Assembly (NCBI RefSeq): GCF_040958095.1 | Contig: NC_091227.1 | Span: 20,437,499-20,501,498, forward strand | Reading direction: 5' to 3' | DNA length: 64,000 bases | DNA from: Procambarus clarkii | Lineage: Eukaryota > Arthropoda > Malacostraca > Decapoda > Cambaridae | Shown: one piece after another, positions 1-64,000 of the stretch | Numbering within the stretch: the first letter of the stretch is position 1 | Layout: the number at the start of each line of letters is the position of its first letter | Program-made: the position numbers and the translations under genes | Notes under the pieces: model-generated | Seen by the model: the letters and a program-made list of their open reading frames with translations, nothing else | The model's database searches: none | What the model was told of the DNA's origin: nothing

Positions 1-1
1 A

Positions 2-60
<59 letters not shown>
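1..60. repeat. (TA)n microsatellite at window edge
   Basis: Almost pure alternating TA with one G interruption; it runs off the left edge of the window, so its true length is unknown. Confidence 0.95.
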
Positions 61-65
<5 letters not shown>

Positions 66-196
66 GGCCGCTAAAGTACAGCTCACCAAAAAGGTAGGAA
101 ATAATAAGTATTCTCCCTCCATGTTTTTTTAAGGCCAAGTCTTATCTGAAGTTCTCAGCTGAGAAAGTAGCAATTCAATCCATTTCTTTCTTTATT

Positions 197-300
197 ATGC
201 ACCCCATACCCATCCCGTGGGTGGTGGTGTAAAGGATTACAGAGGCACATAATCGGGTCAGGAACTGAACCCTCTAGTTCGTTCAGCTAAGCAAATAGCA
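197..300 (-). mobile_element. LINE-tail-like dispersed fragment
   Basis: Contains a CACCCCATACCCATCC core followed by an ACAGAGGCACATAAT stretch. On the minus strand the core resembles the CAGGATGAGTATGGGGTGCA segment near the end of the LINE 3' regions at 13670-13896 and 53728-53945. I read it as a diverged copy of that tail. The remaining bases up to about 680 are AT-rich and I see no gene or structured repeat in them. Confidence 0.5.
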
Positions 301-682
301 GCCTAACGCAAATCATTCACAGAATGAAACATAACGGAACGAAAAAGAATAATACAATTTAATAAACACATTGTAAACAATAGCGCAGATTGTATTTTAA
401 ATACAAGTTTATGTTAGAAGAACAAATTCAAGGTACTAGGTAAATTATAAATGGATTAAATTAGGATTTTTGTGCATAAAGTTTGGCTTGTAGATCGTTA
501 GAATACAATATTCTATTCAATATGCATAATACAATATGCTTGACTAACATACATTTGTTTAATAGATTTTTTTGTGTTCTAGGATTGTGCCTTCATTTCC
601 ACGTGGAGTTTTGGTGTTGTGGGAGGTGAGTATTGTCTGTCTGTCACCAGTAAAGCCTAAACATTGGCTAAACTCCTTGGGT

Positions 683-930
683 AAATTCACGAAGTAGTTA
701 CGCAAGCACTTACGAACCTGTACATCTTTTCTCAATCTTTGGCGGCTTTGTTTACAATTATTAAATAGTTAATGAGCTCCGAAGCACTAAGAGGCTGTTT
801 ATAACAATAACAACAGTTGATTGGCAAGTTTTCATGCTTGTAAACTGTTTAATAAATGTAACCAAAGCCGTCAAAGATTGAGGAAAGATGTACACGTTCG
901 TAAGTGCTTGCGTAACTGCTTCGTGAATTT
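683..930. mobile_element. Foldback MITE with arms of about 75 bp
   Basis: The two ends are inverted copies: AAATTCACGAAGTAGTTACG at the left and CTTCGTGAATTT at the right, with the match continuing through the TACATCTTTTCTCAATCTTT segment and the GGCTTTGTTTACA segment. The interior is AT-rich and has no open frame. Relatives are at 8869-9607 (interrupted) and 4440-4720 (decayed). Length and structure fit a non-autonomous DNA transposon. Confidence 0.8.
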
Positions 931-973
931 GGCCCATTTTCTCTTTACTTGTACGACTCTATAGCACTTGGAA

Positions 974-1974
974 GGGATATGTGGACCAGGAGCTGGGATA
1001 TGTGAACCAGGAGCTGGGATATGGGGACCAGGAGCTGAGATATGGGGACCAGGAGCTGGGATATGTGGACTAGGAGCTGGGATATGTGGACCAGGAGCTG
1101 GGATATGTGGACCAGGAGCTGGGATATGTGGACCAGGAGCTGGGATATGTGGACCAGGAGCTGGGATATGTGAACCAGGAGCTGGGATATGGGGACCAGG
1201 AGCTGAGATATGGGGACCAGGAGCTGGGATATGTGGACTAGGAGCTGGGATATGTGGACCAGGAGCTGGGATATGTGGACCAGGAGCTGGGATATGTGGA
1301 CCAGGAGCTGGGATATGTGGACCAGGAGCTGGGATATGTGAACCAGGAGCTGGGATATGGGGACCAGGAGCTGGGATATGTGGACTAGGAGCTGGGATAT
1401 GTGGACCAGGAGCTAGGATATGTGGACCAGGAGCTGGGATATGTGGACCAGGAGCTGGGATATGTGGACCAGGAGCTGGGATATGTGGACCAGGAGCTGG
1501 GATATGTAGACCAGGAGCTGGGATATGTAGACCAGGAGCTGGGATATGTGGACCAGGAGCTGGGATATGTGGACCAGGAGCTGGGATATGTGGACCAGGA
1601 GCTGGGATATGTGAACCAGGAGCTGGGATATGGGGACCAGGAGCTGGGATATGTGGACTAGGAGCTGGGATATGTGGACCAGGAGCTGGGATATGTGAAC
1701 CAGGAGCTGGGATATGGGGACCAGGAGCTGGGATATGTGGACTAGGAGCTGGGATATGTGGACCAGGAGCTGGGATATGTGGACCAGGAGCTGGGATATG
1801 TGGACCAGGAGCTGGGATATGTGGACCAGGAGCTGGGATATGTGGACCAGGAGCTGGGATATGTAGACCAGGAGCTGGGATATGTAGACCAGGAGCTGGG
1901 ATATGTGGACCAAGAGCTGGGATATGTGGACCAGGAGCTGGGATATGTGGACCAGGAGCTGGGATATGTGGACA
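974..1974. repeat. 21-bp minisatellite, about 47 copies, with higher-order structure
   Basis: Tandem copies of a 21-bp unit around GAGCTGGGATATGTGGACCA. Because 21 is divisible by 3 and the unit lacks stops in several frames, long open frames appear on both strands (for example 871-2031 minus and 968-2095 plus, with heptad readings such as PHIPAPG or GPGAGIC). These look like artefacts: both strands are open and no start context or flanking coding signal is seen. Variant units (GTGAACC, GGGGACC, GTGGACTAG, GTAGACC) recur in a fixed order, which shows block duplication. Confidence 0.95.
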
Positions 1975-1980
1975 AGGGAA

Positions 1981-2072
1981 AGGAACGGTACCCAACCACT
2001 TGGACCGTCGGGAATCGAACGCCGACCTCAAAAATACAAAACCTCCGCTCTACCGACCACTCCAAGTGGATC
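1981..2072 (-). mobile_element. tRNA-derived SINE head, fragment
   Basis: On the minus strand this carries an A-box-like TAGAGC segment and a B-box-like GGCGTTCGATTCCCGAC, followed by CCAAGTGGTTGGG. The same module occurs at 61380-61475 (minus) and 62785-62860 (plus). It abuts the 21-bp minisatellite directly. Confidence 0.65.
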
Positions 2073-2306
2073 AATCACACCAATCATGCCCTTAAATCAT
2101 ACCTCAATAAGACATGATCAACGTACATCTCGCCTTATTGACACGAAGGAAGTTAATTGATCTGAATACCTGTAATATACACGTTCAGTACAAGTATAGT
2201 CTTAGTAACGGTTGTCTAGTATTAGGTCACGTGAGGTCACGTGACCCGGTAATAGCATTACTATATGATTGGTTGGTCATATCGGTGCATAGTGACCTCA
2301 CTATTT

Positions 2307-2380
2307 CTGTCCCGCCCGGGATTCGAACCCGCGATTCTTGATTATGAGTCGAGAACGTAGCCGATTGTACTACTGGGACC
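2307..2380 (-). mobile_element. tRNA-like 74-bp segment (SINE head or tRNA pseudogene)
   Basis: Minus strand reads as a 74-nt tRNA-like unit. It starts GGTCCCAGTAGTAC, has a CTCATAA anticodon-loop-like segment, and a GCGGGTTCGAATCCCGG T-arm with one stem mismatch. The acceptor pairs only GTCCC with GGGAC, and the remaining acceptor positions do not pair. A diverged copy is at 21733-21805, so this looks like a repeated SINE head rather than a functional tRNA gene. Confidence 0.6.
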
Positions 2381-2660
2381 CTCCTGGTGGAGATGCTTGG
2401 TGGTCTGAAGATGATGGGAGACATGTGCATGACGTAGGGCCAGGATACATGAGACATAAGACACATGTGTACAGAGTTGCGTCATGTAATCTACGCAGTG
2501 CTTCAACTGGAGGATTGATGAATCGTATGTGATTGATGGGGGTGTGTGGTGAAGGAGTGACTGCTGAGGGTGTGTCGCGATCGAGTGCCCTGTGAGGTCC
2601 GTCAGCAAGATATCAGCAAGTACCTACTTAAAGGGCCTTTGAAAGATACTTATAAAGTGC

Positions 2661-2666
2661 TTTATT
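2661..2666 (-). other. Poly(A) signal AATAAA of gene A
   Basis: TTTATT on the plus strand is AATAAA on the minus strand, about 410 nt past the stop codon of gene A at 3077-3079. It is the first canonical signal I find downstream of that gene. Assignment is by position only. Confidence 0.45.
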
Positions 2667-3076
2667 ATCAAATACGTTGGACAAAGGTTGGTCACTTGCG
2701 TCCTAAGAACTAACCGTCCTTCAGCGACGCTACAACTGAAGAGGCTGGAAAGGAGTATAGGGGTGGGGAGGTTTTCTCTAGGCTGTCACATGAGTAGTGA
2801 CAGGTATGACGGTCATGTCAAGCGATGGTCGCTATGCCTCGAAGTCCCACAAGAGGACACCACAAACCCCGACTCGTCCTGACAGCGTCCACCACTAAGT
2901 TTCGAACTTCGTCAAAAGCGGACGGACATTTCGGACACAAGTGCCTCCTCCACACACCGTCTGGTGACCTATCGATACAAGACACACCAATACGAGCCAA
3001 ATAGCGGGGTTCGGAAGACTGAAGATCTTGAAAAGGAGTCTTGGGAGACTAAGAGACAAGTCCGGTGACTCCTGAG

Positions 3077-5145
3077 CTATGAAGACACAACGGAATTCTT
3101 CTGATACTTCGTGGCGGCTTCTTCCAGGGTGCGGTGGACGGCGTAGGAGCTCTCAGGGTAGGCAGGAGGAACGCCATAGGACCTGCAGGAGGGAGGTGTC
3201 CCAGAGGACTCCAGGTTAACGTGACTCACAAGGACTATACCACACGGACATTGTCAACATGGGAGGAACAGTTAATGTCAACATTGAGTAATAAATTTAC
3301 CTACAAGATAAGGAAGAAAGAGGAAGAGAGTGCGTAAGAGAAACACAAGTATTATAATTATAATACTATAAAGAAATAAAACAGTTAAATTGGAAATAAC
3401 ACTTTAGAAGGATGAGGTCAATACTAATTATACCAGTAGACTAATAGACACTTTAGAAGGATGAGGTCAATACTAATGATAACTGTAGACTGCTGAAACA
3501 CCTGAAGCACTTGCTAGGGTCATCACGTGTCCCAGCAACACACTCCTCTACCGTCTGGGACACGTAATTGAGACACTCCAAGGCACTCAGATACTCACGT
3601 GAAATCCGGATAGTCTTCAGGCTCTTTCTTGCCCCAGATGAAGGGGATGATGATGGCTACCACAGCCACCGAGATGCCCAGGATCATCAACCCGATGAAC
3701 CAGGCGCCGTCACTGCTGATGGTGACGGACTGGTTGTTATCAAGGGTGGCAAGGAGGAACTTGGCTTGTTCCACTATGTCCCCCTCCTTCTGCTGGAGTT
3801 CCCGGGCGTCTTCGGCCGCGTCTTCGGCCGCGGCTTCGGCCGCGTCTCCGACCGCCTCTTCGGCCGCGTCTCCGACCGCGTCATCGGCCGCTATCCACGC
3901 AGCTCCAACCACTACAGCGACCAGTATTCCTGTTAGATGAGATCCGTTGTTAAATTACGTAATTGTCATCAAATTATGCCAGTTACCCAAGCCCCAAGCA
4001 GGGAACCAACGGTGCCCAATCAGCCTATAAGGCTGCCCAGGTTTCGAACCTGGGTCCTCACGCGTGTGATGCGTATATGTTAACCTTCAGCACCTCCTGT
4101 TGATTACCATACTATAACTCATAGGCGTCAATCTGTCTACCGCTCATCTCTTCTTAATTCATGAATTGGCCATGAGTCAATTGGCCAGAATCTGTCACCC
4201 TCCCCGTGAGTCAATTGGCCAGAATCTGTCACCCTCCCCGTGAGTCAATTGTCCAGAATCTGTCACTCTGGCCATAAGTCAATTGGCCAGAATCTTTCGC
4301 CCTGGCCATAAGTCAATTGGCCAGAATCTGTCACCCTGCTCGTGAGTCAATTTCCCTGCTGAATTCCAGGAGAGTTGACAGCGTTCCGTCCTACGCCTGT
4401 CGACTACGTTGACAGAAATCGTTAATTGTCCAAGGCCATGAGTCACCAAGTATTTACGTAATCATTAACGAAACCTGTTCATCTTTCAACAATCATGGCA
4501 GCTTTGTTTACATTTATTGAACATTTTATAAGCTTCACATTTTGGTGCCTTCTATTGATAATTACTTAATAAACTTCACAACTTCACAACCCAGGGTTAT
4601 TATTGTTGTAAACTTCGGACCTATTAAACTCTTGAATAAATTAAAACAAAGCCGCCATTATTTAAGAAAGATGTACACCCGCTTACGGAACGTAAGTGGG
4701 CGAGTAAATTATTGATGAATCCTGGCTGTTGCCTACGAGGTCACACGACCCTCCCTTGAGTCATAAGACCTTCTACTGGAGGTGTGGAGCTGAGTATGGG
4801 TATACGCATACTCACTCCTATACGATACGGCCAAAAATTGCCGTACTAGAAAATGGAAATTCATTTCCCAACTGAAATAGACCCAAAACAGCAAGTTTTG
4901 GGCCCTCTGGTAGGTTAGGAGAGCAGCAAGTTCTCCTAAGGTTTCAAAGCGTGATGAAAACGTCAAAGTTTTAGTGTCCTGACCTACTCTCCTAACCTAC
5001 CAGAGGACCCAAAACAGAAAACGGGACAGTAGGTCACTTTCGCCAGCCGCTTCCATGTTCTAGTAGGATAATTTTTAGCCTTAACCCAACACAGCACCAA
5101 CTTGCGTACTCTGCACAGCTGCACCGCCTTACCCTTAAAGTTCAT
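3077..5145 (-). CDS. Gene A: small single-pass membrane protein with signal peptide, 149 aa, 3 coding exons
   Basis: I do not recognise the family. The model is join(5133-5145, 3599-3929, 3077-3182) on the minus strand, 450 nt. Exon 1 is only 13 nt (ATG AAC TTT AAG G, donor GTAAGG). Exon 2 follows an AACAG acceptor and ends at AC|GTGAGT. Exon 3 follows CTCCTGCAG and ends in TAG. Phases (1, then 2) match at both junctions. Joining exons 1 and 2 creates a clean signal peptide, MNFKGILVAVVVGAAWIA. Residues about 19-55 are an Ala/Asp/Glu-rich stretch built on a DAVGDAAEEA theme. Residues about 80-103 are one hydrophobic membrane span, followed by a GKKEPEDY stop-transfer segment. The tail contains Pro/Tyr motifs and SYAVHRTLEEAATKYQ. 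Third codon positions are GC-rich against AT-rich surroundings. The topology predicts a type I plasma-membrane or secretory-pathway protein; the function is unknown. Introns (1203 and 416 bp) hold repeats. Confidence 0.72.
3400..3478. repeat. Direct duplication, 49-bp step, in gene A intron 2
   Basis: ACTTTAGAAGGATGAGGTCA plus the following AATACTAAT occurs twice, 49 bp apart, with nearly identical sequence. It lies inside the 416-bp second intron of gene A. Confidence 0.85.
4031..4097 (-). other. tRNA-Val(CAC)-like sequence
   Basis: Minus strand has a perfect T-arm (CCAGG-TTCGAAA-CCTGG) and an anticodon arm ACGC-ATCACAC-GCGT whose loop would present CAC (valine). The acceptor stem pairs poorly (GGTGC against GCAGCC) and the D-arm is weak. 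I read it as a tRNA pseudogene or SINE head inside intron 1 of gene A, not a working gene. Confidence 0.5.
4171..4352. repeat. 34-bp minisatellite, 5-6 copies
   Basis: Copies of a 34-bp unit built on GAGTCAATTGGCCAGAATCT, with successive GAGTCAA starts at 4174, 4208 and 4242. Later copies vary (GGCCATAAG for CCCGTGAG). Located in intron 1 of gene A. Confidence 0.9.
4440..4720. mobile_element. Decayed copy of the foldback MITE
   Basis: Left part (TATTTACGTAATCATTAACG ... GGCAGCTTTGTTTACATTTATT) and right part (AAACAAAGCCGCCATT ... AAGATGTACACCCGCTTACG) are inverted relatives of each other and of the arms of the element at 683-930, with many substitutions. Confidence 0.55.
4896..5014. repeat. 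Foldback: 28-bp inverted repeat related to the satellite linker
   Basis: Left arm 4896-4923 and right arm 4987-5014 are inverted copies (27 of 28 match) containing CCTCTGGTAGGTTAGGAGAG, with a 63-bp spacer. The minus-strand sequence from about 5070 down to 4925 is homologous to the linker of the 1,224-bp satellite (shared TACTGTCCCGTTTTCTG, GGTAGGTTAGG, GAAACCTTAGGAG). It therefore marks a dispersed element that predates or fed the array. It lies in intron 1 of gene A. Confidence 0.75.
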
Positions 5146-5304
5146 CTTGAGAGAGACCTGTACACGTCTGGGCCACTGTATGCGGAAGCGACGAGATATA
5201 CACGGTTGTATAATATACGGAGCAGCGTTGATATATGTATACACAGGAGTACTGTATACAGGCGTCAGGCCAGAGATACACTTCCGACTGGACTACTCTC
5301 CTAG

Positions 5305-5340
5305 GACTGATAAACTCCCGGACGGTCTCTATGTTATATA
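5305..5340 (-). promoter_or_regulatory. Core promoter of gene A (TATA box plus initiator)
   Basis: On the minus strand a TATATAA box sits at 5340-5334 and a TCAGTC initiator at 5310-5305, with A+1 at 5308. The 32-bp spacing from the first T of the TATA box to A+1 is standard for arthropod RNA polymerase II promoters. Transcription would give a 5' leader of about 163 nt before the ATG at 5145. Confidence 0.6.
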
Positions 5341-6087
5341 CACGCCCGCGCGCGCCCACTCGGAGGGATGTTAGGCCGCCCACTGACCGTGACTGTGGGC
5401 GGGAGATGACGTCCCGGGGCACGAACCAAGGGTGTTTCAATGGGATCTTCGACCATGTCAGCGGGAAAGAAGATCCCCATCAGGTAAATAGAGACTCGAA
5501 TCCTTTTGGTCTCATTGAGGTAATGAGCCTTCGTCCCTGCGCGGGGAAGTAAGTGGTCGCTGAGTCTCGCGCGGGCAATTGTCATTAGAAAAGAAAGTAT
5601 TCGGCTTAATTGTCGTTGGACTTGTGGCTTGTTTACACAAAGTTACATATTCATAACAAGTCAGCTGTATGGTGTTACACACAGGAATTACAATAACGTC
5701 ATATATCAAGTGAACAAATCTACAAGGGTCTTGATGAGGGTTCGAACCTACGCTCTAGGTGTTCCCAGACGCCCTCTAGTGGGTGTTCTAGAAGGTTCTA
5801 AAAGGTGTTCGTCCCCAGCCGAAGATTAGTATAAATATAAATAGACTTTCGTATACATATTTATACGGAAGTATATTCATATATTCATTGGTTTCCGCCG
5901 TTGGGGAGGGAAAGCCTGATAGGCTTCTCGAGGTCTCTTCCCCAGAGTGCATCCCACAACAGTCGGCTGACTCACCATAGTACCCAACTACTATGTGAAC
6001 GGTATTGAACTAGACGAAGTATGTTCTCACTAAGCGAATATCAACCTGGCGCTGTCATCCCCAGGCCTTGTATATTTATTACACCAT
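5341..6087. other. No gene seen upstream of gene A
   Basis: GC-rich just upstream of the TATA box (CGCCCGCGCGCGCCC), then mixed-composition DNA. Short open frames overlap on both strands without splice or coding signals. I see no RNA gene and no tandem repeat. Confidence 0.4.
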
Positions 6088-6180
6088 TCTAGAAGCATCT
6101 AGACTATCCGAAGCCTGGAAGGTTGCCAACGTGGTGCCGAAATGTTAACAAGAGACATCAAACTATCGGTCAATTACTTA
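6088..6180 (+). mobile_element. LINE reverse-transcriptase remnant
   Basis: Translates as ASRLSEAWKVANVVP and, after a frame break, as TSNYRSI. These match the conserved W-K-x-A-x-V-x-P and S-N-Y-R-P-I blocks at the start of the non-LTR retrotransposon RT domain. It is short and broken by stops, so a dead fragment. Sequence from 6181 to about 6440 is AT-rich with no recognisable content. Confidence 0.5.
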
Positions 6181-6477
6181 ATGATGGAAATTTACATGAA
6201 ATCTCAATTGCCATACATACATATCTCGAGATATACAGCTTAAGAAAGTATCCCCCGCTTAACAAAGCTGGAATTGCCCAATATGAATACGAACAATATA
6301 TGGGAGACAATTATCCAGTTCTTAAACGATTGTACTATAAAAAGACTATTATATACAGTAACCGGGTAACTAGCTTATCAAGATTATAACTTGCTTAAGG
6401 TTTTTGATTTAAGGTGATTTTGTGTTCAGATTCTGAACCTAAAATAGTGCCCAACCACTTTGATTGGTCGTTATGGG

Positions 6478-6755
6478 GTCCACTACCGTCCACAGGATGG
6501 GTATGGGGCCCACTACCGTCCACAGGATGGGGTATGGGGTCCACTACCGTCCACAGGATGGGTATGGGGCCCACTACCGTCCACAGGATGGGTATGGGGG
6601 CCCACTACCGTCCACAGGATGGGTATGGGGGCCCAACTACCGTCCACAGGATGGGTATGGGGGCCCACTACCGTCCACAGGATGGGTATGGGGGCCCACT
6701 ACCGTCCACAGGATGGGTTATGGGGGCCCACTACCGTCCACAGGATGGGTATGGG

Positions 6756-6762
<7 letters not shown>
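6478..6762. repeat. 30-bp minisatellite, about 9-10 copies
   Basis: Unit of 30 bp (29-31) around CACTACCGTCCACAGGATGG followed by GTATGGGGCC. The unit closely resembles the terminal motif CTACCGCTCACAGGATGAGT of the LINE 3' regions at 13670-13896 and 53728-53945. Open frames through it in three plus-strand frames are artefacts. Confidence 0.95.
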
Positions 6763-6846
<84 letters not shown>

Positions 6847-6869
6847 TCTCTCTCTCGTCTCTCTCTCTC
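6762..6869. repeat. (CT)n microsatellite
   Basis: About 105 bp of CT with a few TT interruptions, directly following the 30-bp minisatellite. It faces an (AG)n tract at 7017-7087, so the two could pair as a hairpin across about 150 bp. Confidence 0.95.
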
Positions 6870-7013
6870 AGGCAGAGTTTCTCCATCCAAGGCATCTCTG
6901 AGACGACAATGGACTTGACAAAGCATTACCTGTAGTTTAGCTCTTATTTCGGCTGACATGGAAAGCCGGGAGGGAAAGTCAGATTGATTACCGAGATTGA
7001 TTGGTGGATGGGC

Positions 7014-7016
<3 letters not shown>

Positions 7017-7049
<33 letters not shown>

Positions 7050-7087
7050 GAGCTGAGAGAGAGGAGAGAGAGGAGAGAGAGAGAGAG
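7017..7087. repeat. (AG)n microsatellite
   Basis: Imperfect AG repeat of about 70 bp, complementary to the CT tract at 6762-6869. Confidence 0.9.
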
Positions 7088-7246
7088 CATCAACAATCAG
7101 AAGCTCTACATAACCTTGACCCGGTAGAATGTTTAGCATTTCGAAGCAGTCTGGTAGCCAAATGCAGGGGTTGATACCTCCTGATTTGTACAAAATCTTC
7201 GTTTGAACCTGGACTTGGAAGCCTTTTAACGATCCTGGGCGATTGT

Positions 7247-7518
7247 TGGGTCGCCCAGGGTCGTCCAGGGTCGCCCAAGGTCGCCCAGGTTCGCCCAGGG
7301 CCGTCCAGGGTCGCCAGGGTCGTCCAGGGTCGCCCATGGTCGCCCAGGGTCGCCCAAGGTCGCCCAGGTCGTCCAGGGTCGTCCGGGTCGCCCAAGTCGC
7401 CCAGGGTCGCCCAGGGCCGCCCAGGGCCGCCCAGGTCGCCCAGGGTCGTCCAGGGTCGCCCAAGGTCGCCCAGGGCCGTCCAGGGTCGCCCAGGGCCGTC
7501 CAGGGTCGCCCAGGGTCA
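7247..7518. repeat. 10-bp minisatellite (GGTCGCCCAG), about 27 copies
   Basis: Tandem decanucleotides GGTCGCCCAG, GGTCGTCCAG and GGCCGTCCAG with occasional 9-bp units. Open frames across it on both strands (for example minus 6699-7778, reading PGRPWATLGD) come from the repeat. Confidence 0.95.
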
Positions 7519-8040
7519 AGTAACCGTCCCTTCCTACTCACGAAGATAACTAAAACCTCAACAGGAAGCAAGGTGTATGTATTTATCCTGAGTGATAAAC
7601 TACTGCCAAAGCGCTTCGACTCCAAGACAATATATATACTGATACAGCTCCGTACATCACCATCCGGGTCCTGTGGAAGTGTCATTGTCGTTACTGTGAG
7701 AGAATTACTGAGAGAAGGAACGGATAAGTAACTTTGACTTCCACATTCAGTCATATCTTTACCAACTTCTTGTATCATATGCGAACACGTGCTTAATTAA
7801 TTAATTAACTGCCAGGTTAAATGTGAGTGACTAATTCTTGTACACTAATTAATTATAATCTTGGCCAATAATACAAAAGTACATCATTAGAATTGTTTGA
7901 TGAGTCAACAACTAACGCTAGATTTGCTTCCACTGTGATATCAAGAGGAAGGTTCAGACATTTCTCTAACACAGATATCAGCAGTAAGCGGTCGTCTGCA
8001 CCCTGCTTGGGGTCGCTGTGTCTTGAAGACCTCAGGGTCG

Positions 8041-8290
8041 GGGTATCTTGAGGTTATAGATGATTTCGGGGCTTTTTAGTGTCCCCGCGGCCCGGTCCTC
8101 GACCAGGCCTCCGCCCTCAGGAGCAGCCCGTGACAGCTGACTAACACCCAGGTACCTATTTTTACTGCTAGGTAACAGGGGCATAGGGTGAAAGAAACTC
8201 TGCCCATTGTTTCTCGCCGGCGCCTAGGATCGAACCCGGGACCACAGGATCACAAGTGCAGTGTGCTGTCCGCTCGGCCGACCGGCTCGA
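8041..8290 (+). mobile_element. LINE-tail / tRNA-like composite SINE
   Basis: Begins with GTGTCCCCGCGGCCCGGTCC, shared with the LINE 3' part at about 46780 and 47550. It continues with a TACTGCTAGGTAACAGGGGC module also present at 47875-47890, and ends with a tRNA-like part on the opposite strand (GATCGAACCCGGGACC at 8228-8243). Modular sharing with the copy at 47540-47990 supports a mobile family. The 520 bp before it (7519-8040) contain no feature I can name. Confidence 0.6.
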
Positions 8291-8436
8291 CCGGGGTAGG
8301 GAAGTTATTCTGGAGAGGAACAAGCATCTGGTGATGAGAAAAAGAGCATCTTTTAGCTTTGATGTCTAAAGGAATTGGAAAGGATGGGGGAGGTAGAGGG
8401 ATAAGGAGATGAAATTTAGGAAGAGGATGCGGGTGT

Positions 8437-8492
<56 letters not shown>
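8437..8492. repeat. (AG)n microsatellite
   Basis: About 55 bp of nearly pure AG repeat. Confidence 0.95.
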
Positions 8493-8494
<2 letters not shown>

Positions 8495-8715
8495 GCTTGA
8501 AAGTTCGGTGGCCTGTCCACCATGGGTTAACATATGTGTATGTGTCGTTTGTTTGCGTGTGTGGTATGTTGGGTTGTCAGTACATTGGCTGGGGGGGGCG
8601 GCTAGTGTTTGTGGCCTGGTTGGTGTCTTGAAGCACTAGACCCGATGGAGTTGGCTAAAGGAGATTAATCTTAGCAACATCAGGGCAGTTACACTTCTGG
8701 TAGCACAACAAAGGT

Positions 8716-8790
8716 TTTTTTTTATTATTTATTTATTTATTTATTTATTTTTATTTATTTATTTATTTATTTATTATTATTTATTTATTT
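8716..8790. repeat. (TTTA)n microsatellite
   Basis: About 75 bp of ATTT/TTTA repeats with two shortened units. Confidence 0.95.
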
Positions 8791-8868
8791 AAAGAGCATC
8801 ATGATCCTCAGTGTTTTCAGTCCGCTCGCTCAATCCTCTTCAATGATGGTCTTACTAAGGACTAGGGG

Positions 8869-9607
8869 GCCAGATTCACGAAGTAGTTACGTAAGTACTT
8901 ACGAACGTGTACATCCTTCCTCAAAATTTGACGGCTTTGGTTTCATTTATTAAACATCCGTGCAGAGTCAGAATTCGGCTCAAAAATCACGCTCAGGAGT
9001 CAAATTTCCGACATTTCAGATATTTTGAAAACTGCAGGGGGGTTTGGGCAAAATATGACCCATCGCCGTTTTCAGTAATTGGCATATTTTGGGTATAAAA
9101 AGTCGTAATTTGAAAATGAAAATAGGTGCAGAGAGTCAGAATTTGGCTCAAAAATCACGCTCAGGAGTCAAATTTCCGACATTTCAGATATTTTGAAAAC
9201 TGCAGGGGGGTTTGGGCAAAATATGACCCATCGCCGTTTTCAGTAATTGCCATATTTTCGGTATTAAAAGTCGTAATTTGAAAATGAAAATAGGTGCAGA
9301 GAGTCAGAATTCGGCTCAAAAATCACGCTCAGGAGTCAAATTTCCGACATTTCAGATATTTTGAAAATTGCAGGGGGGTTTGGGCAAAATATGACCCATC
9401 GCAGTTTTCAGTAATTGGCATATTTTGGGTATAAAAAGTCGATGTTGAGCATGAAATCATCCCAATCAAATGTTGTTATTGTTATAAACAGCCTCCTGGT
9501 GCTTCGGAGCTCATTAACTGTTTAATAATTGTAAACAAAGCCGCCAAAGAATGAGAAAAGATGTACAGGTTCGTAAGTGCTTGCGTAACTGCTTCGTGAA
9601 TCTGGAC
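8869..9607. mobile_element. Foldback MITE interrupted by a tandem array
   Basis: The outer ends match the MITE at 683-930: the left arm 8869-8957 starts CCAGATTCACGAAGTAGTTA, and the right part 9442-9607 ends TGCTTCGTGAATCTGG and includes the same internal GTGCTTCGGAGCTCATTAAC segment. Between them lies the 168-bp tandem array at 8960-9440, absent from the uninterrupted copy. The tandem DNA was therefore inserted into, or grew inside, a MITE. Confidence 0.75.
8960..9440. repeat. 168-bp tandem repeat, three copies
   Basis: Units start GTGCAGAG at 8960, 9126 and 9294 (periods 166 and 168). They are almost identical, and the last lacks the terminal AATTTGAAAATGAAAATAG segment. Each contains CAAATTTCCGACATTTCAGA and GGGCAAAATATGACCCATCG. 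No coding potential. Confidence 0.95.
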
Positions 9608-10205
9608 CGTCGTCGAGAGCTTGCGACCCGAGGAGAACACCTCTGGAACAAGTGCTTCACCCACGAACTACAAATTCAAATAATCGCCAACAGATCCTAA
9701 ACACCTAACCTAACCAGTGCCTAAATATGCACAATATGTTAATATAAAATAATATTACTTTATATTTGATAACATTCCTGTTTTGAATGAACAGCATGCT
9801 AAAAGTTATGAATGCGTCTTTGGGATCGACCACTGGATGGAATGGACTTCATAAACATATATAAACAGGGGCGTTGTCATTCATAAATAGGGGGTTTGGC
9901 GGGTGCATGGAATGGACGTTGGGTTCTTTGTTTGGAAGACGAGCTTAATAAAAGATAAAGTGAACTTGATTATTTTGTAATTCACCATCTTGATTATTTT
10001 GTAATTCACCATCTTTAATGAATCTCAACAACTTCGGTTGATGGTGGTCTTCGACAGTAGGCAACCAGGAGTCGAGTCTGCTCGCTCTCCACCTCTACAG
10101 AGAAGCTGTATATATAGTCATAAGTAAACTATATGGAATACCTTGAACACCGACTCCTTATATACCTGTCGCTGGATATAATGAGTCAGCTTCTGCCACT
10201 ATACC
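9608..10205. other. No gene seen
   Basis: AT-rich DNA with one 25-bp-scale direct duplication near 9965-10015 (CTTGATTATTTTGTAATTCA twice). No open frame, RNA gene or element recognised. Confidence 0.4.
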
Positions 10206-10640
10206 AAGTTATAGCCCCGCTCCTGTGTCAGGTTAGTCCACTACGGGCTCACCATAGCCCGCTCCTGTGCCAGGTTAGTCCACTACGGGCTCACCATAGC
10301 CCGCTCCTGTGCCAGGTTAGTCCACTACGGGCTCACCATAGCCCGCTCCTGTGCCAGGTTAGTCCACTACGGGCTCACCATAGCCTGTGCTACTTGCCCC
10401 GCTCCTGTGTCAGGTTAGTCCACTACGGGCTCACCATAGCCCGCTCCTGTGCCAGGTTAGTCCACTACGGGCTCACCATAGCCCGCTCCTGTGCCAGGTA
10501 AGTCCACTACGGGCTCACCATAGCCTGTGCTACTTGCCCCGCTCCTGTGCTAGGTTAGTCCACTACGGGCTCACCATAGCCCGTGCTACTTGCCCCGCTC
10601 CTGTGCTAGGTTAGTCCACTACGGGTTCACCATAGCCCCG
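10206..10640. repeat. 42/56-bp minisatellite derived from a dispersed element
   Basis: Copies of GCTCCTGTGCCAGGTTAGTC + CACTACGGGCTCACCATAGC, mostly 42 bp. Some copies are about 56 bp and include TGTGCTACTTGCCCC. The long form is the reverse complement of a unit present about twice inside the dispersed element at 61975-62100. The 42-bp form therefore looks like a deletion derivative that expanded. Each unit holds a hairpin, ACGGGCT-CACCAT-AGCCCGT. Confidence 0.9.
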
Positions 10641-10909
10641 CTCCTGAACAGTACCCCTTGGGATGAGGGGTGGAGAGGGAAGGGGGATGGTGGTGGGGGA
10701 ATCTCCCTGTTTTCCCCAAACTTTCTCGTTCACATCTACACCAAGCCACTAATGACTCGTCACCCCCACCACCACCACCACCATTACCCAACTACTCTCC
10801 GGCCCCCGGCCCCCCTCCAAAAAAAAGTTTCCCTATCAACCACACATTTCCCCCAACACTTTCCCTGAGTAATTTCGTTCACGCGTCCGGCTGGTTACAT
10901 GGAAGAGGC

Positions 10910-11445
10910 AGATTATTATTATTAACATCTTTATTGACAAAATTAATTACAATTTTGCCTAATCTGAGGATTTCAATTAAGTCCTATTAAAGTGAGGATA
11001 ATGGTGGTATTCACTGTCACGCAGGACAGAGGGTCATACATAAGACAATAGGTCTAAACTGGCACATATATATCATGGTTACATTCAATGTTTTAATGTA
11101 TGGATATGTGAAAACAACTTTTTACTGTGCACTGCCACACAAGGGCAGGGATGGGTTCATAAGTGATGCAGCTTGGAAGTAATTTAAATAAAATTGTTCT
11201 TCATTCTTTAAAATGGACAAGCAAATTGTGGATAAATTGTTAGGATGTCGTCCAGAACACTGAGTCAATGAAATAGTTATACAGTTGGTGGTACAAGAGG
11301 CCAGGAGGTCTAAAATCTTTTACGGTTTCACATTCAACAATATAGTGTTCTAGTAAATGCATTAGAGGATTATCACAGAGTTTACAATCTGAATTTTCTG
11401 GTAGTGACTCAGCCTCACTGAAGAGGCAGAACAACAGATGCGTCG
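10910..11445 (-). mobile_element. LINE 3' end (C-terminal zinc-knuckle region plus 3' UTR)
   Basis: Minus strand from 11445 reads DCKLCDNPLMHLLEHYIVEC and ends at a stop at 11240-11242. This C-x2-C-x(n)-H-x4-C pattern resembles the C-terminal knuckle of RNase-H-bearing non-LTR elements, as at 53323-53532 and 63472-63530. About 330 bp of 3' UTR follow, ending in an AATAAT-like tail near 10915. The 5' side is truncated. Confidence 0.65.
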
Positions 11446-11447
11446 TG

Positions 11448-11605
11448 TTGCAAGTGTGCCGCCATATTGGAGTACCCAGCAAGTGTGCCGCCATATTGGA
11501 GTACCCAGCAAGTGTGCCGCCATATTGGAGTACCCAGCAAGTGTGCCGCCATATTGGAGTACCCAGCAAGTGTGCCGCCATATTGGAGTACCCAGCAAGT
11601 GTCAG
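11448..11605. repeat. 29-bp minisatellite, 5-6 copies
   Basis: Near-perfect copies of a 29-bp unit, GTGTGCCGCCATATTGGAGT followed by ACCCAGCAA, starting exactly at the 5' truncation point of the LINE fragment at 10910-11445. Confidence 0.95.
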
Positions 11606-11822
11606 TACTGATCCAGACTTACCACACAGTAACAACTGTGACCATGACATCAGCTGACCGACAGCAGCGGGGCCTCAACAACTGAAGCTCGACTTTTTAC
11701 ATACCTTATATACCTTACAAGGCCTCCCTTTCCACCTCCACTGGCATTGGTCGGTATTATGACGACTTCATGTCGCACAGGATCGGGGTTCCATCCCCCG
11801 GTGGTCCAAGTGGCTGGGAAAG

Positions 11823-12600
11823 TCAGCCCGTCCTCTCGACTGATACCTGGTTGATACCTGGTTGATGAGGTTCTGAGAGTTCTTCTACTCCCCAAGCCCG
11901 GCCCGAGGCCAGGCTTGACTTGTGAGAGTTTGGTCCACTAGGCTGTTGCTTGGAGCGGCCCGCAGGCCCACATACCCACCACAGCCCGGTTGGTCCGGCA
12001 CTCCTTGGAGGAATAAATCTAGTTTCTTCTTGAAGATGTCCACGGTTGTTCCGGCAATATTTCTTATGCTTGCCGGGAGGACGTTGAGCAACCGTGGACC
12101 TCTGATGTTTATACAGTGTTCTCTGATTGTGCCTATGGCACCTCTGCTCTTCACTGGTTCTATTCTGCATTTTCTTCCATACCGTTCACTCCAGTACGTT
12201 GTTATTTTACTGTGTAGATTTGGTACTTGGCCCTCCAGTATCTTCCAGGTGTATATTTTTGATATCTCTCTCGTCTTCTCTCTAGTGAGTACATTTGGAG
12301 GGCTTTGAGACGATCCCAATAATTTAGGTGTTTTATCTCGTCTATACGTGCCGTATATGTTCTCTGTATTCCCTCTATTTCAGCAATCCCTCCTGCTCTG
12401 AAGGGGAAGTGAGTACTGAGCAGTACTCAAGACGGGACAACACAAGTGACTTGAAGAGTACAACCATTGTGATAGGATCCCTGGATTTAAAAGTTCTCGT
12501 AATCCATCCTATCATTTTTCTGGCTGTCGCAATATTTGCTTGGTTATGCTCCTTAAACGTTAGGTCGTCAGACATTATTATTCCCAAATCCTTTACATGC
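11823..12600 (-). mobile_element. LINE (CR1-like) RT C-terminal fragment, frameshifted
   Basis: Minus strand reads LGIIMSDDLTFKEHNQANIA and FKSLVLSRLEYCSVLTSP (12587-12375). After a frame break it gives [31 protein letters not shown] and DIFKKKLDLFLQGVPDQPG (12240-11950). These are the post-catalytic RT thumb and C-terminal region of a non-LTR retrotransposon. Copies of the same family lie at 55488-56505 (plus) and 46770-47245 (minus). Frameshifts and stops make it inactive. Confidence 0.8.
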
Positions 12601-13020
12601 TATTTTCCTACTATGGGTACATTTGATTAGTACGTCTAATCGTCAGTACTAATTGATTAGTACGTCATTTGACTAGTACGTCTCATTGTGTACGATGATC
12701 CCAACGTACAAATTACGTAGTACTATGGAGAGCTCACAAATATCCCCGTTTTCTGTGCATCAAAGGTTAGGTTAGGTGGGTGGTTTGGGTACGTACGTTC
12801 TGGTTAGGTCTTGTGGCCGTCCTCTTTCAAGAAGGATGGACCGATTCCTTCGCACTGTCCTATCCCTTTCAAGTGGTGGATAGTCCTGCTGGCCAAGCGC
12901 TTTCTCCTCATAATTACCTATTACCATACACTACCACATGACCAATCAAATGTGTGTGTACTCACCTAGTTGTGTTTGCAGGGGTTGAGCTCTGACTCTT
13001 TGGTCCCATAGCCCCGCTCC
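12601..13020. other. No gene; short GATTAGTACGTC repeats
   Basis: Contains a few imperfect copies of GATTAGTACGTC near 12630-12690 and two to three GGTTAGG motifs near 12766. Otherwise no recognisable feature. Confidence 0.5.
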
Positions 13021-13022
13021 TG

Positions 13023-13066
<44 letters not shown>

Positions 13067-13108
13067 TGTGTGTGGTGTGTGTGTGTGTGTGTGTGGTGTG
13101 TGTGTGTA
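13021..13108. repeat. (GT)n microsatellite
   Basis: About 88 bp of GT repeat with GG interruptions. Confidence 0.95.
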
Positions 13109-13532
13109 CTGTGCCTGGTGCGGGGACGGCAGGTCGACGCTCCACCAACAGTACCGAGAGGGGCGGATGTTGTAGATTAGTTACCAGTGTTGTGGCCTGG
13201 GGGAGCCCCCAGTACGTCTCCATGGGCCCACAGTCACTCCTCATCCCCCAGGCGAGGGGCCACCAGGTCCACGGCTGCTGTAGTCAGCTATGAATGGGGA
13301 AGATTATGGGGAGGGGGCTGGGGGAGGAATGATGGGAGGGGGGGGGAAGAATTCAGGTGAAAGGTATTGGGAGATATCTTACTCTCTCTGATGCTGCTAT
13401 CTTCTTGCAAGAATAGAAACTTTGAGCAATTTGGCTTCACCGCCGTTATGAGCTTCAGACAAGGAAGTCTTGGCACTTGAAGGGTGATCAGTTGTTTACG
13501 TGTTGAGAACGTGTCCAGGTCTGGCTATGAGA

Positions 13533-13533
13533 G

Positions 13534-13602
<69 letters not shown>
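13533..13602. repeat. (GA)n microsatellite
   Basis: About 70 bp of nearly pure GA repeat. Confidence 0.95.
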
Positions 13603-13604
<2 letters not shown>

Positions 13605-13669
13605 TAGGATGGGATGAGAGCTATAGGAATCCTGGGGATTCATTAATTAGAGGAGACACCTGACAATAA

Positions 13670-13896
13670 TACAGAGTGATTAGTTGTAAATACATAGCTA
13701 TTGAAATGGAAACATCTCTGTAGCTAGTTAATATTATAATTATAAGGTGTGAAGGATAGATGAAATTGTTCATGTGATAATTACCGTTGAAGTCTGATAA
13801 AGGCTTTTTGTGCCCTCTGTAATCCTTCTTGCGCTACCGCTCACAGGATGAGTATGGGGTGCACAATGAACTAGCCGCCTCCAGCGGCAACAATCA
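13670..13896 (+). mobile_element. LINE 3' UTR fragment
   Basis: Collinear with 53728-53945 over about 220 bp, sharing GTGTGAAGGATAGATGAAAT, TGTGCCCTCTGTAAT and GCTACCGCTCACAGGATGAG, and ending CAACAATCAA in both. At 53728 the same sequence follows a LINE C-terminal frame, so this is a heavily 5'-truncated insertion. Confidence 0.75.
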
Positions 13897-13899
13897 ATC

Positions 13900-14382
13900 T
13901 TTAGAATGTCGGAAGAGAAGTTATGGCGGAAGATATGGGTGATTGTTCTACCAAGACGAGATAATTAGTTTATTATAGTGCCCAATGAGAGTATTTTTTG
14001 TATATACCAAGCTTGAGTATATACATATTTATGCTGTTGCTGGAGAATTTATGAGTTGGTGTGAGTTAGGAGCCGCTACGACGCCCATCCTGCTCTAGGG
14101 TCTCACACCACCACCTGGCCAACACCAGCACACTGTGAATGGATTACGAGGATGTTCTAATGAATACCTCATACCAACGGGTGTATAATGACTATGTATT
14201 ATAATGTATATATTATAATGTATATATAATGACTATATATACAGTACCATGACGTGTGAGTGCGTGGCCCAGTTCCTGCTAGAGCGGAGAGCCAGAGTGC
14301 TCACGGCCAGGAGATCAGTCTCCTGCAGCCACCTGCCACAGGTAACGGTGGCCTAACCTCACCCTCCCACGCACTCTAAAAT
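13900..14382. other. No confirmed gene; TA-rich segment
   Basis: Holds a TA-rich stretch (14180-14245) and one short open frame, 14250-14343 plus, that ends at a CAG|GTAACG donor-like site. No partner exon was found. Confidence 0.35.
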
Positions 14383-14394
14383 TACAAAAAAATC

Positions 14395-14440
14395 TAAATG
14401 ACCCGACCAGGACTCGAACCCATGCCGTCTAGGATCACCC
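14395..14440 (-). mobile_element. tRNA-like SINE tail
   Basis: Minus strand GGCATGGGTTCGAGTCCTGG resembles a tRNA B box and T-arm. The preceding part is too diverged to fold as a tRNA. Confidence 0.4.
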
Positions 14441-14559
14441 TCCCAAACATACATTGAGCACGTGCCAGAATTTGACGAAAAATTGTACCCAAATAGATCC
14501 ACGAGTGTCGTCGGGGGCTGGTTAGTAGTGGAGCTTATTTAATAGGCTCCAGGACTGTC

Positions 14560-15184
14560 CAAGGACTCCTGGGAGCCTTGGCCGCCCTTGAGGGACTCCT
14601 GGGGGTCTTGGGGCGCCCTTGAGGGACTCCTGGGGGTCTTGGGGGCGCCCTTGAGGGACTCCTGGGAGCCTTGGCCGCCCTTGAGGGACTCCTGGGAGCC
14701 TTGGCCGCCCTTGAGGGACTCCTGGGGGTCTTGGGGCGCCCTTGAGGGACTCCTGGGGGTCTTGGGGGCGCCCTTGAGGGACTCCTGGGAGCCTCGGGCG
14801 CCCTTGAGGGACTCCTGAGAGCCTTGGCCGCCCTTGAGGGACTCCTGGGGGTCTTGGGGCGCCCTTGAGGGACTCCTGGGAGCCTTGGGCGCCCTTGAGG
14901 GACTCCTGAGAGCCTTGGCCGCCCTTGAGGGACTCCTGGGAGCCTTGGGCGCCCTTGAGGGACTCCTGAGAGCCTTGGCCGCCCTTGAGGGACTCCTGGG
15001 AGCCTTGGAGCGCCCTTCAGGGACTCCTGGGAGCCTCGGGCGCCCTTGAGGGACTCCTGGGGATCTTGGGGCGCCCTTGAGGGACTTCTGGGAGCCTTGG
15101 CCGCCCTTGAGGGACTCCTGGGGGTCTTGGGGCGCCCTTGAGGGACTCCTGAGAGCCTTGGGCGCCCTTGAGGGACTCCTGGGC
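14560..15184. repeat. 30-31-bp minisatellite, about 20 copies
   Basis: Copies of GAGGGACTCCTGGGAGCCTT + GGCCGCCCTT with variants GGGGTCTTGGGGCG and GAGAGCCTTGG. Unit length alternates between 30, 31 and 32, so open frames shift and are not genes. Confidence 0.95.
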
Positions 15185-15375
15185 TAACCTTCCCAACATT
15201 CTACACGGTTCTACTCTCTCCACCTGCATGTAGAAATGTTTATATGTTAATTTTGCCCGCGCATCATAAGTTTCTACTTTCTACTGATAATAATGGTGTC
15301 TTGTGTGTTCTCCATATGGAGCGAGGCTCTGCGCGGGGCGAATGGTCGCTACAACAGTTGCTAACTCCTGTATTA

Positions 15376-16242
<867 letters not shown>

Positions 16243-16356
16243 GCAGAACTTCCTTGAACTCCAAGTAGGATGCACTTCCTGGAGCATCAAGTAGGCTGCA
16301 CTTCCTCGAACTCCAAGTAGGCTGCACTTCCTCGAACTCCAAGTAGGCTGCACTTC
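16243..16356. repeat. 26-bp minisatellite, about 4 copies
   Basis: CTCCAAGTAGGCTGCACTTC + CTCGAA repeated at 26-bp spacing (16311, 16337), with a diverged first copy and a single stray copy at about 16143. Confidence 0.9.
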
Positions 16357-17335
16357 GAAAGTCGAGCCAAACGTCTTCGGGTTTTCTCCCCTGTGGACCG
16401 GAGTGTGGGAGCAGGCCGTGCCGACATTTTTTATAACATCACAGGAGTGTGAAGTCCGACATGTGCTGTAAGAGTGGTACAAGATAAAGCCATCATTCAG
16501 CAAAATATTATCTTCACACTATTTCCTGTGACCCGCCTGAGGATCGTGAAGGTGGTATGTGTGGTGTTGTCTAGAGAAAACGGTTAAATAAAGGTATTTT
16601 TATGCCAGACTATAATATTTTAACATCGCTAAATAGAACGCGTGAGAATTTTAGCTGGAATAATTATTGTTTCCATATTATCTCTAGATAATATATTACC
16701 GTGCATATAAATATTACTGAATAACTTATATTTAAGCGTGACAAATGCTGATTACCGAAGAAAGCAAATTTGTACTACAATACAAATGAATTCTTTATGT
16801 ACTTGACTCACCTCTCAGATGCCCCCCTGACCCCATTGCCCACTGGACTTTGACGGAGCCAGAGTCACCAGTGTCCTTCCACTCCGGCCCAGAGCCACAC
16901 TCCTGGAAGTCTATATTCATCGAAGCATTTCAAACGCCTAAAACATCATATAGAAGATGGTGACTGAAAGCGGAGACATCCTTAAACTCTTATAAACACC
17001 TCAAACACCTCCACTTCACAATGGAAACAACAAATTAGTCGTAAAAATAGACCAACGACACTAAACAGGAGGACAACCTAAAAATATTGATTGAAAGAAT
17101 GCTTCTTTCGAGAAATGGGTCTCCTGAACTTTCCCCAAAGAGTAACTGGGGTGAAACTTGGCTCCGTAGAGTGAGGTGGATTGTTGACGGGACACCAGAG
17201 GCACTAGGCGCGAAGGAGAGTCATTGAGTACCCAACTATGAAGGAAAAGGAGGAAGGGTATTGAACGTGTGCTGAATATTCACATTAAGGAAAGTGTTTT
17301 GGGTATGTAGCGTTCTGGAGAGTTGACGAGTGAAG

Positions 17336-17640
17336 GCAGCTGGTGTCTTGGGTGTTGTGGTGACAGACACAGCTGGTGTCTTGGGTGTTGTGGTGGCAGA
17401 CACAGCTGGTGTCTTGGGTGTTGTGGTGACAGACACAGCTGGTGTCTTGGGTGTTGTGGTGACAGTCACAACTGGTGTCTTGGGTGTTGTGGAGGCCGAC
17501 ACAGCTGGTGTCTTGGGTGTTGTGGTGACAGTCACAGCTGGTGTCTTGGGTGTTGTGGAGGCCGACACAGCTGGTGTCTGGGATCAGACACAGCTGGTGT
17601 CTGGGATCAGACACAGCTGGTGTCTGGGATCAGTCACAAT
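17336..17640. repeat. 33-bp minisatellite with a Thr/Pro-rich minus frame
   Basis: Unit of 33 bp around ACAGCTGGTGTCTTGGGTGT; the last three copies are shortened to about 23 bp (CTGGGATCAGACACAG). One minus frame (17236-17568) reads TTPKTPAVSVT repeats, similar in composition to mucin or peritrophin linkers. It is entered after an in-frame TGA in the degenerate copies and ends in unremarkable sequence. I do not call a gene. Confidence 0.9.
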
Positions 17641-18490
17641 ATGAGACACTTTGTATTCTGACACTGAGAAACTTAGAGATCAGTATCTGGGATCATATGA
17701 TTCAATCTTGTGAATTTCTGGGTTAGGATATTGTTTAAGTCATGAATACGGACATCGTCCAGAATTATACTACTGTCTTGTATTCCTAGGATAAGACACT
17801 GTATACAGGAGTTTAAGATAATGACAATAAGAATTATGACGACTATAATCTAGATTCTAGAACATGGGAAGAGCGAACACGGCCATCTTGAATTACAGCA
17901 CGCGACTAGAAAAATACTTACACTGTGACTCAAAGATTTAAAGAAAGATTGGAATCTGACTCACGGTTGACTCACAAGGGTGAGTCTCTTGTCTCAGTCT
18001 CCGTGAGTCTCAGCTCTCACGGGAGCTGTTCTGACTCACAGGAGCACAGTGCTATGCCCCAAACACTGTGAATGGAAGGATCATTTACACGGGAATCATT
18101 ATACGTAACACCATATCCTGCTATGTATAACACAGGATTACTCTTGTATGGATACAGGATTAAAGATTTTACGCCCTGGCTGTGGACACGACTCGTAGAA
18201 GGCAATTAACAGCTTCTCAAACTCTGCAAAATAAAAATAAAATCATCATTAAAAGTATAGAAATATTTGACCATGTAAATAATTCCACTGAGAACTGAGG
18301 AAATGAAAGGGTAAATATATTATGGTCTTGAAGGAGGCCTGGGGTAAGGATGGAAGGTGAGAAGCAGGCTGAACATGCTGGTTGAAGGTGCAGGGGAGGA
18401 TGGAGGATGTGGGGATGGAATGGTGTAGGGGAAGATGTGGGGGTGAGAGCAGTTGATGTGGAGAAGATTGACGTTGGGATAGCTGAGGTG
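17641..18490. other. No gene seen
   Basis: AT-rich to mixed DNA. The long minus frame from 19008 to 18217 is produced by the minisatellite at 18494-18818 and does not extend into a recognisable protein here. Confidence 0.4.
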
Positions 18491-18493
18491 GGG

Positions 18494-18818
18494 AATGGTG
18501 TGGGGGGAAGGATGGTGTGGGGGAAGGATGGTGTGGGGAAGGATGGTGTGGGGGAAGGATGGTGTGGGGGAAGGATGGTGTGGGGGAAGGATGGTGTGGG
18601 GAAGGATGGTGTGGGGGAAGGATGGTGTGGGGGAAGGATGGTGTGGGGAAGGATGGTGTGGGGGAAGGATGGTGTGGGGGAAGGATGGTGTGGGGAAGGA
18701 TGGTGTGGGGAAGGATGGTGTGGGGGAAGGATGGTGTGGGGGAAGGATGGTGTGGGGAAGGATGGTGTGGGGAAAGGATGGTGTGGGGAAGGATGGTGTG
18801 GGGAAGGATGGTGCAAGA
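18494..18818. repeat. 15/16-bp GGATGGTGTGGGGAA minisatellite, about 21 copies
   Basis: Unit GGATGGTGTGGGGAA with an optional extra G. Same family as 22613-23500 but in the opposite orientation to most of that array. Open frames in all three plus frames come from the changing 15/16-bp length. Confidence 0.95.
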
Positions 18819-19390
18819 CGGTCTTAGTTACATCCCTTACTCTCTGGCTGTGGTCGTCTGAGGCGGAGGTTACGACAAGACAGTTGTGCACTTGTGTACA
18901 AAAAATATTCTGAACAATGTCATCCTGGACGTTAATAGTTATTATAAAGCATAAATGTTCGCACTTCAGTAAGTTAAAATCACTTAATAATTTGTCATTA
19001 ACGAGCAATATATTAAGTCAATTGAAAGCAAATATTTAACATCATCCAGTGTTGTGTCAGGGACTTTGGGTTAGTTGGTTGGTTAGTCTGTTATTGTATA
19101 TATTGTATATTGTAGTTGTGGAGCGGCCATTAACAGTGCTTGACTGACGGACGATTACTACTTCACTGCCGGTTATACTACAAATGTTGCTCTGTTGTAC
19201 CTGTTGTTCTGTTGCAACATTTACAATAGAATGTTGTATTTGGTTTGTGAATTATATTTTGAAATTAACAACTTCAAATATTCAAGCTGGGGATCATTAT
19301 TGGTTCATTAGAGACTCGGTCGTATTTGGGGAAGTGCAGGGGTGGCTGTTGGCCATTGTTAATTGACACTTCAGACTCGGAGAATGTTAA

Positions 19391-19490
19391 CCAATGGGGT
19401 GAGGTTTTAGGGTGAATGTCAACCAATCAGCGGCCGGGTTTGGTTGGCTGCTGGGTATAAAAGGAAGGATGAGCCAAAATGCACTTCAGT
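19391..19490 (+). promoter_or_regulatory. Core promoter of gene B (two CCAAT boxes, TATA, initiator)
   Basis: CCAAT at 19391-19395 and 19423-19427, TATAAAA at 19456-19462, and a TCAGT initiator at 19486-19490 with A+1 at 19488. The spacing from TATA to A+1 is 32 bp, identical to gene A. A 50-nt leader then reaches a CTTGAAG|GTGAGC donor at 19537/19538, giving a non-coding first exon. The four elements in correct order and spacing make chance unlikely. Confidence 0.65.
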
Positions 19491-19556
19491 GTGTTTTACC
19501 TCACTTTTAGTATACAGTTCAGCTTCGTCTCTTGAAGGTGAGCTGTATGGTGAGGA

Positions 19557-19886
19557 TCCTCCCTCCCCCCGCCCCTTGCTGCGTCCCCCCCCCCCTCCCT
19601 CCCTCCCTCCGCCCCTTGCTGCGTCCCCCCTCCCTCCGCCCCTTGCTGCGTCCCCCCCTCCCTCCGCCCCTTGCTGCGTCCCCCCTCCCTCCGCCCCTTG
19701 CTGCGTCGCCGCCCCCTCCCTCCGCCCCTTGCTGCGTCGCCGCCCCCTCCCTCCCCCTCCCTCCCCCTCCGCCCCTTGCTGCGTCCCCCCTCCCTCGGCC
19801 CCTTGCTGCGTCCCCCCTCCCTCGGCCCCCTGCTGCGTCCCCCCTCCCTCCCCCTCCGCCCCTGCCCCTTGCTGCGTCGCCGCCCC
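19557..19886. repeat. C-rich minisatellite (CCTCCGCCCCTTGCTGCGTC), about 12-14 copies
   Basis: Units of about 23-30 bp combining runs of CCCTCC with CGCCCCTTGCTGCGTC. The minus strand has many closely spaced G-runs, so G-quadruplex or i-motif formation is plausible. It begins about 20 bp after the putative first donor of gene B and would lie in its first intron. Confidence 0.95.
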
Positions 19887-20419
19887 TCCTTATGGGGGGG
19901 AGAACTACGATTATTTAAGATTTGCCTTAACCTAACCTTCGAATCGTCAAGTGCACATAATGCTGTGTGTGGCACTATAGCAGAGGCAAACTGGCCTGTG
20001 ACGCTCCTCCACCTCACTCCTCTCATGCGAGAGGCTACCCCTTAACGTCTGGCCTTGGCCCTCAAATTCGGCTAGATACACTAACAATTTCTTAATGAAC
20101 AGTGGGGTTACTAGGTATTAAAACGTTGAAACCACATTCTTAACTATATTTAAAACATATTATTAAAACATGACTAAAATTCAGTAGGCGAAAGATGTAA
20201 TTCTTTCTAGTGAAATTTTTTAGAAAACTAGGTTTTGTTAATCTTTAGGCTGTCTATCCATAGTATTTGGTGTTTTGTACCATCAACGTTAACTATGAAA
20301 CTTTTTGTGTATTGTAAAATTGACGGCATTTCAGTAAATTGTATCGCTCATGATTTCGGCAAGTTATGTATATAATTCTAATAAGTTAACGGAATAATTC
20401 GTCCTGACCATCGCACAGG

Positions 20420-20600
20420 AACGATCATTATGAAACTACCGGTTCGTAGTAGTGTCTGTCAGCGGCCCCCCCCCTCACCGGGGATCTAGACAAGGCAGAC
20501 GCTTGACACAAGCGCCTTAAGCCTCGGGGTGCTAGTCTCCTGGACACTTCCCACAGTGCTATATAATCGTTAAGGCTTGGCGCTGTCTCCTGATGGTTTC
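20420..20600 (+). mobile_element. SINE copy
   Basis: The 3' part, AGTGCTATATAATCGTTAAG then GCTTGGCGCTGTCTCCTGAT, matches the 3' domain of the SINEs at 61262-61485 (minus) and 62785-62970 (plus). The head is more diverged. Lies in the putative first intron of gene B. Confidence 0.6.
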
Positions 20601-20714
20601 CTTCCTTCGTGGCAGTCAAACTTGCTACCAAGGTGTAGCATAATCTTGTATAGGTCTCTTTGCATAGCAAAAAAGTCCAATTTTATTAAAACTTATTTTA
20701 ATTTAGTTTGATAC

Positions 20715-21354
20715 ATGGCAACTAGGGCTGGTAAGAACTACCATTTCTCATGGTGCGTGAGGTACCTACAGCTGGAGCAAGCAAACTTACTGGTAGTCTT
20801 GGCAGAGGCTTCCAGCTAGTTACTATCAAAGGACAAGGAAGACTTCATAAAAAACTCAAGTTTACTTGAGCTATAAATTTAAATACATGTGCATTGACTT
20901 CAAATATGATCCTGCTAGACTAATATTTACTAAATGACAATGTTCTAAGACTACGTAATATTTTAGGTGGGATCCAGTTGATGTGGACAACGAGCGAGGC
21001 AGGAGGACCTGGCGGCGGTCATCGGGGAACACCAGCTGTCCTAAAACTGTCACACTGGAGGGTCCGTATGGCTTGTTTTACTGTATTACTCCTACGGCTC
21101 ATTGTCGTAACATGCATAGTTCGGTAGATTAAAGTGCAGGTTACTCGTAAGGGACTTAGACCTCTGTGGAGGTGAAAAAGTGAATAACTAGTCACGGTTT
21201 CTTTAATGTTATAAGGAGTATAATTGTTCTAATAACTTTCTCCTCCTGTCCCCAGGCTCGGGCGACCACAGCCGACAACAGGGAAGGCGACGAGGACGGT
21301 CTCTGGGTACTGAAGAACGTCCATAACAGCACGACATTGCCTGGCATCACGTAA
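20715..21354 (+). CDS. Gene B: candidate small protein, 69 aa, tentative exon model
   Basis: I do not recognise the protein. Tentative model: join(20715-20730, 20967-21061, 21256-21354), after a leader exon at about 19488-19537. Exon 2 is 20707-20730 (acceptor ATTTTAATTTAG, start ATGG, donor CTG|GTAAGA). Exon 3 follows TATTTTAG with a TACTAAA branch-like site upstream; its donor AGG|GTCCGT is weak. The last exon has an excellent acceptor (TTCTCCTCCTGTCCCCAG), a GC3-rich frame reading ARATTADNREGDEDGLWVLK, stop TAA, and AATAAA 74 nt later. All phases agree in this model. The other frames of exon 3 are also open, including the minus strand, so the middle of the protein is uncertain. No domain, signal peptide or membrane span is evident. 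A non-coding transcript is the main alternative. Confidence 0.33.
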
Positions 21355-21427
21355 AGACATCAAAGGCTGGTCTCGCAGATGATTAAGTTTGCCAGAAAAT
21401 CACCTGGTGTACTTAGTGAAGTTGTAA

Positions 21428-21433
21428 AATAAA
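21428..21433 (+). other. Poly(A) signal AATAAA of gene B
   Basis: AATAAA inside TAAAATAAAATTTAAA, 74 nt after the TAA of the proposed last exon. Canonical sequence and position for the end of a short 3' UTR. Confidence 0.5.
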
Positions 21434-21449
21434 ATTTAAACCAACACAA

Positions 21450-22612
21450 TCTTCAGTATTCCCTCCCCACCCGTCACTACAGGCCAGTGTGGGTGCATTA
21501 ATTACTTGTAAAACCTGCTTGTGGCACAATTTTTGGACCTGGGCCCCCAGGGACCTCGCTAGGTATCTACACTGAATGACTTCTCCTGTGTTTGACGAGT
21601 TGGTATCTGAAAAACGTTAACGCTGGCTAGTCTGTTCTATAATACATTTTACAGCATTTTTTTCAGCTGACCGTTGAATACGTACTGCTAGGAGAGTAGA
21701 ATAATTTAAGTGAAAGGAAATGTGCCAAATTCCTGTTCCGCCCGGGACTCTTAACCCGAAATTCTAGTTTGTGGGTAGAAAACAAACCCGACTGTACTAG
21801 ACCCTTAAGCACGGTATACGGTGTTGAATCACTGTTGAAGCATAGGGTACGTTGTACCAACATGTGCTGGTGGTACTGAACCCAGTACCTATTACGTAGG
21901 TGTTATGGTCACTATTCCCATCCCTGGGGGAGGGGGGGTTGTGGACCCATCCTGTAGTCTGTAATTATCAAAGGCACCAAGCTGGGAACCAAACCTGTGA
22001 ACTGCATTGGTCCCCAAAACAATCGTGAGTTAGTGTAGTGTACCTTTCTCTCCGTTTTCTATAATGTACGCTCCATTTTCTTATGTTTAGAGCGCATACT
22101 ATTCAATATTTTGGCATAAACCGAAATATATTAAAGCAAATTTATCCTTAAACTTGTATACCTCATATCAAACCAATACTGAAATATGCCGCTCCAACCT
22201 AGTCTACATCTACTCAAACACACTGACCTTAGAAAAGGTAAAGTATGCCATTCCACGACGCTGGTCCCCCGAGCCGAGAGCTACGAGGAAATGTCAGGAT
22301 CCGAAACTCGTGAAACTAAGGGGACATGATCACAACCTATAAAATAAAGGCATTGACATGGTAGATAAGCTCTTTAGCACGGGTGGGACACAGGTGAAAA
22401 CTAAATACCCAAATGAGCCAAGAAGACGTTACTCTCCCAGTGTCGGTAATTTACTGCATTCCATCTCATGTGGTGGAGGCACTCTATACACAGTTTCAAG
22501 TGTAGATATGATAAGAGCCCAGTAGGCTCAGGAACCTGTACACCTGTTGATTGACAGTTGAGAGGCGGGACCAAAGAGCCAGAGCTCAACCCCCACAAGC
22601 ATAACTAAAAGG
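21450..22612. other. No gene seen apart from a tRNA-like piece
   Basis: Unstructured DNA between gene B and the 30-bp minisatellite, apart from the tRNA-like segment at 21733-21805. Open frames are short and lack splice or codon support. Confidence 0.4.
21733..21805 (-). mobile_element. tRNA-like SINE head, diverged
   Basis: Minus strand shares GTACARTCGG, the CGGGTT...GTCCCGGGCGG T-arm and the GGAACAG end with the 74-bp tRNA-like segment at 2307-2380. The B box is mutated (GGGTTAAGAGT), so it is not a functional tRNA. Confidence 0.5.
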
Positions 22613-23500
22613 ATGGTGTGGCGAAGGACCATCCTTCCCCACACCGTCCTTCCCCTCGCCATCCTTTCCCACACCGTCCTTCCCCACACCGTCCTTCCTC
22701 TCACCATCCTTCCCCACACCGTCCTTCCCCTCGCCATCCTTTCCCACACCGTCCTTCCCCACACCGTCCTTCCTCTCACCATCCTTCCCCACACCGTCCT
22801 TCCTCTCACCATCCTTCCCCACACCGTCCTTCCTCTCACCATCCTTCCCCACACCGTCCTTCCTCTCACCATCCTTCCCCACCGTCCTTCCTCTCGCCAT
22901 CCTTCCCCACACCGTCCTTCCTCTCACCATCCTTCCCAACACCATCCTTCCTCTCACCATCCTTCCCAACACCATCCTTCCTCTCACCATTCTTCCCCAC
23001 ACCGTCCTTCCCCTCGCCATCCTTTCCCACACCGTCCTTCCCCACACCGTCCTTCCTCTCACCATCCTTCCCCACACCGTCCTTCCCCTCGCCATCCTTT
23101 CCCACACCGTCCTTCCCCACACCGTCCTTCCTCTCACCATCCTTCCCCACACCGTCCTTCCTCTCACCATCCTTCCCCACACCGTCCTTCCTCTCGCCAT
23201 CCTTCCCCACACCATCCTTCCTCTCGTCATCCTTCCCCACACCATCCTTCCTCTCACCATCCTTCCCAACACCATCCTTCCTCTCACCATTCTTCCCCAC
23301 ACCGTGAGAGGAAGGATGGTGTGGGGAAGGATGGTGTGGGCAAGGATGGTGTGGGGAAGGAAGGTGTGGGGAAGGAAGGTGTGGGGAAGGATGGTGTGGG
23401 AAAGGATGGTAGAGGAAGGACGGTGTGGGGAAGGATGTGTGGGGATGGATGGTGAGAGGAAAGATGGTGTGGGAAAGGATGTTGAGAGGAAGGATGGTGT
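22613..23500. repeat. 30-bp (2x15) minisatellite with an internal inversion
   Basis: 22613-23301 is mainly CCTTCCCCACACCGT / CCTTCCTCTCACCAT pairs (30-bp period). At about 23302 the orientation flips and the reverse complement, GAGAGGAAGGATGGTGTGGG, continues to the assembly gap. Open frames on both strands come from the period of 30. Same repeat family as 18494-18818. Confidence 0.95.
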
Positions 23501-24000
23501 NNNNNNNNNNNNNNNNNNNNNNNNNNNNNNNNNNNNNNNNNNNNNNNNNNNNNNNNNNNNNNNNNNNNNNNNNNNNNNNNNNNNNNNNNNNNNNNNNNNN
23601 NNNNNNNNNNNNNNNNNNNNNNNNNNNNNNNNNNNNNNNNNNNNNNNNNNNNNNNNNNNNNNNNNNNNNNNNNNNNNNNNNNNNNNNNNNNNNNNNNNNN
23701 NNNNNNNNNNNNNNNNNNNNNNNNNNNNNNNNNNNNNNNNNNNNNNNNNNNNNNNNNNNNNNNNNNNNNNNNNNNNNNNNNNNNNNNNNNNNNNNNNNNN
23801 NNNNNNNNNNNNNNNNNNNNNNNNNNNNNNNNNNNNNNNNNNNNNNNNNNNNNNNNNNNNNNNNNNNNNNNNNNNNNNNNNNNNNNNNNNNNNNNNNNNN
23901 NNNNNNNNNNNNNNNNNNNNNNNNNNNNNNNNNNNNNNNNNNNNNNNNNNNNNNNNNNNNNNNNNNNNNNNNNNNNNNNNNNNNNNNNNNNNNNNNNNNN
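23501..24000. other. Assembly gap (500 N)
   Basis: Exactly 500 N. A round number suggests a scaffolding placeholder, so the true distance and the adjacency of the two flanking arrays are not established by sequence. Confidence 0.98.
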
Positions 24001-27000
24001 TATTATAAGTAGTACTTATGTTTTAAGTACCAACATATGACTTTATGTACCATATGCATTATAGGTACCATACATTTGCTATTATAAGTACCACACATAT
24101 GGCATTATAAGTACCATATATTTCCTATTATAAGTACCACACGTATACATAATAAGCACGATACATATATAAGTACCATACATATGCAGTTATAAGTACC
24201 ATACATATGCTGTTATAAGTACCATACATATGCTGTTGTAAGTACCATACATATGCCCATATAAGTACCATTCAAAATACTCTCTAAGTAAAGGAATATT
24301 ATAGAAATTACTTAATTTTCATTACCCATTTTTAATTCAGCTCTTTATTATTATTATTACATGTTTTTCAACAAATTTTTCTTAATAGTATGTTGAGAAA
24401 ACACGATGAAATTTTTGATATTTGAGACGGCCGTATCTCGGTAAATATGTGTGTAAAGGCCTTCATATTGAAAATTAGCAAAGAAAGCCTTTACAGAAAG
24501 AAATATAAATTGCTGTGGTAAACACAATGGTACCATTTTCAAAGCGATTCTATGGCTAGTTTTGATTTTGAGTTTTGAGAAAAATGACGATTTCGCCCGG
24601 GCTGCGATTCTTTCCTGGCAAAAGGCTGTGTGGCAGAAAATGTAAGCTGGTCGCTAAAGTGACGTACTGTCCCGTTTTCTGATTTGGGTCCTGTGGTAGG
24701 TTAGGCGATTACACCTTAAATTGACCTTTTCTTGACGTTAGGAACCTTAGGAGGACGGGCTGAGTTAAGTACTATACATATGACCATATAAGTACCATTC
24801 TCATGCCCATATAAGTACCATTCTCATGCCCATATAAGTACCATACACGTAACAATATATGTACCATACACATGACCATAAAATGGCCATATAAGTATTA
24901 TACATAGGCTCGTGTAAGTACCATTGATATGCCCATATAAGTATCATACATATGCCCTTCTAAGTACCATAGATATGTCGTTGTAAGTATCATATATGTG
25001 TCTTTGTAAATACCATACATATGCCTTTATAAGTACCATACATATGCCAATATAAGTATCATACATGTCTTTATAAGTTCAGTACTTTTCATGGCTTTAT
25101 GAGTACTATACATATGGCTTTATAAGGACCATCTTATGTCTTTATAAGTACCATATGATGTCATTATAAGTACCATACATATGCCATTATAAGGGCCATA
25201 CACATGCCATTACAAGTATCATACATGTCTTTATAAGAACCATACGTATGTCTTTACAAGTACCGTACTTATGACTTTATAAGTACCATACATATGCCAT
25301 TATAGGTACCATACATTTGCTATTATAAGTACCACACATATGGCATTATAAGTACCATATATTTCCTATTATAAGTACCACACCTATACCATAATAAGCA
25401 CGATACATATGCCATATAAGTACCATACATATGCAGTTATAAGTACCATACATATGCTGTTATAAGTACCATACGTATGCTATTGTAAGTACCATAGATA
25501 TGCCCATATAAGTACCATTCAAAATACTCTCTAAGTAAAGGAATAATTATAGAAATTACTTAATTTTCATTACCCACTTTTTATTTCAGCTCTTTATTAT
25601 TATTATTACATGTTTTTCAACAAATTTTTCTTAATAATATGTTGAGAAAACACGATGAAATTTTTGATATTTGAGATGGCCGTATCTCGGTAAATATGGA
25701 TGTAAAGGCCTTAATATTGAAAATTAGCAAAGAAAGCCTTTATAGAAAGAAATGTAAATTGCTGTGGTAAACACAATGGTACCATTTTCAAAGCGATTCT
25801 ATGGCTAGTTTTGATTTTGAGTTTTGAGAAAAATGACGATTTCGCCCGGGCTGCGATTCTTTCCTGGCAAAAGGCTGTGTGGCAGAAAATGTAAGCTGGT
25901 CGCTAGAGTGACGTACTGTCCCGTTTTCTGATTTGGGTCCTGTGGTAGGTTAGGCGATTACACCCTAAATTGACCTTTTCTTGACGTTAGGAACCTTAGG
26001 AGGACGGGCTGAGTTAAGTACTATACATATGACCATATAAGTACCATTCTCATGCCCATATAAGTACCATACACGTAACAATATATGTACCATACACATG
26101 ACCATAAAATGGCCAAATAAGTATTATACATAGGCTCGTGTAAGTACCATTGATATGCCCATATAAGTATCATACATATGCCCTTCTAAGTACCATAGAT
26201 ATGTCGTTGTAAGTATCATATATGTGTCTATGTAAATACCATACATATGCCTTTATAAGTACCATACATATGCCAATATAAGTATCATACATGTCTTTAT
26301 AAGTTCAGTACTTTTCATGGCTTTATGAGTACTATACATATGGCTTTATAAGGACCATCATATGTCTTTATAAGTACCATATGATGTCATTATAAGTACC
26401 ATACATATGCCATTATAAGGGCCATACACATGCCATTACAAGTATCATACATGTCTTTATAAGAACCATACGTATGTCTTTACAAGTACCGTACTTATGA
26501 CTTTATAAGTACCATACATATGCCATTATAGGTACCATACATTTGCTATTATAAGTACCACACATATGGCATTATAAGTACCATATATTTCCTATTATAA
26601 GTACCACACCTATACCATAATAAGCACGATACATATGCCATATAAGTACCATACATATGCAGTTATAAGTACCATACATATGCTGTTATAAGTACCATAC
26701 GTATGCTATTGTAAGTACCATAGATATGCCCATATAAGTACCATTCAAAATACTCTCTAAGTAAAGGAATATTATAGAAATTACTTAATTTTCATTACCC
26801 ACTTTTTATTCAGCTCTTTATTATTATTATTACATGTTTTTCAACAAATTTTTCTTAATAATATGTTGAGAAAACACGATGAAATTTTTGATATTTGAGA
26901 TGGCCGTATCTCGGTAAATATGGATGTAAAGGCCTTAATATTGAAAATTAGCAAAGAAAGCCTTTACAGAAAGAAATGTAAATTGCTGTGGTAAACACAA

Positions 27001-30000
27001 TGGTACCATTTTCAAAGCGATTCTATGGCTAGTTTTGATTTTGAGTTTTGAGAAAAATGACGATTTCGCCCGGGCTGCGATTCTTTCCTGGCAAAAGGCT
27101 GTGTGGCAGAAAATGTAAGCTGGTCGCTAGAGTGACGTACTGTCCCGTTTTCTGATTTGGGTCCTGTGGTAGGTTAGGCGATTACACCCTAAATTGACCT
27201 TTTCTTGACGTTAGGAACCTTAGGAGGACGGGCTGAGTTAAGTACTATACATATGACCATATAAGTACCATTCTCATGCCCATATAAGTACCATACACGT
27301 AACAATATATGTACCATACACATGACCATAAAATGGCCATATAAGTATTATACATAGGCTCGTGTAAGTACCATTGATATGCCCATATAAGTATCATACA
27401 TATGCCCTTCTAAGTACCATAGATATGTCGTTGTAAGTATCATATATGTGTCTATGTAAATACCATACATATGCCTTTATAAGTACCATACATATGCCAA
27501 TATAAGTATCATACATGTCTTTATAAGTTCAGTACTTTTCATGGCTTTATGAGTACTATACATATGGCTTTATAAGGACCATCATATGTCTTTATAAGTA
27601 CCATATGATGTCATTATAAGTACCATACATATGCCATTATAAGGGCCATACACATGCCATTACAAGTATCATACATGTCTTTATAAGAACCATACGTATG
27701 TCTTTACAAGTACCGTACTTATGACTTTATAAGTACCATACATATGCCATTATAGGTACCATACATTTGCTATTATAAGTACCACACATATGGCATTATA
27801 AGTACCATATATTTCCTATTATAAGTACCACACCTATACCATAATAAGCACGATACATATGCCATATAAGTACCATACATATGCAGTTATAAGTACCATA
27901 CATATGCTGTTATAAGTACCATACGTATGCTATTGTAAGTACCATAGATATGCCCATATAAGTACCATTCAAAATACTCTCTAAGTAAAGGAATATTATA
28001 GAAATTACTTAATTTTCATTACCCACTTTTTATTCAGCTCTTTATTATTATTATTACATGTTTTTCAACAAATTTTTCTTAATAATATGTTGAGAAAACA
28101 CGATGAAATTTTTGATATTTGAGATGGCCGTATCTCGGTAAATATGGATGTAAAGGCCTTAATATTGAAAATTAGCAAAGAAAGCCTTTACAGAAAGAAA
28201 TGTAAATTGCTGTGGTAAACACAATGGTACCATTTTCAAAGCGATTCTATGGCTAGTTTTGATTTTGAGTTTTGAGAAAAATGACGATTTCGCCCGGGCT
28301 GCGATTCTTTCCTGGCAAAAGGCTGTGTGGCAGAAAATGTAAGCTGGTCGCTAGAGTGACGTACTGTCCCGTTTTCTGATTTGGGTCCTGTGGTAGGTTA
28401 GGCGATTACACCTTAAATTGACCTTTTCTTGACGTTAGGAACCTTAGGAGGACGGGCTGAGTTAAGTACTATACATATGACCATATAAGTACCATTCTCA
28501 TGCCCATATAAGTACCATACACGTAACAATATATGTACCATACACATGACCATAAAATGGCCATATAAGTATTATACATAGGCTCGTGTAAGTACCATTG
28601 ATATGCCCATATAAGTATCATACATATGCCCTTCTAAGTACCATAGATATGTCGTTGTAAGTATCATATATGTGTCTATGTAAATACCATACATATGCCT
28701 TTATAAGTACCATACATATGCCAATATAAGTATCATACATGTCTTTATAAGTTCAGTACTTTTCATGGCTTTATGAGTACTATACATATGGCTTTATAAG
28801 GACCATCATATGTCTTTATAAGTACCATATGATGTCATTATAAGTACCATACATATGCCATTATAAGGGCCATACACATGCCATTACAAGTATCATACAT
28901 GTCTTTATAAGAACCATACGTATGTCTTTACAAGTACCGTACTTATGACTTTATAAGTACCATACATATGCCATTATAGGTACCATACATTTGCTATTAT
29001 AAGTACCACACATATGGCATTATAAGTACCATATATTTCCTATTATAAGTACCACACCTATACCATAATAAGCACGATACATATGCCATATAAGTACCAT
29101 ACATATGCAGTTATAAGTACCATACATATGCTGTTATAAGTACCATACGTATGCTATTGTAAGTACCATAGATATGCCCATATAAGTACCATTCAAAATA
29201 CTCTCTAAGTAAAGGAATATTATAGAAATTACTTAATTTTCATTACCCACTTTTTATTCAGCTCTTTATTATTATTATTACATGTTTTTCAACAAATTTT
29301 TCTTAATAATATGTTGAGAAAACACGATGAAATTTTTGATATTTGAGATGGCCGTATCTCGGTAAATATGGATGTAAAGGCCTTAATATTGAAAATTAGC
29401 AAAGAAAGCCTTTACAGAAAGAAATGTAAATTGCTGTGGTAAACACAATGGTACCATTTTCAAAGCGATTCTATGGCTAGTTTTGATTTTGAGTTTTGAG
29501 AAAAATGACGATTTCGCCCGGGCTGCGATTCTTTCCTGGCAAAAGGCTGTGTGGCAGAAAATGTAAGCTGGTCGCTAGAGTGACGTACTGTCCCGTTTTC
29601 TGATTTGGGTCCTGTGGTAGGTTAGGCGATTACACCCTAAATTGACCTTTTCTTGACGTTAGGAACCTTAGGAGGACGGGCTGAGTTAAGTACTATACAT
29701 ATGACCATATAAGTACCATTCTCATGCCCATATAAGTACCATACACGTAACAATATATGTACCATACACATGACCATAAAATGGCCAAATAAGTATTATA
29801 CATAGGCTCGTGTAAGTACCATTGATATGCCCATATAAGTATCATACATATGCCCTTCTAAGTACCATAGATATGTCGTTGTAAGTATCATATATGTGTC
29901 TATGTAAATACCATACATATGCCTTTATAAGTACCATACATATGCCAATATAAGTATCATACATGTCTTTATAAGTTCAGTACTTTTCATGGCTTTATGA

Positions 30001-33000
30001 GTACTATACATATGGCTTTATAAGGACCATCATATGTCTTTATAAGTACCATATGATGTCATTATAAGTACCATACATATGCCATTATAAGGGCCATACA
30101 CATGCCATTACAAGTATCATACATGTCTTTATAAGAACCATACGTATGTCTTTACAAGTACCGTACTTATGACTTTATAAGTACCATACATATGCCATTA
30201 TAGGTACCATACATTTGCTATTATAAGTACCACACATATGGCATTATAAGTACCATATATTTCCTATTATAAGTACCACACCTATACCATAATAAGCACG
30301 ATACATATGCCATATAAGTACCATACATATGCAGTTATAAGTACCATACATATGCTGTTATAAGTACCATACGTATGCTATTGTAAGTACCATAGATATG
30401 CCCATATAAGTACCATTCAAAATACTCTCTAAGTAAAGGAATATTATAGAAATTACTTAATTTTCATTACCCACTTTTTATTCAGCTCTTTATTATTATT
30501 ATTACATGTTTTTCAACAAATTTTTCTTAATAATATGTTGAGAAAACACGATGAAATTTTTGATATTTGAGATGGCCGTATCTCGGTAAATATGGATGTA
30601 AAGGCCTTAATATTGAAAATTAGCAAAGAAAGCCTTTACAGAAAGAAATGTAAATTGCTGTGGTAAACACAATGGTACCATTTTCAAAGCGATTCTATGG
30701 CTAGTTTTGATTTTGAGTTTTGAGAAAAATGACGATTTCGCCCGGGCTGCGATTCTTTCCTGGCAAAAGGCTGTGTGGCAGAAAATGTAAGCTGGTCGCT
30801 AGAGTGACGTACTGTCCCGTTTTCTGATTTGGGTCCTGTGGTAGGTTAGGCGATTACACCCTAAATTGACCTTTTCTTGACGTTAGGAACCTTAGGAGGA
30901 CGGGCTGAGTTAAGTACTATACATATGACCATATAAGTACCATTCTCATGCCCATATAAGTACCATACACGTAACAATATATGTACCATACACATGACCA
31001 TAAAATGGCCATATAAGTATTATACATAGGCTCGTGTAAGTACCATTGATATGCCCATATAAGTATCATACATATGCCCTTCTAAGTACCATAGATATGT
31101 CGTTGTAAGTATCATATATGTGTCTATGTAAATACCATACATATGCCTTTATAAGTACCATACATATGCCAATATAAGTATCATACATGTCTTTATAAGT
31201 TCAGTACTTTTCATGGCTTTATGAGTACTATACATATGGCTTTATAAGGACCATCATATGTCTTTATAAGTACCATATGATGTCATTATAAGTACCATAC
31301 ATATGCCATTATAAGGGCCATACACATGCCATTACAAGTATCATACATGTCTTTATAAGAACCATACGTATGTCTTTACAAGTACCGTACTTATGACTTT
31401 ATAAGTACCATACATATGCCATTATAGGTACCATACATTTGCTATTATAAGTACCACACATATGGCATTATAAGTACCATATATTTCCTATTATAAGTAC
31501 CACACCTATACCATAATAAGCACGATACATATGCCATATAAGTACCATACATATGCAGTTATAAGTACCATACATATGCTGTTATAAGTACCATACGTAT
31601 GCTATTGTAAGTACCATAGATATGCCCATATAAGTACCATTCAAAATACTCTCTAAGTAAAGGAATATTATAGAAATTACTTAATTTTCATTACCCACTT
31701 TTTATTCAGCTCTTTATTATTATTATTACATGTTTTTCAACAAATTTTTCTTAATAATATGTTGAGAAAACACGATGAAATTTTTGATATTTGAGATGGC
31801 CGTATCTCGGTAAATATGGATGTAAAGGCCTTAATATTGAAAATTAGCAAAGAAAGCCTTTACAGAAAGAAATGTAAATTGCTGTGGTAAACACAATGGT
31901 ACCATTTTCAAAGCGATTCTATGGCTAGTTTTGATTTTGAGTTTTGAGAAAAATGACGATTTCGCCCGGGCTGCGATTCTTTCCTGGCAAAAGGCTGTGT
32001 GGCAGAAAATGTAAGCTGGTCGCTAGAGTGACGTACTGTCCCGTTTTCTGATTTGGGTCCTGTGGTAGGTTAGGCGATTACACCTTAAATTGACCTTTTC
32101 TTGACGTTAGGAACCTTAGGAGGACGGGCTGAGTTAAGTACTATACATATGACCATATAAGTACCATTCTCATGCCCATATAAGTACCATACACGTAACA
32201 ATATATGTACCATACACATGACCATAAAATGGCCATATAAGTATTATACATAGGCTCGTGTAAGTACCATTGATATGCCCATATAAGTATCATACATATG
32301 CCCTTCTAAGTACCATAGATATGTCGTTGTAAGTATCATATATGTGTCTATGTAAATACCATACATATGCCTTTATAAGTACCATACATATGCCAATATA
32401 AGTATCATACATGTCTTTATAAGTTCAGTACTTTTCATGGCTTTATGAGTAATACATATGGCTTTATAAGGACCATCATATGTCTTTATAAGTACCATAT
32501 GATGTCATTATAAGTACCATACATATGCCATTATAAGGGCCATACACATGCCATTACAAGTATCATACATGTCTTTATAAGAACCATACGTATGTCTTTA
32601 CAAGTACCGTACTTATGACTTTATAAGTACCATACATATGCCATTATAGGTACCATACATTTGCTATTATAAGTACCACACATATGGCATTATAAGTACC
32701 ATATATTTCCTATTATAAGTACCACACCTATACCATAATAAGCACGATACATATGCCATATAAGTACCATACATATGCAGTTATAAGTACCATACATATG
32801 CTGTTATAAGTACCATACGTATGCTATTGTAAGTACCATAGATATGCCCATATAAGTACCATTCAAAATACTCTCTAAGTAAAGGAATATTATAGAAATT
32901 ACTTAATTTTCATTACCCACTTTTTATTCAGCTCTTTATTATTATTATTACATGTTTTTCAACAAATTTTTCTTAATAATATGTTGAGAAAACACGATGA

Positions 33001-36000
33001 AATTTTTGATATTTGAGATGGCCGTATCTCGGTAAATATGGATGTAAAGGCCTTAATATTGAAAATTAGCAAAGAAAGCCTTTACAGAAAGAAATGTAAA
33101 TTGCTGTGGTAAACACAATGGTACCATTTTCAAAGCGATTCTATGGCTAGTTTTGATTTTGAGTTTTGAGAAAAATGACGATTTCGCCCGGGCTGCGATT
33201 CTTTCCTGGCAAAAGGCTGTGTGGCAGAAAATGTAAGCTGGTCGCTAGAGTGACGTACTGTCCCGTTTTCTGATTTGGGTCCTGTGGTAGGTTAGGCGAT
33301 TACACCCTAAATTGACCTTTTCTTGACGTTAGGAACCTTAGGAGGACGGGCTGAGTTAAGTACTATACATATGACCATATAAGTACCATTCTCATGCCCA
33401 TATAAGTACCATACACGTAACAATATATGTACCATACACATGACCATAAAATGGCCAAATAAGTATTATACATAGGCTCGTGTAAGTACCATTGATATGC
33501 CCATATAAGTATCATACATATGCCCTTCTAAGTACCATAGATATGTCGTTGTAAGTATCATATATGTGTCTATGTAAATACCATACATATGCCTTTATAA
33601 GTACCATACATATGCCAATATAAGTATCATACATGTCTTTATAAGTTCAGTACTTTTCATGGCTTTATGAGTACTATACATATGGCTTTATAAGGACCAT
33701 CATATGTCTTTATAAGTACCATATGATGTCATTATAAGTACCATACATATGCCATTATAAGGGCCATACACATGCCATTACAAGTATCATACATGTCTTT
33801 ATAAGAACCATACGTATGTCTTTACAAGTACCGTACTTATGACTTTATAAGTACCATACATATGCCATTATAGGTACCATACATTTGCTATTATAAGTAC
33901 CACACATATGGCATTATAAGTACCATATATTTCCTATTATAAGTACCACACCTATACCATAATAAGCACGATACATATGCCATATAAGTACCATACATAT
34001 GCAGTTATAAGTACCATACATATGCTGTTATAAGTACCATACGTATGCTATTGTAAGTACCATAGATATGCCCATATAAGTACCATTCAAAATACTCTCT
34101 AAGTAAAGGAATATTATAGAAATTACTTAATTTTCATTACCCACTTTTTATTCAGCTCTTTATTATTATTATTACATGTTTTTCAACAAATTTTTCTTAA
34201 TAATATGTTGAGAAAACACGATGAAATTTTTGATATTTGAGATGGCCGTATCTCGGTAAATATGGATGTAAAGGCCTTAATATTGAAAATTAGCAAAGAA
34301 AGCCTTTACAGAAAGAAATGTAAATTGCTGTGGTAAACACAATGGTACCATTTTCAAAGCGATTCTATGGCTAGTTTTGATTTTGAGTTTTGAGAAAAAT
34401 GACGATTTCGCCCGGGCTGCGATTCTTTCCTGGCAAAAGGCTGTGTGGCAGAAAATGTAAGCTGGTCGCTAGAGTGACGTACTGTCCCGTTTTCTGATTT
34501 GGGTCCTGTGGTAGGTTAGGCGATTACACCCTAAATTGACCTTTTCTTGACGTTAGGAACCTTAGGAGGACGGGCTGAGTTAAGTACTATACATATGACC
34601 ATATAAGTACCATTCTCATGCCCATATAAGTACCATACACGTAACAATATATGTACCATACACATGACCATAAAATGGCCAAATAAGTATTATACATAGG
34701 CTCGTGTAAGTACCATTGATATGCCCATATAAGTATCATACATATGCCCTTCTAAGTACCATAGATATGTCGTTGTAAGTATCATATATGTGTCTATGTA
34801 AATACCATACATATGCCTTTATAAGTACCATACATATGCCAATATAAGTATCATACATGTCTTTATAAGTTCAGTACTTTTCATGGCTTTATGAGTACTA
34901 TACATATGGCTTTATAAGGACCATCATATGTCTTTATAAGTACCATATGATGTCATTATAAGTACCATACATATGCCATTATAAGGGCCATACACATGCC
35001 ATTACAAGTATCATACATGTCTTTATAAGAACCATACGTATGTCTTTACAAGTACCGTACTTATGACTTTATAAGTACCATACATATGCCATTATAGGTA
35101 CCATACATTTGCTATTATAAGTACCACACATATGGCATTATAAGTACCATATATTTCCTATTATAAGTACCACACCTATACCATAATAAGCACGATACAT
35201 ATGCCATATAAGTACCATACATATGCAGTTATAAGTACCATACATATGCTGTTATAAGTACCATACGTATGCTATTGTAAGTACCATAGATATGCCCATA
35301 TAAGTACCATTCAAAATACTCTCTAAGTAAAGGAATATTATAGAAATTACTTAATTTTCATTACCCACTTTTTATTCAGCTCTTTATTATTATTATTACA
35401 TGTTTTTCAACAAATTTTTCTTAATAATATGTTGAGAAAACACGATGAAATTTTTGATATTTGAGATGGCCGTATCTCGGTAAATATGGATGTAAAGGCC
35501 TTAATATTGAAAATTAGCAAAGAAAGCCTTTACAGAAAGAAATGTAAATTGCTGTGGTAAACACAATGGTACCATTTTCAAAGCGATTCTATGGCTAGTT
35601 TTGATTTTGAGTTTTGAGAAAAATGACGATTTCGCCCGGGCTGCGATTCTTTCCTGGCAAAAGGCTGTGTGGCAGAAAATGTAAGCTGGTCGCTAGAGTG
35701 ACGTACTGTCCCGTTTTCTGATTTGGGTCCTGTGGTAGGTTAGGCGATTACACCCTAAATTGACCTTTTCTTGACGTTAGGAACCTTAGGAGGACGGGCT
35801 GAGTTAAGTACTATACATATGACCATATAAGTACCATTCTCATGCCCATATAAGTACCATACACGTAACAATATATGTACCATACACATGACCATAAAAT
35901 GGCCATATAAGTATTATACATAGGCTCGTGTAAGTACCATTGATATGCCCATATAAGTATCATACATATGCCCTTCTAAGTACCATAGATATGTCGTTGT

Positions 36001-39000
36001 AAGTATCATATATGTGTCTATGTAAATACCATACATATGCCTTTATAAGTACCATACATATGCCAATATAAGTATCATACATGTCTTTATAAGTTCAGTA
36101 CTTTTCATGGCTTTATGAGTACTATACATATGGCTTTATAAGGACCATCATATGTCTTTATAAGTACCATATGATGTCATTATAAGTACCATACATATGC
36201 CATTATAAGGGCCATACACATGCCATTACAAGTATCATACATGTCTTTATAAGAACCATACGTATGTCTTTACAAGTACCGTACTTATGACTTTATAAGT
36301 ACCATACATATGCCATTATAGGTACCATACATTTGCTATTATAAGTACCACACATATGGCATTATAAGTACCATATATTTCCTATTATAAGTACCACACC
36401 TATACCATAATAAGCACGATACATATGCCATATAAGTACCATACATATGCAGTTATAAGTACCATACATATGCTGTTATAAGTACCATACGTATGCTATT
36501 GTAAGTACCATAGATATGCCCATATAAGTACCATTCAAAATACTCTCTAAGTAAAGGAATATTATAGAAATTACTTAATTTTCATTACCCACTTTTTATT
36601 CAGCTCTTTATTATTATTATTACATGTTTTTCAACAAATTTTTCTTAATAATATGTTGAGAAAACACGATGAAATTTTTGATATTTGAGATGGCCGTATC
36701 TCGGTAAATATGGATGTAAAGGCCTTAATATTGAAAATTAGCAAAGAAAGCCTTTACAGAAAGAAATGTAAATTGCTGTGGTAAACACAATGGTACCATT
36801 TTCAAAGCGATTCTATGGCTAGTTTTGATTTTGAGTTTTGAGAAAAATGACGATTTCGCCCGGGCTGCGATTCTTTCCTGGCAAAAGGCTGTGTGGCAGA
36901 AAATGTAAGCTGGTCGCTAGAGTGACGTACTGTCCCGTTTTCTGATTTGGGTCCTGTGGTAGGTTAGGCGATTACACCCTAAATTGACCTTTTCTTGACG
37001 TTAGGAACCTTAGGAGGACGGGCTGAGTTAAGTACTATACATATGACCATATAAGTACCATTCTCATGCCCATATAAGTACCATACACGTAACAATATAT
37101 GTACCATACACATGACCATAAAATGGCCATATAAGTATTATACATAGGCTCGTGTAAGTACCATTGATATGCCCATATAAGTATCATACATATGCCCTTC
37201 TAAGTACCATAGATATGTCGTTGTAAGTATCATATATGTGTCTATGTAAATACCATACATATGCCTTTATAAGTACCATACATATGCCAATATAAGTATC
37301 ATACATGTCTTTATAAGTTCAGTACTTTTCATGGCTTTATGAGTACTATACATATGGCTTTATAAGGACCATCATATGTCTTTATAAGTACCATATGATG
37401 TCATTATAAGTACCATACATATGCCATTATAAGGGCCATACACATGCCATTACAAGTATCATACATGTCTTTATAAGAACCATACGTATGTCTTTACAAG
37501 TACCGTACTTATGACTTTATAAGTACCATACATATGCCATTATAGGTACCATACATTTGCTATTATAAGTACCACACATATGGCATTATAAGTACCATAT
37601 ATTTCCTATTATAAGTACCACACCTATACCATAATAAGCACGATACATATGCCATATAAGTACCATACATATGCAGTTATAAGTACCATACATATGCTGT
37701 TATAAGTACCATACGTATGCTATTGTAAGTACCATAGATATGCCCATATAAGTACCATTCAAAATACTCTCTAAGTAAAGGAATATTATAGAAATTACTT
37801 AATTTTCATTACCCACTTTTTATTCAGCTCTTTATTATTATTATTACATGTTTTTCAACAAATTTTTCTTAATAATATGTTGAGAAAACACGATGAAATT
37901 TTTGATATTTGAGATGGCCGTATCTCGGTAAATATGGATGTAAAGGCCTTAATATTGAAAATTAGCAAAGAAAGCCTTTACAGAAAGAAATGTAAATTGC
38001 TGTGGTAAACACAATGGTACCATTTTCAAAGCGATTCTATGGCTAGTTTTGATTTTGAGTTTTGAGAAAAATGACGATTTCGCCCGGGCTGCGATTCTTT
38101 CCTGGCAAAAGGCTGTGTGGCAGAAAATGTAAGCTGGTCGCTAGAGTGACGTACTGTCCCGTTTTCTGATTTGGGTCCTGTGGTAGGTTAGGCGATTACA
38201 CCCTAAATTGACCTTTTCTTGACGTTAGGAACCTTAGGAGGACGGGCTGAGTTAAGTACTATACATATGACCATATAAGTACCATTCTCATGCCCATATA
38301 AGTACCATACACGTAACAATATATGTACCATACACATGACCATAAAATGGCCATATAAGTATTATACATAGGCTCGTGTAAGTACCATTGATATGCCCAT
38401 ATAAGTATCATACATATGCCCTTCTAAGTACCATAGATATGTCGTTGTAAGTATCATATATGTGTCTATGTAAATACCATACATATGCCTTTATAAGTAC
38501 CATACATATGCCAATATAAGTATCATACATGTCTTTATAAGTTCAGTACTTTTCATGGCTTTATGAGTACTATACATATGGCTTTATAAGGACCATCATA
38601 TGTCTTTATAAGTACCATATGATGTCATTATAAGTACCATACATATGCCATTATAAGGGCCATACACATGCCATTACAAGTATCATACATGTCTTTATAA
38701 GAACCATACGTATGTCTTTACAAGTACCGTACTTATGACTTTATAAGTACCATACATATGCCATTATAGGTACCATACATTTGCTATTATAAGTACCACA
38801 CATATGGCATTATAAGTACCATATATTTCCTATTATAAGTACCACACCTATACCATAATAAGCACGATACATATGCCATATAAGTACCATACATATGCAG
38901 TTATAAGTACCATACATATGCTGTTATAAGTACCATACGTATGCTATTGTAAGTACCATAGATATGCCCATATAAGTACCATTCAAAATACTCTCTAAGT

Positions 39001-42000
39001 AAAGGAATATTATAGAAATTACTTAATTTTCATTACCCACTTTTTATTCAGCTCTTTATTATTATTATTACATGTTTTTCAACAAATTTTTCTTAATAAT
39101 ATGTTGAGAAAACACGATGAAATTTTTGATATTTGAGATGGCCGTATCTCGGTAAATATGGATGTAAAGGCCTTAATATTGAAAATTAGCAAAGAAAGCC
39201 TTTACAGAAAGAAATGTAAATTGCTGTGGTAAACACAATGGTACCATTTTCAAAGCGATTCTATGGCTAGTTTTGATTTTGAGTTTTGAGAAAAATGACG
39301 ATTTCGCCCGGGCTGCGATTCTTTCCTGGCAAAAGGCTGTGTGGCAGAAAATGTAAGCTGGTCGCTAGAGTGACGTACTGTCCCGTTTTCTGATTTGGGT
39401 CCTGTGGTAGGTTAGGCGATTACACCCTAAATTGACCTTTTCTTGACGTTAGGAACCTTAGGAGGACGGGCTGAGTTAAGTACTATACATATGACCATAT
39501 AAGTACCATTCTCATGCCCATATAAGTACCATACACGTAACAATATATGTACCATACACATGACCATAAAATGGCCATATAAGTATTATACATAGGCTCG
39601 TGTAAGTACCATTGATATGCCCATATAAGTATCATACATATGCCCTTCTAAGTACCATAGATATGTCGTTGTAAGTATCATATATGTGTCTATGTAAATA
39701 CCATACATATGCCTTTATAAGTACCATACATATGCCAATATAAGTATCATACATGTCTTTATAAGTTCAGTACTTTTCATGGCTTTATGAGTACTATACA
39801 TATGGCTTTATAAGGACCATCATATGTCTTTATAAGTACCATATGATGTCATTATAAGTACCATACATATGCCATTATAAGGGCCATACACATGCCATTA
39901 CAAGTATCATACATGTCTTTATAAGAACCATACGTATGTCTTTACAAGTACCGTACTTATGACTTTATAAGTACCATACATATGCCATTATAGGTACCAT
40001 ACATTTGCTATTATAAGTACCACACATATGGCATTATAAGTACCATATATTTCCTATTATAAGTACCACACCTATACCATAATAAGCACGATACATATGC
40101 CATATAAGTACCATACATATGCAGTTATAAGTACCATACATATGCTGTTATAAGTACCATACGTATGCTATTGTAAGTACCATAGATATGCCCATATAAG
40201 TACCATTCAAAATACTCTCTAAGTAAAGGAATATTATAGAAATTACTTAATTTTCATTACCCACTTTTTATTCAGCTCTTTATTATTATTATTACATGTT
40301 TTTCAACAAATTTTTCTTAATAATATGTTGAGAAAACACGATGAAATTTTTGATATTTGAGATGGCCGTATCTCGGTAAATATGGATGTAAAGGCCTTAA
40401 TATTGAAAATTAGCAAAGAAAGCCTTTACAGAAAGAAATGTAAATTGCTGTGGTAAACACAATGGTACCATTTTCAAAGCGATTCTATGGCTAGTTTTGA
40501 TTTTGAGTTTTGAGAAAAATGACGATTTCGCCCGGGCTGCGATTCTTTCCTGGCAAAAGGCTGTGTGGCAGAAAATGTAAGCTGGTCGCTAGAGTGACGT
40601 ACTGTCCCGTTTTCTGATTTGGGTCCTGTGGTAGGTTAGGCGATTACACCCTAAATTGACCTTTTCTTGACGTTAGGAACCTTAGGAGGACGGGCTGAGT
40701 TAAGTACTATACATATGACCATATAAGTACCATTCTCATGCCCATATAAGTACCATACACGTAACAATATATGTACCATACACATGACCATAAAATGGCC
40801 ATATAAGTATTATACATAGGCTCGTGTAAGTACCATTGATATGCCCATATAAGTATCATACATATGCCCTTCTAAGTACCATAGATATGTCGTTGTAAGT
40901 ATCATATATGTGTCTATGTAAATACCATACATATGCCTTTATAAGTACCATACATATGCCAATATAAGTATCATACATGTCTTTATAAGTTCAGTACTTT
41001 TCATGGCTTTATGAGTACTATACATATGGCTTTATAAGGACCATCATATGTCTTTATAAGTACCATATGATGTCATTATAAGTACCATACATATGCCATT
41101 ATAAGGGCCATACACATGCCATTACAAGTATCATACATGTCTTTATAAGAACCATACGTATGTCTTTACAAGTACCGTACTTATGACTTTATAAGTACCA
41201 TACATATGCCATTATAGGTACCATACATTTGCTATTATAAGTACCACACATATGGCATTATAAGTACCATATATTTCCTATTATAAGTACCACACCTATA
41301 CCATAATAAGCACGATACATATGCCATATAAGTACCATACATATGCAGTTATAAGTACCATACATATGCTGTTATAAGTACCATACGTATGCTATTGTAA
41401 GTACCATAGATATGCCCATATAAGTACCATTCAAAATACTCTCTAAGTAAAGGAATATTATAGAAATTACTTAATTTTCATTACCCACTTTTTATTCAGC
41501 TCTTTATTATTATTATTACATGTTTTTCAACAAATTTTTCTTAATAATATGTTGAGAAAACACGATGAAATTTTTGATATTTGAGATGGCCGTATCTCGG
41601 TAAATATGGATGTAAAGGCCTTAATATTGAAAATTAGCAAAGAAAGCCTTTACAGAAAGAAATGTAAATTGCTGTGGTAAACACAATGGTACCATTTTCA
41701 AAGCGATTCTATGGCTAGTTTTGATTTTGAGTTTTGAGAAAAATGACGATTTCGCCCGGGCTGCGATTCTTTCCTGGCAAAAGGCTGTGTGGCAGAAAAT
41801 GTAAGCTGGTCGCTAGAGTGACGTACTGTCCCGTTTTCTGATTTGGGTCCTGTGGTAGGTTAGGCGATTACACCCTAAATTGACCTTTTCTTGACGTTAG
41901 GAACCTTAGGAGGACGGGCTGAGTTAAGTACTATACATATGACCATATAAGTACCATTCTCATGCCCATATAAGTACCATACACGTAACAATATATGTAC

Positions 42001-45000
42001 CATACACATGACCATAAAATGGCCATATAAGTATTATACATAGGCTCGTGTAAGTACCATTGATATGCCCATATAAGTATCATACATATGCCCTTCTAAG
42101 TACCATAGATATGTCGTTGTAAGTATCATATATGTGTCTATGTAAATACCATACATATGCCTTTATAAGTACCATACATATGCCAATATAAGTATCATAC
42201 ATGTCTTTATAAGTTCAGTACTTTTCATGGCTTTATGAGTACTATACATATGGCTTTATAAGGACCATCATATGTCTTTATAAGTACCATATGATGTCAT
42301 TATAAGTACCATACATATGCCATTATAAGGGCCATACACATGCCATTACAAGTATCATACATGTCTTTATAAGAACCATACGTATGTCTTTACAAGTACC
42401 GTACTTATGACTTTATAAGTACCATACATATGCCATTATAGGTACCATACATTTGCTATTATAAGTACCACACATATGGCATTATAAGTACCATATATTT
42501 CCTATTATAAGTACCACACCTATACCATAATAAGCACGATACATATGCCATATAAGTACCATACATATGCAGTTATAAGTACCATACATATGCTGTTATA
42601 AGTACCATACGTATGCTATTGTAAGTACCATAGATATGCCCATATAAGTACCATTCAAAATACTCTCTAAGTAAAGGAATATTATAGAAATTACTTAATT
42701 TTCATTACCCACTTTTTATTCAGCTCTTTATTATTATTATTACATGTTTTTCAACAAATTTTTCTTAATAATATGTTGAGAAAACACGATGAAATTTTTG
42801 ATATTTGAGATGGCCGTATCTCGGTAAATATGGATGTAAAGGCCTTAATATTGAAAATTAGCAAAGAAAGCCTTTACAGAAAGAAATGTAAATTGCTGTG
42901 GTAAACACAATGGTACCATTTTCAAAGCGATTCTATGGCTAGTTTTGATTTTGAGTTTTGAGAAAAATGACGATTTCGCCTGGGCTGCGATTCTTTCCTG
43001 GCAAAAGGCTGTGTGGCAGAAAATGTAAGCTGGTCGCTAGAGTGACGTACTGTCCCGTTTTCTGATTTGGGTCCTGTGGTAGGTTAGGCGATTACACCCT
43101 AAATTGACCTTTTCTTGACGTTAGGAACCTTAGGAGGACGGGCTGAGTTAAGTACTATACATATGACCATATAAGTACCATTCTCATGCCCATATAAGTA
43201 CCATACACGTAACAATATATGTACCATACACATGACCATAAAATGGCCATATAAGTATTATACATAGGCTCGTGTAAGTACCATTGATATGCCCATATAA
43301 GTATCATACATATGCCCTTCTAAGTACCATAGATATGTCGTTGTAAGTATCATATATGTGTCTATGTAAATACCATACATATGCCTTTATAAGTACCATA
43401 CATATGCCAATATAAGTATCATACATGTCTTTATAAGTTCAGTACTTTTCATGGCTTTATGAGTACTATACATATGGCTTTATAAGGACCATCATATGTC
43501 TTTATAAGTACCATATGATGTCATTATAAGTACCATACATATGCCATTATAAGGGCCATACACATGCCATTACAAGTATCATACATGTCTTTATAAGAAC
43601 CATACGTATGTCTTTACAAGTACCGTACTTATGACTTTATAAGTACCATACATATGCCATTATAGGTACCATACATTTGCTATTATAAGTACCACACATA
43701 TGGCATTATAAGTACCATATATTTCCTATTATAAGTACCACACCTATACCATAATAAGCACGATACATATGCCATATAAGTACCATACATATGCAGTTAT
43801 AAGTACCATACATATGCTGTTATAAGTACCATACGTATGCTATTGTAAGTACCATAGATATGCCCATATAAGTACCATTCAAAATACTCTCTAAGTAAAG
43901 GAATATTATAGAAATTACTTAATTTTCATTACCCACTTTTTATTCAGCTCTTTATTATTATTATTACATGTTTTTCAACAAATTTTTCTTAATAATATGT
44001 TGAGAAAACACGATGAAATTTTTTATATTTGAGATGGCCGTATCTCGGTAAATATGGATGTAAAGGCCTTAATATTGAAAATTAGCAAAGAAAGCCTTTA
44101 CAGAAAGAAATGTAAATTGCTGTGGTAAACACAATGGTACCATTTTCAAAGCGATTCTATGGCTAGTTTTGATTTTGAGTTTTGAGAAAAATGACGATTT
44201 CGCCCGGGCTGCGATTCTTTCCTGGCAAAAGGCTGTGTGGCAGAAAATGTAAGCTGGTCGCTAGAGTGACGTACTGTCCCGTTTTCTGATTTGGGTCCTG
44301 TGGTAGGTTAGGCGATTACACCCTAAATTGACCTTTTCTTGACGTTAGGAACCTTAGGAGGACGGGCTGAGTTAAGTACTATACATATGACCATATAAGT
44401 ACCATTCTCATGCCCATATAAGTACCATACACGTAACAATATATGTACCATACACATGACCATAAAATGGCCATATAAGTATTATACATAGGCTCGTGTA
44501 AGTACCATTGATATGCCCATATAAGTATCATACATATGCCCTTCTAAGTACCATAGATATGTCGTTGTAAGTATCATATATGTGTCTATGTAAATACCAT
44601 ACATATGCCTTTATAAGTACCATACATATGCCAATATAAGTATCATACATGTCTTTATAAGTTCAGTACTTTTCATGGCTTTATGAGTACTATACATATG
44701 GCTTTATAAGGACCATCATATGTCTTTATAAGTACCATATGATGTCATTATAAGTACCATACATATGCCATTATAAGGGCCATACACATGCCATTACAAG
44801 TATCATACATGTCTTTATAAGAACCATACGTATGTCTTTACAAGTACCGTACTTATGACTTTATAAGTACCATACATATGCCATTATAGGTACCATACAT
44901 TTGCTATTATAAGTACCACACATATGGCATTATAAGTACCATATATTTCCTATTATAAGTACCACACCTATACCATAATAAGCACGATACATATGCCATA

Positions 45001-45704
45001 TAAGTACCATACATATGCAGTTATAAGTACCATACATATGCTGTTATAAGTACCATACGTATGCTATTGTAAGTACCATAGATATGCCCATATAAGTACC
45101 ATTCAAAATACTCTCTAAGTAAAGGAATATTATAGAAATTACTTAATTTTCATTACCCACTTTTTATTCAGCTCTTTATTATTATTATTACATGTTTTTC
45201 AACAAATTTTTCTTAATAATATGTTGAGAAAACACGATGAAATTTTTGATATTTGAGATGGCCGTATCTCGGTAAATATGGATGTAAAGGCCTTAATATT
45301 GAAAATTAGCAAAGAAAGCCTTTACAGAAAGAAATGTAAATTGCTGTGGTAAACACAATGGTACCATTTTCAAAGCGATTCTATGGCTAGTTTTGATTTT
45401 GAGTTTTGAGAAAAATGACGATTTCGCCCGGGCTGCGATTCTTTCCTGGCAAAAGGCTGTGTGGCAGAAAATGTAAGCTGGTCGCCAAAATGACGTACTG
45501 TCCCGTTTTCTGATTTGGGTCCTCTGGTAGGTTAGGAGAGGACACCTTAAATTGACCTTTTCTTGACGTTGGGAACCTTAGGAAGACGAGCCGAGTTAAT
45601 TACTATACATATGACCATATAAGTACCATTCTCATGCCCATATAAGTACCATTCTCATGCCCATATAAGTACCATACACGTAACAATATATGTACCATAC
45701 TGAA
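24001..45704. repeat. Satellite array, 1,224-bp unit, about 17.7 copies
   Basis: The marker GAGTTAAGTACTATACATAT occurs at 24762, 26011, 27235, 28459, 29683, 30907, 32131, 33353, 34577, 35801, 37025, 38249, 39473, 40697, 41921, 43145 and 44369, with a variant at 45593. The spacing is 1,224 bp except 1,249 (first; a 25-bp extra piece) and 1,222 (a 2-bp deletion near 32,450). Each unit has about 32 degenerate 23-bp monomers built on ATAAGTACCATACATATG (about 730 bp). The other part is a non-repetitive linker of about 490 bp, from TCAAAATACTCTCTAAGTAA to GGACGGGCTGAGTT. Inner units differ by only a few substitutions. No open frame of 60 codons exists anywhere in the array. The left end is cut by the N gap; the right end falls at about 45704. 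Confidence 0.98.
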
Positions 45705-45859
45705 CTGTTTGTTCCTAGTAGCTGAATCTTAAACAAGAACCACCACCATCTTCAAATGCTTTCTCAAGCCCCAGGTAACAATAATATTTTGTTAATACTT
45801 CACACTGCTAGACTCCTCCCACCATTTTACCACCAACATGCCAATTGTAAACTATTATA

Positions 45860-46110
45860 TAATATTTAAAAGAGACAGAGAAAAAAAGACCAAAAAATAT
45901 ATCACCACTACTTACAAAATAATAACAGGAACCGATCAAATTGATAAGAGAGGAATTCCTGAAACTGACAACCTTAAGAACAAGGTCATAGATTCAAGCT
46001 AAGGAAACAATGGGGCCAAAAAAATATTAGAAACTTTTCTTTTACAGAGCGGTAGACAGTTGGAACAAGTTAAGTGACAAAGAGTACTGGGAAGACGGAA
46101 CACTATGAGC
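45860..46110 (+). mobile_element. LINE C-terminal fragment, decayed
   Basis: Plus-strand frames give TYKIITGTDQIDKRGIPETD and, later, AVDSWNKLSDKEY. These match the C-terminal region of CR1/L2-like RT proteins (Y-K-x-x-x-G-x-D-x-x-D ... V-V-D-x-W-N-x-L). Interrupted by stops and frame changes. It begins about 150 bp after the satellite ends. Confidence 0.6.
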
Positions 46111-46134
46111 ATAGCTCTCATCCTGTAACAACAC

Positions 46135-46330
46135 AGAGATAGACAGAAAAGGAAGAGAAGAGGGTATATTTAAAGAAAGGGATTGAGGGAGAAAGTGGAG
46201 AGTGGGGGGGCAGAGGTGAGAGAGTGGAGAGTGGGGGGTCAGAGGCGAGAGAGTGGAGATTAGTAGAGAGGGTCAAGAGGGAAAGAAAGATGAGAGAGTG
46301 GGGTGAGGGGAGTGGGAAACTGGGGCGAGA
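46135..46330. repeat. GA-rich imperfect repeat
   Basis: GAGAGTGGAGAGTGGGGGG-type units with several direct duplications (46185-46260). No coding content. Confidence 0.8.
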
Positions 46331-46769
46331 GTAACACACTTAACACTATTTCACATGAAACATTGACGAGACCAGTTTCATCACCAGGTCTAAATCCCAA
46401 CATGGTACTGAACAAATCTTTTAAACAAGACCAGGAAAAATTACAGGAAGCACACTGTGTAGAGTTGTGTGAAGCAATGGGTGCCATTTTGGATGGGTTT
46501 TTTTCCTATGTGTGACAGTGGGTAATCTACGTGAATGATTAGTGTTGAACATATAATGAACTGACGAGTGTTTTTTCTTATTATCCTTTAATAACAATCA
46601 TCTCATTATTCTCTACACTGCTATCCAATTTTCTTAGCAGTTGCCTCCCCACTGCATAAAGTTGAAGTTTTTATTATTATTGTGATAATATTTGGGCTGT
46701 AAGTCCAATGTAAGTACAAGTACTGGTACTCATTCGGTATATACTACCATCCTTACCTTGAAGTGTTTC
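46331..46769. other. No gene seen
   Basis: AT-rich DNA with short open frames on both strands (for example 46303-46515 plus) that show no domain or splice support. Confidence 0.4.
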
Positions 46770-47245
46770 CGGAGCTTAGTGTCCCCGCAGCCCAGTCATC
46801 GACCAGGCCTCCTCGTTGCTGGACTGGTGAACCAGGCTGCTTGACGTGTCTGCTCACAGCCTGGTTGATCAGGTATCCTTTGGAGGTGCTTATCCAGTTC
46901 TTTCTTGAACACTGTAAGGGGTCGGCCAGTTATGCCCCTTATGTGTAGTGGAAGCATGTTGAACAGTCTCGGGGCCTCTGATGTTGATAGAGTTCTCTCT
47001 CAGAGTACTTATTGCACCTCTGCTTTTCAACAGGGGTATTTTGCATATCCTGCCATGCCTCCTGGTCTCATGTGATGTTATTTCTGTGTGCAGGTTTGGG
47101 ACCAGCCCCTCTAATATTTTCCACGTATAAATTATTATGTATCTCTCCCGCCTGTACTCAAGAGAATACAGATTTAGGTTCTTTAGTTGGTCCCAGTAGT
47201 TTAGATGTTTTACTGAGTGGATTCTAGCAGTAAAGGATCTCTGCT
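46770..47245 (-). mobile_element. LINE (CR1-like) RT C-terminal fragment
   Basis: Minus strand reads LKSRGAISTLRENSINIRGP, then in a shifted frame LFNMLPLHIRGITGRPLTVF and KKELDKHLQRIPDQPG, ending in GC-rich sequence (GGCCTGGTCGATGACTGGGC). This is the same C-terminal module as at 11823-12600 and 56214-56505, but a different subfamily. Frame breaks make it inactive. Confidence 0.75.
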
Positions 47246-47539
47246 AGAATCCACTCAGTAAAACATCTGGTATAACAACACCATAGTAGTATAATTATAA
47301 TGAATGCACCAATGACATTGTAATAGAGTACTCTAAAGTATCTTTTAAATCAAAAGTTTTACTTGTTTGTAATTAGGTTTAGATATCCCATGCACATGTA
47401 TTTACTGTACTTCTGCAGCATGCAAAAGTACAATAATATTTGTTTTAAACTGATGACCCAACTACATAGTGTATTGTATAGTACAGTATGTCTGTTCAAG
47501 GCATTTCTTTAACTTTTTTTTAATGTTTACCTTATATTT

Positions 47540-47990
47540 ACAAGGATCAATGTCCCCACAGCCCAGTCTCTGACCAGTTATACAGTAAAGGAGTATACAC
47601 TGTATATGCAAAATATATCTTGCATTCAGGACACAAAATATTTATTCCGTGCCTGCAGTTCTTGAGTATTTTAGGTATTTTCTCTATGCCTTAGAGGAAA
47701 CATTATTTAGCAGAGTAGCTAAATATGGAATATCGAGCATGACAAATTTTTTGTCAATTTCATTCCTGTTGTCGGGGACAGGCAACCTGTACTTGGGCTT
47801 ATCGACGTTTTCCTAGGTCACCTACTAACCTTTCCCAGATGCCGCCCACAACAGTTGCCTAACAAATGCCTATTTACTGTTAGGTGAACAGAGGCATCAG
47901 GTGGAAGGAAAAATTCCCTATCATTTCTGTCCTGCCATGGAATCAAACCTGGGATCCTCAGTTGTGAGTCAAAGACTAGACCACTGTAAT
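47540..47990 (+). mobile_element. LINE-tail / tRNA-like composite SINE
   Basis: Starts ATGTCCCCACAGCCCAGTCT, contains TATTTACTGTTAGGTGAACA and ends in a tRNA-like part (minus strand GGATCCCAGGTTTGATTCCA). Modules are in the same order as at 8041-8290. A short AT-rich stretch interrupts it at 47577-47760. Confidence 0.55.
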
Positions 47991-48526
47991 AAGCAGTGCT
48001 CCTCGAATTTATATAAGGGAGGCCACTTTAATTATTTTCAAGAGCTTCAATATATGAGCACATCTCTAAAAAGGCTATATAATTTTTAATAGCAGTATTA
48101 AAAGAAACAGACTATCTATAACAGTTATTATTTACACAAATTTACAATGATAATAGAAGCTGTTTACACTAAACAAGTTGCCGTACCCACCATATTATGT
48201 ATTACCATTGTTTTGTCATTGATTCTGAACCATTAGTCCATTTTAATCAATTATTTCTTTGCTGAAAACAAATAATCAGCATACTAGTACTTTCATTAGA
48301 CTCATCATAGAATAAAGAATATACAAGTGGAGGAACTGACGACAGTCAAGTTTTTTCAAATTAGCCAATACCAGCCAGCCTTCACAACTTCCAGTGGTAC
48401 TGAACAATTGCTTGGTGCACACAAGTGTTCCCTCTCTGATTAAGCAAAGTTATTCTCCTAAACTGCAGAATATTTATATTTAGTACAGTACTAACAATAT
48501 CCTATGTATGAAAAACTCTTCCAGTT
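47991..48526. other. Downstream flank of mRpS31; no element recognised
   Basis: AT-rich. On the minus strand, AATATAAATATT lies about 50 nt past the mRpS31 stop and could be a variant poly(A) signal. I find no canonical AATAAA within 500 nt. Confidence 0.35.
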
Positions 48527-51500
48527 TCATACGGTGTTTTCTTTACCAAGTTTAGGAGAAGATTCTATTGCCCCAAGTTCCTTCAGCAACTGTTCCTTTT
48601 CTGCAAAATAGTTCTTATACCACTGTATGTGCGCGTGCTTACGCTCCACAGTGATGTAAGGATTTTTGGAAAGTCCGGTGCACACTAATTCCATGAAGTT
48701 TCTGATGGGTCCGCGCGGTGGACACCAGCCCTCTAGGTGACGCTCCAAGAAGACATGCTCGTGGAATCCAACACTCTTCTCCTCCTCAAGGCCTACAAGC
48801 AATTAAAATTTAATTATCTCTTTCATATTTATTACCAGGAGTTTGAGTGGGATAGGATGAAAAAGACAAAAGTTAGTTTTATTCTAAAGTCTTTAAATAC
48901 ATTAGTTTTTATGTGCAAATACTGAAAATATATCAAACAAAACCATTTGTTTCAAAAATTCAACCATGTCTGATTAGAAAAAACTGTCAATCCCAAATAT
49001 TTGTAAAGCTCATTATTAGGAATTAAGGCAGCATAGATCAGATCTGCATAGATTGGAAAACCTAAAACACAAAAAGATGGACAGTTTTGGATCATTATTC
49101 TTCAACTTTAATAGTTAATATAGAATATTATGTTCCTGAGCTTTAACTAGGTAATCTTTTCAAAGGTGTTTCAATAGGTGCTTCCTCTTATTGGCCTACA
49201 GGCCTTCTGCAGTTACATATATTCTTGTTTTTTATATTAACATATTGCAGTGTGTCAGCAGGTGACCTGACCACTGAACCAAGTCCTGAGAGCCTCAAGA
49301 GACAACTTCAACACCCCAGTAATTAGACAATGGATGATCATAGATGAATATTTCAATACAAGATAACTCAATGTGTAAAATTATTTCCCCTGGGTATTAA
49401 ATAATTATCAAAAGAAGGCACTAAACCAAGAAGGCTACGTAGCACCGTGAAATGAGCGGAACAATCAGAAGGTGCTAAATATCACCAACGATGCCAATAC
49501 GAGAACAGAAACGCATAAGGGGAACGATATCAAAAGTATCCGATTCACCAAGAAGTCTTTCGAGGGACAAGTGACCGCGAGGGACATTTGGAAAGCAAGA
49601 CACACACTTGTCCTGGAAGTCAGAACCCCTGGGTATTAAGTGTTGTCTAATTGCTGATGTCACAAAAGTATAGAATATACTGTACATATTATTTCCCACA
49701 AAACTTTATTTTATGACTAGGACAATATTATGAAATTTACCATTTCCAAAACATTACTTGGCACTGAATTGATCTATCAACTTGCAGTAATTTTCCAGCC
49801 CTTGCTGGATGCTTTGAAGAATAATGAGTATGACTGGGCAATCATCAGAGACTTCAAAAGGGGTGGCTCTCCAAGGTGGCTTTACTAAGTTTCCCTGCTA
49901 TCTTAGCCTTTAGGACAGTAGGAACACCAAGGCACACTACCACAGGTGGGACTGACCACAGCAGACTAAATTCTCTGTGGGGAAGGAACTGCATCAAGTG
50001 GGAGCCACTGGTGGAACCTGGGAAGGTGCTGTTACCACCACTGCACATCAAACTGAAACAATTTGGCATAGCACTAGATAAGGAATTGACAGCCTTCAAG
50101 TACTGTACCTTCAAGACTTCTTCCCTAAGCTAAGGAAAAGGTAAAAACCGGTGTCTTAGTTGGATCATAGATAAAAACAAAAAGATCCTGGTGTTCCTAG
50201 GAATTTTCCAAGAATATCACTAGGAAGGAGAAAGCCATTAATAACAGCTTTATTGCAGTGGTTTGGGGTTTCCTTGGGCAATCACAAAGCCAAAAACTGT
50301 GGAGCTGGTGAAGAGCTACAGCACAATGGGCTGCAGGATGTCCCTCAAAGTCCGCATCTGTGACGCTCGTCTTGATAAATTCAAGAACATGGAAGCGTAA
50401 TCAGAGGAGCAAGGGGAAGAGCCTCCACCAGGCTACGCTGGCCTTTGAACAGCAGCATCAAAGACAGCATAATGAGAACATGATTGGAGACTGATTTGTG
50501 AAAGTGATTTACAGTGTAATCATAAATCTTGAAAACTACTCGCTTCTAAATCTCTTGTGGTCATGTTGGATAACTTTTGTATAATATATATACACATTAA
50601 TTTTTATGTCTTTCTGACTTTGTAAATAAAAAATACAAATTTACCCATTTTTCTCATTGGAAAGAGATAAAATTCAAAGTATTGTTATCCTGGTCACAAA
50701 ACCTAAGCTTGAGAGGAATAATAGCCATTTTTACACTTTTTAGGCATAAGCAATTAGGTAATTAAACTTACTACCCAGAAACAAAAATTGTGATACCAGT
50801 ACAATGCAAAATATAATACCCATGTTAGATTGGTCAATCTTCTCTTCAAAAGGGCCAATATAGCTTACTGGACTGACCATTGGTGCAAAGAAAGCCCATC
50901 TCTTGGACTGGGTCAAAATACAGTATTAATTACATAGTATTTAAGTTAATATCTCAATAAATGCATCTATAAACATGATTGTGATGCTATTTTATAGATA
51001 AACTGCTCTTTCAGAAAATATAATAGAAATTTACAAAGCCATTAAGCATATTTCTTATTTACTTACGACAAAATAAGAAAGAGCTAGCTAAAAACCAGCA
51101 CCTTACCTTAAATGTATACATATAAATGATGAAGACTCAAACACAGAGCAACTGATAAAAAATAACTATTTGAGGATGGAATGCTTAAGAAATATGAATG
51201 AAGAAAATCAAACAATATAATAAACTATAGTACAAAGTTGGTAGGAAGAGAGTAGACAGACACAATGGGTGTTACCACTTACAATGAAGTCACATTAACG
51301 TGATGTATCGAAAAGAAAATCAGGAGCAGCCATGAGGAGGGTTGGAACCTGTACACTTGATACTTTCACGCAAACACCCTAAATGTTTGCTTGGGAGTAC
51401 CCTGTACCTTTGGTATTACTATTATATGGATAAGTGAGCTGTGTTACACAGGTGCTATATAACAAGAAACAATTATGAAACACCTTACCTCAATATATTA

Positions 51501-54500
51501 GTTCTTAAATGGAACAATTTGATGAAAGGATGCTATGAAATTAAAACAAATAAAAAATGAAATCTTACCAACTTCATTATCAATGGGGAATGTCCATAAT
51601 TTGCCTTGCTTTGTCCACTGTATCATTTCAACAAAAGCATTTTCAGGTGGGTGAGACACAGACTGCTGTACCTCCCGCTGGTGTGTAGTCTCCCATACGG
51701 GTAACAAAGGCGCGGCCTCTGCCATACTTTTCCTTTCCTTGCTCGGCTCTTTGCTAAAAATGCCAAGGCATTCTGTACCAAAAAGGTCAACAGGAGCCAG
51801 TGTTCTGGAATGAATAATTCAAGTATTAATATGTATAAATTGTGATCAGAAAGTAACAAGACATCAAAGTCTGCATATAAATTGTGATCAGAAAATAACA
51901 AGATGTCAAAAACTGGATATAAATTGTGGTCAAAAAGTAACAAGATGTCAAAGGCTAGATATAAATTGTGATCAGAAAGTAACAAGATGTCAAAGACTAT
52001 AACCAGTCTTTGACATCTTGCATTGTTGCTTTCTGGTCATAATTTATAACCAAATTATGACCAGAAAGCAACAATGAAAGATGTCAAAGACTGCAATTTA
52101 CTGGAACAGTACTAGTAGTTCCAAATTTGTCACCAGCGAAGTTTAGACATTTTAGCAATTAAACACATTTGTCTGTACTTGCTTCATAGAAATTTAGTCT
52201 TTGTACTGCATTCACAAATCCTAGGTTTGGATTTCTTTGATGCTGGCATAATAAAGATGGTTTTAAGATGATGCAAATATTTCAACCTGCATAGTGACTA
52301 TATAGAAGAGTTAGGTTGGTAAATAAAATTAATATTACTAAAATGATTTTATGACTATAGCTCCAAGAACGCAAATACTGAGTTTCTTAGTACAGTATTG
52401 GCAATTTGGCAAATCCTTTAACTTGGACACCCACGGTGTCCACTACCCCAAGAAACTTGCCTTGTTCAAGGTATAGTATCATATCAGCCTGACATTAATC
52501 ACCTTCTCTAATAACTTGAACAGGAACAAAGTTAAAGTAATGGGACACAAATTGGTTGTAAGGCTATGAGTCTTTCCTCTGGATATCATACTTCCTCTTC
52601 CAGAGCCCTTCTCCAATTAATAGAGGAAAACTCCCTCCTGCCTTATTGTTATATAGTGTAATCACATGTTTTTTGTGATATTCTGCACTGTATACAGTAT
52701 CTAGAAGGAAGATTATTGTCTACAGAGAATGTGTCCCACATGTCAAGATCATTGTTCTTAACTCTGAGAGACTGTAAGGAACACTGCACACTTTCCTTCT
52801 GCATGAACTGTAATCACGTCCAAAGGTCTCCTGTTAGCCGCAGTCGTACAAAAGCAGTTCACTTCAGAGACTTGAAAAGTTGTTGACCAATGCAATGGTT
52901 ACAGCTCTTGGATCAGTTATTATGGTCCCATTTAGCCACAACATAAAATGAGAGAACAAGGTTTACAGACTTATCAGGTTTAATTCTCTTCCATCAGGCC
53001 CAGTACACATTGAGGTATCAGGCCACAACTGTCCTAAGTGCACAGCAAGCTGCAATACATTTCTCATTCAACCAAGGGACTGAACATCTCTTGTACATAC
53101 AGTATGTAAAGTTATTACAGTTAAAAGTGTCATTAGACGAAAATTCCTGGATGAATTTGAAGAAAGTAGAACAGTGCCAAATAGAACTAGCAGGTCCATT
53201 GTTCATCACAATGAAATGTGTGAAGTAAAACATGTGTATGGGGCAAGTAACAAAGTCAGTAGACTAACAGATGTCACAGCTCGTATAAGACTTGGCTACA
53301 CAAGTATCTCTGGCAGTTTGGCTTGTATTGGGATCTAGATGAAGTAAAGTGTAAAGTGTGTGGACAAAGACAGGAACACACACTCGAACACTATATCTTG
53401 GATTGTAATAAAATTGAGCCATTTAGAGACAAATCTAAGCTTACTCTGTATGATATGGCAACCTATCTTATTACCATGGATAAATTACCTGAAATCCTTT
53501 CACTGTATATACATTTCGCTTCCAGTAGATAAACGACATATGAGATTAAGAAACAAGTAGTGTATTGTGAGGACTAATAATAAACAGAAGCTCCTCTACT
53601 CTAGGATAGAGTAGAAGCTCTAGCTCCTAGAGGAAGCTGCTCTACGACAAAACAGAAGCTCTGTAATATCTCCATTGGTCAAACTATTATGTATTAGCGA
53701 CAAGACCTACCATTAATGTATAATGACTTATTGTAAATATATAGCTCTTGAGATAGCACTTTCTCTGTAATTAGCTGACATTGTAACTATAACGTGTGAA
53801 GGATAGATGAAATTGTTTATGTAATAATCTAAGATGAGGTCTGATAAAGACCTTTTGTGCCCTCTGTAATGCTTTTTGCGCTACCGCTCACAGGATGAGT
53901 ATGGGGTGCACAATAAACTAGCTGCCTCTGGCAGCAACAATCAAATTGTACATACAGTATAAGTCGAGGCCGGGCTCAGGGAGTAGAAGAACTCCCAGAA
54001 CCCTCTCCAGGTATGCTCCAGTACAGTACCTGTGGTCCCGAATTTTGCAATTACAGTATCTCGGCACAACAGCCGAGATATGAAAAGCTACACAGCTGCA
54101 ACAATGTCAAAATCGGCGACTCCTTGAGAGGCAACTTAGATTCTGGTGTCCTTACATGGATCAATACCTCCTCTTTTTAATTCATTCTATAGATTTTCTC
54201 CAGAAAAATGATTAAAGTATCGTTTTTCTGTTTTTTATTTTATTTTGAATGCCAACAGCTGTCTTAAGTGGCCAGTGACATAAAATGTGACCTTATCTGC
54301 CTTACATGTTTAGATAATCAATAAAATACAGTACATGCTTTTGAGCACTTTGCATATTTCTTTATACTGTACTATATAATATGACTTTACAAATAAATCA
54401 AGTTGCCAAACAAAGTAAACTAAAGAATAAGAAAGTAGACTTGTGCCACAAATGCCCAGTGTGAAGGGTGGTAAACCACATATAAAATAATCCAAAAATC

Positions 54501-57500
54501 TGCCCCCCCCCCCCCTAAAAGAAATTAAAGATTTTAGATTCTTGATTATTTCAAAATTAATAAAATAACATACAAGATGCAAAATTAATTGTTATGAACA
54601 CTGTCATTTTTATGGTTTACTAACAAAAATTAAGTAAGAATTTCTGCATCTGGTAAGTGACAGGAATTTACATTTCCCAAGCTTCAAAGACTTTAAGCAG
54701 CCAAGTTACTGACTTTGCCAGTGGAGAGGATGCATGTTTTTGCCTCATGGTCTGATTATATACTGTGCTTATATGCACAAAAATCATATGTTTTCCACAC
54801 AAAACAACTTGAAAATCACTTTCAATAAATATATAATGAAGCATACTAAAAAAAAATAAACCTAGTAAATTATGTGCATCTTATGTGCTGGAAAAACCGT
54901 ACCAGTATTTAATACACAATATTCTAATACTGTAAATAACCTTACAGAATTCTCGAGACTAGAGGCACAACAGGTGCTAAGAAAAAGAATATTAACTTTT
55001 AAAAGACTAACCTGGGTTCAGATTTACTCGTAGTCCTTTGCCACCTTCTTTGGTCCTGTGCTCCATCTCTCGAACCTCTCTGGGAAGCCTCGTGCTCTCG
55101 ATCGTAACGCTTAGGACGAGGAAATTCCCGTACTGACTTGCTCTGCTTTCTCTCGACTTTCATACCCACAAGCAAATCACTAAGAGGCATGGAAAGGAAT
55201 AGAATTGTGTTAAGTTGGTGTTAAGCTGATGAATGCAATATAAATCAGCATTTAGAACAATAGGATCTACAGGCCTCAAAAATGAGCATAACCCTTAAAT
55301 ACTTCAAATCATCTCTAGTGTCCTCATCACTCTTCTGAATGTTGACAAACTGAGTAATATCGAGTACTGAATACTGAGTACTGAGGTGGATACTCAATTT
55401 TCTGTCAAACAGAACACAGAGTAATAGTCAATCAAATAAAATCAAGTCCAAGTGTAGTTAAAAGCTCTGTACCTCAAGGTATAGTACTTGCACCACTACT
55501 TTTCCATATTCTTATATCAGATACATATAGACAAAAATACAAGTCTCAGCTTCATATCATCCTTTGCAGATGACACAAAAATCGGCATGAAAATTACCTC
55601 TGCTGAAGACATCGAAAACTACAAGCAGATAATAAAGTTTTTTGACTGGGCAGCAGAAAATAACATGTTTAACAGTGATAAATTCCAGGTACTCAGGTAC
55701 AGTAAAAATGAGGACCTTAATCATAATACAGGGTACAAAACACAATCACATCTGCCCATAGTAAGAAACAACATGTAAGGGATCTTGGAATAATGATGTC
55801 TGATGATCTAACACTTAGGGAGTATAACCAAGCAAATATTGCATCAGCCAGAAAAATGATAGCATGGATTACGAGAACTTTCAAATCCAGGAATCCCTCA
55901 CACCTGTTGTACTATTCAAATCACTTGTGCTGTCCTGTCTTGAATATTGCTCAGTATTTACTTCCCCCTTCAGAGCAGGAGAGATTGCTGAAATAGATGG
56001 AATACAGAAAATATTCAGCATACATAGGCACGATAAAACACCTAAATTATTGGGATCGTCTCAAAGCTCTCCAAATATACTCACTAGAAAGGAGATGAGA
56101 GATAACAAATAATATAAATGTGGAAAATACTGGAGGGTCAGGTCCCAAATCTACACAGTAAAATAAAAACATACTGGAGTAAATGATATGGAAGAAAATG
56201 AAGAATAGAGCCAGTGAAGAGCAGGGGTGTCACAGGCACAATCGAAGAACACTGTATAAACATCAGAGGTCCACAGTTGTTCAACATACTCCGAGCAAAT
56301 ATAAGAAATATTGCCAGAACAACCATGGCCATCTTCAAGAAAAAACTAGATAGTTTTCTTCAAGAAGTGCTGGATATGTGGGCCTGTTGGCCTCTCCAAG
56401 CATCAGCTTGTTGGACCAAGTTCTCACAAGTCAAGCCTGGCCTCGGGCCAGGCTTGGGGAGTAGAAGAACTCCCAGAACCCCATCAAACAGCTCAAGTAG
56501 GTAAAATACCAACTAGATTTCTATGTCCGTAAAAATATTCTTATTTTTCTATTATCAAAAAACCAACAAATTAAAATAGAAAAATGAATATCTAAAGATC
56601 TAAAATTATACTACAATATATTGATATGTTACTGATAAATATGCAGGATTGTTTAATTATTATAAAGTTACAAAAACCAATTGAAGAAACTTGGTGAAAT
56701 GGCAGACCATTTTGTATGAAATAGGTCAGAGTGCTAAACAGACCAACTCAATAATATTTGAGCAGAACAAAATTATAGACCTACTTGGTGTCATCCTGAA
56801 AAAATTATACAATTGCTCTTGATTAAGTGATGGTCATAGGTGTCCAGAAAGATATATGGTAATAAACTCGACAAAATAGCTGAGGAATGACAAATGAGAA
56901 CATATGACATTCTATTTTGATTACCATGTGTATTTCAAAAGTATTTTTACATCTTTATTTTCATAATTCTTTATTTATTAAAGTTAGTATATTTTCTTTG
57001 TGGAGATTAGTGGTATTTGGGTAGAATATAAGGTAAATGCCACAGTTATCAAGTAATGGGAAGAGACCAGGAGTTGAATTATATCCGACTCCAAGTCAGT
57101 TTGCAAGCCTCCCATGACTACTGGGAGACTTCATTAACCTATTACAACCATATGGTCAACATTGGTTTTCAAACACTGACAAATCAATCATCTCATGATG
57201 ACGACCACATTTCACTAGACAATTAACACTAGACAATATCCACACTTTGAGGGGTTAAACGTTCTCATAATCTCTTCATTAAATCTGGGTTTTCTTGGCT
57301 TAACTAATTTTTCCACAAAACTTTTACTTTCATCATACAAAATAGAGGGCAAATAAATACAAAATTACCTCAGAGCAACTGGTTTTTCATCAGGCAATTC
57401 ATTTGCAGCGTGCGATCTCAGAGCAGACAGCAACTCAGACTCGGTGGCCTTTGTGTCACCACCCAGATTTTCTGCCACTTCTTTGGTTGCAGAGAGAAGC

Positions 57501-60500
57501 TCAGATCCTACAAAAGTACAGTACATGTACATGATTAAAATTTTAGAACTTTTACAGCATGGTTCAAAATTTTGTCAGATTCTTGAATAAGGCAGCAAGT
57601 GAGAACTAAGACACAGTAACATGGCTGAAGATATGATGACCAAACCACACATCAGAAAATGGAGAAACGACAACATATCAGTCCATCCTGGACCATCATC
57701 AAGTCGTGTGAGGACTTGACAATGGCCCAGGACGGACCTATACGTCGTCGTTTCTCCATTTTCTGATGTGTGGTTTGGTCATCACATCTTTTCTAGTAAA
57801 TTATGAGGCATTCCACAAAAAAAAATTTAATACATAAAATAATAACAAAATAATGCCTTGAGTTTGTAAAAAGTCTTTGCCTGAACAAACTTCTGCTGCT
57901 GCTCCCACAGATATAGTGATAATTCGCACATTATTAAGATCACATTATAGTCCAGTGGGAACATATGGCACAGATGTCAAGACCAAATGAAACACATTGA
58001 AACAGTAAATCTTCTTCCCTATTATTTTCCCCAAAATCCACAAAGGTGGGGATTTTGTGCTTTATAGACACATTGGTTAAACATGACTATGAGGCAAATC
58101 CCTACTGAATAGAGTAATCTTAGCCTCTCTTCTATCCTTTTTGTCACACTAGAGGCTTCACAAAGCACAATCAATTGCCTTTCAGCTCACTAGAGTTGGC
58201 AATCCCACCCAAAAGTTGTGTTGCTCGAAAGAAAGATGAATGCATGAAACGGTGGCAAGAGGTACTGATGTATGAAATGTGACCAAAGGAATCATTTGTG
58301 TGAAGAGAAAGGAAATTCAATTTGCTCTTCTTAATTTAAAACTGCCACCAGAAAGTGAGGATAACTGATTAGCATTTTATTATGTGGTCTATAGTATTGT
58401 GAATAAATTTAGTAGAAAACAAACAGTTGTTTTAGAGGTATTTAATACTGTATCTATTATTGTTAAATTGGCTACAACTGTAACAAATAAAAAGCATTTT
58501 CAGCTAATTACAGTATTAAAATACATTACAAGGGGAAAAAAAGAAAGGCCAACACAGAAAGAGGATTTATACTGTTAACACAGTATTATATTGACTACAA
58601 ATCAGCAGCACGTACTTTACTTGTAATCCAAGCTGATAAAACAACCTGGTCTCTCACCCAATGCGTCACATTTTGTACAGACTCGACCAATCCATTCAAA
58701 ATGCAATATACAGTACAGGCTGTATTAGTAAAAATTAAAGCATTTTAATATTAATATTTCCTATGCACCAGCCTCAATTTGTTAAGTGGGTTTTTTGGTT
58801 TCGTACATTTCTGGTTAGGCAAATCAGATGTATTTTTAAACAGTGGCAAATCGAGAAAATGTACTGGAGGACAATATCGTTAACTAGATTACTGTATTTT
58901 GCACAAGTTTTTCAGTTTCTAAATGAAACCGTAAGTCACATAAGCATGAAAGGAATGTATTTGTACATTTAACAATCTACAAAGAAATGCATCTGCATAA
59001 TTTAACAGTTAGATAACAGAAGTACAGATGTTATTTACCAATGAGAGGATCAGCTGCCTGAGCAGGCTCTTTACTCTTGTCCTTTTTCTTCTGTCGAGCT
59101 TTAGGTCTAGACAGTTTCAACGTGGGCTCCACTGGTATGATCTCTGCCTGAAAGAGATTATAAATTATTCATAATTCAACTTCCATAAACATACAGAAGG
59201 CACACAGATTTAGTCATAAAAAATTTAAAATTCAATTATTAATGAAAAAGTTTAAGTAATACTGTGTACACAAAATTTTAATCAAATCACAGTACAGTAG
59301 TTAGTTATTAAGTACAGTACAAAGGTAAAACAGATCAATTGAGGTCACTGTCATAAGAATGGTAAAAAATATAAAAGTACTTTCAAAATATTCAATTCTT
59401 ATGCCTAGAATTAAACAAAATGTGTTTTGTGCAATTTTTTCATTTTTAGATCATCAGAAATTTATTAATTTACTATACTTCACTTTTAATGATGGTGTTG
59501 CTAACTCTGATGCAGGAATAAAATGACATACATACATCCAAGAAGTCACTTGAGTCAATATAATCTAGAGACATTATACCTACTGTTATTATGAGAAACA
59601 AAATCTAATCCTTACTGTAGCTAGTGATGTGAGAAGATCATTAAGCTTTTTCTTGGCAGCTGTGCCTTTATCAACTACATTCTCTTCTTTCTTTTCAACA
59701 ATTGACTCTTCACTAACTTGGGCTGCTATCTGTCCCTTTTCAGTAACAACCTTCTCACCCTTTTGTGGTAATATCTCGTCCTTGGTCTCTTGTTTCACTC
59801 CAGTCAAAGCTTCTTCAATCTTTTGCCCTGTGGCAATCGTGTCTACTGAGTGGTCAATTTTGTCTTCTTCGTAAGGCACCTCCATTTTTTGTGTGGCATC
59901 TTGTTTGTTATCCTGAGAATGGTCTTTATCTATCGTAGAGGACACCATTTTATGTAACGACCGATCTTGCTTCACTTCTGTGAGAAGCTTCTCAGAACTC
60001 TGTGCAATCTCCAGCTTTCCTTCATTCAGAGATTCTTCAGTCCTCAATGCAGTTTTATTTATGTCTCCTGTCTGTTCTTGTTGCTTTTCTGTTTGAGATT
60101 TCTGTATCTCCTCCACTGGTTTGGCATCATCTGGAGGAATCTTACAAAATGCTCGGGTTTGATGCCAAGGTCGAAATCCATATCTGAAAACAAAACAAAA
60201 ATAACAGCCTAGTCCAGCAAATTTTTGTAATAATAAAACCCACTAACTTATGATACTGCAAATGTAATAACTGTCAATATGCATGCAGTTAAAGGCAAAA
60301 TCTTTACAAATATTGTAATTTTAACTTAAAATACTGATTACATATGTACATGCCTCTATAAAAATATGATTTTGTGAAATTTCATCATTCATTATCAAAG
60401 CAGAGTATATAGCTGCTTGAATAAGACATAAGCAATGCCTTTTAAATGTAAAGGCATATACGTACAGTGAAACTGCAATAGTCTAGAGACCTTTATGTTA

Positions 60501-61107
60501 CAGAAAGAATTTGCTACTGGAAACCATTATCCTGATAATAGATTCTAGATAATCAGAGTAGCTTTAATGAACGAGCTTGACCTGGCAAAAAAAAACCCAA
60601 CATATACCTACATCAACATTAAGTCAGAGTCCTTAGATTAGTATGTGCTACAGACACCAACGATACACTTAACAGATCACTTATTGAAATGGGATTAAAT
60701 CACAAATGCTTATAACCTTTATTAATTAACCTTTATTACTAACGGAACACTAACGGAACTCTAACCTTTATTAATTTGAAAACCCAGACATATAGAAAGT
60801 AATGCTAATAGTTTATTTATATCCTTTCTGCAATATCAATTAAGTTATCCTTTCACGTATAGTGCAAAAAAAAAATATTTAATGTACTGCTAAGGCTTCA
60901 CCGGGTGCTTGGAAAAAGCAAGGTACAAGTTCCTATTTTAACGATATATTAACCATGATCTACACCCTTGAGCCCTAAACTAAATTAATGTAAACTTTCA
61001 TGTTGAAACTATCTGTAATATTCTGCAAGATAACTCCCCCTAAGCACATACCCGTTGAGGACCACACGAAGGGCTTGAGCAGCCCTCGGACGCAAGGCAG
61101 CAGCCAT
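48527..61107 (-). CDS. mRpS31: Mitochondrial small ribosomal subunit protein mS31 (MRPS31), 513 aa, 7 coding exons
   Basis: Nuclear gene for a metazoan-specific protein of the mitoribosome small subunit. Model: join(61052-61107, 59616-60183, 59039-59147, 57369-57507, 55012-55179, 51569-51804, 48527-48792), all GT-AG with matching phases, 1,542 nt. Residues 1-30 ([20 protein letters not shown]...) are Arg/Ala-rich with no acid, a typical mitochondrial presequence. Residues about 40-245 are a long Lys/Glu/Gln-rich low-complexity region, mostly the 568-nt exon 2. Conserved family blocks follow: [11 protein letters not shown] (291-301), [10 protein letters not shown] (354-363), [15 protein letters not shown] (about 407-421), FHEHVFLE (435-442), [10 protein letters not shown] (453-462), GLSKNPY (465-471) and WYKNYF (483-488). 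The protein is longer than the human one (395 aa) because of the low-complexity region. The start is the first ATG of a short exon. Introns range from 468 to 3,207 bp and carry LINE, MITE and pseudogene insertions. I matched the family by eye from its C-terminal blocks. Confidence 0.95.
49790..50510 (+). pseudogene. Degenerate copy of a repeated arthropod protein gene (function unknown)
   Basis: Across several frames the plus strand gives [50 protein letters not shown] and SEEQGEE. I recall a family of unnamed arthropod proteins, often multicopy, with [10 protein letters not shown] and GCxMSLKxH...SEEQGERFHQ blocks. The reading frame is broken by stops and frame changes at about 50130, 50220 and 50400, so it is dead. 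It sits in intron 6 of mRpS31 on the opposite strand. Whether the family is a transposon product or a host gene is unclear to me. Confidence 0.55.
51834..52004. repeat. 42-bp tandem repeat, four copies
   Basis: Copies start TATAAATTGTGATCAGAAAG at 51834, 51876, 51918 and 51960 (42-bp step). They begin 30 bp upstream of the acceptor of mRpS31 exon 6, so they occupy its branch-point region, and lead straight into a large hairpin. Confidence 0.9.
52005..52092. repeat. 41-bp near-perfect hairpin
   Basis: Arms 52005-52045 and 52052-52092 are inverted copies with 40 of 41 matches and a 6-nt loop (ATAACC). The arms are made of the same sequence as the adjacent 42-bp repeat (AGTCTTTGACATCTTG). The hairpin lies in intron 5 of mRpS31, about 200 nt upstream of the exon 6 acceptor, and would fold strongly in the pre-mRNA. 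Confidence 0.95.
53010..53945 (+). mobile_element. LINE 3' end with zinc knuckle and 3' UTR
   Basis: Plus strand reads [20 protein letters not shown] followed by CNKIEPF and a stop at 53532. This is the C-x2-C-x(n)-H-x4-C terminal motif of non-LTR elements, preceded by a frameshifted [12 protein letters not shown]-like stretch. The 3' UTR up to 53945 matches 13670-13896. The element is truncated and frameshifted, in intron 5 of mRpS31, antisense to the gene. Confidence 0.7.
55488..56505 (+). mobile_element. LINE (CR1-like) RT fragment with FADD catalytic motif
   Basis: Plus-strand frames give [19 protein letters not shown] (the F/Y-x-D-D palm motif), [49 protein letters not shown] and, further on, [18 protein letters not shown] and [14 protein letters not shown]. 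The order matches a non-LTR RT from palm through C-terminus. At least four frame changes or stops. Located in intron 4 of mRpS31, antisense. Same family as 11823-12600 (minus). Confidence 0.85.
57634..57784. mobile_element. Foldback MITE, 151 bp, with 38-bp perfect outer arms
   Basis: Outer arms 57634-57671 and 57747-57784 are perfect inverted repeats (TGATGACCAAACCACACATC at the left). The inner part (CCATCCTGGACCATCATCAA against AATGGCCCAGGACGG) continues the palindrome with mismatches. Located in intron 3 of mRpS31. It resembles a foldback family I recall as abundant in decapods. Confidence 0.85.
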
Positions 61108-61261
61108 CGTTGTGTTATGGTCCAGAGTCGTCACGTTATCAACCACAAATAATGCTCGGCAGGAAAATATCTCTCACTGAAATATTTTGTCAAATTGACA
61201 AAATTTATAGATTATTTCAGTAATTGTAATCAATAACAAACAGTTTTTAAGTATATTCATC

Positions 61262-61485
61262 GAAGCAAGCGATGAGCTTCGAATTGAGAGAGGGAGGGAA
61301 ATACCAAGGAAAAGCGCCAAGCCATTACGACTATCTAGCACTGGGAAGGGGTCAGGATAAGGATTTGGGATGGGACGGGGAGAAAGAAATGGTGCCTAAC
61401 CACTTGGACGGTCGGGGATTGAACGCCGACCTGCATGAAGCGAGACCGTCGCTCTACCGTCCAATCCAAGTAGTTGGGTAGCTTC
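61262..61485 (-). mobile_element. tRNA-derived SINE, near full length
   Basis: On the minus strand from 61475: tRNA-like head with A box (GGTAGAGCGACGG) and B box (GCGTTCAATCCCCG), then CATCCCAAATCC, then a tail AGTGCTAGATAGTCGTAATG and GGCTTGGCGCTTTTCC. The same order is seen at 62785-62970. Just upstream of the mRpS31 start. Confidence 0.8.
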
Positions 61486-61676
61486 GAACTGAGTTACATG
61501 AAGTTTTGATCTATATTGTAAATTTAGAAAGTATATTTAAATTCGTATTAAAAGATTAGTGAACAATACAGTTCATTATTAACAAGTGATTCATTACAAT
61601 TTTTCGAATACTAAATATATAATTAATGTCTATCTCACAAATAGACAAAGATACTCTCTATCTTCAATGATATTAC

Positions 61677-61740
61677 CTGAGGACCACCAACACTAGTGGC
61701 CTCGACGCGGACAGGAAGCCGGCGGCTTGTCGAAATTTAA
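61677..61740 (-). other. Candidate 5' non-coding exon of mRpS31
   Basis: A GC-rich island in AT-rich DNA. On the minus strand it ends CCTCAG|GTAATA, a good donor. A matching acceptor (AAATATTTCAG|TGAGAG) lies at 61176/61177, about 70 nt before the ATG. If used, the 500-bp leader intron would contain the SINE at 61262-61485. There is no transcript evidence. Confidence 0.3.
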
Positions 61741-61947
61741 CCAAAAAGAAGGTATAATTTCCTAAATAAGTTTCTAAACCAAAGAGATAGCTATCCCGAT
61801 AAAGATTTATTTCCTCTCTTGACAAAACTGGAATGCCAATAAAAAAGTCTATTCCTAAGCGTGTTAATAAAAAAGAAATGACAGAAGATAAAGTAATTAA
61901 CAGCAGATTTTGTTCTTAGTTTCATACGTATAACGTGAAGTACACAG

Positions 61948-62105
61948 CAGTGTTGTTGTTGTTGTTGTTGTTATAGATTTAGCTACTCGGAACAAGTTCC
62001 AAGTAGCACGGGCTATGGTGAGCCCGTAGCTTACCTGGCACAGGAGCGGGGCAAGTAGCACGGGCTATAGTGAGCCCGTAGTGGACTTCCTGACACAGGA
62101 GCAGT
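61948..62105. mobile_element. Dispersed element with CGGGCTATGGTGAGCCCG hairpins
   Basis: A (TTG)n run leads into TAGCTACTCGGAACAAGTTC and then two copies of a unit of about 56 bp containing CACGGGCTATGGTGAGCCCG and CTGGCACAGGAGCGGGGCAA. The reverse complement of this unit makes up the minisatellite at 10206-10640. Confidence 0.7.
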
Positions 62106-62169
62106 GCTGTGTGTCTCGTGTCCACAGCAGTGTGCTGCTACCATGTTATATATGAGGAGGCCACAGAGT

Positions 62170-62200
62170 ATAGGCCTTACGGGCTATTCATGCCCGTGCC
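62170..62200. repeat. ACGGGCTATTCATGCCCGTG hairpin motif
   Basis: Self-complementary ACGGGC-TATTCAT-GCCCGT also occurs at about 62989-63012 (GGGCTATTCATGCCCGTGCC). It is analogous in form to the hairpins in the element at 61948-62105. Confidence 0.6.
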
Positions 62201-62784
62201 GTATTTTTTTATTGTCTCAATAAACATACTTGAACTTGAAGTGGACTTTAATGTTTTTTTCGGCAGCTTTATTTCCTTAGTTTCCGAGCTGTTTTCTTTA
62301 CCGTGTATGTTGTAATAAACTATTCCTATATTTACAGTTGTTTCTCCCTGTGAAGATTATTAAACAATGGTGATTATAAGGGCGCGGAAGTTCAGCCTGG
62401 CCAGGGCCGCCAGCAGCCCTTGGGCCCGCCCCGGCAGCACCCAGTCTTTAATTTGGCACCTTTGTGGCACCTTTGTGGCACCTTGGTATAGCCTAACATA
62501 TATATATACACTGGCTGCCTGTCCCCCTACACAATGATTTATTATTACCTAATATTTTATCATTTAATTTAAATATTAAATAAAATAATTTATTTATTTA
62601 TTATAGTAAGTACTTAATAATTTAATAATAAGTAGTAAGTACATAAAAATGATTAAAAAGTACAGTTTAGTCATAGGAGATTCCTAGATTGGAATTCACT
62701 ACCAAATTTCAATATATCCAAGTATTTTTAGTGTGAAATTCTGTTATTATATGCATAAATTGTTGTTTTAATAATATTACGCTT

Positions 62785-62970
62785 AACCACTTGGGCTGGA
62801 CGGTAGAGCGACGGTCTCGTTTCCTACAGGTCCACGTTCAATCCCCGACCGCCCAAGAGGGAGGTCCTTTCCCCCGTTCCATCCTAAATCCGCATCCTGA
62901 TCCCTTCCGAGTGCTATATGGTCGTAATGGTTTGGCGCTTTCACTTGATAGTTCTCCACCCCCCTGAATA
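62785..62970 (+). mobile_element. tRNA-derived SINE
   Basis: Plus strand: ACCACTTGGGCTGGACGGTA, A box GGTAGAGCGACGG, B box ACGTTCAATCCCCGACC, then CATCCTAAATCC, and tail GAGTGCTATATGGTCGTAAT with TTTGGCGCTTTCACTTGATA. Same family as 61262-61485 (minus). Confidence 0.8.
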
Positions 62971-63223
62971 ATATTACGAGAGCAGTATTTACGGGCTATT
63001 CATGCCCGTGCCACCTCTTGGGTGGCTTAATCTTCATCAATCAAGAGCAGTACGGCCTAACCAGACATAATATGATGATATCCTGAACAGTTGACAAATA
63101 AAAGTAATTGCGGAACTCCAGTTATCTAATACTTATCATAAATGGTATAAAACCTTCTCATAAGCAATTCGGAAGTAATAATAACACAGCTGATGCCATC
63201 TGTCGGCAGAAGAGAACACTATC

Positions 63224-63226
<3 letters not shown>

Positions 63227-63265
<39 letters not shown>

Positions 63266-64000
63266 CTTTTTAGCAGGGATAATCCTGCGCGGGCCCTAAG
63301 CCTCTGGCTGGCCCACTAAGTGACGCTTGTTTCTGTATTACCTGGGCGGAGGATGAGTATTCATGACTCGTATGGTCGCTTCAGTAAGATTTTGCCCTAT
63401 GTGTTTAACAACTTCCTCTGCTCTGTTGAATCTAAGTTGAAATCTTAACGGGTTTGTAACTGTGCACTGTGTTAGATAATGTTCCAGTGGTGCTTGTCGG
63501 GCATTTCTCCACAGTGTTGACATTTCCTCTCATCTTCCGGAACCTGTAAGCCGATTTCCCATACACATGGGTATCCAAGCCTGATGCGATGTAAGTGCAC
63601 TTCTGTTGTTCTACTGCCCCCTTTCATCAAACTAAGTGGTTCGTAGTTGGTTGAATTCTTGTACCAACCCGCAGATCCTGAAGTTGCAACTGCTGTGGTG
63701 TGGTCACTGTACATCTTTCGCATTGCTCTGTTTAGAATTACTTTCTTCATCTGAGATAGACTCTGTGGTACGTAAATGTCTACATTTCTCCTCTTAGTAG
63801 CAAGTTTTGCAGCTTCGTCTGCAATGTCATTTCCTATTAGACCCACATGACTTGGCACCCAGTTGATAAGTACCCGTCGGCCTTGTCGTTTGAGTGTGTG
63901 CATGAATGATAAGACATTTGTGATCAGATGGATGTTATCACATATGTGTTCTTGTTGCAAGGTTTCAATGGCGGTTCTCGAATCTGTATGGATGATAACA
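63227..64000 (-). mobile_element. LINE 3' part: RNase H domain, zinc knuckle, poly(A) tail; 5' side beyond window
   Basis: Plus-strand poly-T at 63227-63265 is the poly(A) tail on the minus strand. Upstream of it the minus frame (63960-63472) contains WVPSHVGLIGNDIADEAAK, the RNase H H-x-G-x-x-G-N-x-x-A-D motif, then HRIRLGYPCVWEIGL and a CQHCGEMPDKHH knuckle. The frame breaks at about 63480-63495 and continues in another frame (EHYLTQCTVTNPLRF) to a stop at 63338. A single-base frameshift therefore inactivates this copy. RNase H plus a C-terminal knuckle suggests the I/Jockey side of non-LTR elements. The element continues past 64000. Confidence 0.85.

What the first reader, a model, noticed from the sequence alone, without database searches (positions are those of the whole stretch)
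24001..45704. Nested satellite: 23-bp monomers inside a 1,224-bp unit, about 17.7 copies
The unit is bipartite. About 730 bp is an internal tandem of roughly 32 diverged 23-bp monomers; about 490 bp is single-copy linker. Monomers within a unit differ strongly, yet units match each other almost exactly. The 23-bp expansion is therefore old and the 1,224-bp amplification recent. It fills at least a third of the window and has no coding capacity. A centromeric, heterochromatic or locus-specific role is possible, but nothing in the sequence decides it.
Basis: seen in the sequence. Interest (0 to 1): 0.75.

Follow-up and report, generated by a model that had tools for sequence, protein, structure and literature searches.

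The report
Transposon-derived composite satellite DNA array
A 21.7-kb block of near-identical 1,224-bp repeats is one site of a composite satellite family found on several chromosomes of a large animal genome (probably a crayfish), each unit joining a 23-bp minisatellite to a recurring repeat module and a piece of a dispersed element; it illustrates how mobile-element debris can become satellite DNA, with no sign of a gene or a proven function.

Summary
Window 24001-45700 carries 17.7 units of 1,224 bp: about 33 diverged 23-bp monomers plus a 491-bp linker. Monomers differ by 24%, core units by 0.08%. The copy number is a floor: the left end abuts a 500-N gap, and the last ~1.5 units there are a type also found in other arrays.

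The linker occurs once per unit but not once per genome. Its last ~130 bp matches a dispersed foldback, MITE-like element (40 scored places on 28 contigs; one copy in this window). Its first ~345 bp is a core with hundreds of copies: with 23-bp monomers on several contigs (units 1,036-1,876 bp), with an unrelated 40-bp minisatellite at two C14 sites, near a 30-bp one on C22, and as inverted pairs on C61. I infer that a transposon-derived core was combined with different minisatellites and amplified in tandem. Unit length changes by whole monomers; array edges differ from the interior.

No coding capacity, Rfam family, conserved fold or CENP-B box was found. Several sites per chromosome argue against a centromere without excluding one. 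Closest known kind: transposon-related composite satellites (Tetris, oyster HINE).

The parts
23501..24000 (.). run of 500 N (assembly gap) that abuts the left end of the array
   Evidence: sequence
24001..45700 (+). composite satellite array, 17.7 units
24001..25520 (+). left edge: partial unit and u1 monomer block nearer to the type of C70/C1894/C2026 than to the window's own units; 9 small indels against those arrays in the outermost part
26002..44359 (+). homogenised interior, units u2-u16 (1,224 bp; u7 1,222 bp)
44360..45700 (+). right edge: u17 (9 differences near its 3' end) and a 117-bp partial unit with the extra monomer
28463..29195 (+). 23-bp monomer block of unit u4 (33 stretches), consensus TATAAGTACCATACATATGCCAT
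29196..29542 (+). ~345-bp linker core of unit u4, shared with loci that carry other minisatellites
29556..29686 (+). linker tail of unit u4, homologous to one arm of a dispersed MITE-like element; its end lies next to the first monomer
4924..5083 (-). separate copy of the same MITE-like foldback element in the left flank

Best explanation
The block is one array of a multi-locus composite satellite family assembled from mobile-element debris. SHOWN: the unit is (a) a 23-bp minisatellite, (b) a ~345-bp core, (c) ~130 bp homologous to one arm of a dispersed, foldback, MITE-like element, ending next to the first monomer. Part (c) also lies alone on many contigs; part (b) occurs in many arrays, also with unrelated minisatellites, and as inverted pairs on C61. 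Sampled units differ in length by whole 23-bp monomers; units inside the window array are near-identical while its edges differ. INFERRED: the core comes from a transposon with long inverted repeats beside which minisatellites arose or were captured; a composite that had gained the MITE-like end was amplified in tandem; unequal exchange and gene conversion homogenise arrays; multimers seeded new sites through DNA repair or circular intermediates (array 2 on C78 is 14 units plus ~30 bp, set in a ~305-bp duplication of its target). No host function is needed; it most likely persists as selfish or neutral satellite DNA.
For: Family, not locus: 851 matches to a linker 31-mer (<=3 mismatches; control 0; 100 listed), 829 to a core 21-mer (<=1; control 0; 100 listed), 622 exact for its C-to-T form (control 0; 100 listed). 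Composite read in sequence on C78 (two arrays), C70 (two), C71, C38, C31, C56, C64, C1894, C2026. Tail: of 11 places noted as solitary, 6 were fetched; 5 (C5, C10, C20, C51, C59) share only the last ~125 bp of the linker, C20 interrupted by an insertion, while C64 is a 1.74-unit composite piece. 40 of 3,631 candidates for the MITE-like element were scored, on 28 contigs, most with a matching inverted arm ~70 bp away. Core with other partners: the C78a core is 74-83% identical to the C14 and C22 cores, whose 40- and 30-bp monomers match the 23-mer no better than shuffles (268 and 63 of 300 reach the score). Inverted core pairs 90 bp apart, about every 2,039 bp, on C61. Lengths 1,201/1,224/1,247/1,270 by whole monomers in 9 sampled units. 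Edges. Array 2 junctions.
Against: No element with both ends, no transposase and no target-site duplication of transposon type was found for the core, so its transposon nature is inferred from dispersal and inverted pairing. The near-integer unit number of array 2 would arise by chance in about 5% of random excisions (my estimate, 60 of 1,247 positions), and other array ends lie elsewhere in the unit (C70: 866, and ~508 or 143; window right end ~117). The two copies of the target duplication are 98.0% identical, not 100%. Concerted evolution is not visible for every array: C70, C1894 and C2026 differ as little between as within.
Confidence: 0.7

Rival explanations
1. Centromeric or pericentromeric satellite with a structural role.
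For: AT-rich (about 33% G+C), long homogeneous tandem arrays; a pericentromeric satellite is reported in crayfish (PlSAT3-411; abstract and parts of the results and discussion of PMC13130569 read).
Against: Several separate sites per chromosome-size contig at different positions: C56 at 15.2, 22.4 and 26.3 of 35.5 Mb; C70 at 25.3 and 26.1 of 31.6; C78 at 17.3 and 20.5 of 26.7; C38 at 12.6, 14.1 and 15.0 of 43.6 (the C38 sites at 14.1 and 15.0 Mb and the C56 sites at 22.4 and 26.3 Mb are known by spacing only). No CENP-B box in the window (0 matches; but only 0.13 expected by chance, so a weak test, and crustaceans need not use it).
Confidence: 0.1
2. A non-autonomous Helentron/Helitron-type element (HINE) whose central tandem repeats expanded, as in oysters.
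For: A conserved flank with different central repeats is the design reported for Cg_HINE (abstract of PMC7492417 read).
Against: Units form long head-to-tail arrays; inverted pairing of the core on C61 and the foldback tail element point to inverted-repeat elements. Helitron or Helentron ends were not searched for.
Confidence: 0.12
3. Assembly artefact: copy number, or the array itself, created by mis-assembly.
For: The array ends at a 500-N gap; 9 small indels near that contig end; unplaced contigs made up of the satellite as far as read or listed (C1894, C2026, C2089); the C70 array also holds a 500-N gap.
Against: The right boundary runs into unrelated sequence; variant units recur (positions 138 and 1213); array 2 with its flanks is free of N over 50 kb; many separate arrays.
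Confidence: 0.08

Closest known systems
Tetris / TIR-220 satellite of Drosophila virilis (PMC4079207; abstract and outline read)
   Same: foldback-type non-autonomous element supplying repeats that grew into kilobase satellite-like arrays
   Different: those arrays are built from ~220-bp repeats inside the inverted repeats; here a 23-bp minisatellite, a core and a MITE-like arm are amplified together as one unit
Cg_HINE Helentron elements of Crassostrea gigas (PMC7492417; abstract and outline read)
   Same: flanking modules combined with different central tandem repeats
   Different: those are dispersed elements with short arrays; here the whole composite forms arrays of roughly 9 to 57 kb, and Helentron ends were not looked for
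PlSAT75-664 of the crayfish Pontastacus leptodactylus (PMC7859515; sections 19 and 25 read)
   Same: crayfish satellite whose unit holds internal direct sub-repeats
   Different: four ~70-bp sub-repeats similar to PlSAT3-411; no transposon part reported in the sections read
MITEs with internal tandem repeats turning into satellites (models in the review PMC12628747; passages read)
   Same: MITE parts joined to expandable tandem repeats
   Different: only one arm of the MITE-like element was found in the unit here, at the 3' side of the linker

Membership tests
Satellite DNA (composite, higher-order) | non-coding units in long head-to-tail arrays | tested here: met
Satellite DNA (composite, higher-order) | units more alike within than between arrays (concerted evolution) | tested here: inconclusive
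   linker differences: met for C78a (0.59% within, edge units included; 1.8-2.2% to others) and C78b (0.13% within; 1.1-1.8% to others); not met for C70 (0.25% within; 0.22-0.25% to C2026 and C1894), C1894 and C2026 (0.05% and 0.00% within, 0.04% between)
MITE-derived satellite | part of the unit homologous to a dispersed inverted-repeat element | tested here: met
MITE-derived satellite | both termini of the element present in the unit | tested here: not met
   no second terminus found in the unit (best inverted alignment is weak)
MITE-derived satellite | target-site duplications show that the dispersed element transposed | not tested
   no TSD analysis of the solitary copies was made
Foldback (Tetris-like) element | long inverted repeats flanking a centre | tested here: inconclusive
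   inverted core pairs on C61 known by coordinates only; sequence not obtained
Helentron/HINE | Helentron terminal structures and characteristic insertion sites | not tested
   no end or empty-site analysis was made
Centromeric satellite | binds centromeric histone, as a rule one main site per chromosome | not testable with these tools
   several sites per chromosome-size contig seen; no ChIP or centromere map

The most novel reading that the evidence does not exclude
The ~345-bp core is a satellite-seeding module: the long inverted repeat of a foldback-like transposon beside which unrelated minisatellites (23, 40 and 30 bp) have repeatedly arisen or been captured, and which then turned into macrosatellites at several loci, some by insertion of ready-made multimers.
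Probability: 0.35. Interest if true: 0.6.

Novelty: new member of a known kind. Interest (0 to 1): 0.42.

Why it matters
It shows in one genome what look like several stages of satellite birth: a dispersed MITE-like element, a core module with different minisatellite partners, diverged and fresh tandem arrays, and an array set in a duplicated target. If the core really seeds satellites repeatedly, the origin of new satellites becomes testable by comparing related species at these loci.

Tried and rejected
Rfam on the whole window: 0 families at gathering score. Coding: no frame longer than shuffles give. Conserved RNA fold of the core: RNAalifold covariation term +0.83 on 10 rows, no support, although 6 of 62 predicted pairs have a two-sided change. 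Single-strand folding of one linker: z -0.84. CENP-B box in the window: 0, with 0.13 expected. A linker 31-mer in IMG/VR: 0. Three flanking ORFs: no Pfam match at E<=1. Organism: COX1 copies found, but PDB hits did not identify the animal. Procambarus clarkii rests on a published 4.03-Gb size (passage in PMC12842422; the assembly paper it cites was not held) against 4.027 Gb here, and on my recall of decapod repeats; it is not proved. First 360 bp of the linker and the 23-mer against ~120 kb of non-array DNA held: best E 0.12, no 23-mer within 5 mismatches.

What the counts do not cover: pattern searches list only 100 places, so most of the 851, 829 and 622 matches have no place in my account; DNA searches scored only 40 of 3,138, 40 of 3,631 and 40 of 1,536 candidates. 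Of 11 places noted as solitary, 5 were not fetched. In one search, linkers matched over fewer than 486 query bases were dropped (71 kept), and of C70 only 26138000-26157999 was used. In one search, monomers with indels were left out. Arrays at C56:22.4 and 26.3 Mb, C14:5.47 Mb, C38:14.1 and 15.0 Mb, C110, C1992, C2089, C2230 and C61 are known by positions and spacing only, not read; for those on C14, C38 (14.1, 15.0) and C61 the minisatellite is therefore unknown.

Full report
OBSERVATION. The array is real. Seventeen anchors at 24753-44360 give 16 spacings, 14 of them 1,224 bp, the others 1,249 and 1,222. Unit u4 holds 33 monomer stretches of the 23-bp consensus TATAAGTACCATACATATGCCAT (28463-29195) and a 491-bp linker (29196-29686). 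The 23-bp period is far beyond chance (65.9% lag identity against 28.6%, sd 1.6, in 500 shuffles). Monomers differ by 24%, interior units by 0.081%. So the 23-bp expansion is older than the present homogeneity of the units; strictly, the low divergence dates the last homogenisation, not the first amplification.

EDGES. The left end meets 500 N at 23501-24000. The first linker (24275-24765) shows the consensus state at all 44 variable columns of a 71-linker alignment, the state of most C1894, C2026 and C70 linkers, while the window's own linkers lie about 2% away. The monomer block of u1 has 4 mismatches in 755 to C70 or C1894, and 7 in 732 to the window interior. Nine small gaps in the outermost ~750 bp may reflect lower sequence quality at a contig end. 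u1 and the right-hand partial unit share an extra monomer that u2-u17 lack; u17 has the GGAGAGGACACC variant listed also on C56, C64, C71, C110 and C1992. This is the usual picture of an array homogenised inside and different at its edges. Variants at positions 138 (u2, u5, u8, u9) and 1213 (u3, u6, u17) hint at duplication of a three-unit block; this is weak.

GENOME-WIDE. The window lies at C78:20437499-20501498 of a 4.027-Gb, 2,308-contig assembly. The 40 scored of 3,138 linker candidates lie in this array, a second array on C78 (minus strand, unit 1,247), C70, C1894 and C2026 (structure). A 31-mer has 851 matches at <=3 mismatches (control 0), a core 21-mer 829 at <=1 (control 0), and its C-to-T form 622 exact (control 0; these should be part of the 829). 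Spacing differs by locus: 1,224; 1,247; 1,236/1,476; 1,739/1,762; 1,876; 1,031/1,055; ~1,036; ~1,350; 1,040-1,095; 1,808/2,169 (minisatellite not read for the last three). The 1,876-bp unit on C71 contains a full and a truncated linker. In 9 sampled units, lengths 1,201, 1,224, 1,247 and 1,270 differ by whole monomers, mostly copies of the one next to the linker end.

WHAT THE LINKER IS. Of 11 places noted as solitary, six were fetched. C64 proved to be a 1.74-unit composite piece. The other five (C5, C10, C20, C51, C59) share only the linker's last ~125 bp. They belong to a dispersed element with inverted arms; a copy lies in this window at 4924-5083, in a stretch that folds strongly (z -4.5). 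Its 40 scored places, the query included, lie on 28 contigs at 80-100% identity. The linker's end AGGAGGACGGGCTG lies near the shared end of these copies; the exact terminus is not fixed, as the copies diverge after about GGACGG. The remaining ~345 bp, the core, gave no significant hit in ~120 kb of other DNA held but occurs with 23-bp monomers and a diverged tail on C38 and C31 (core 93%, tail 82-85%); with a 40-bp minisatellite and another tail at two C14 sites; near a 33.6-copy 30-bp minisatellite on C22; and as a fragment with a few 23-bp monomers at C38:9.03 Mb. The three minisatellites are not detectably related. On C61 the core lies in inverted pairs 90 bp apart, about every 2,039 bp over ~47 kb with some places missing from the scored list, and in further pairs at 15.4, 18.8 and 20.0 Mb. 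I could not read C61.

HOW IT MAY SPREAD. Array 2 on C78 lies inside a copy of a dispersed element whose uninterrupted relative is at window 18901-20448. About 305 bp of that element are repeated on both sides (98.0% alike), with ~47 bp of filler on one side; the array starts and ends at unit positions 1029 and 1000, so it holds 14 units plus ~30 bp. Insertion of a multimer, perhaps circular, at a staggered break fits, but this is one case with a ~5% chance coincidence, and the ends of the C70 array and of the window array do not show it. The C64 piece and one end at C56:15.19 Mb share the same satellite/flank junction; the C64 piece lies between ~790-bp inverted arms, one of which is also beside the C56 junction, so some copies seem to have moved with their surroundings.

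FUNCTION. I found no sign of one: no frame, no Rfam family, no supported fold, no CENP-B box. Several sites per chromosome-size contig argue against a centromere. I treat it as selfish or neutral satellite DNA.

LITERATURE. Transposon-derived satellites with internal repeats are known: Tetris (abstract and outline), oyster HINE (abstract and outline), models in review PMC12628747 (passages); a crayfish satellite with sub-repeats is PlSAT75-664 (sections 19 and 25 of PMC7859515). In the listings of my searches and the parts of PMC13130569 and PMC10454600 (passages) that I saw there was no description of this family, but crayfish satellite lists sit in supplements that I could not open, so it may already be catalogued.

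Noticed in passing
window 18901-20448; C78:17273009-17273973, 17281486-17282866, 17300407-17300812: a dispersed element (called E here) with a GC-rich minisatellite; array 2 of C78 lies inside one copy
   Followed up: partly
window 62468-63227; L046; L045: a repeat that on C64 and C56 borders inverted arms next to satellite pieces
   Followed up: partly
window 1-23500: dense minisatellites and G+C 0.42-0.52 up to 22000, against 0.34-0.42 right of the array; the two sides are separated by the 500-N gap, so their join presumably rests on scaffolding
   Followed up: no
G000 C47:468639, C78:26596341, C68:23139520, C2308:34: COX1 matches over the whole profile with TGA inside, on chromosome-size contigs as well as on the last-numbered one: mitochondrial inserts or the organelle contig
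   Followed up: no
G000 C61:12130317-12177787: core sequence as inverted pairs, 90 bp apart, about every 2,039 bp
   Followed up: partly
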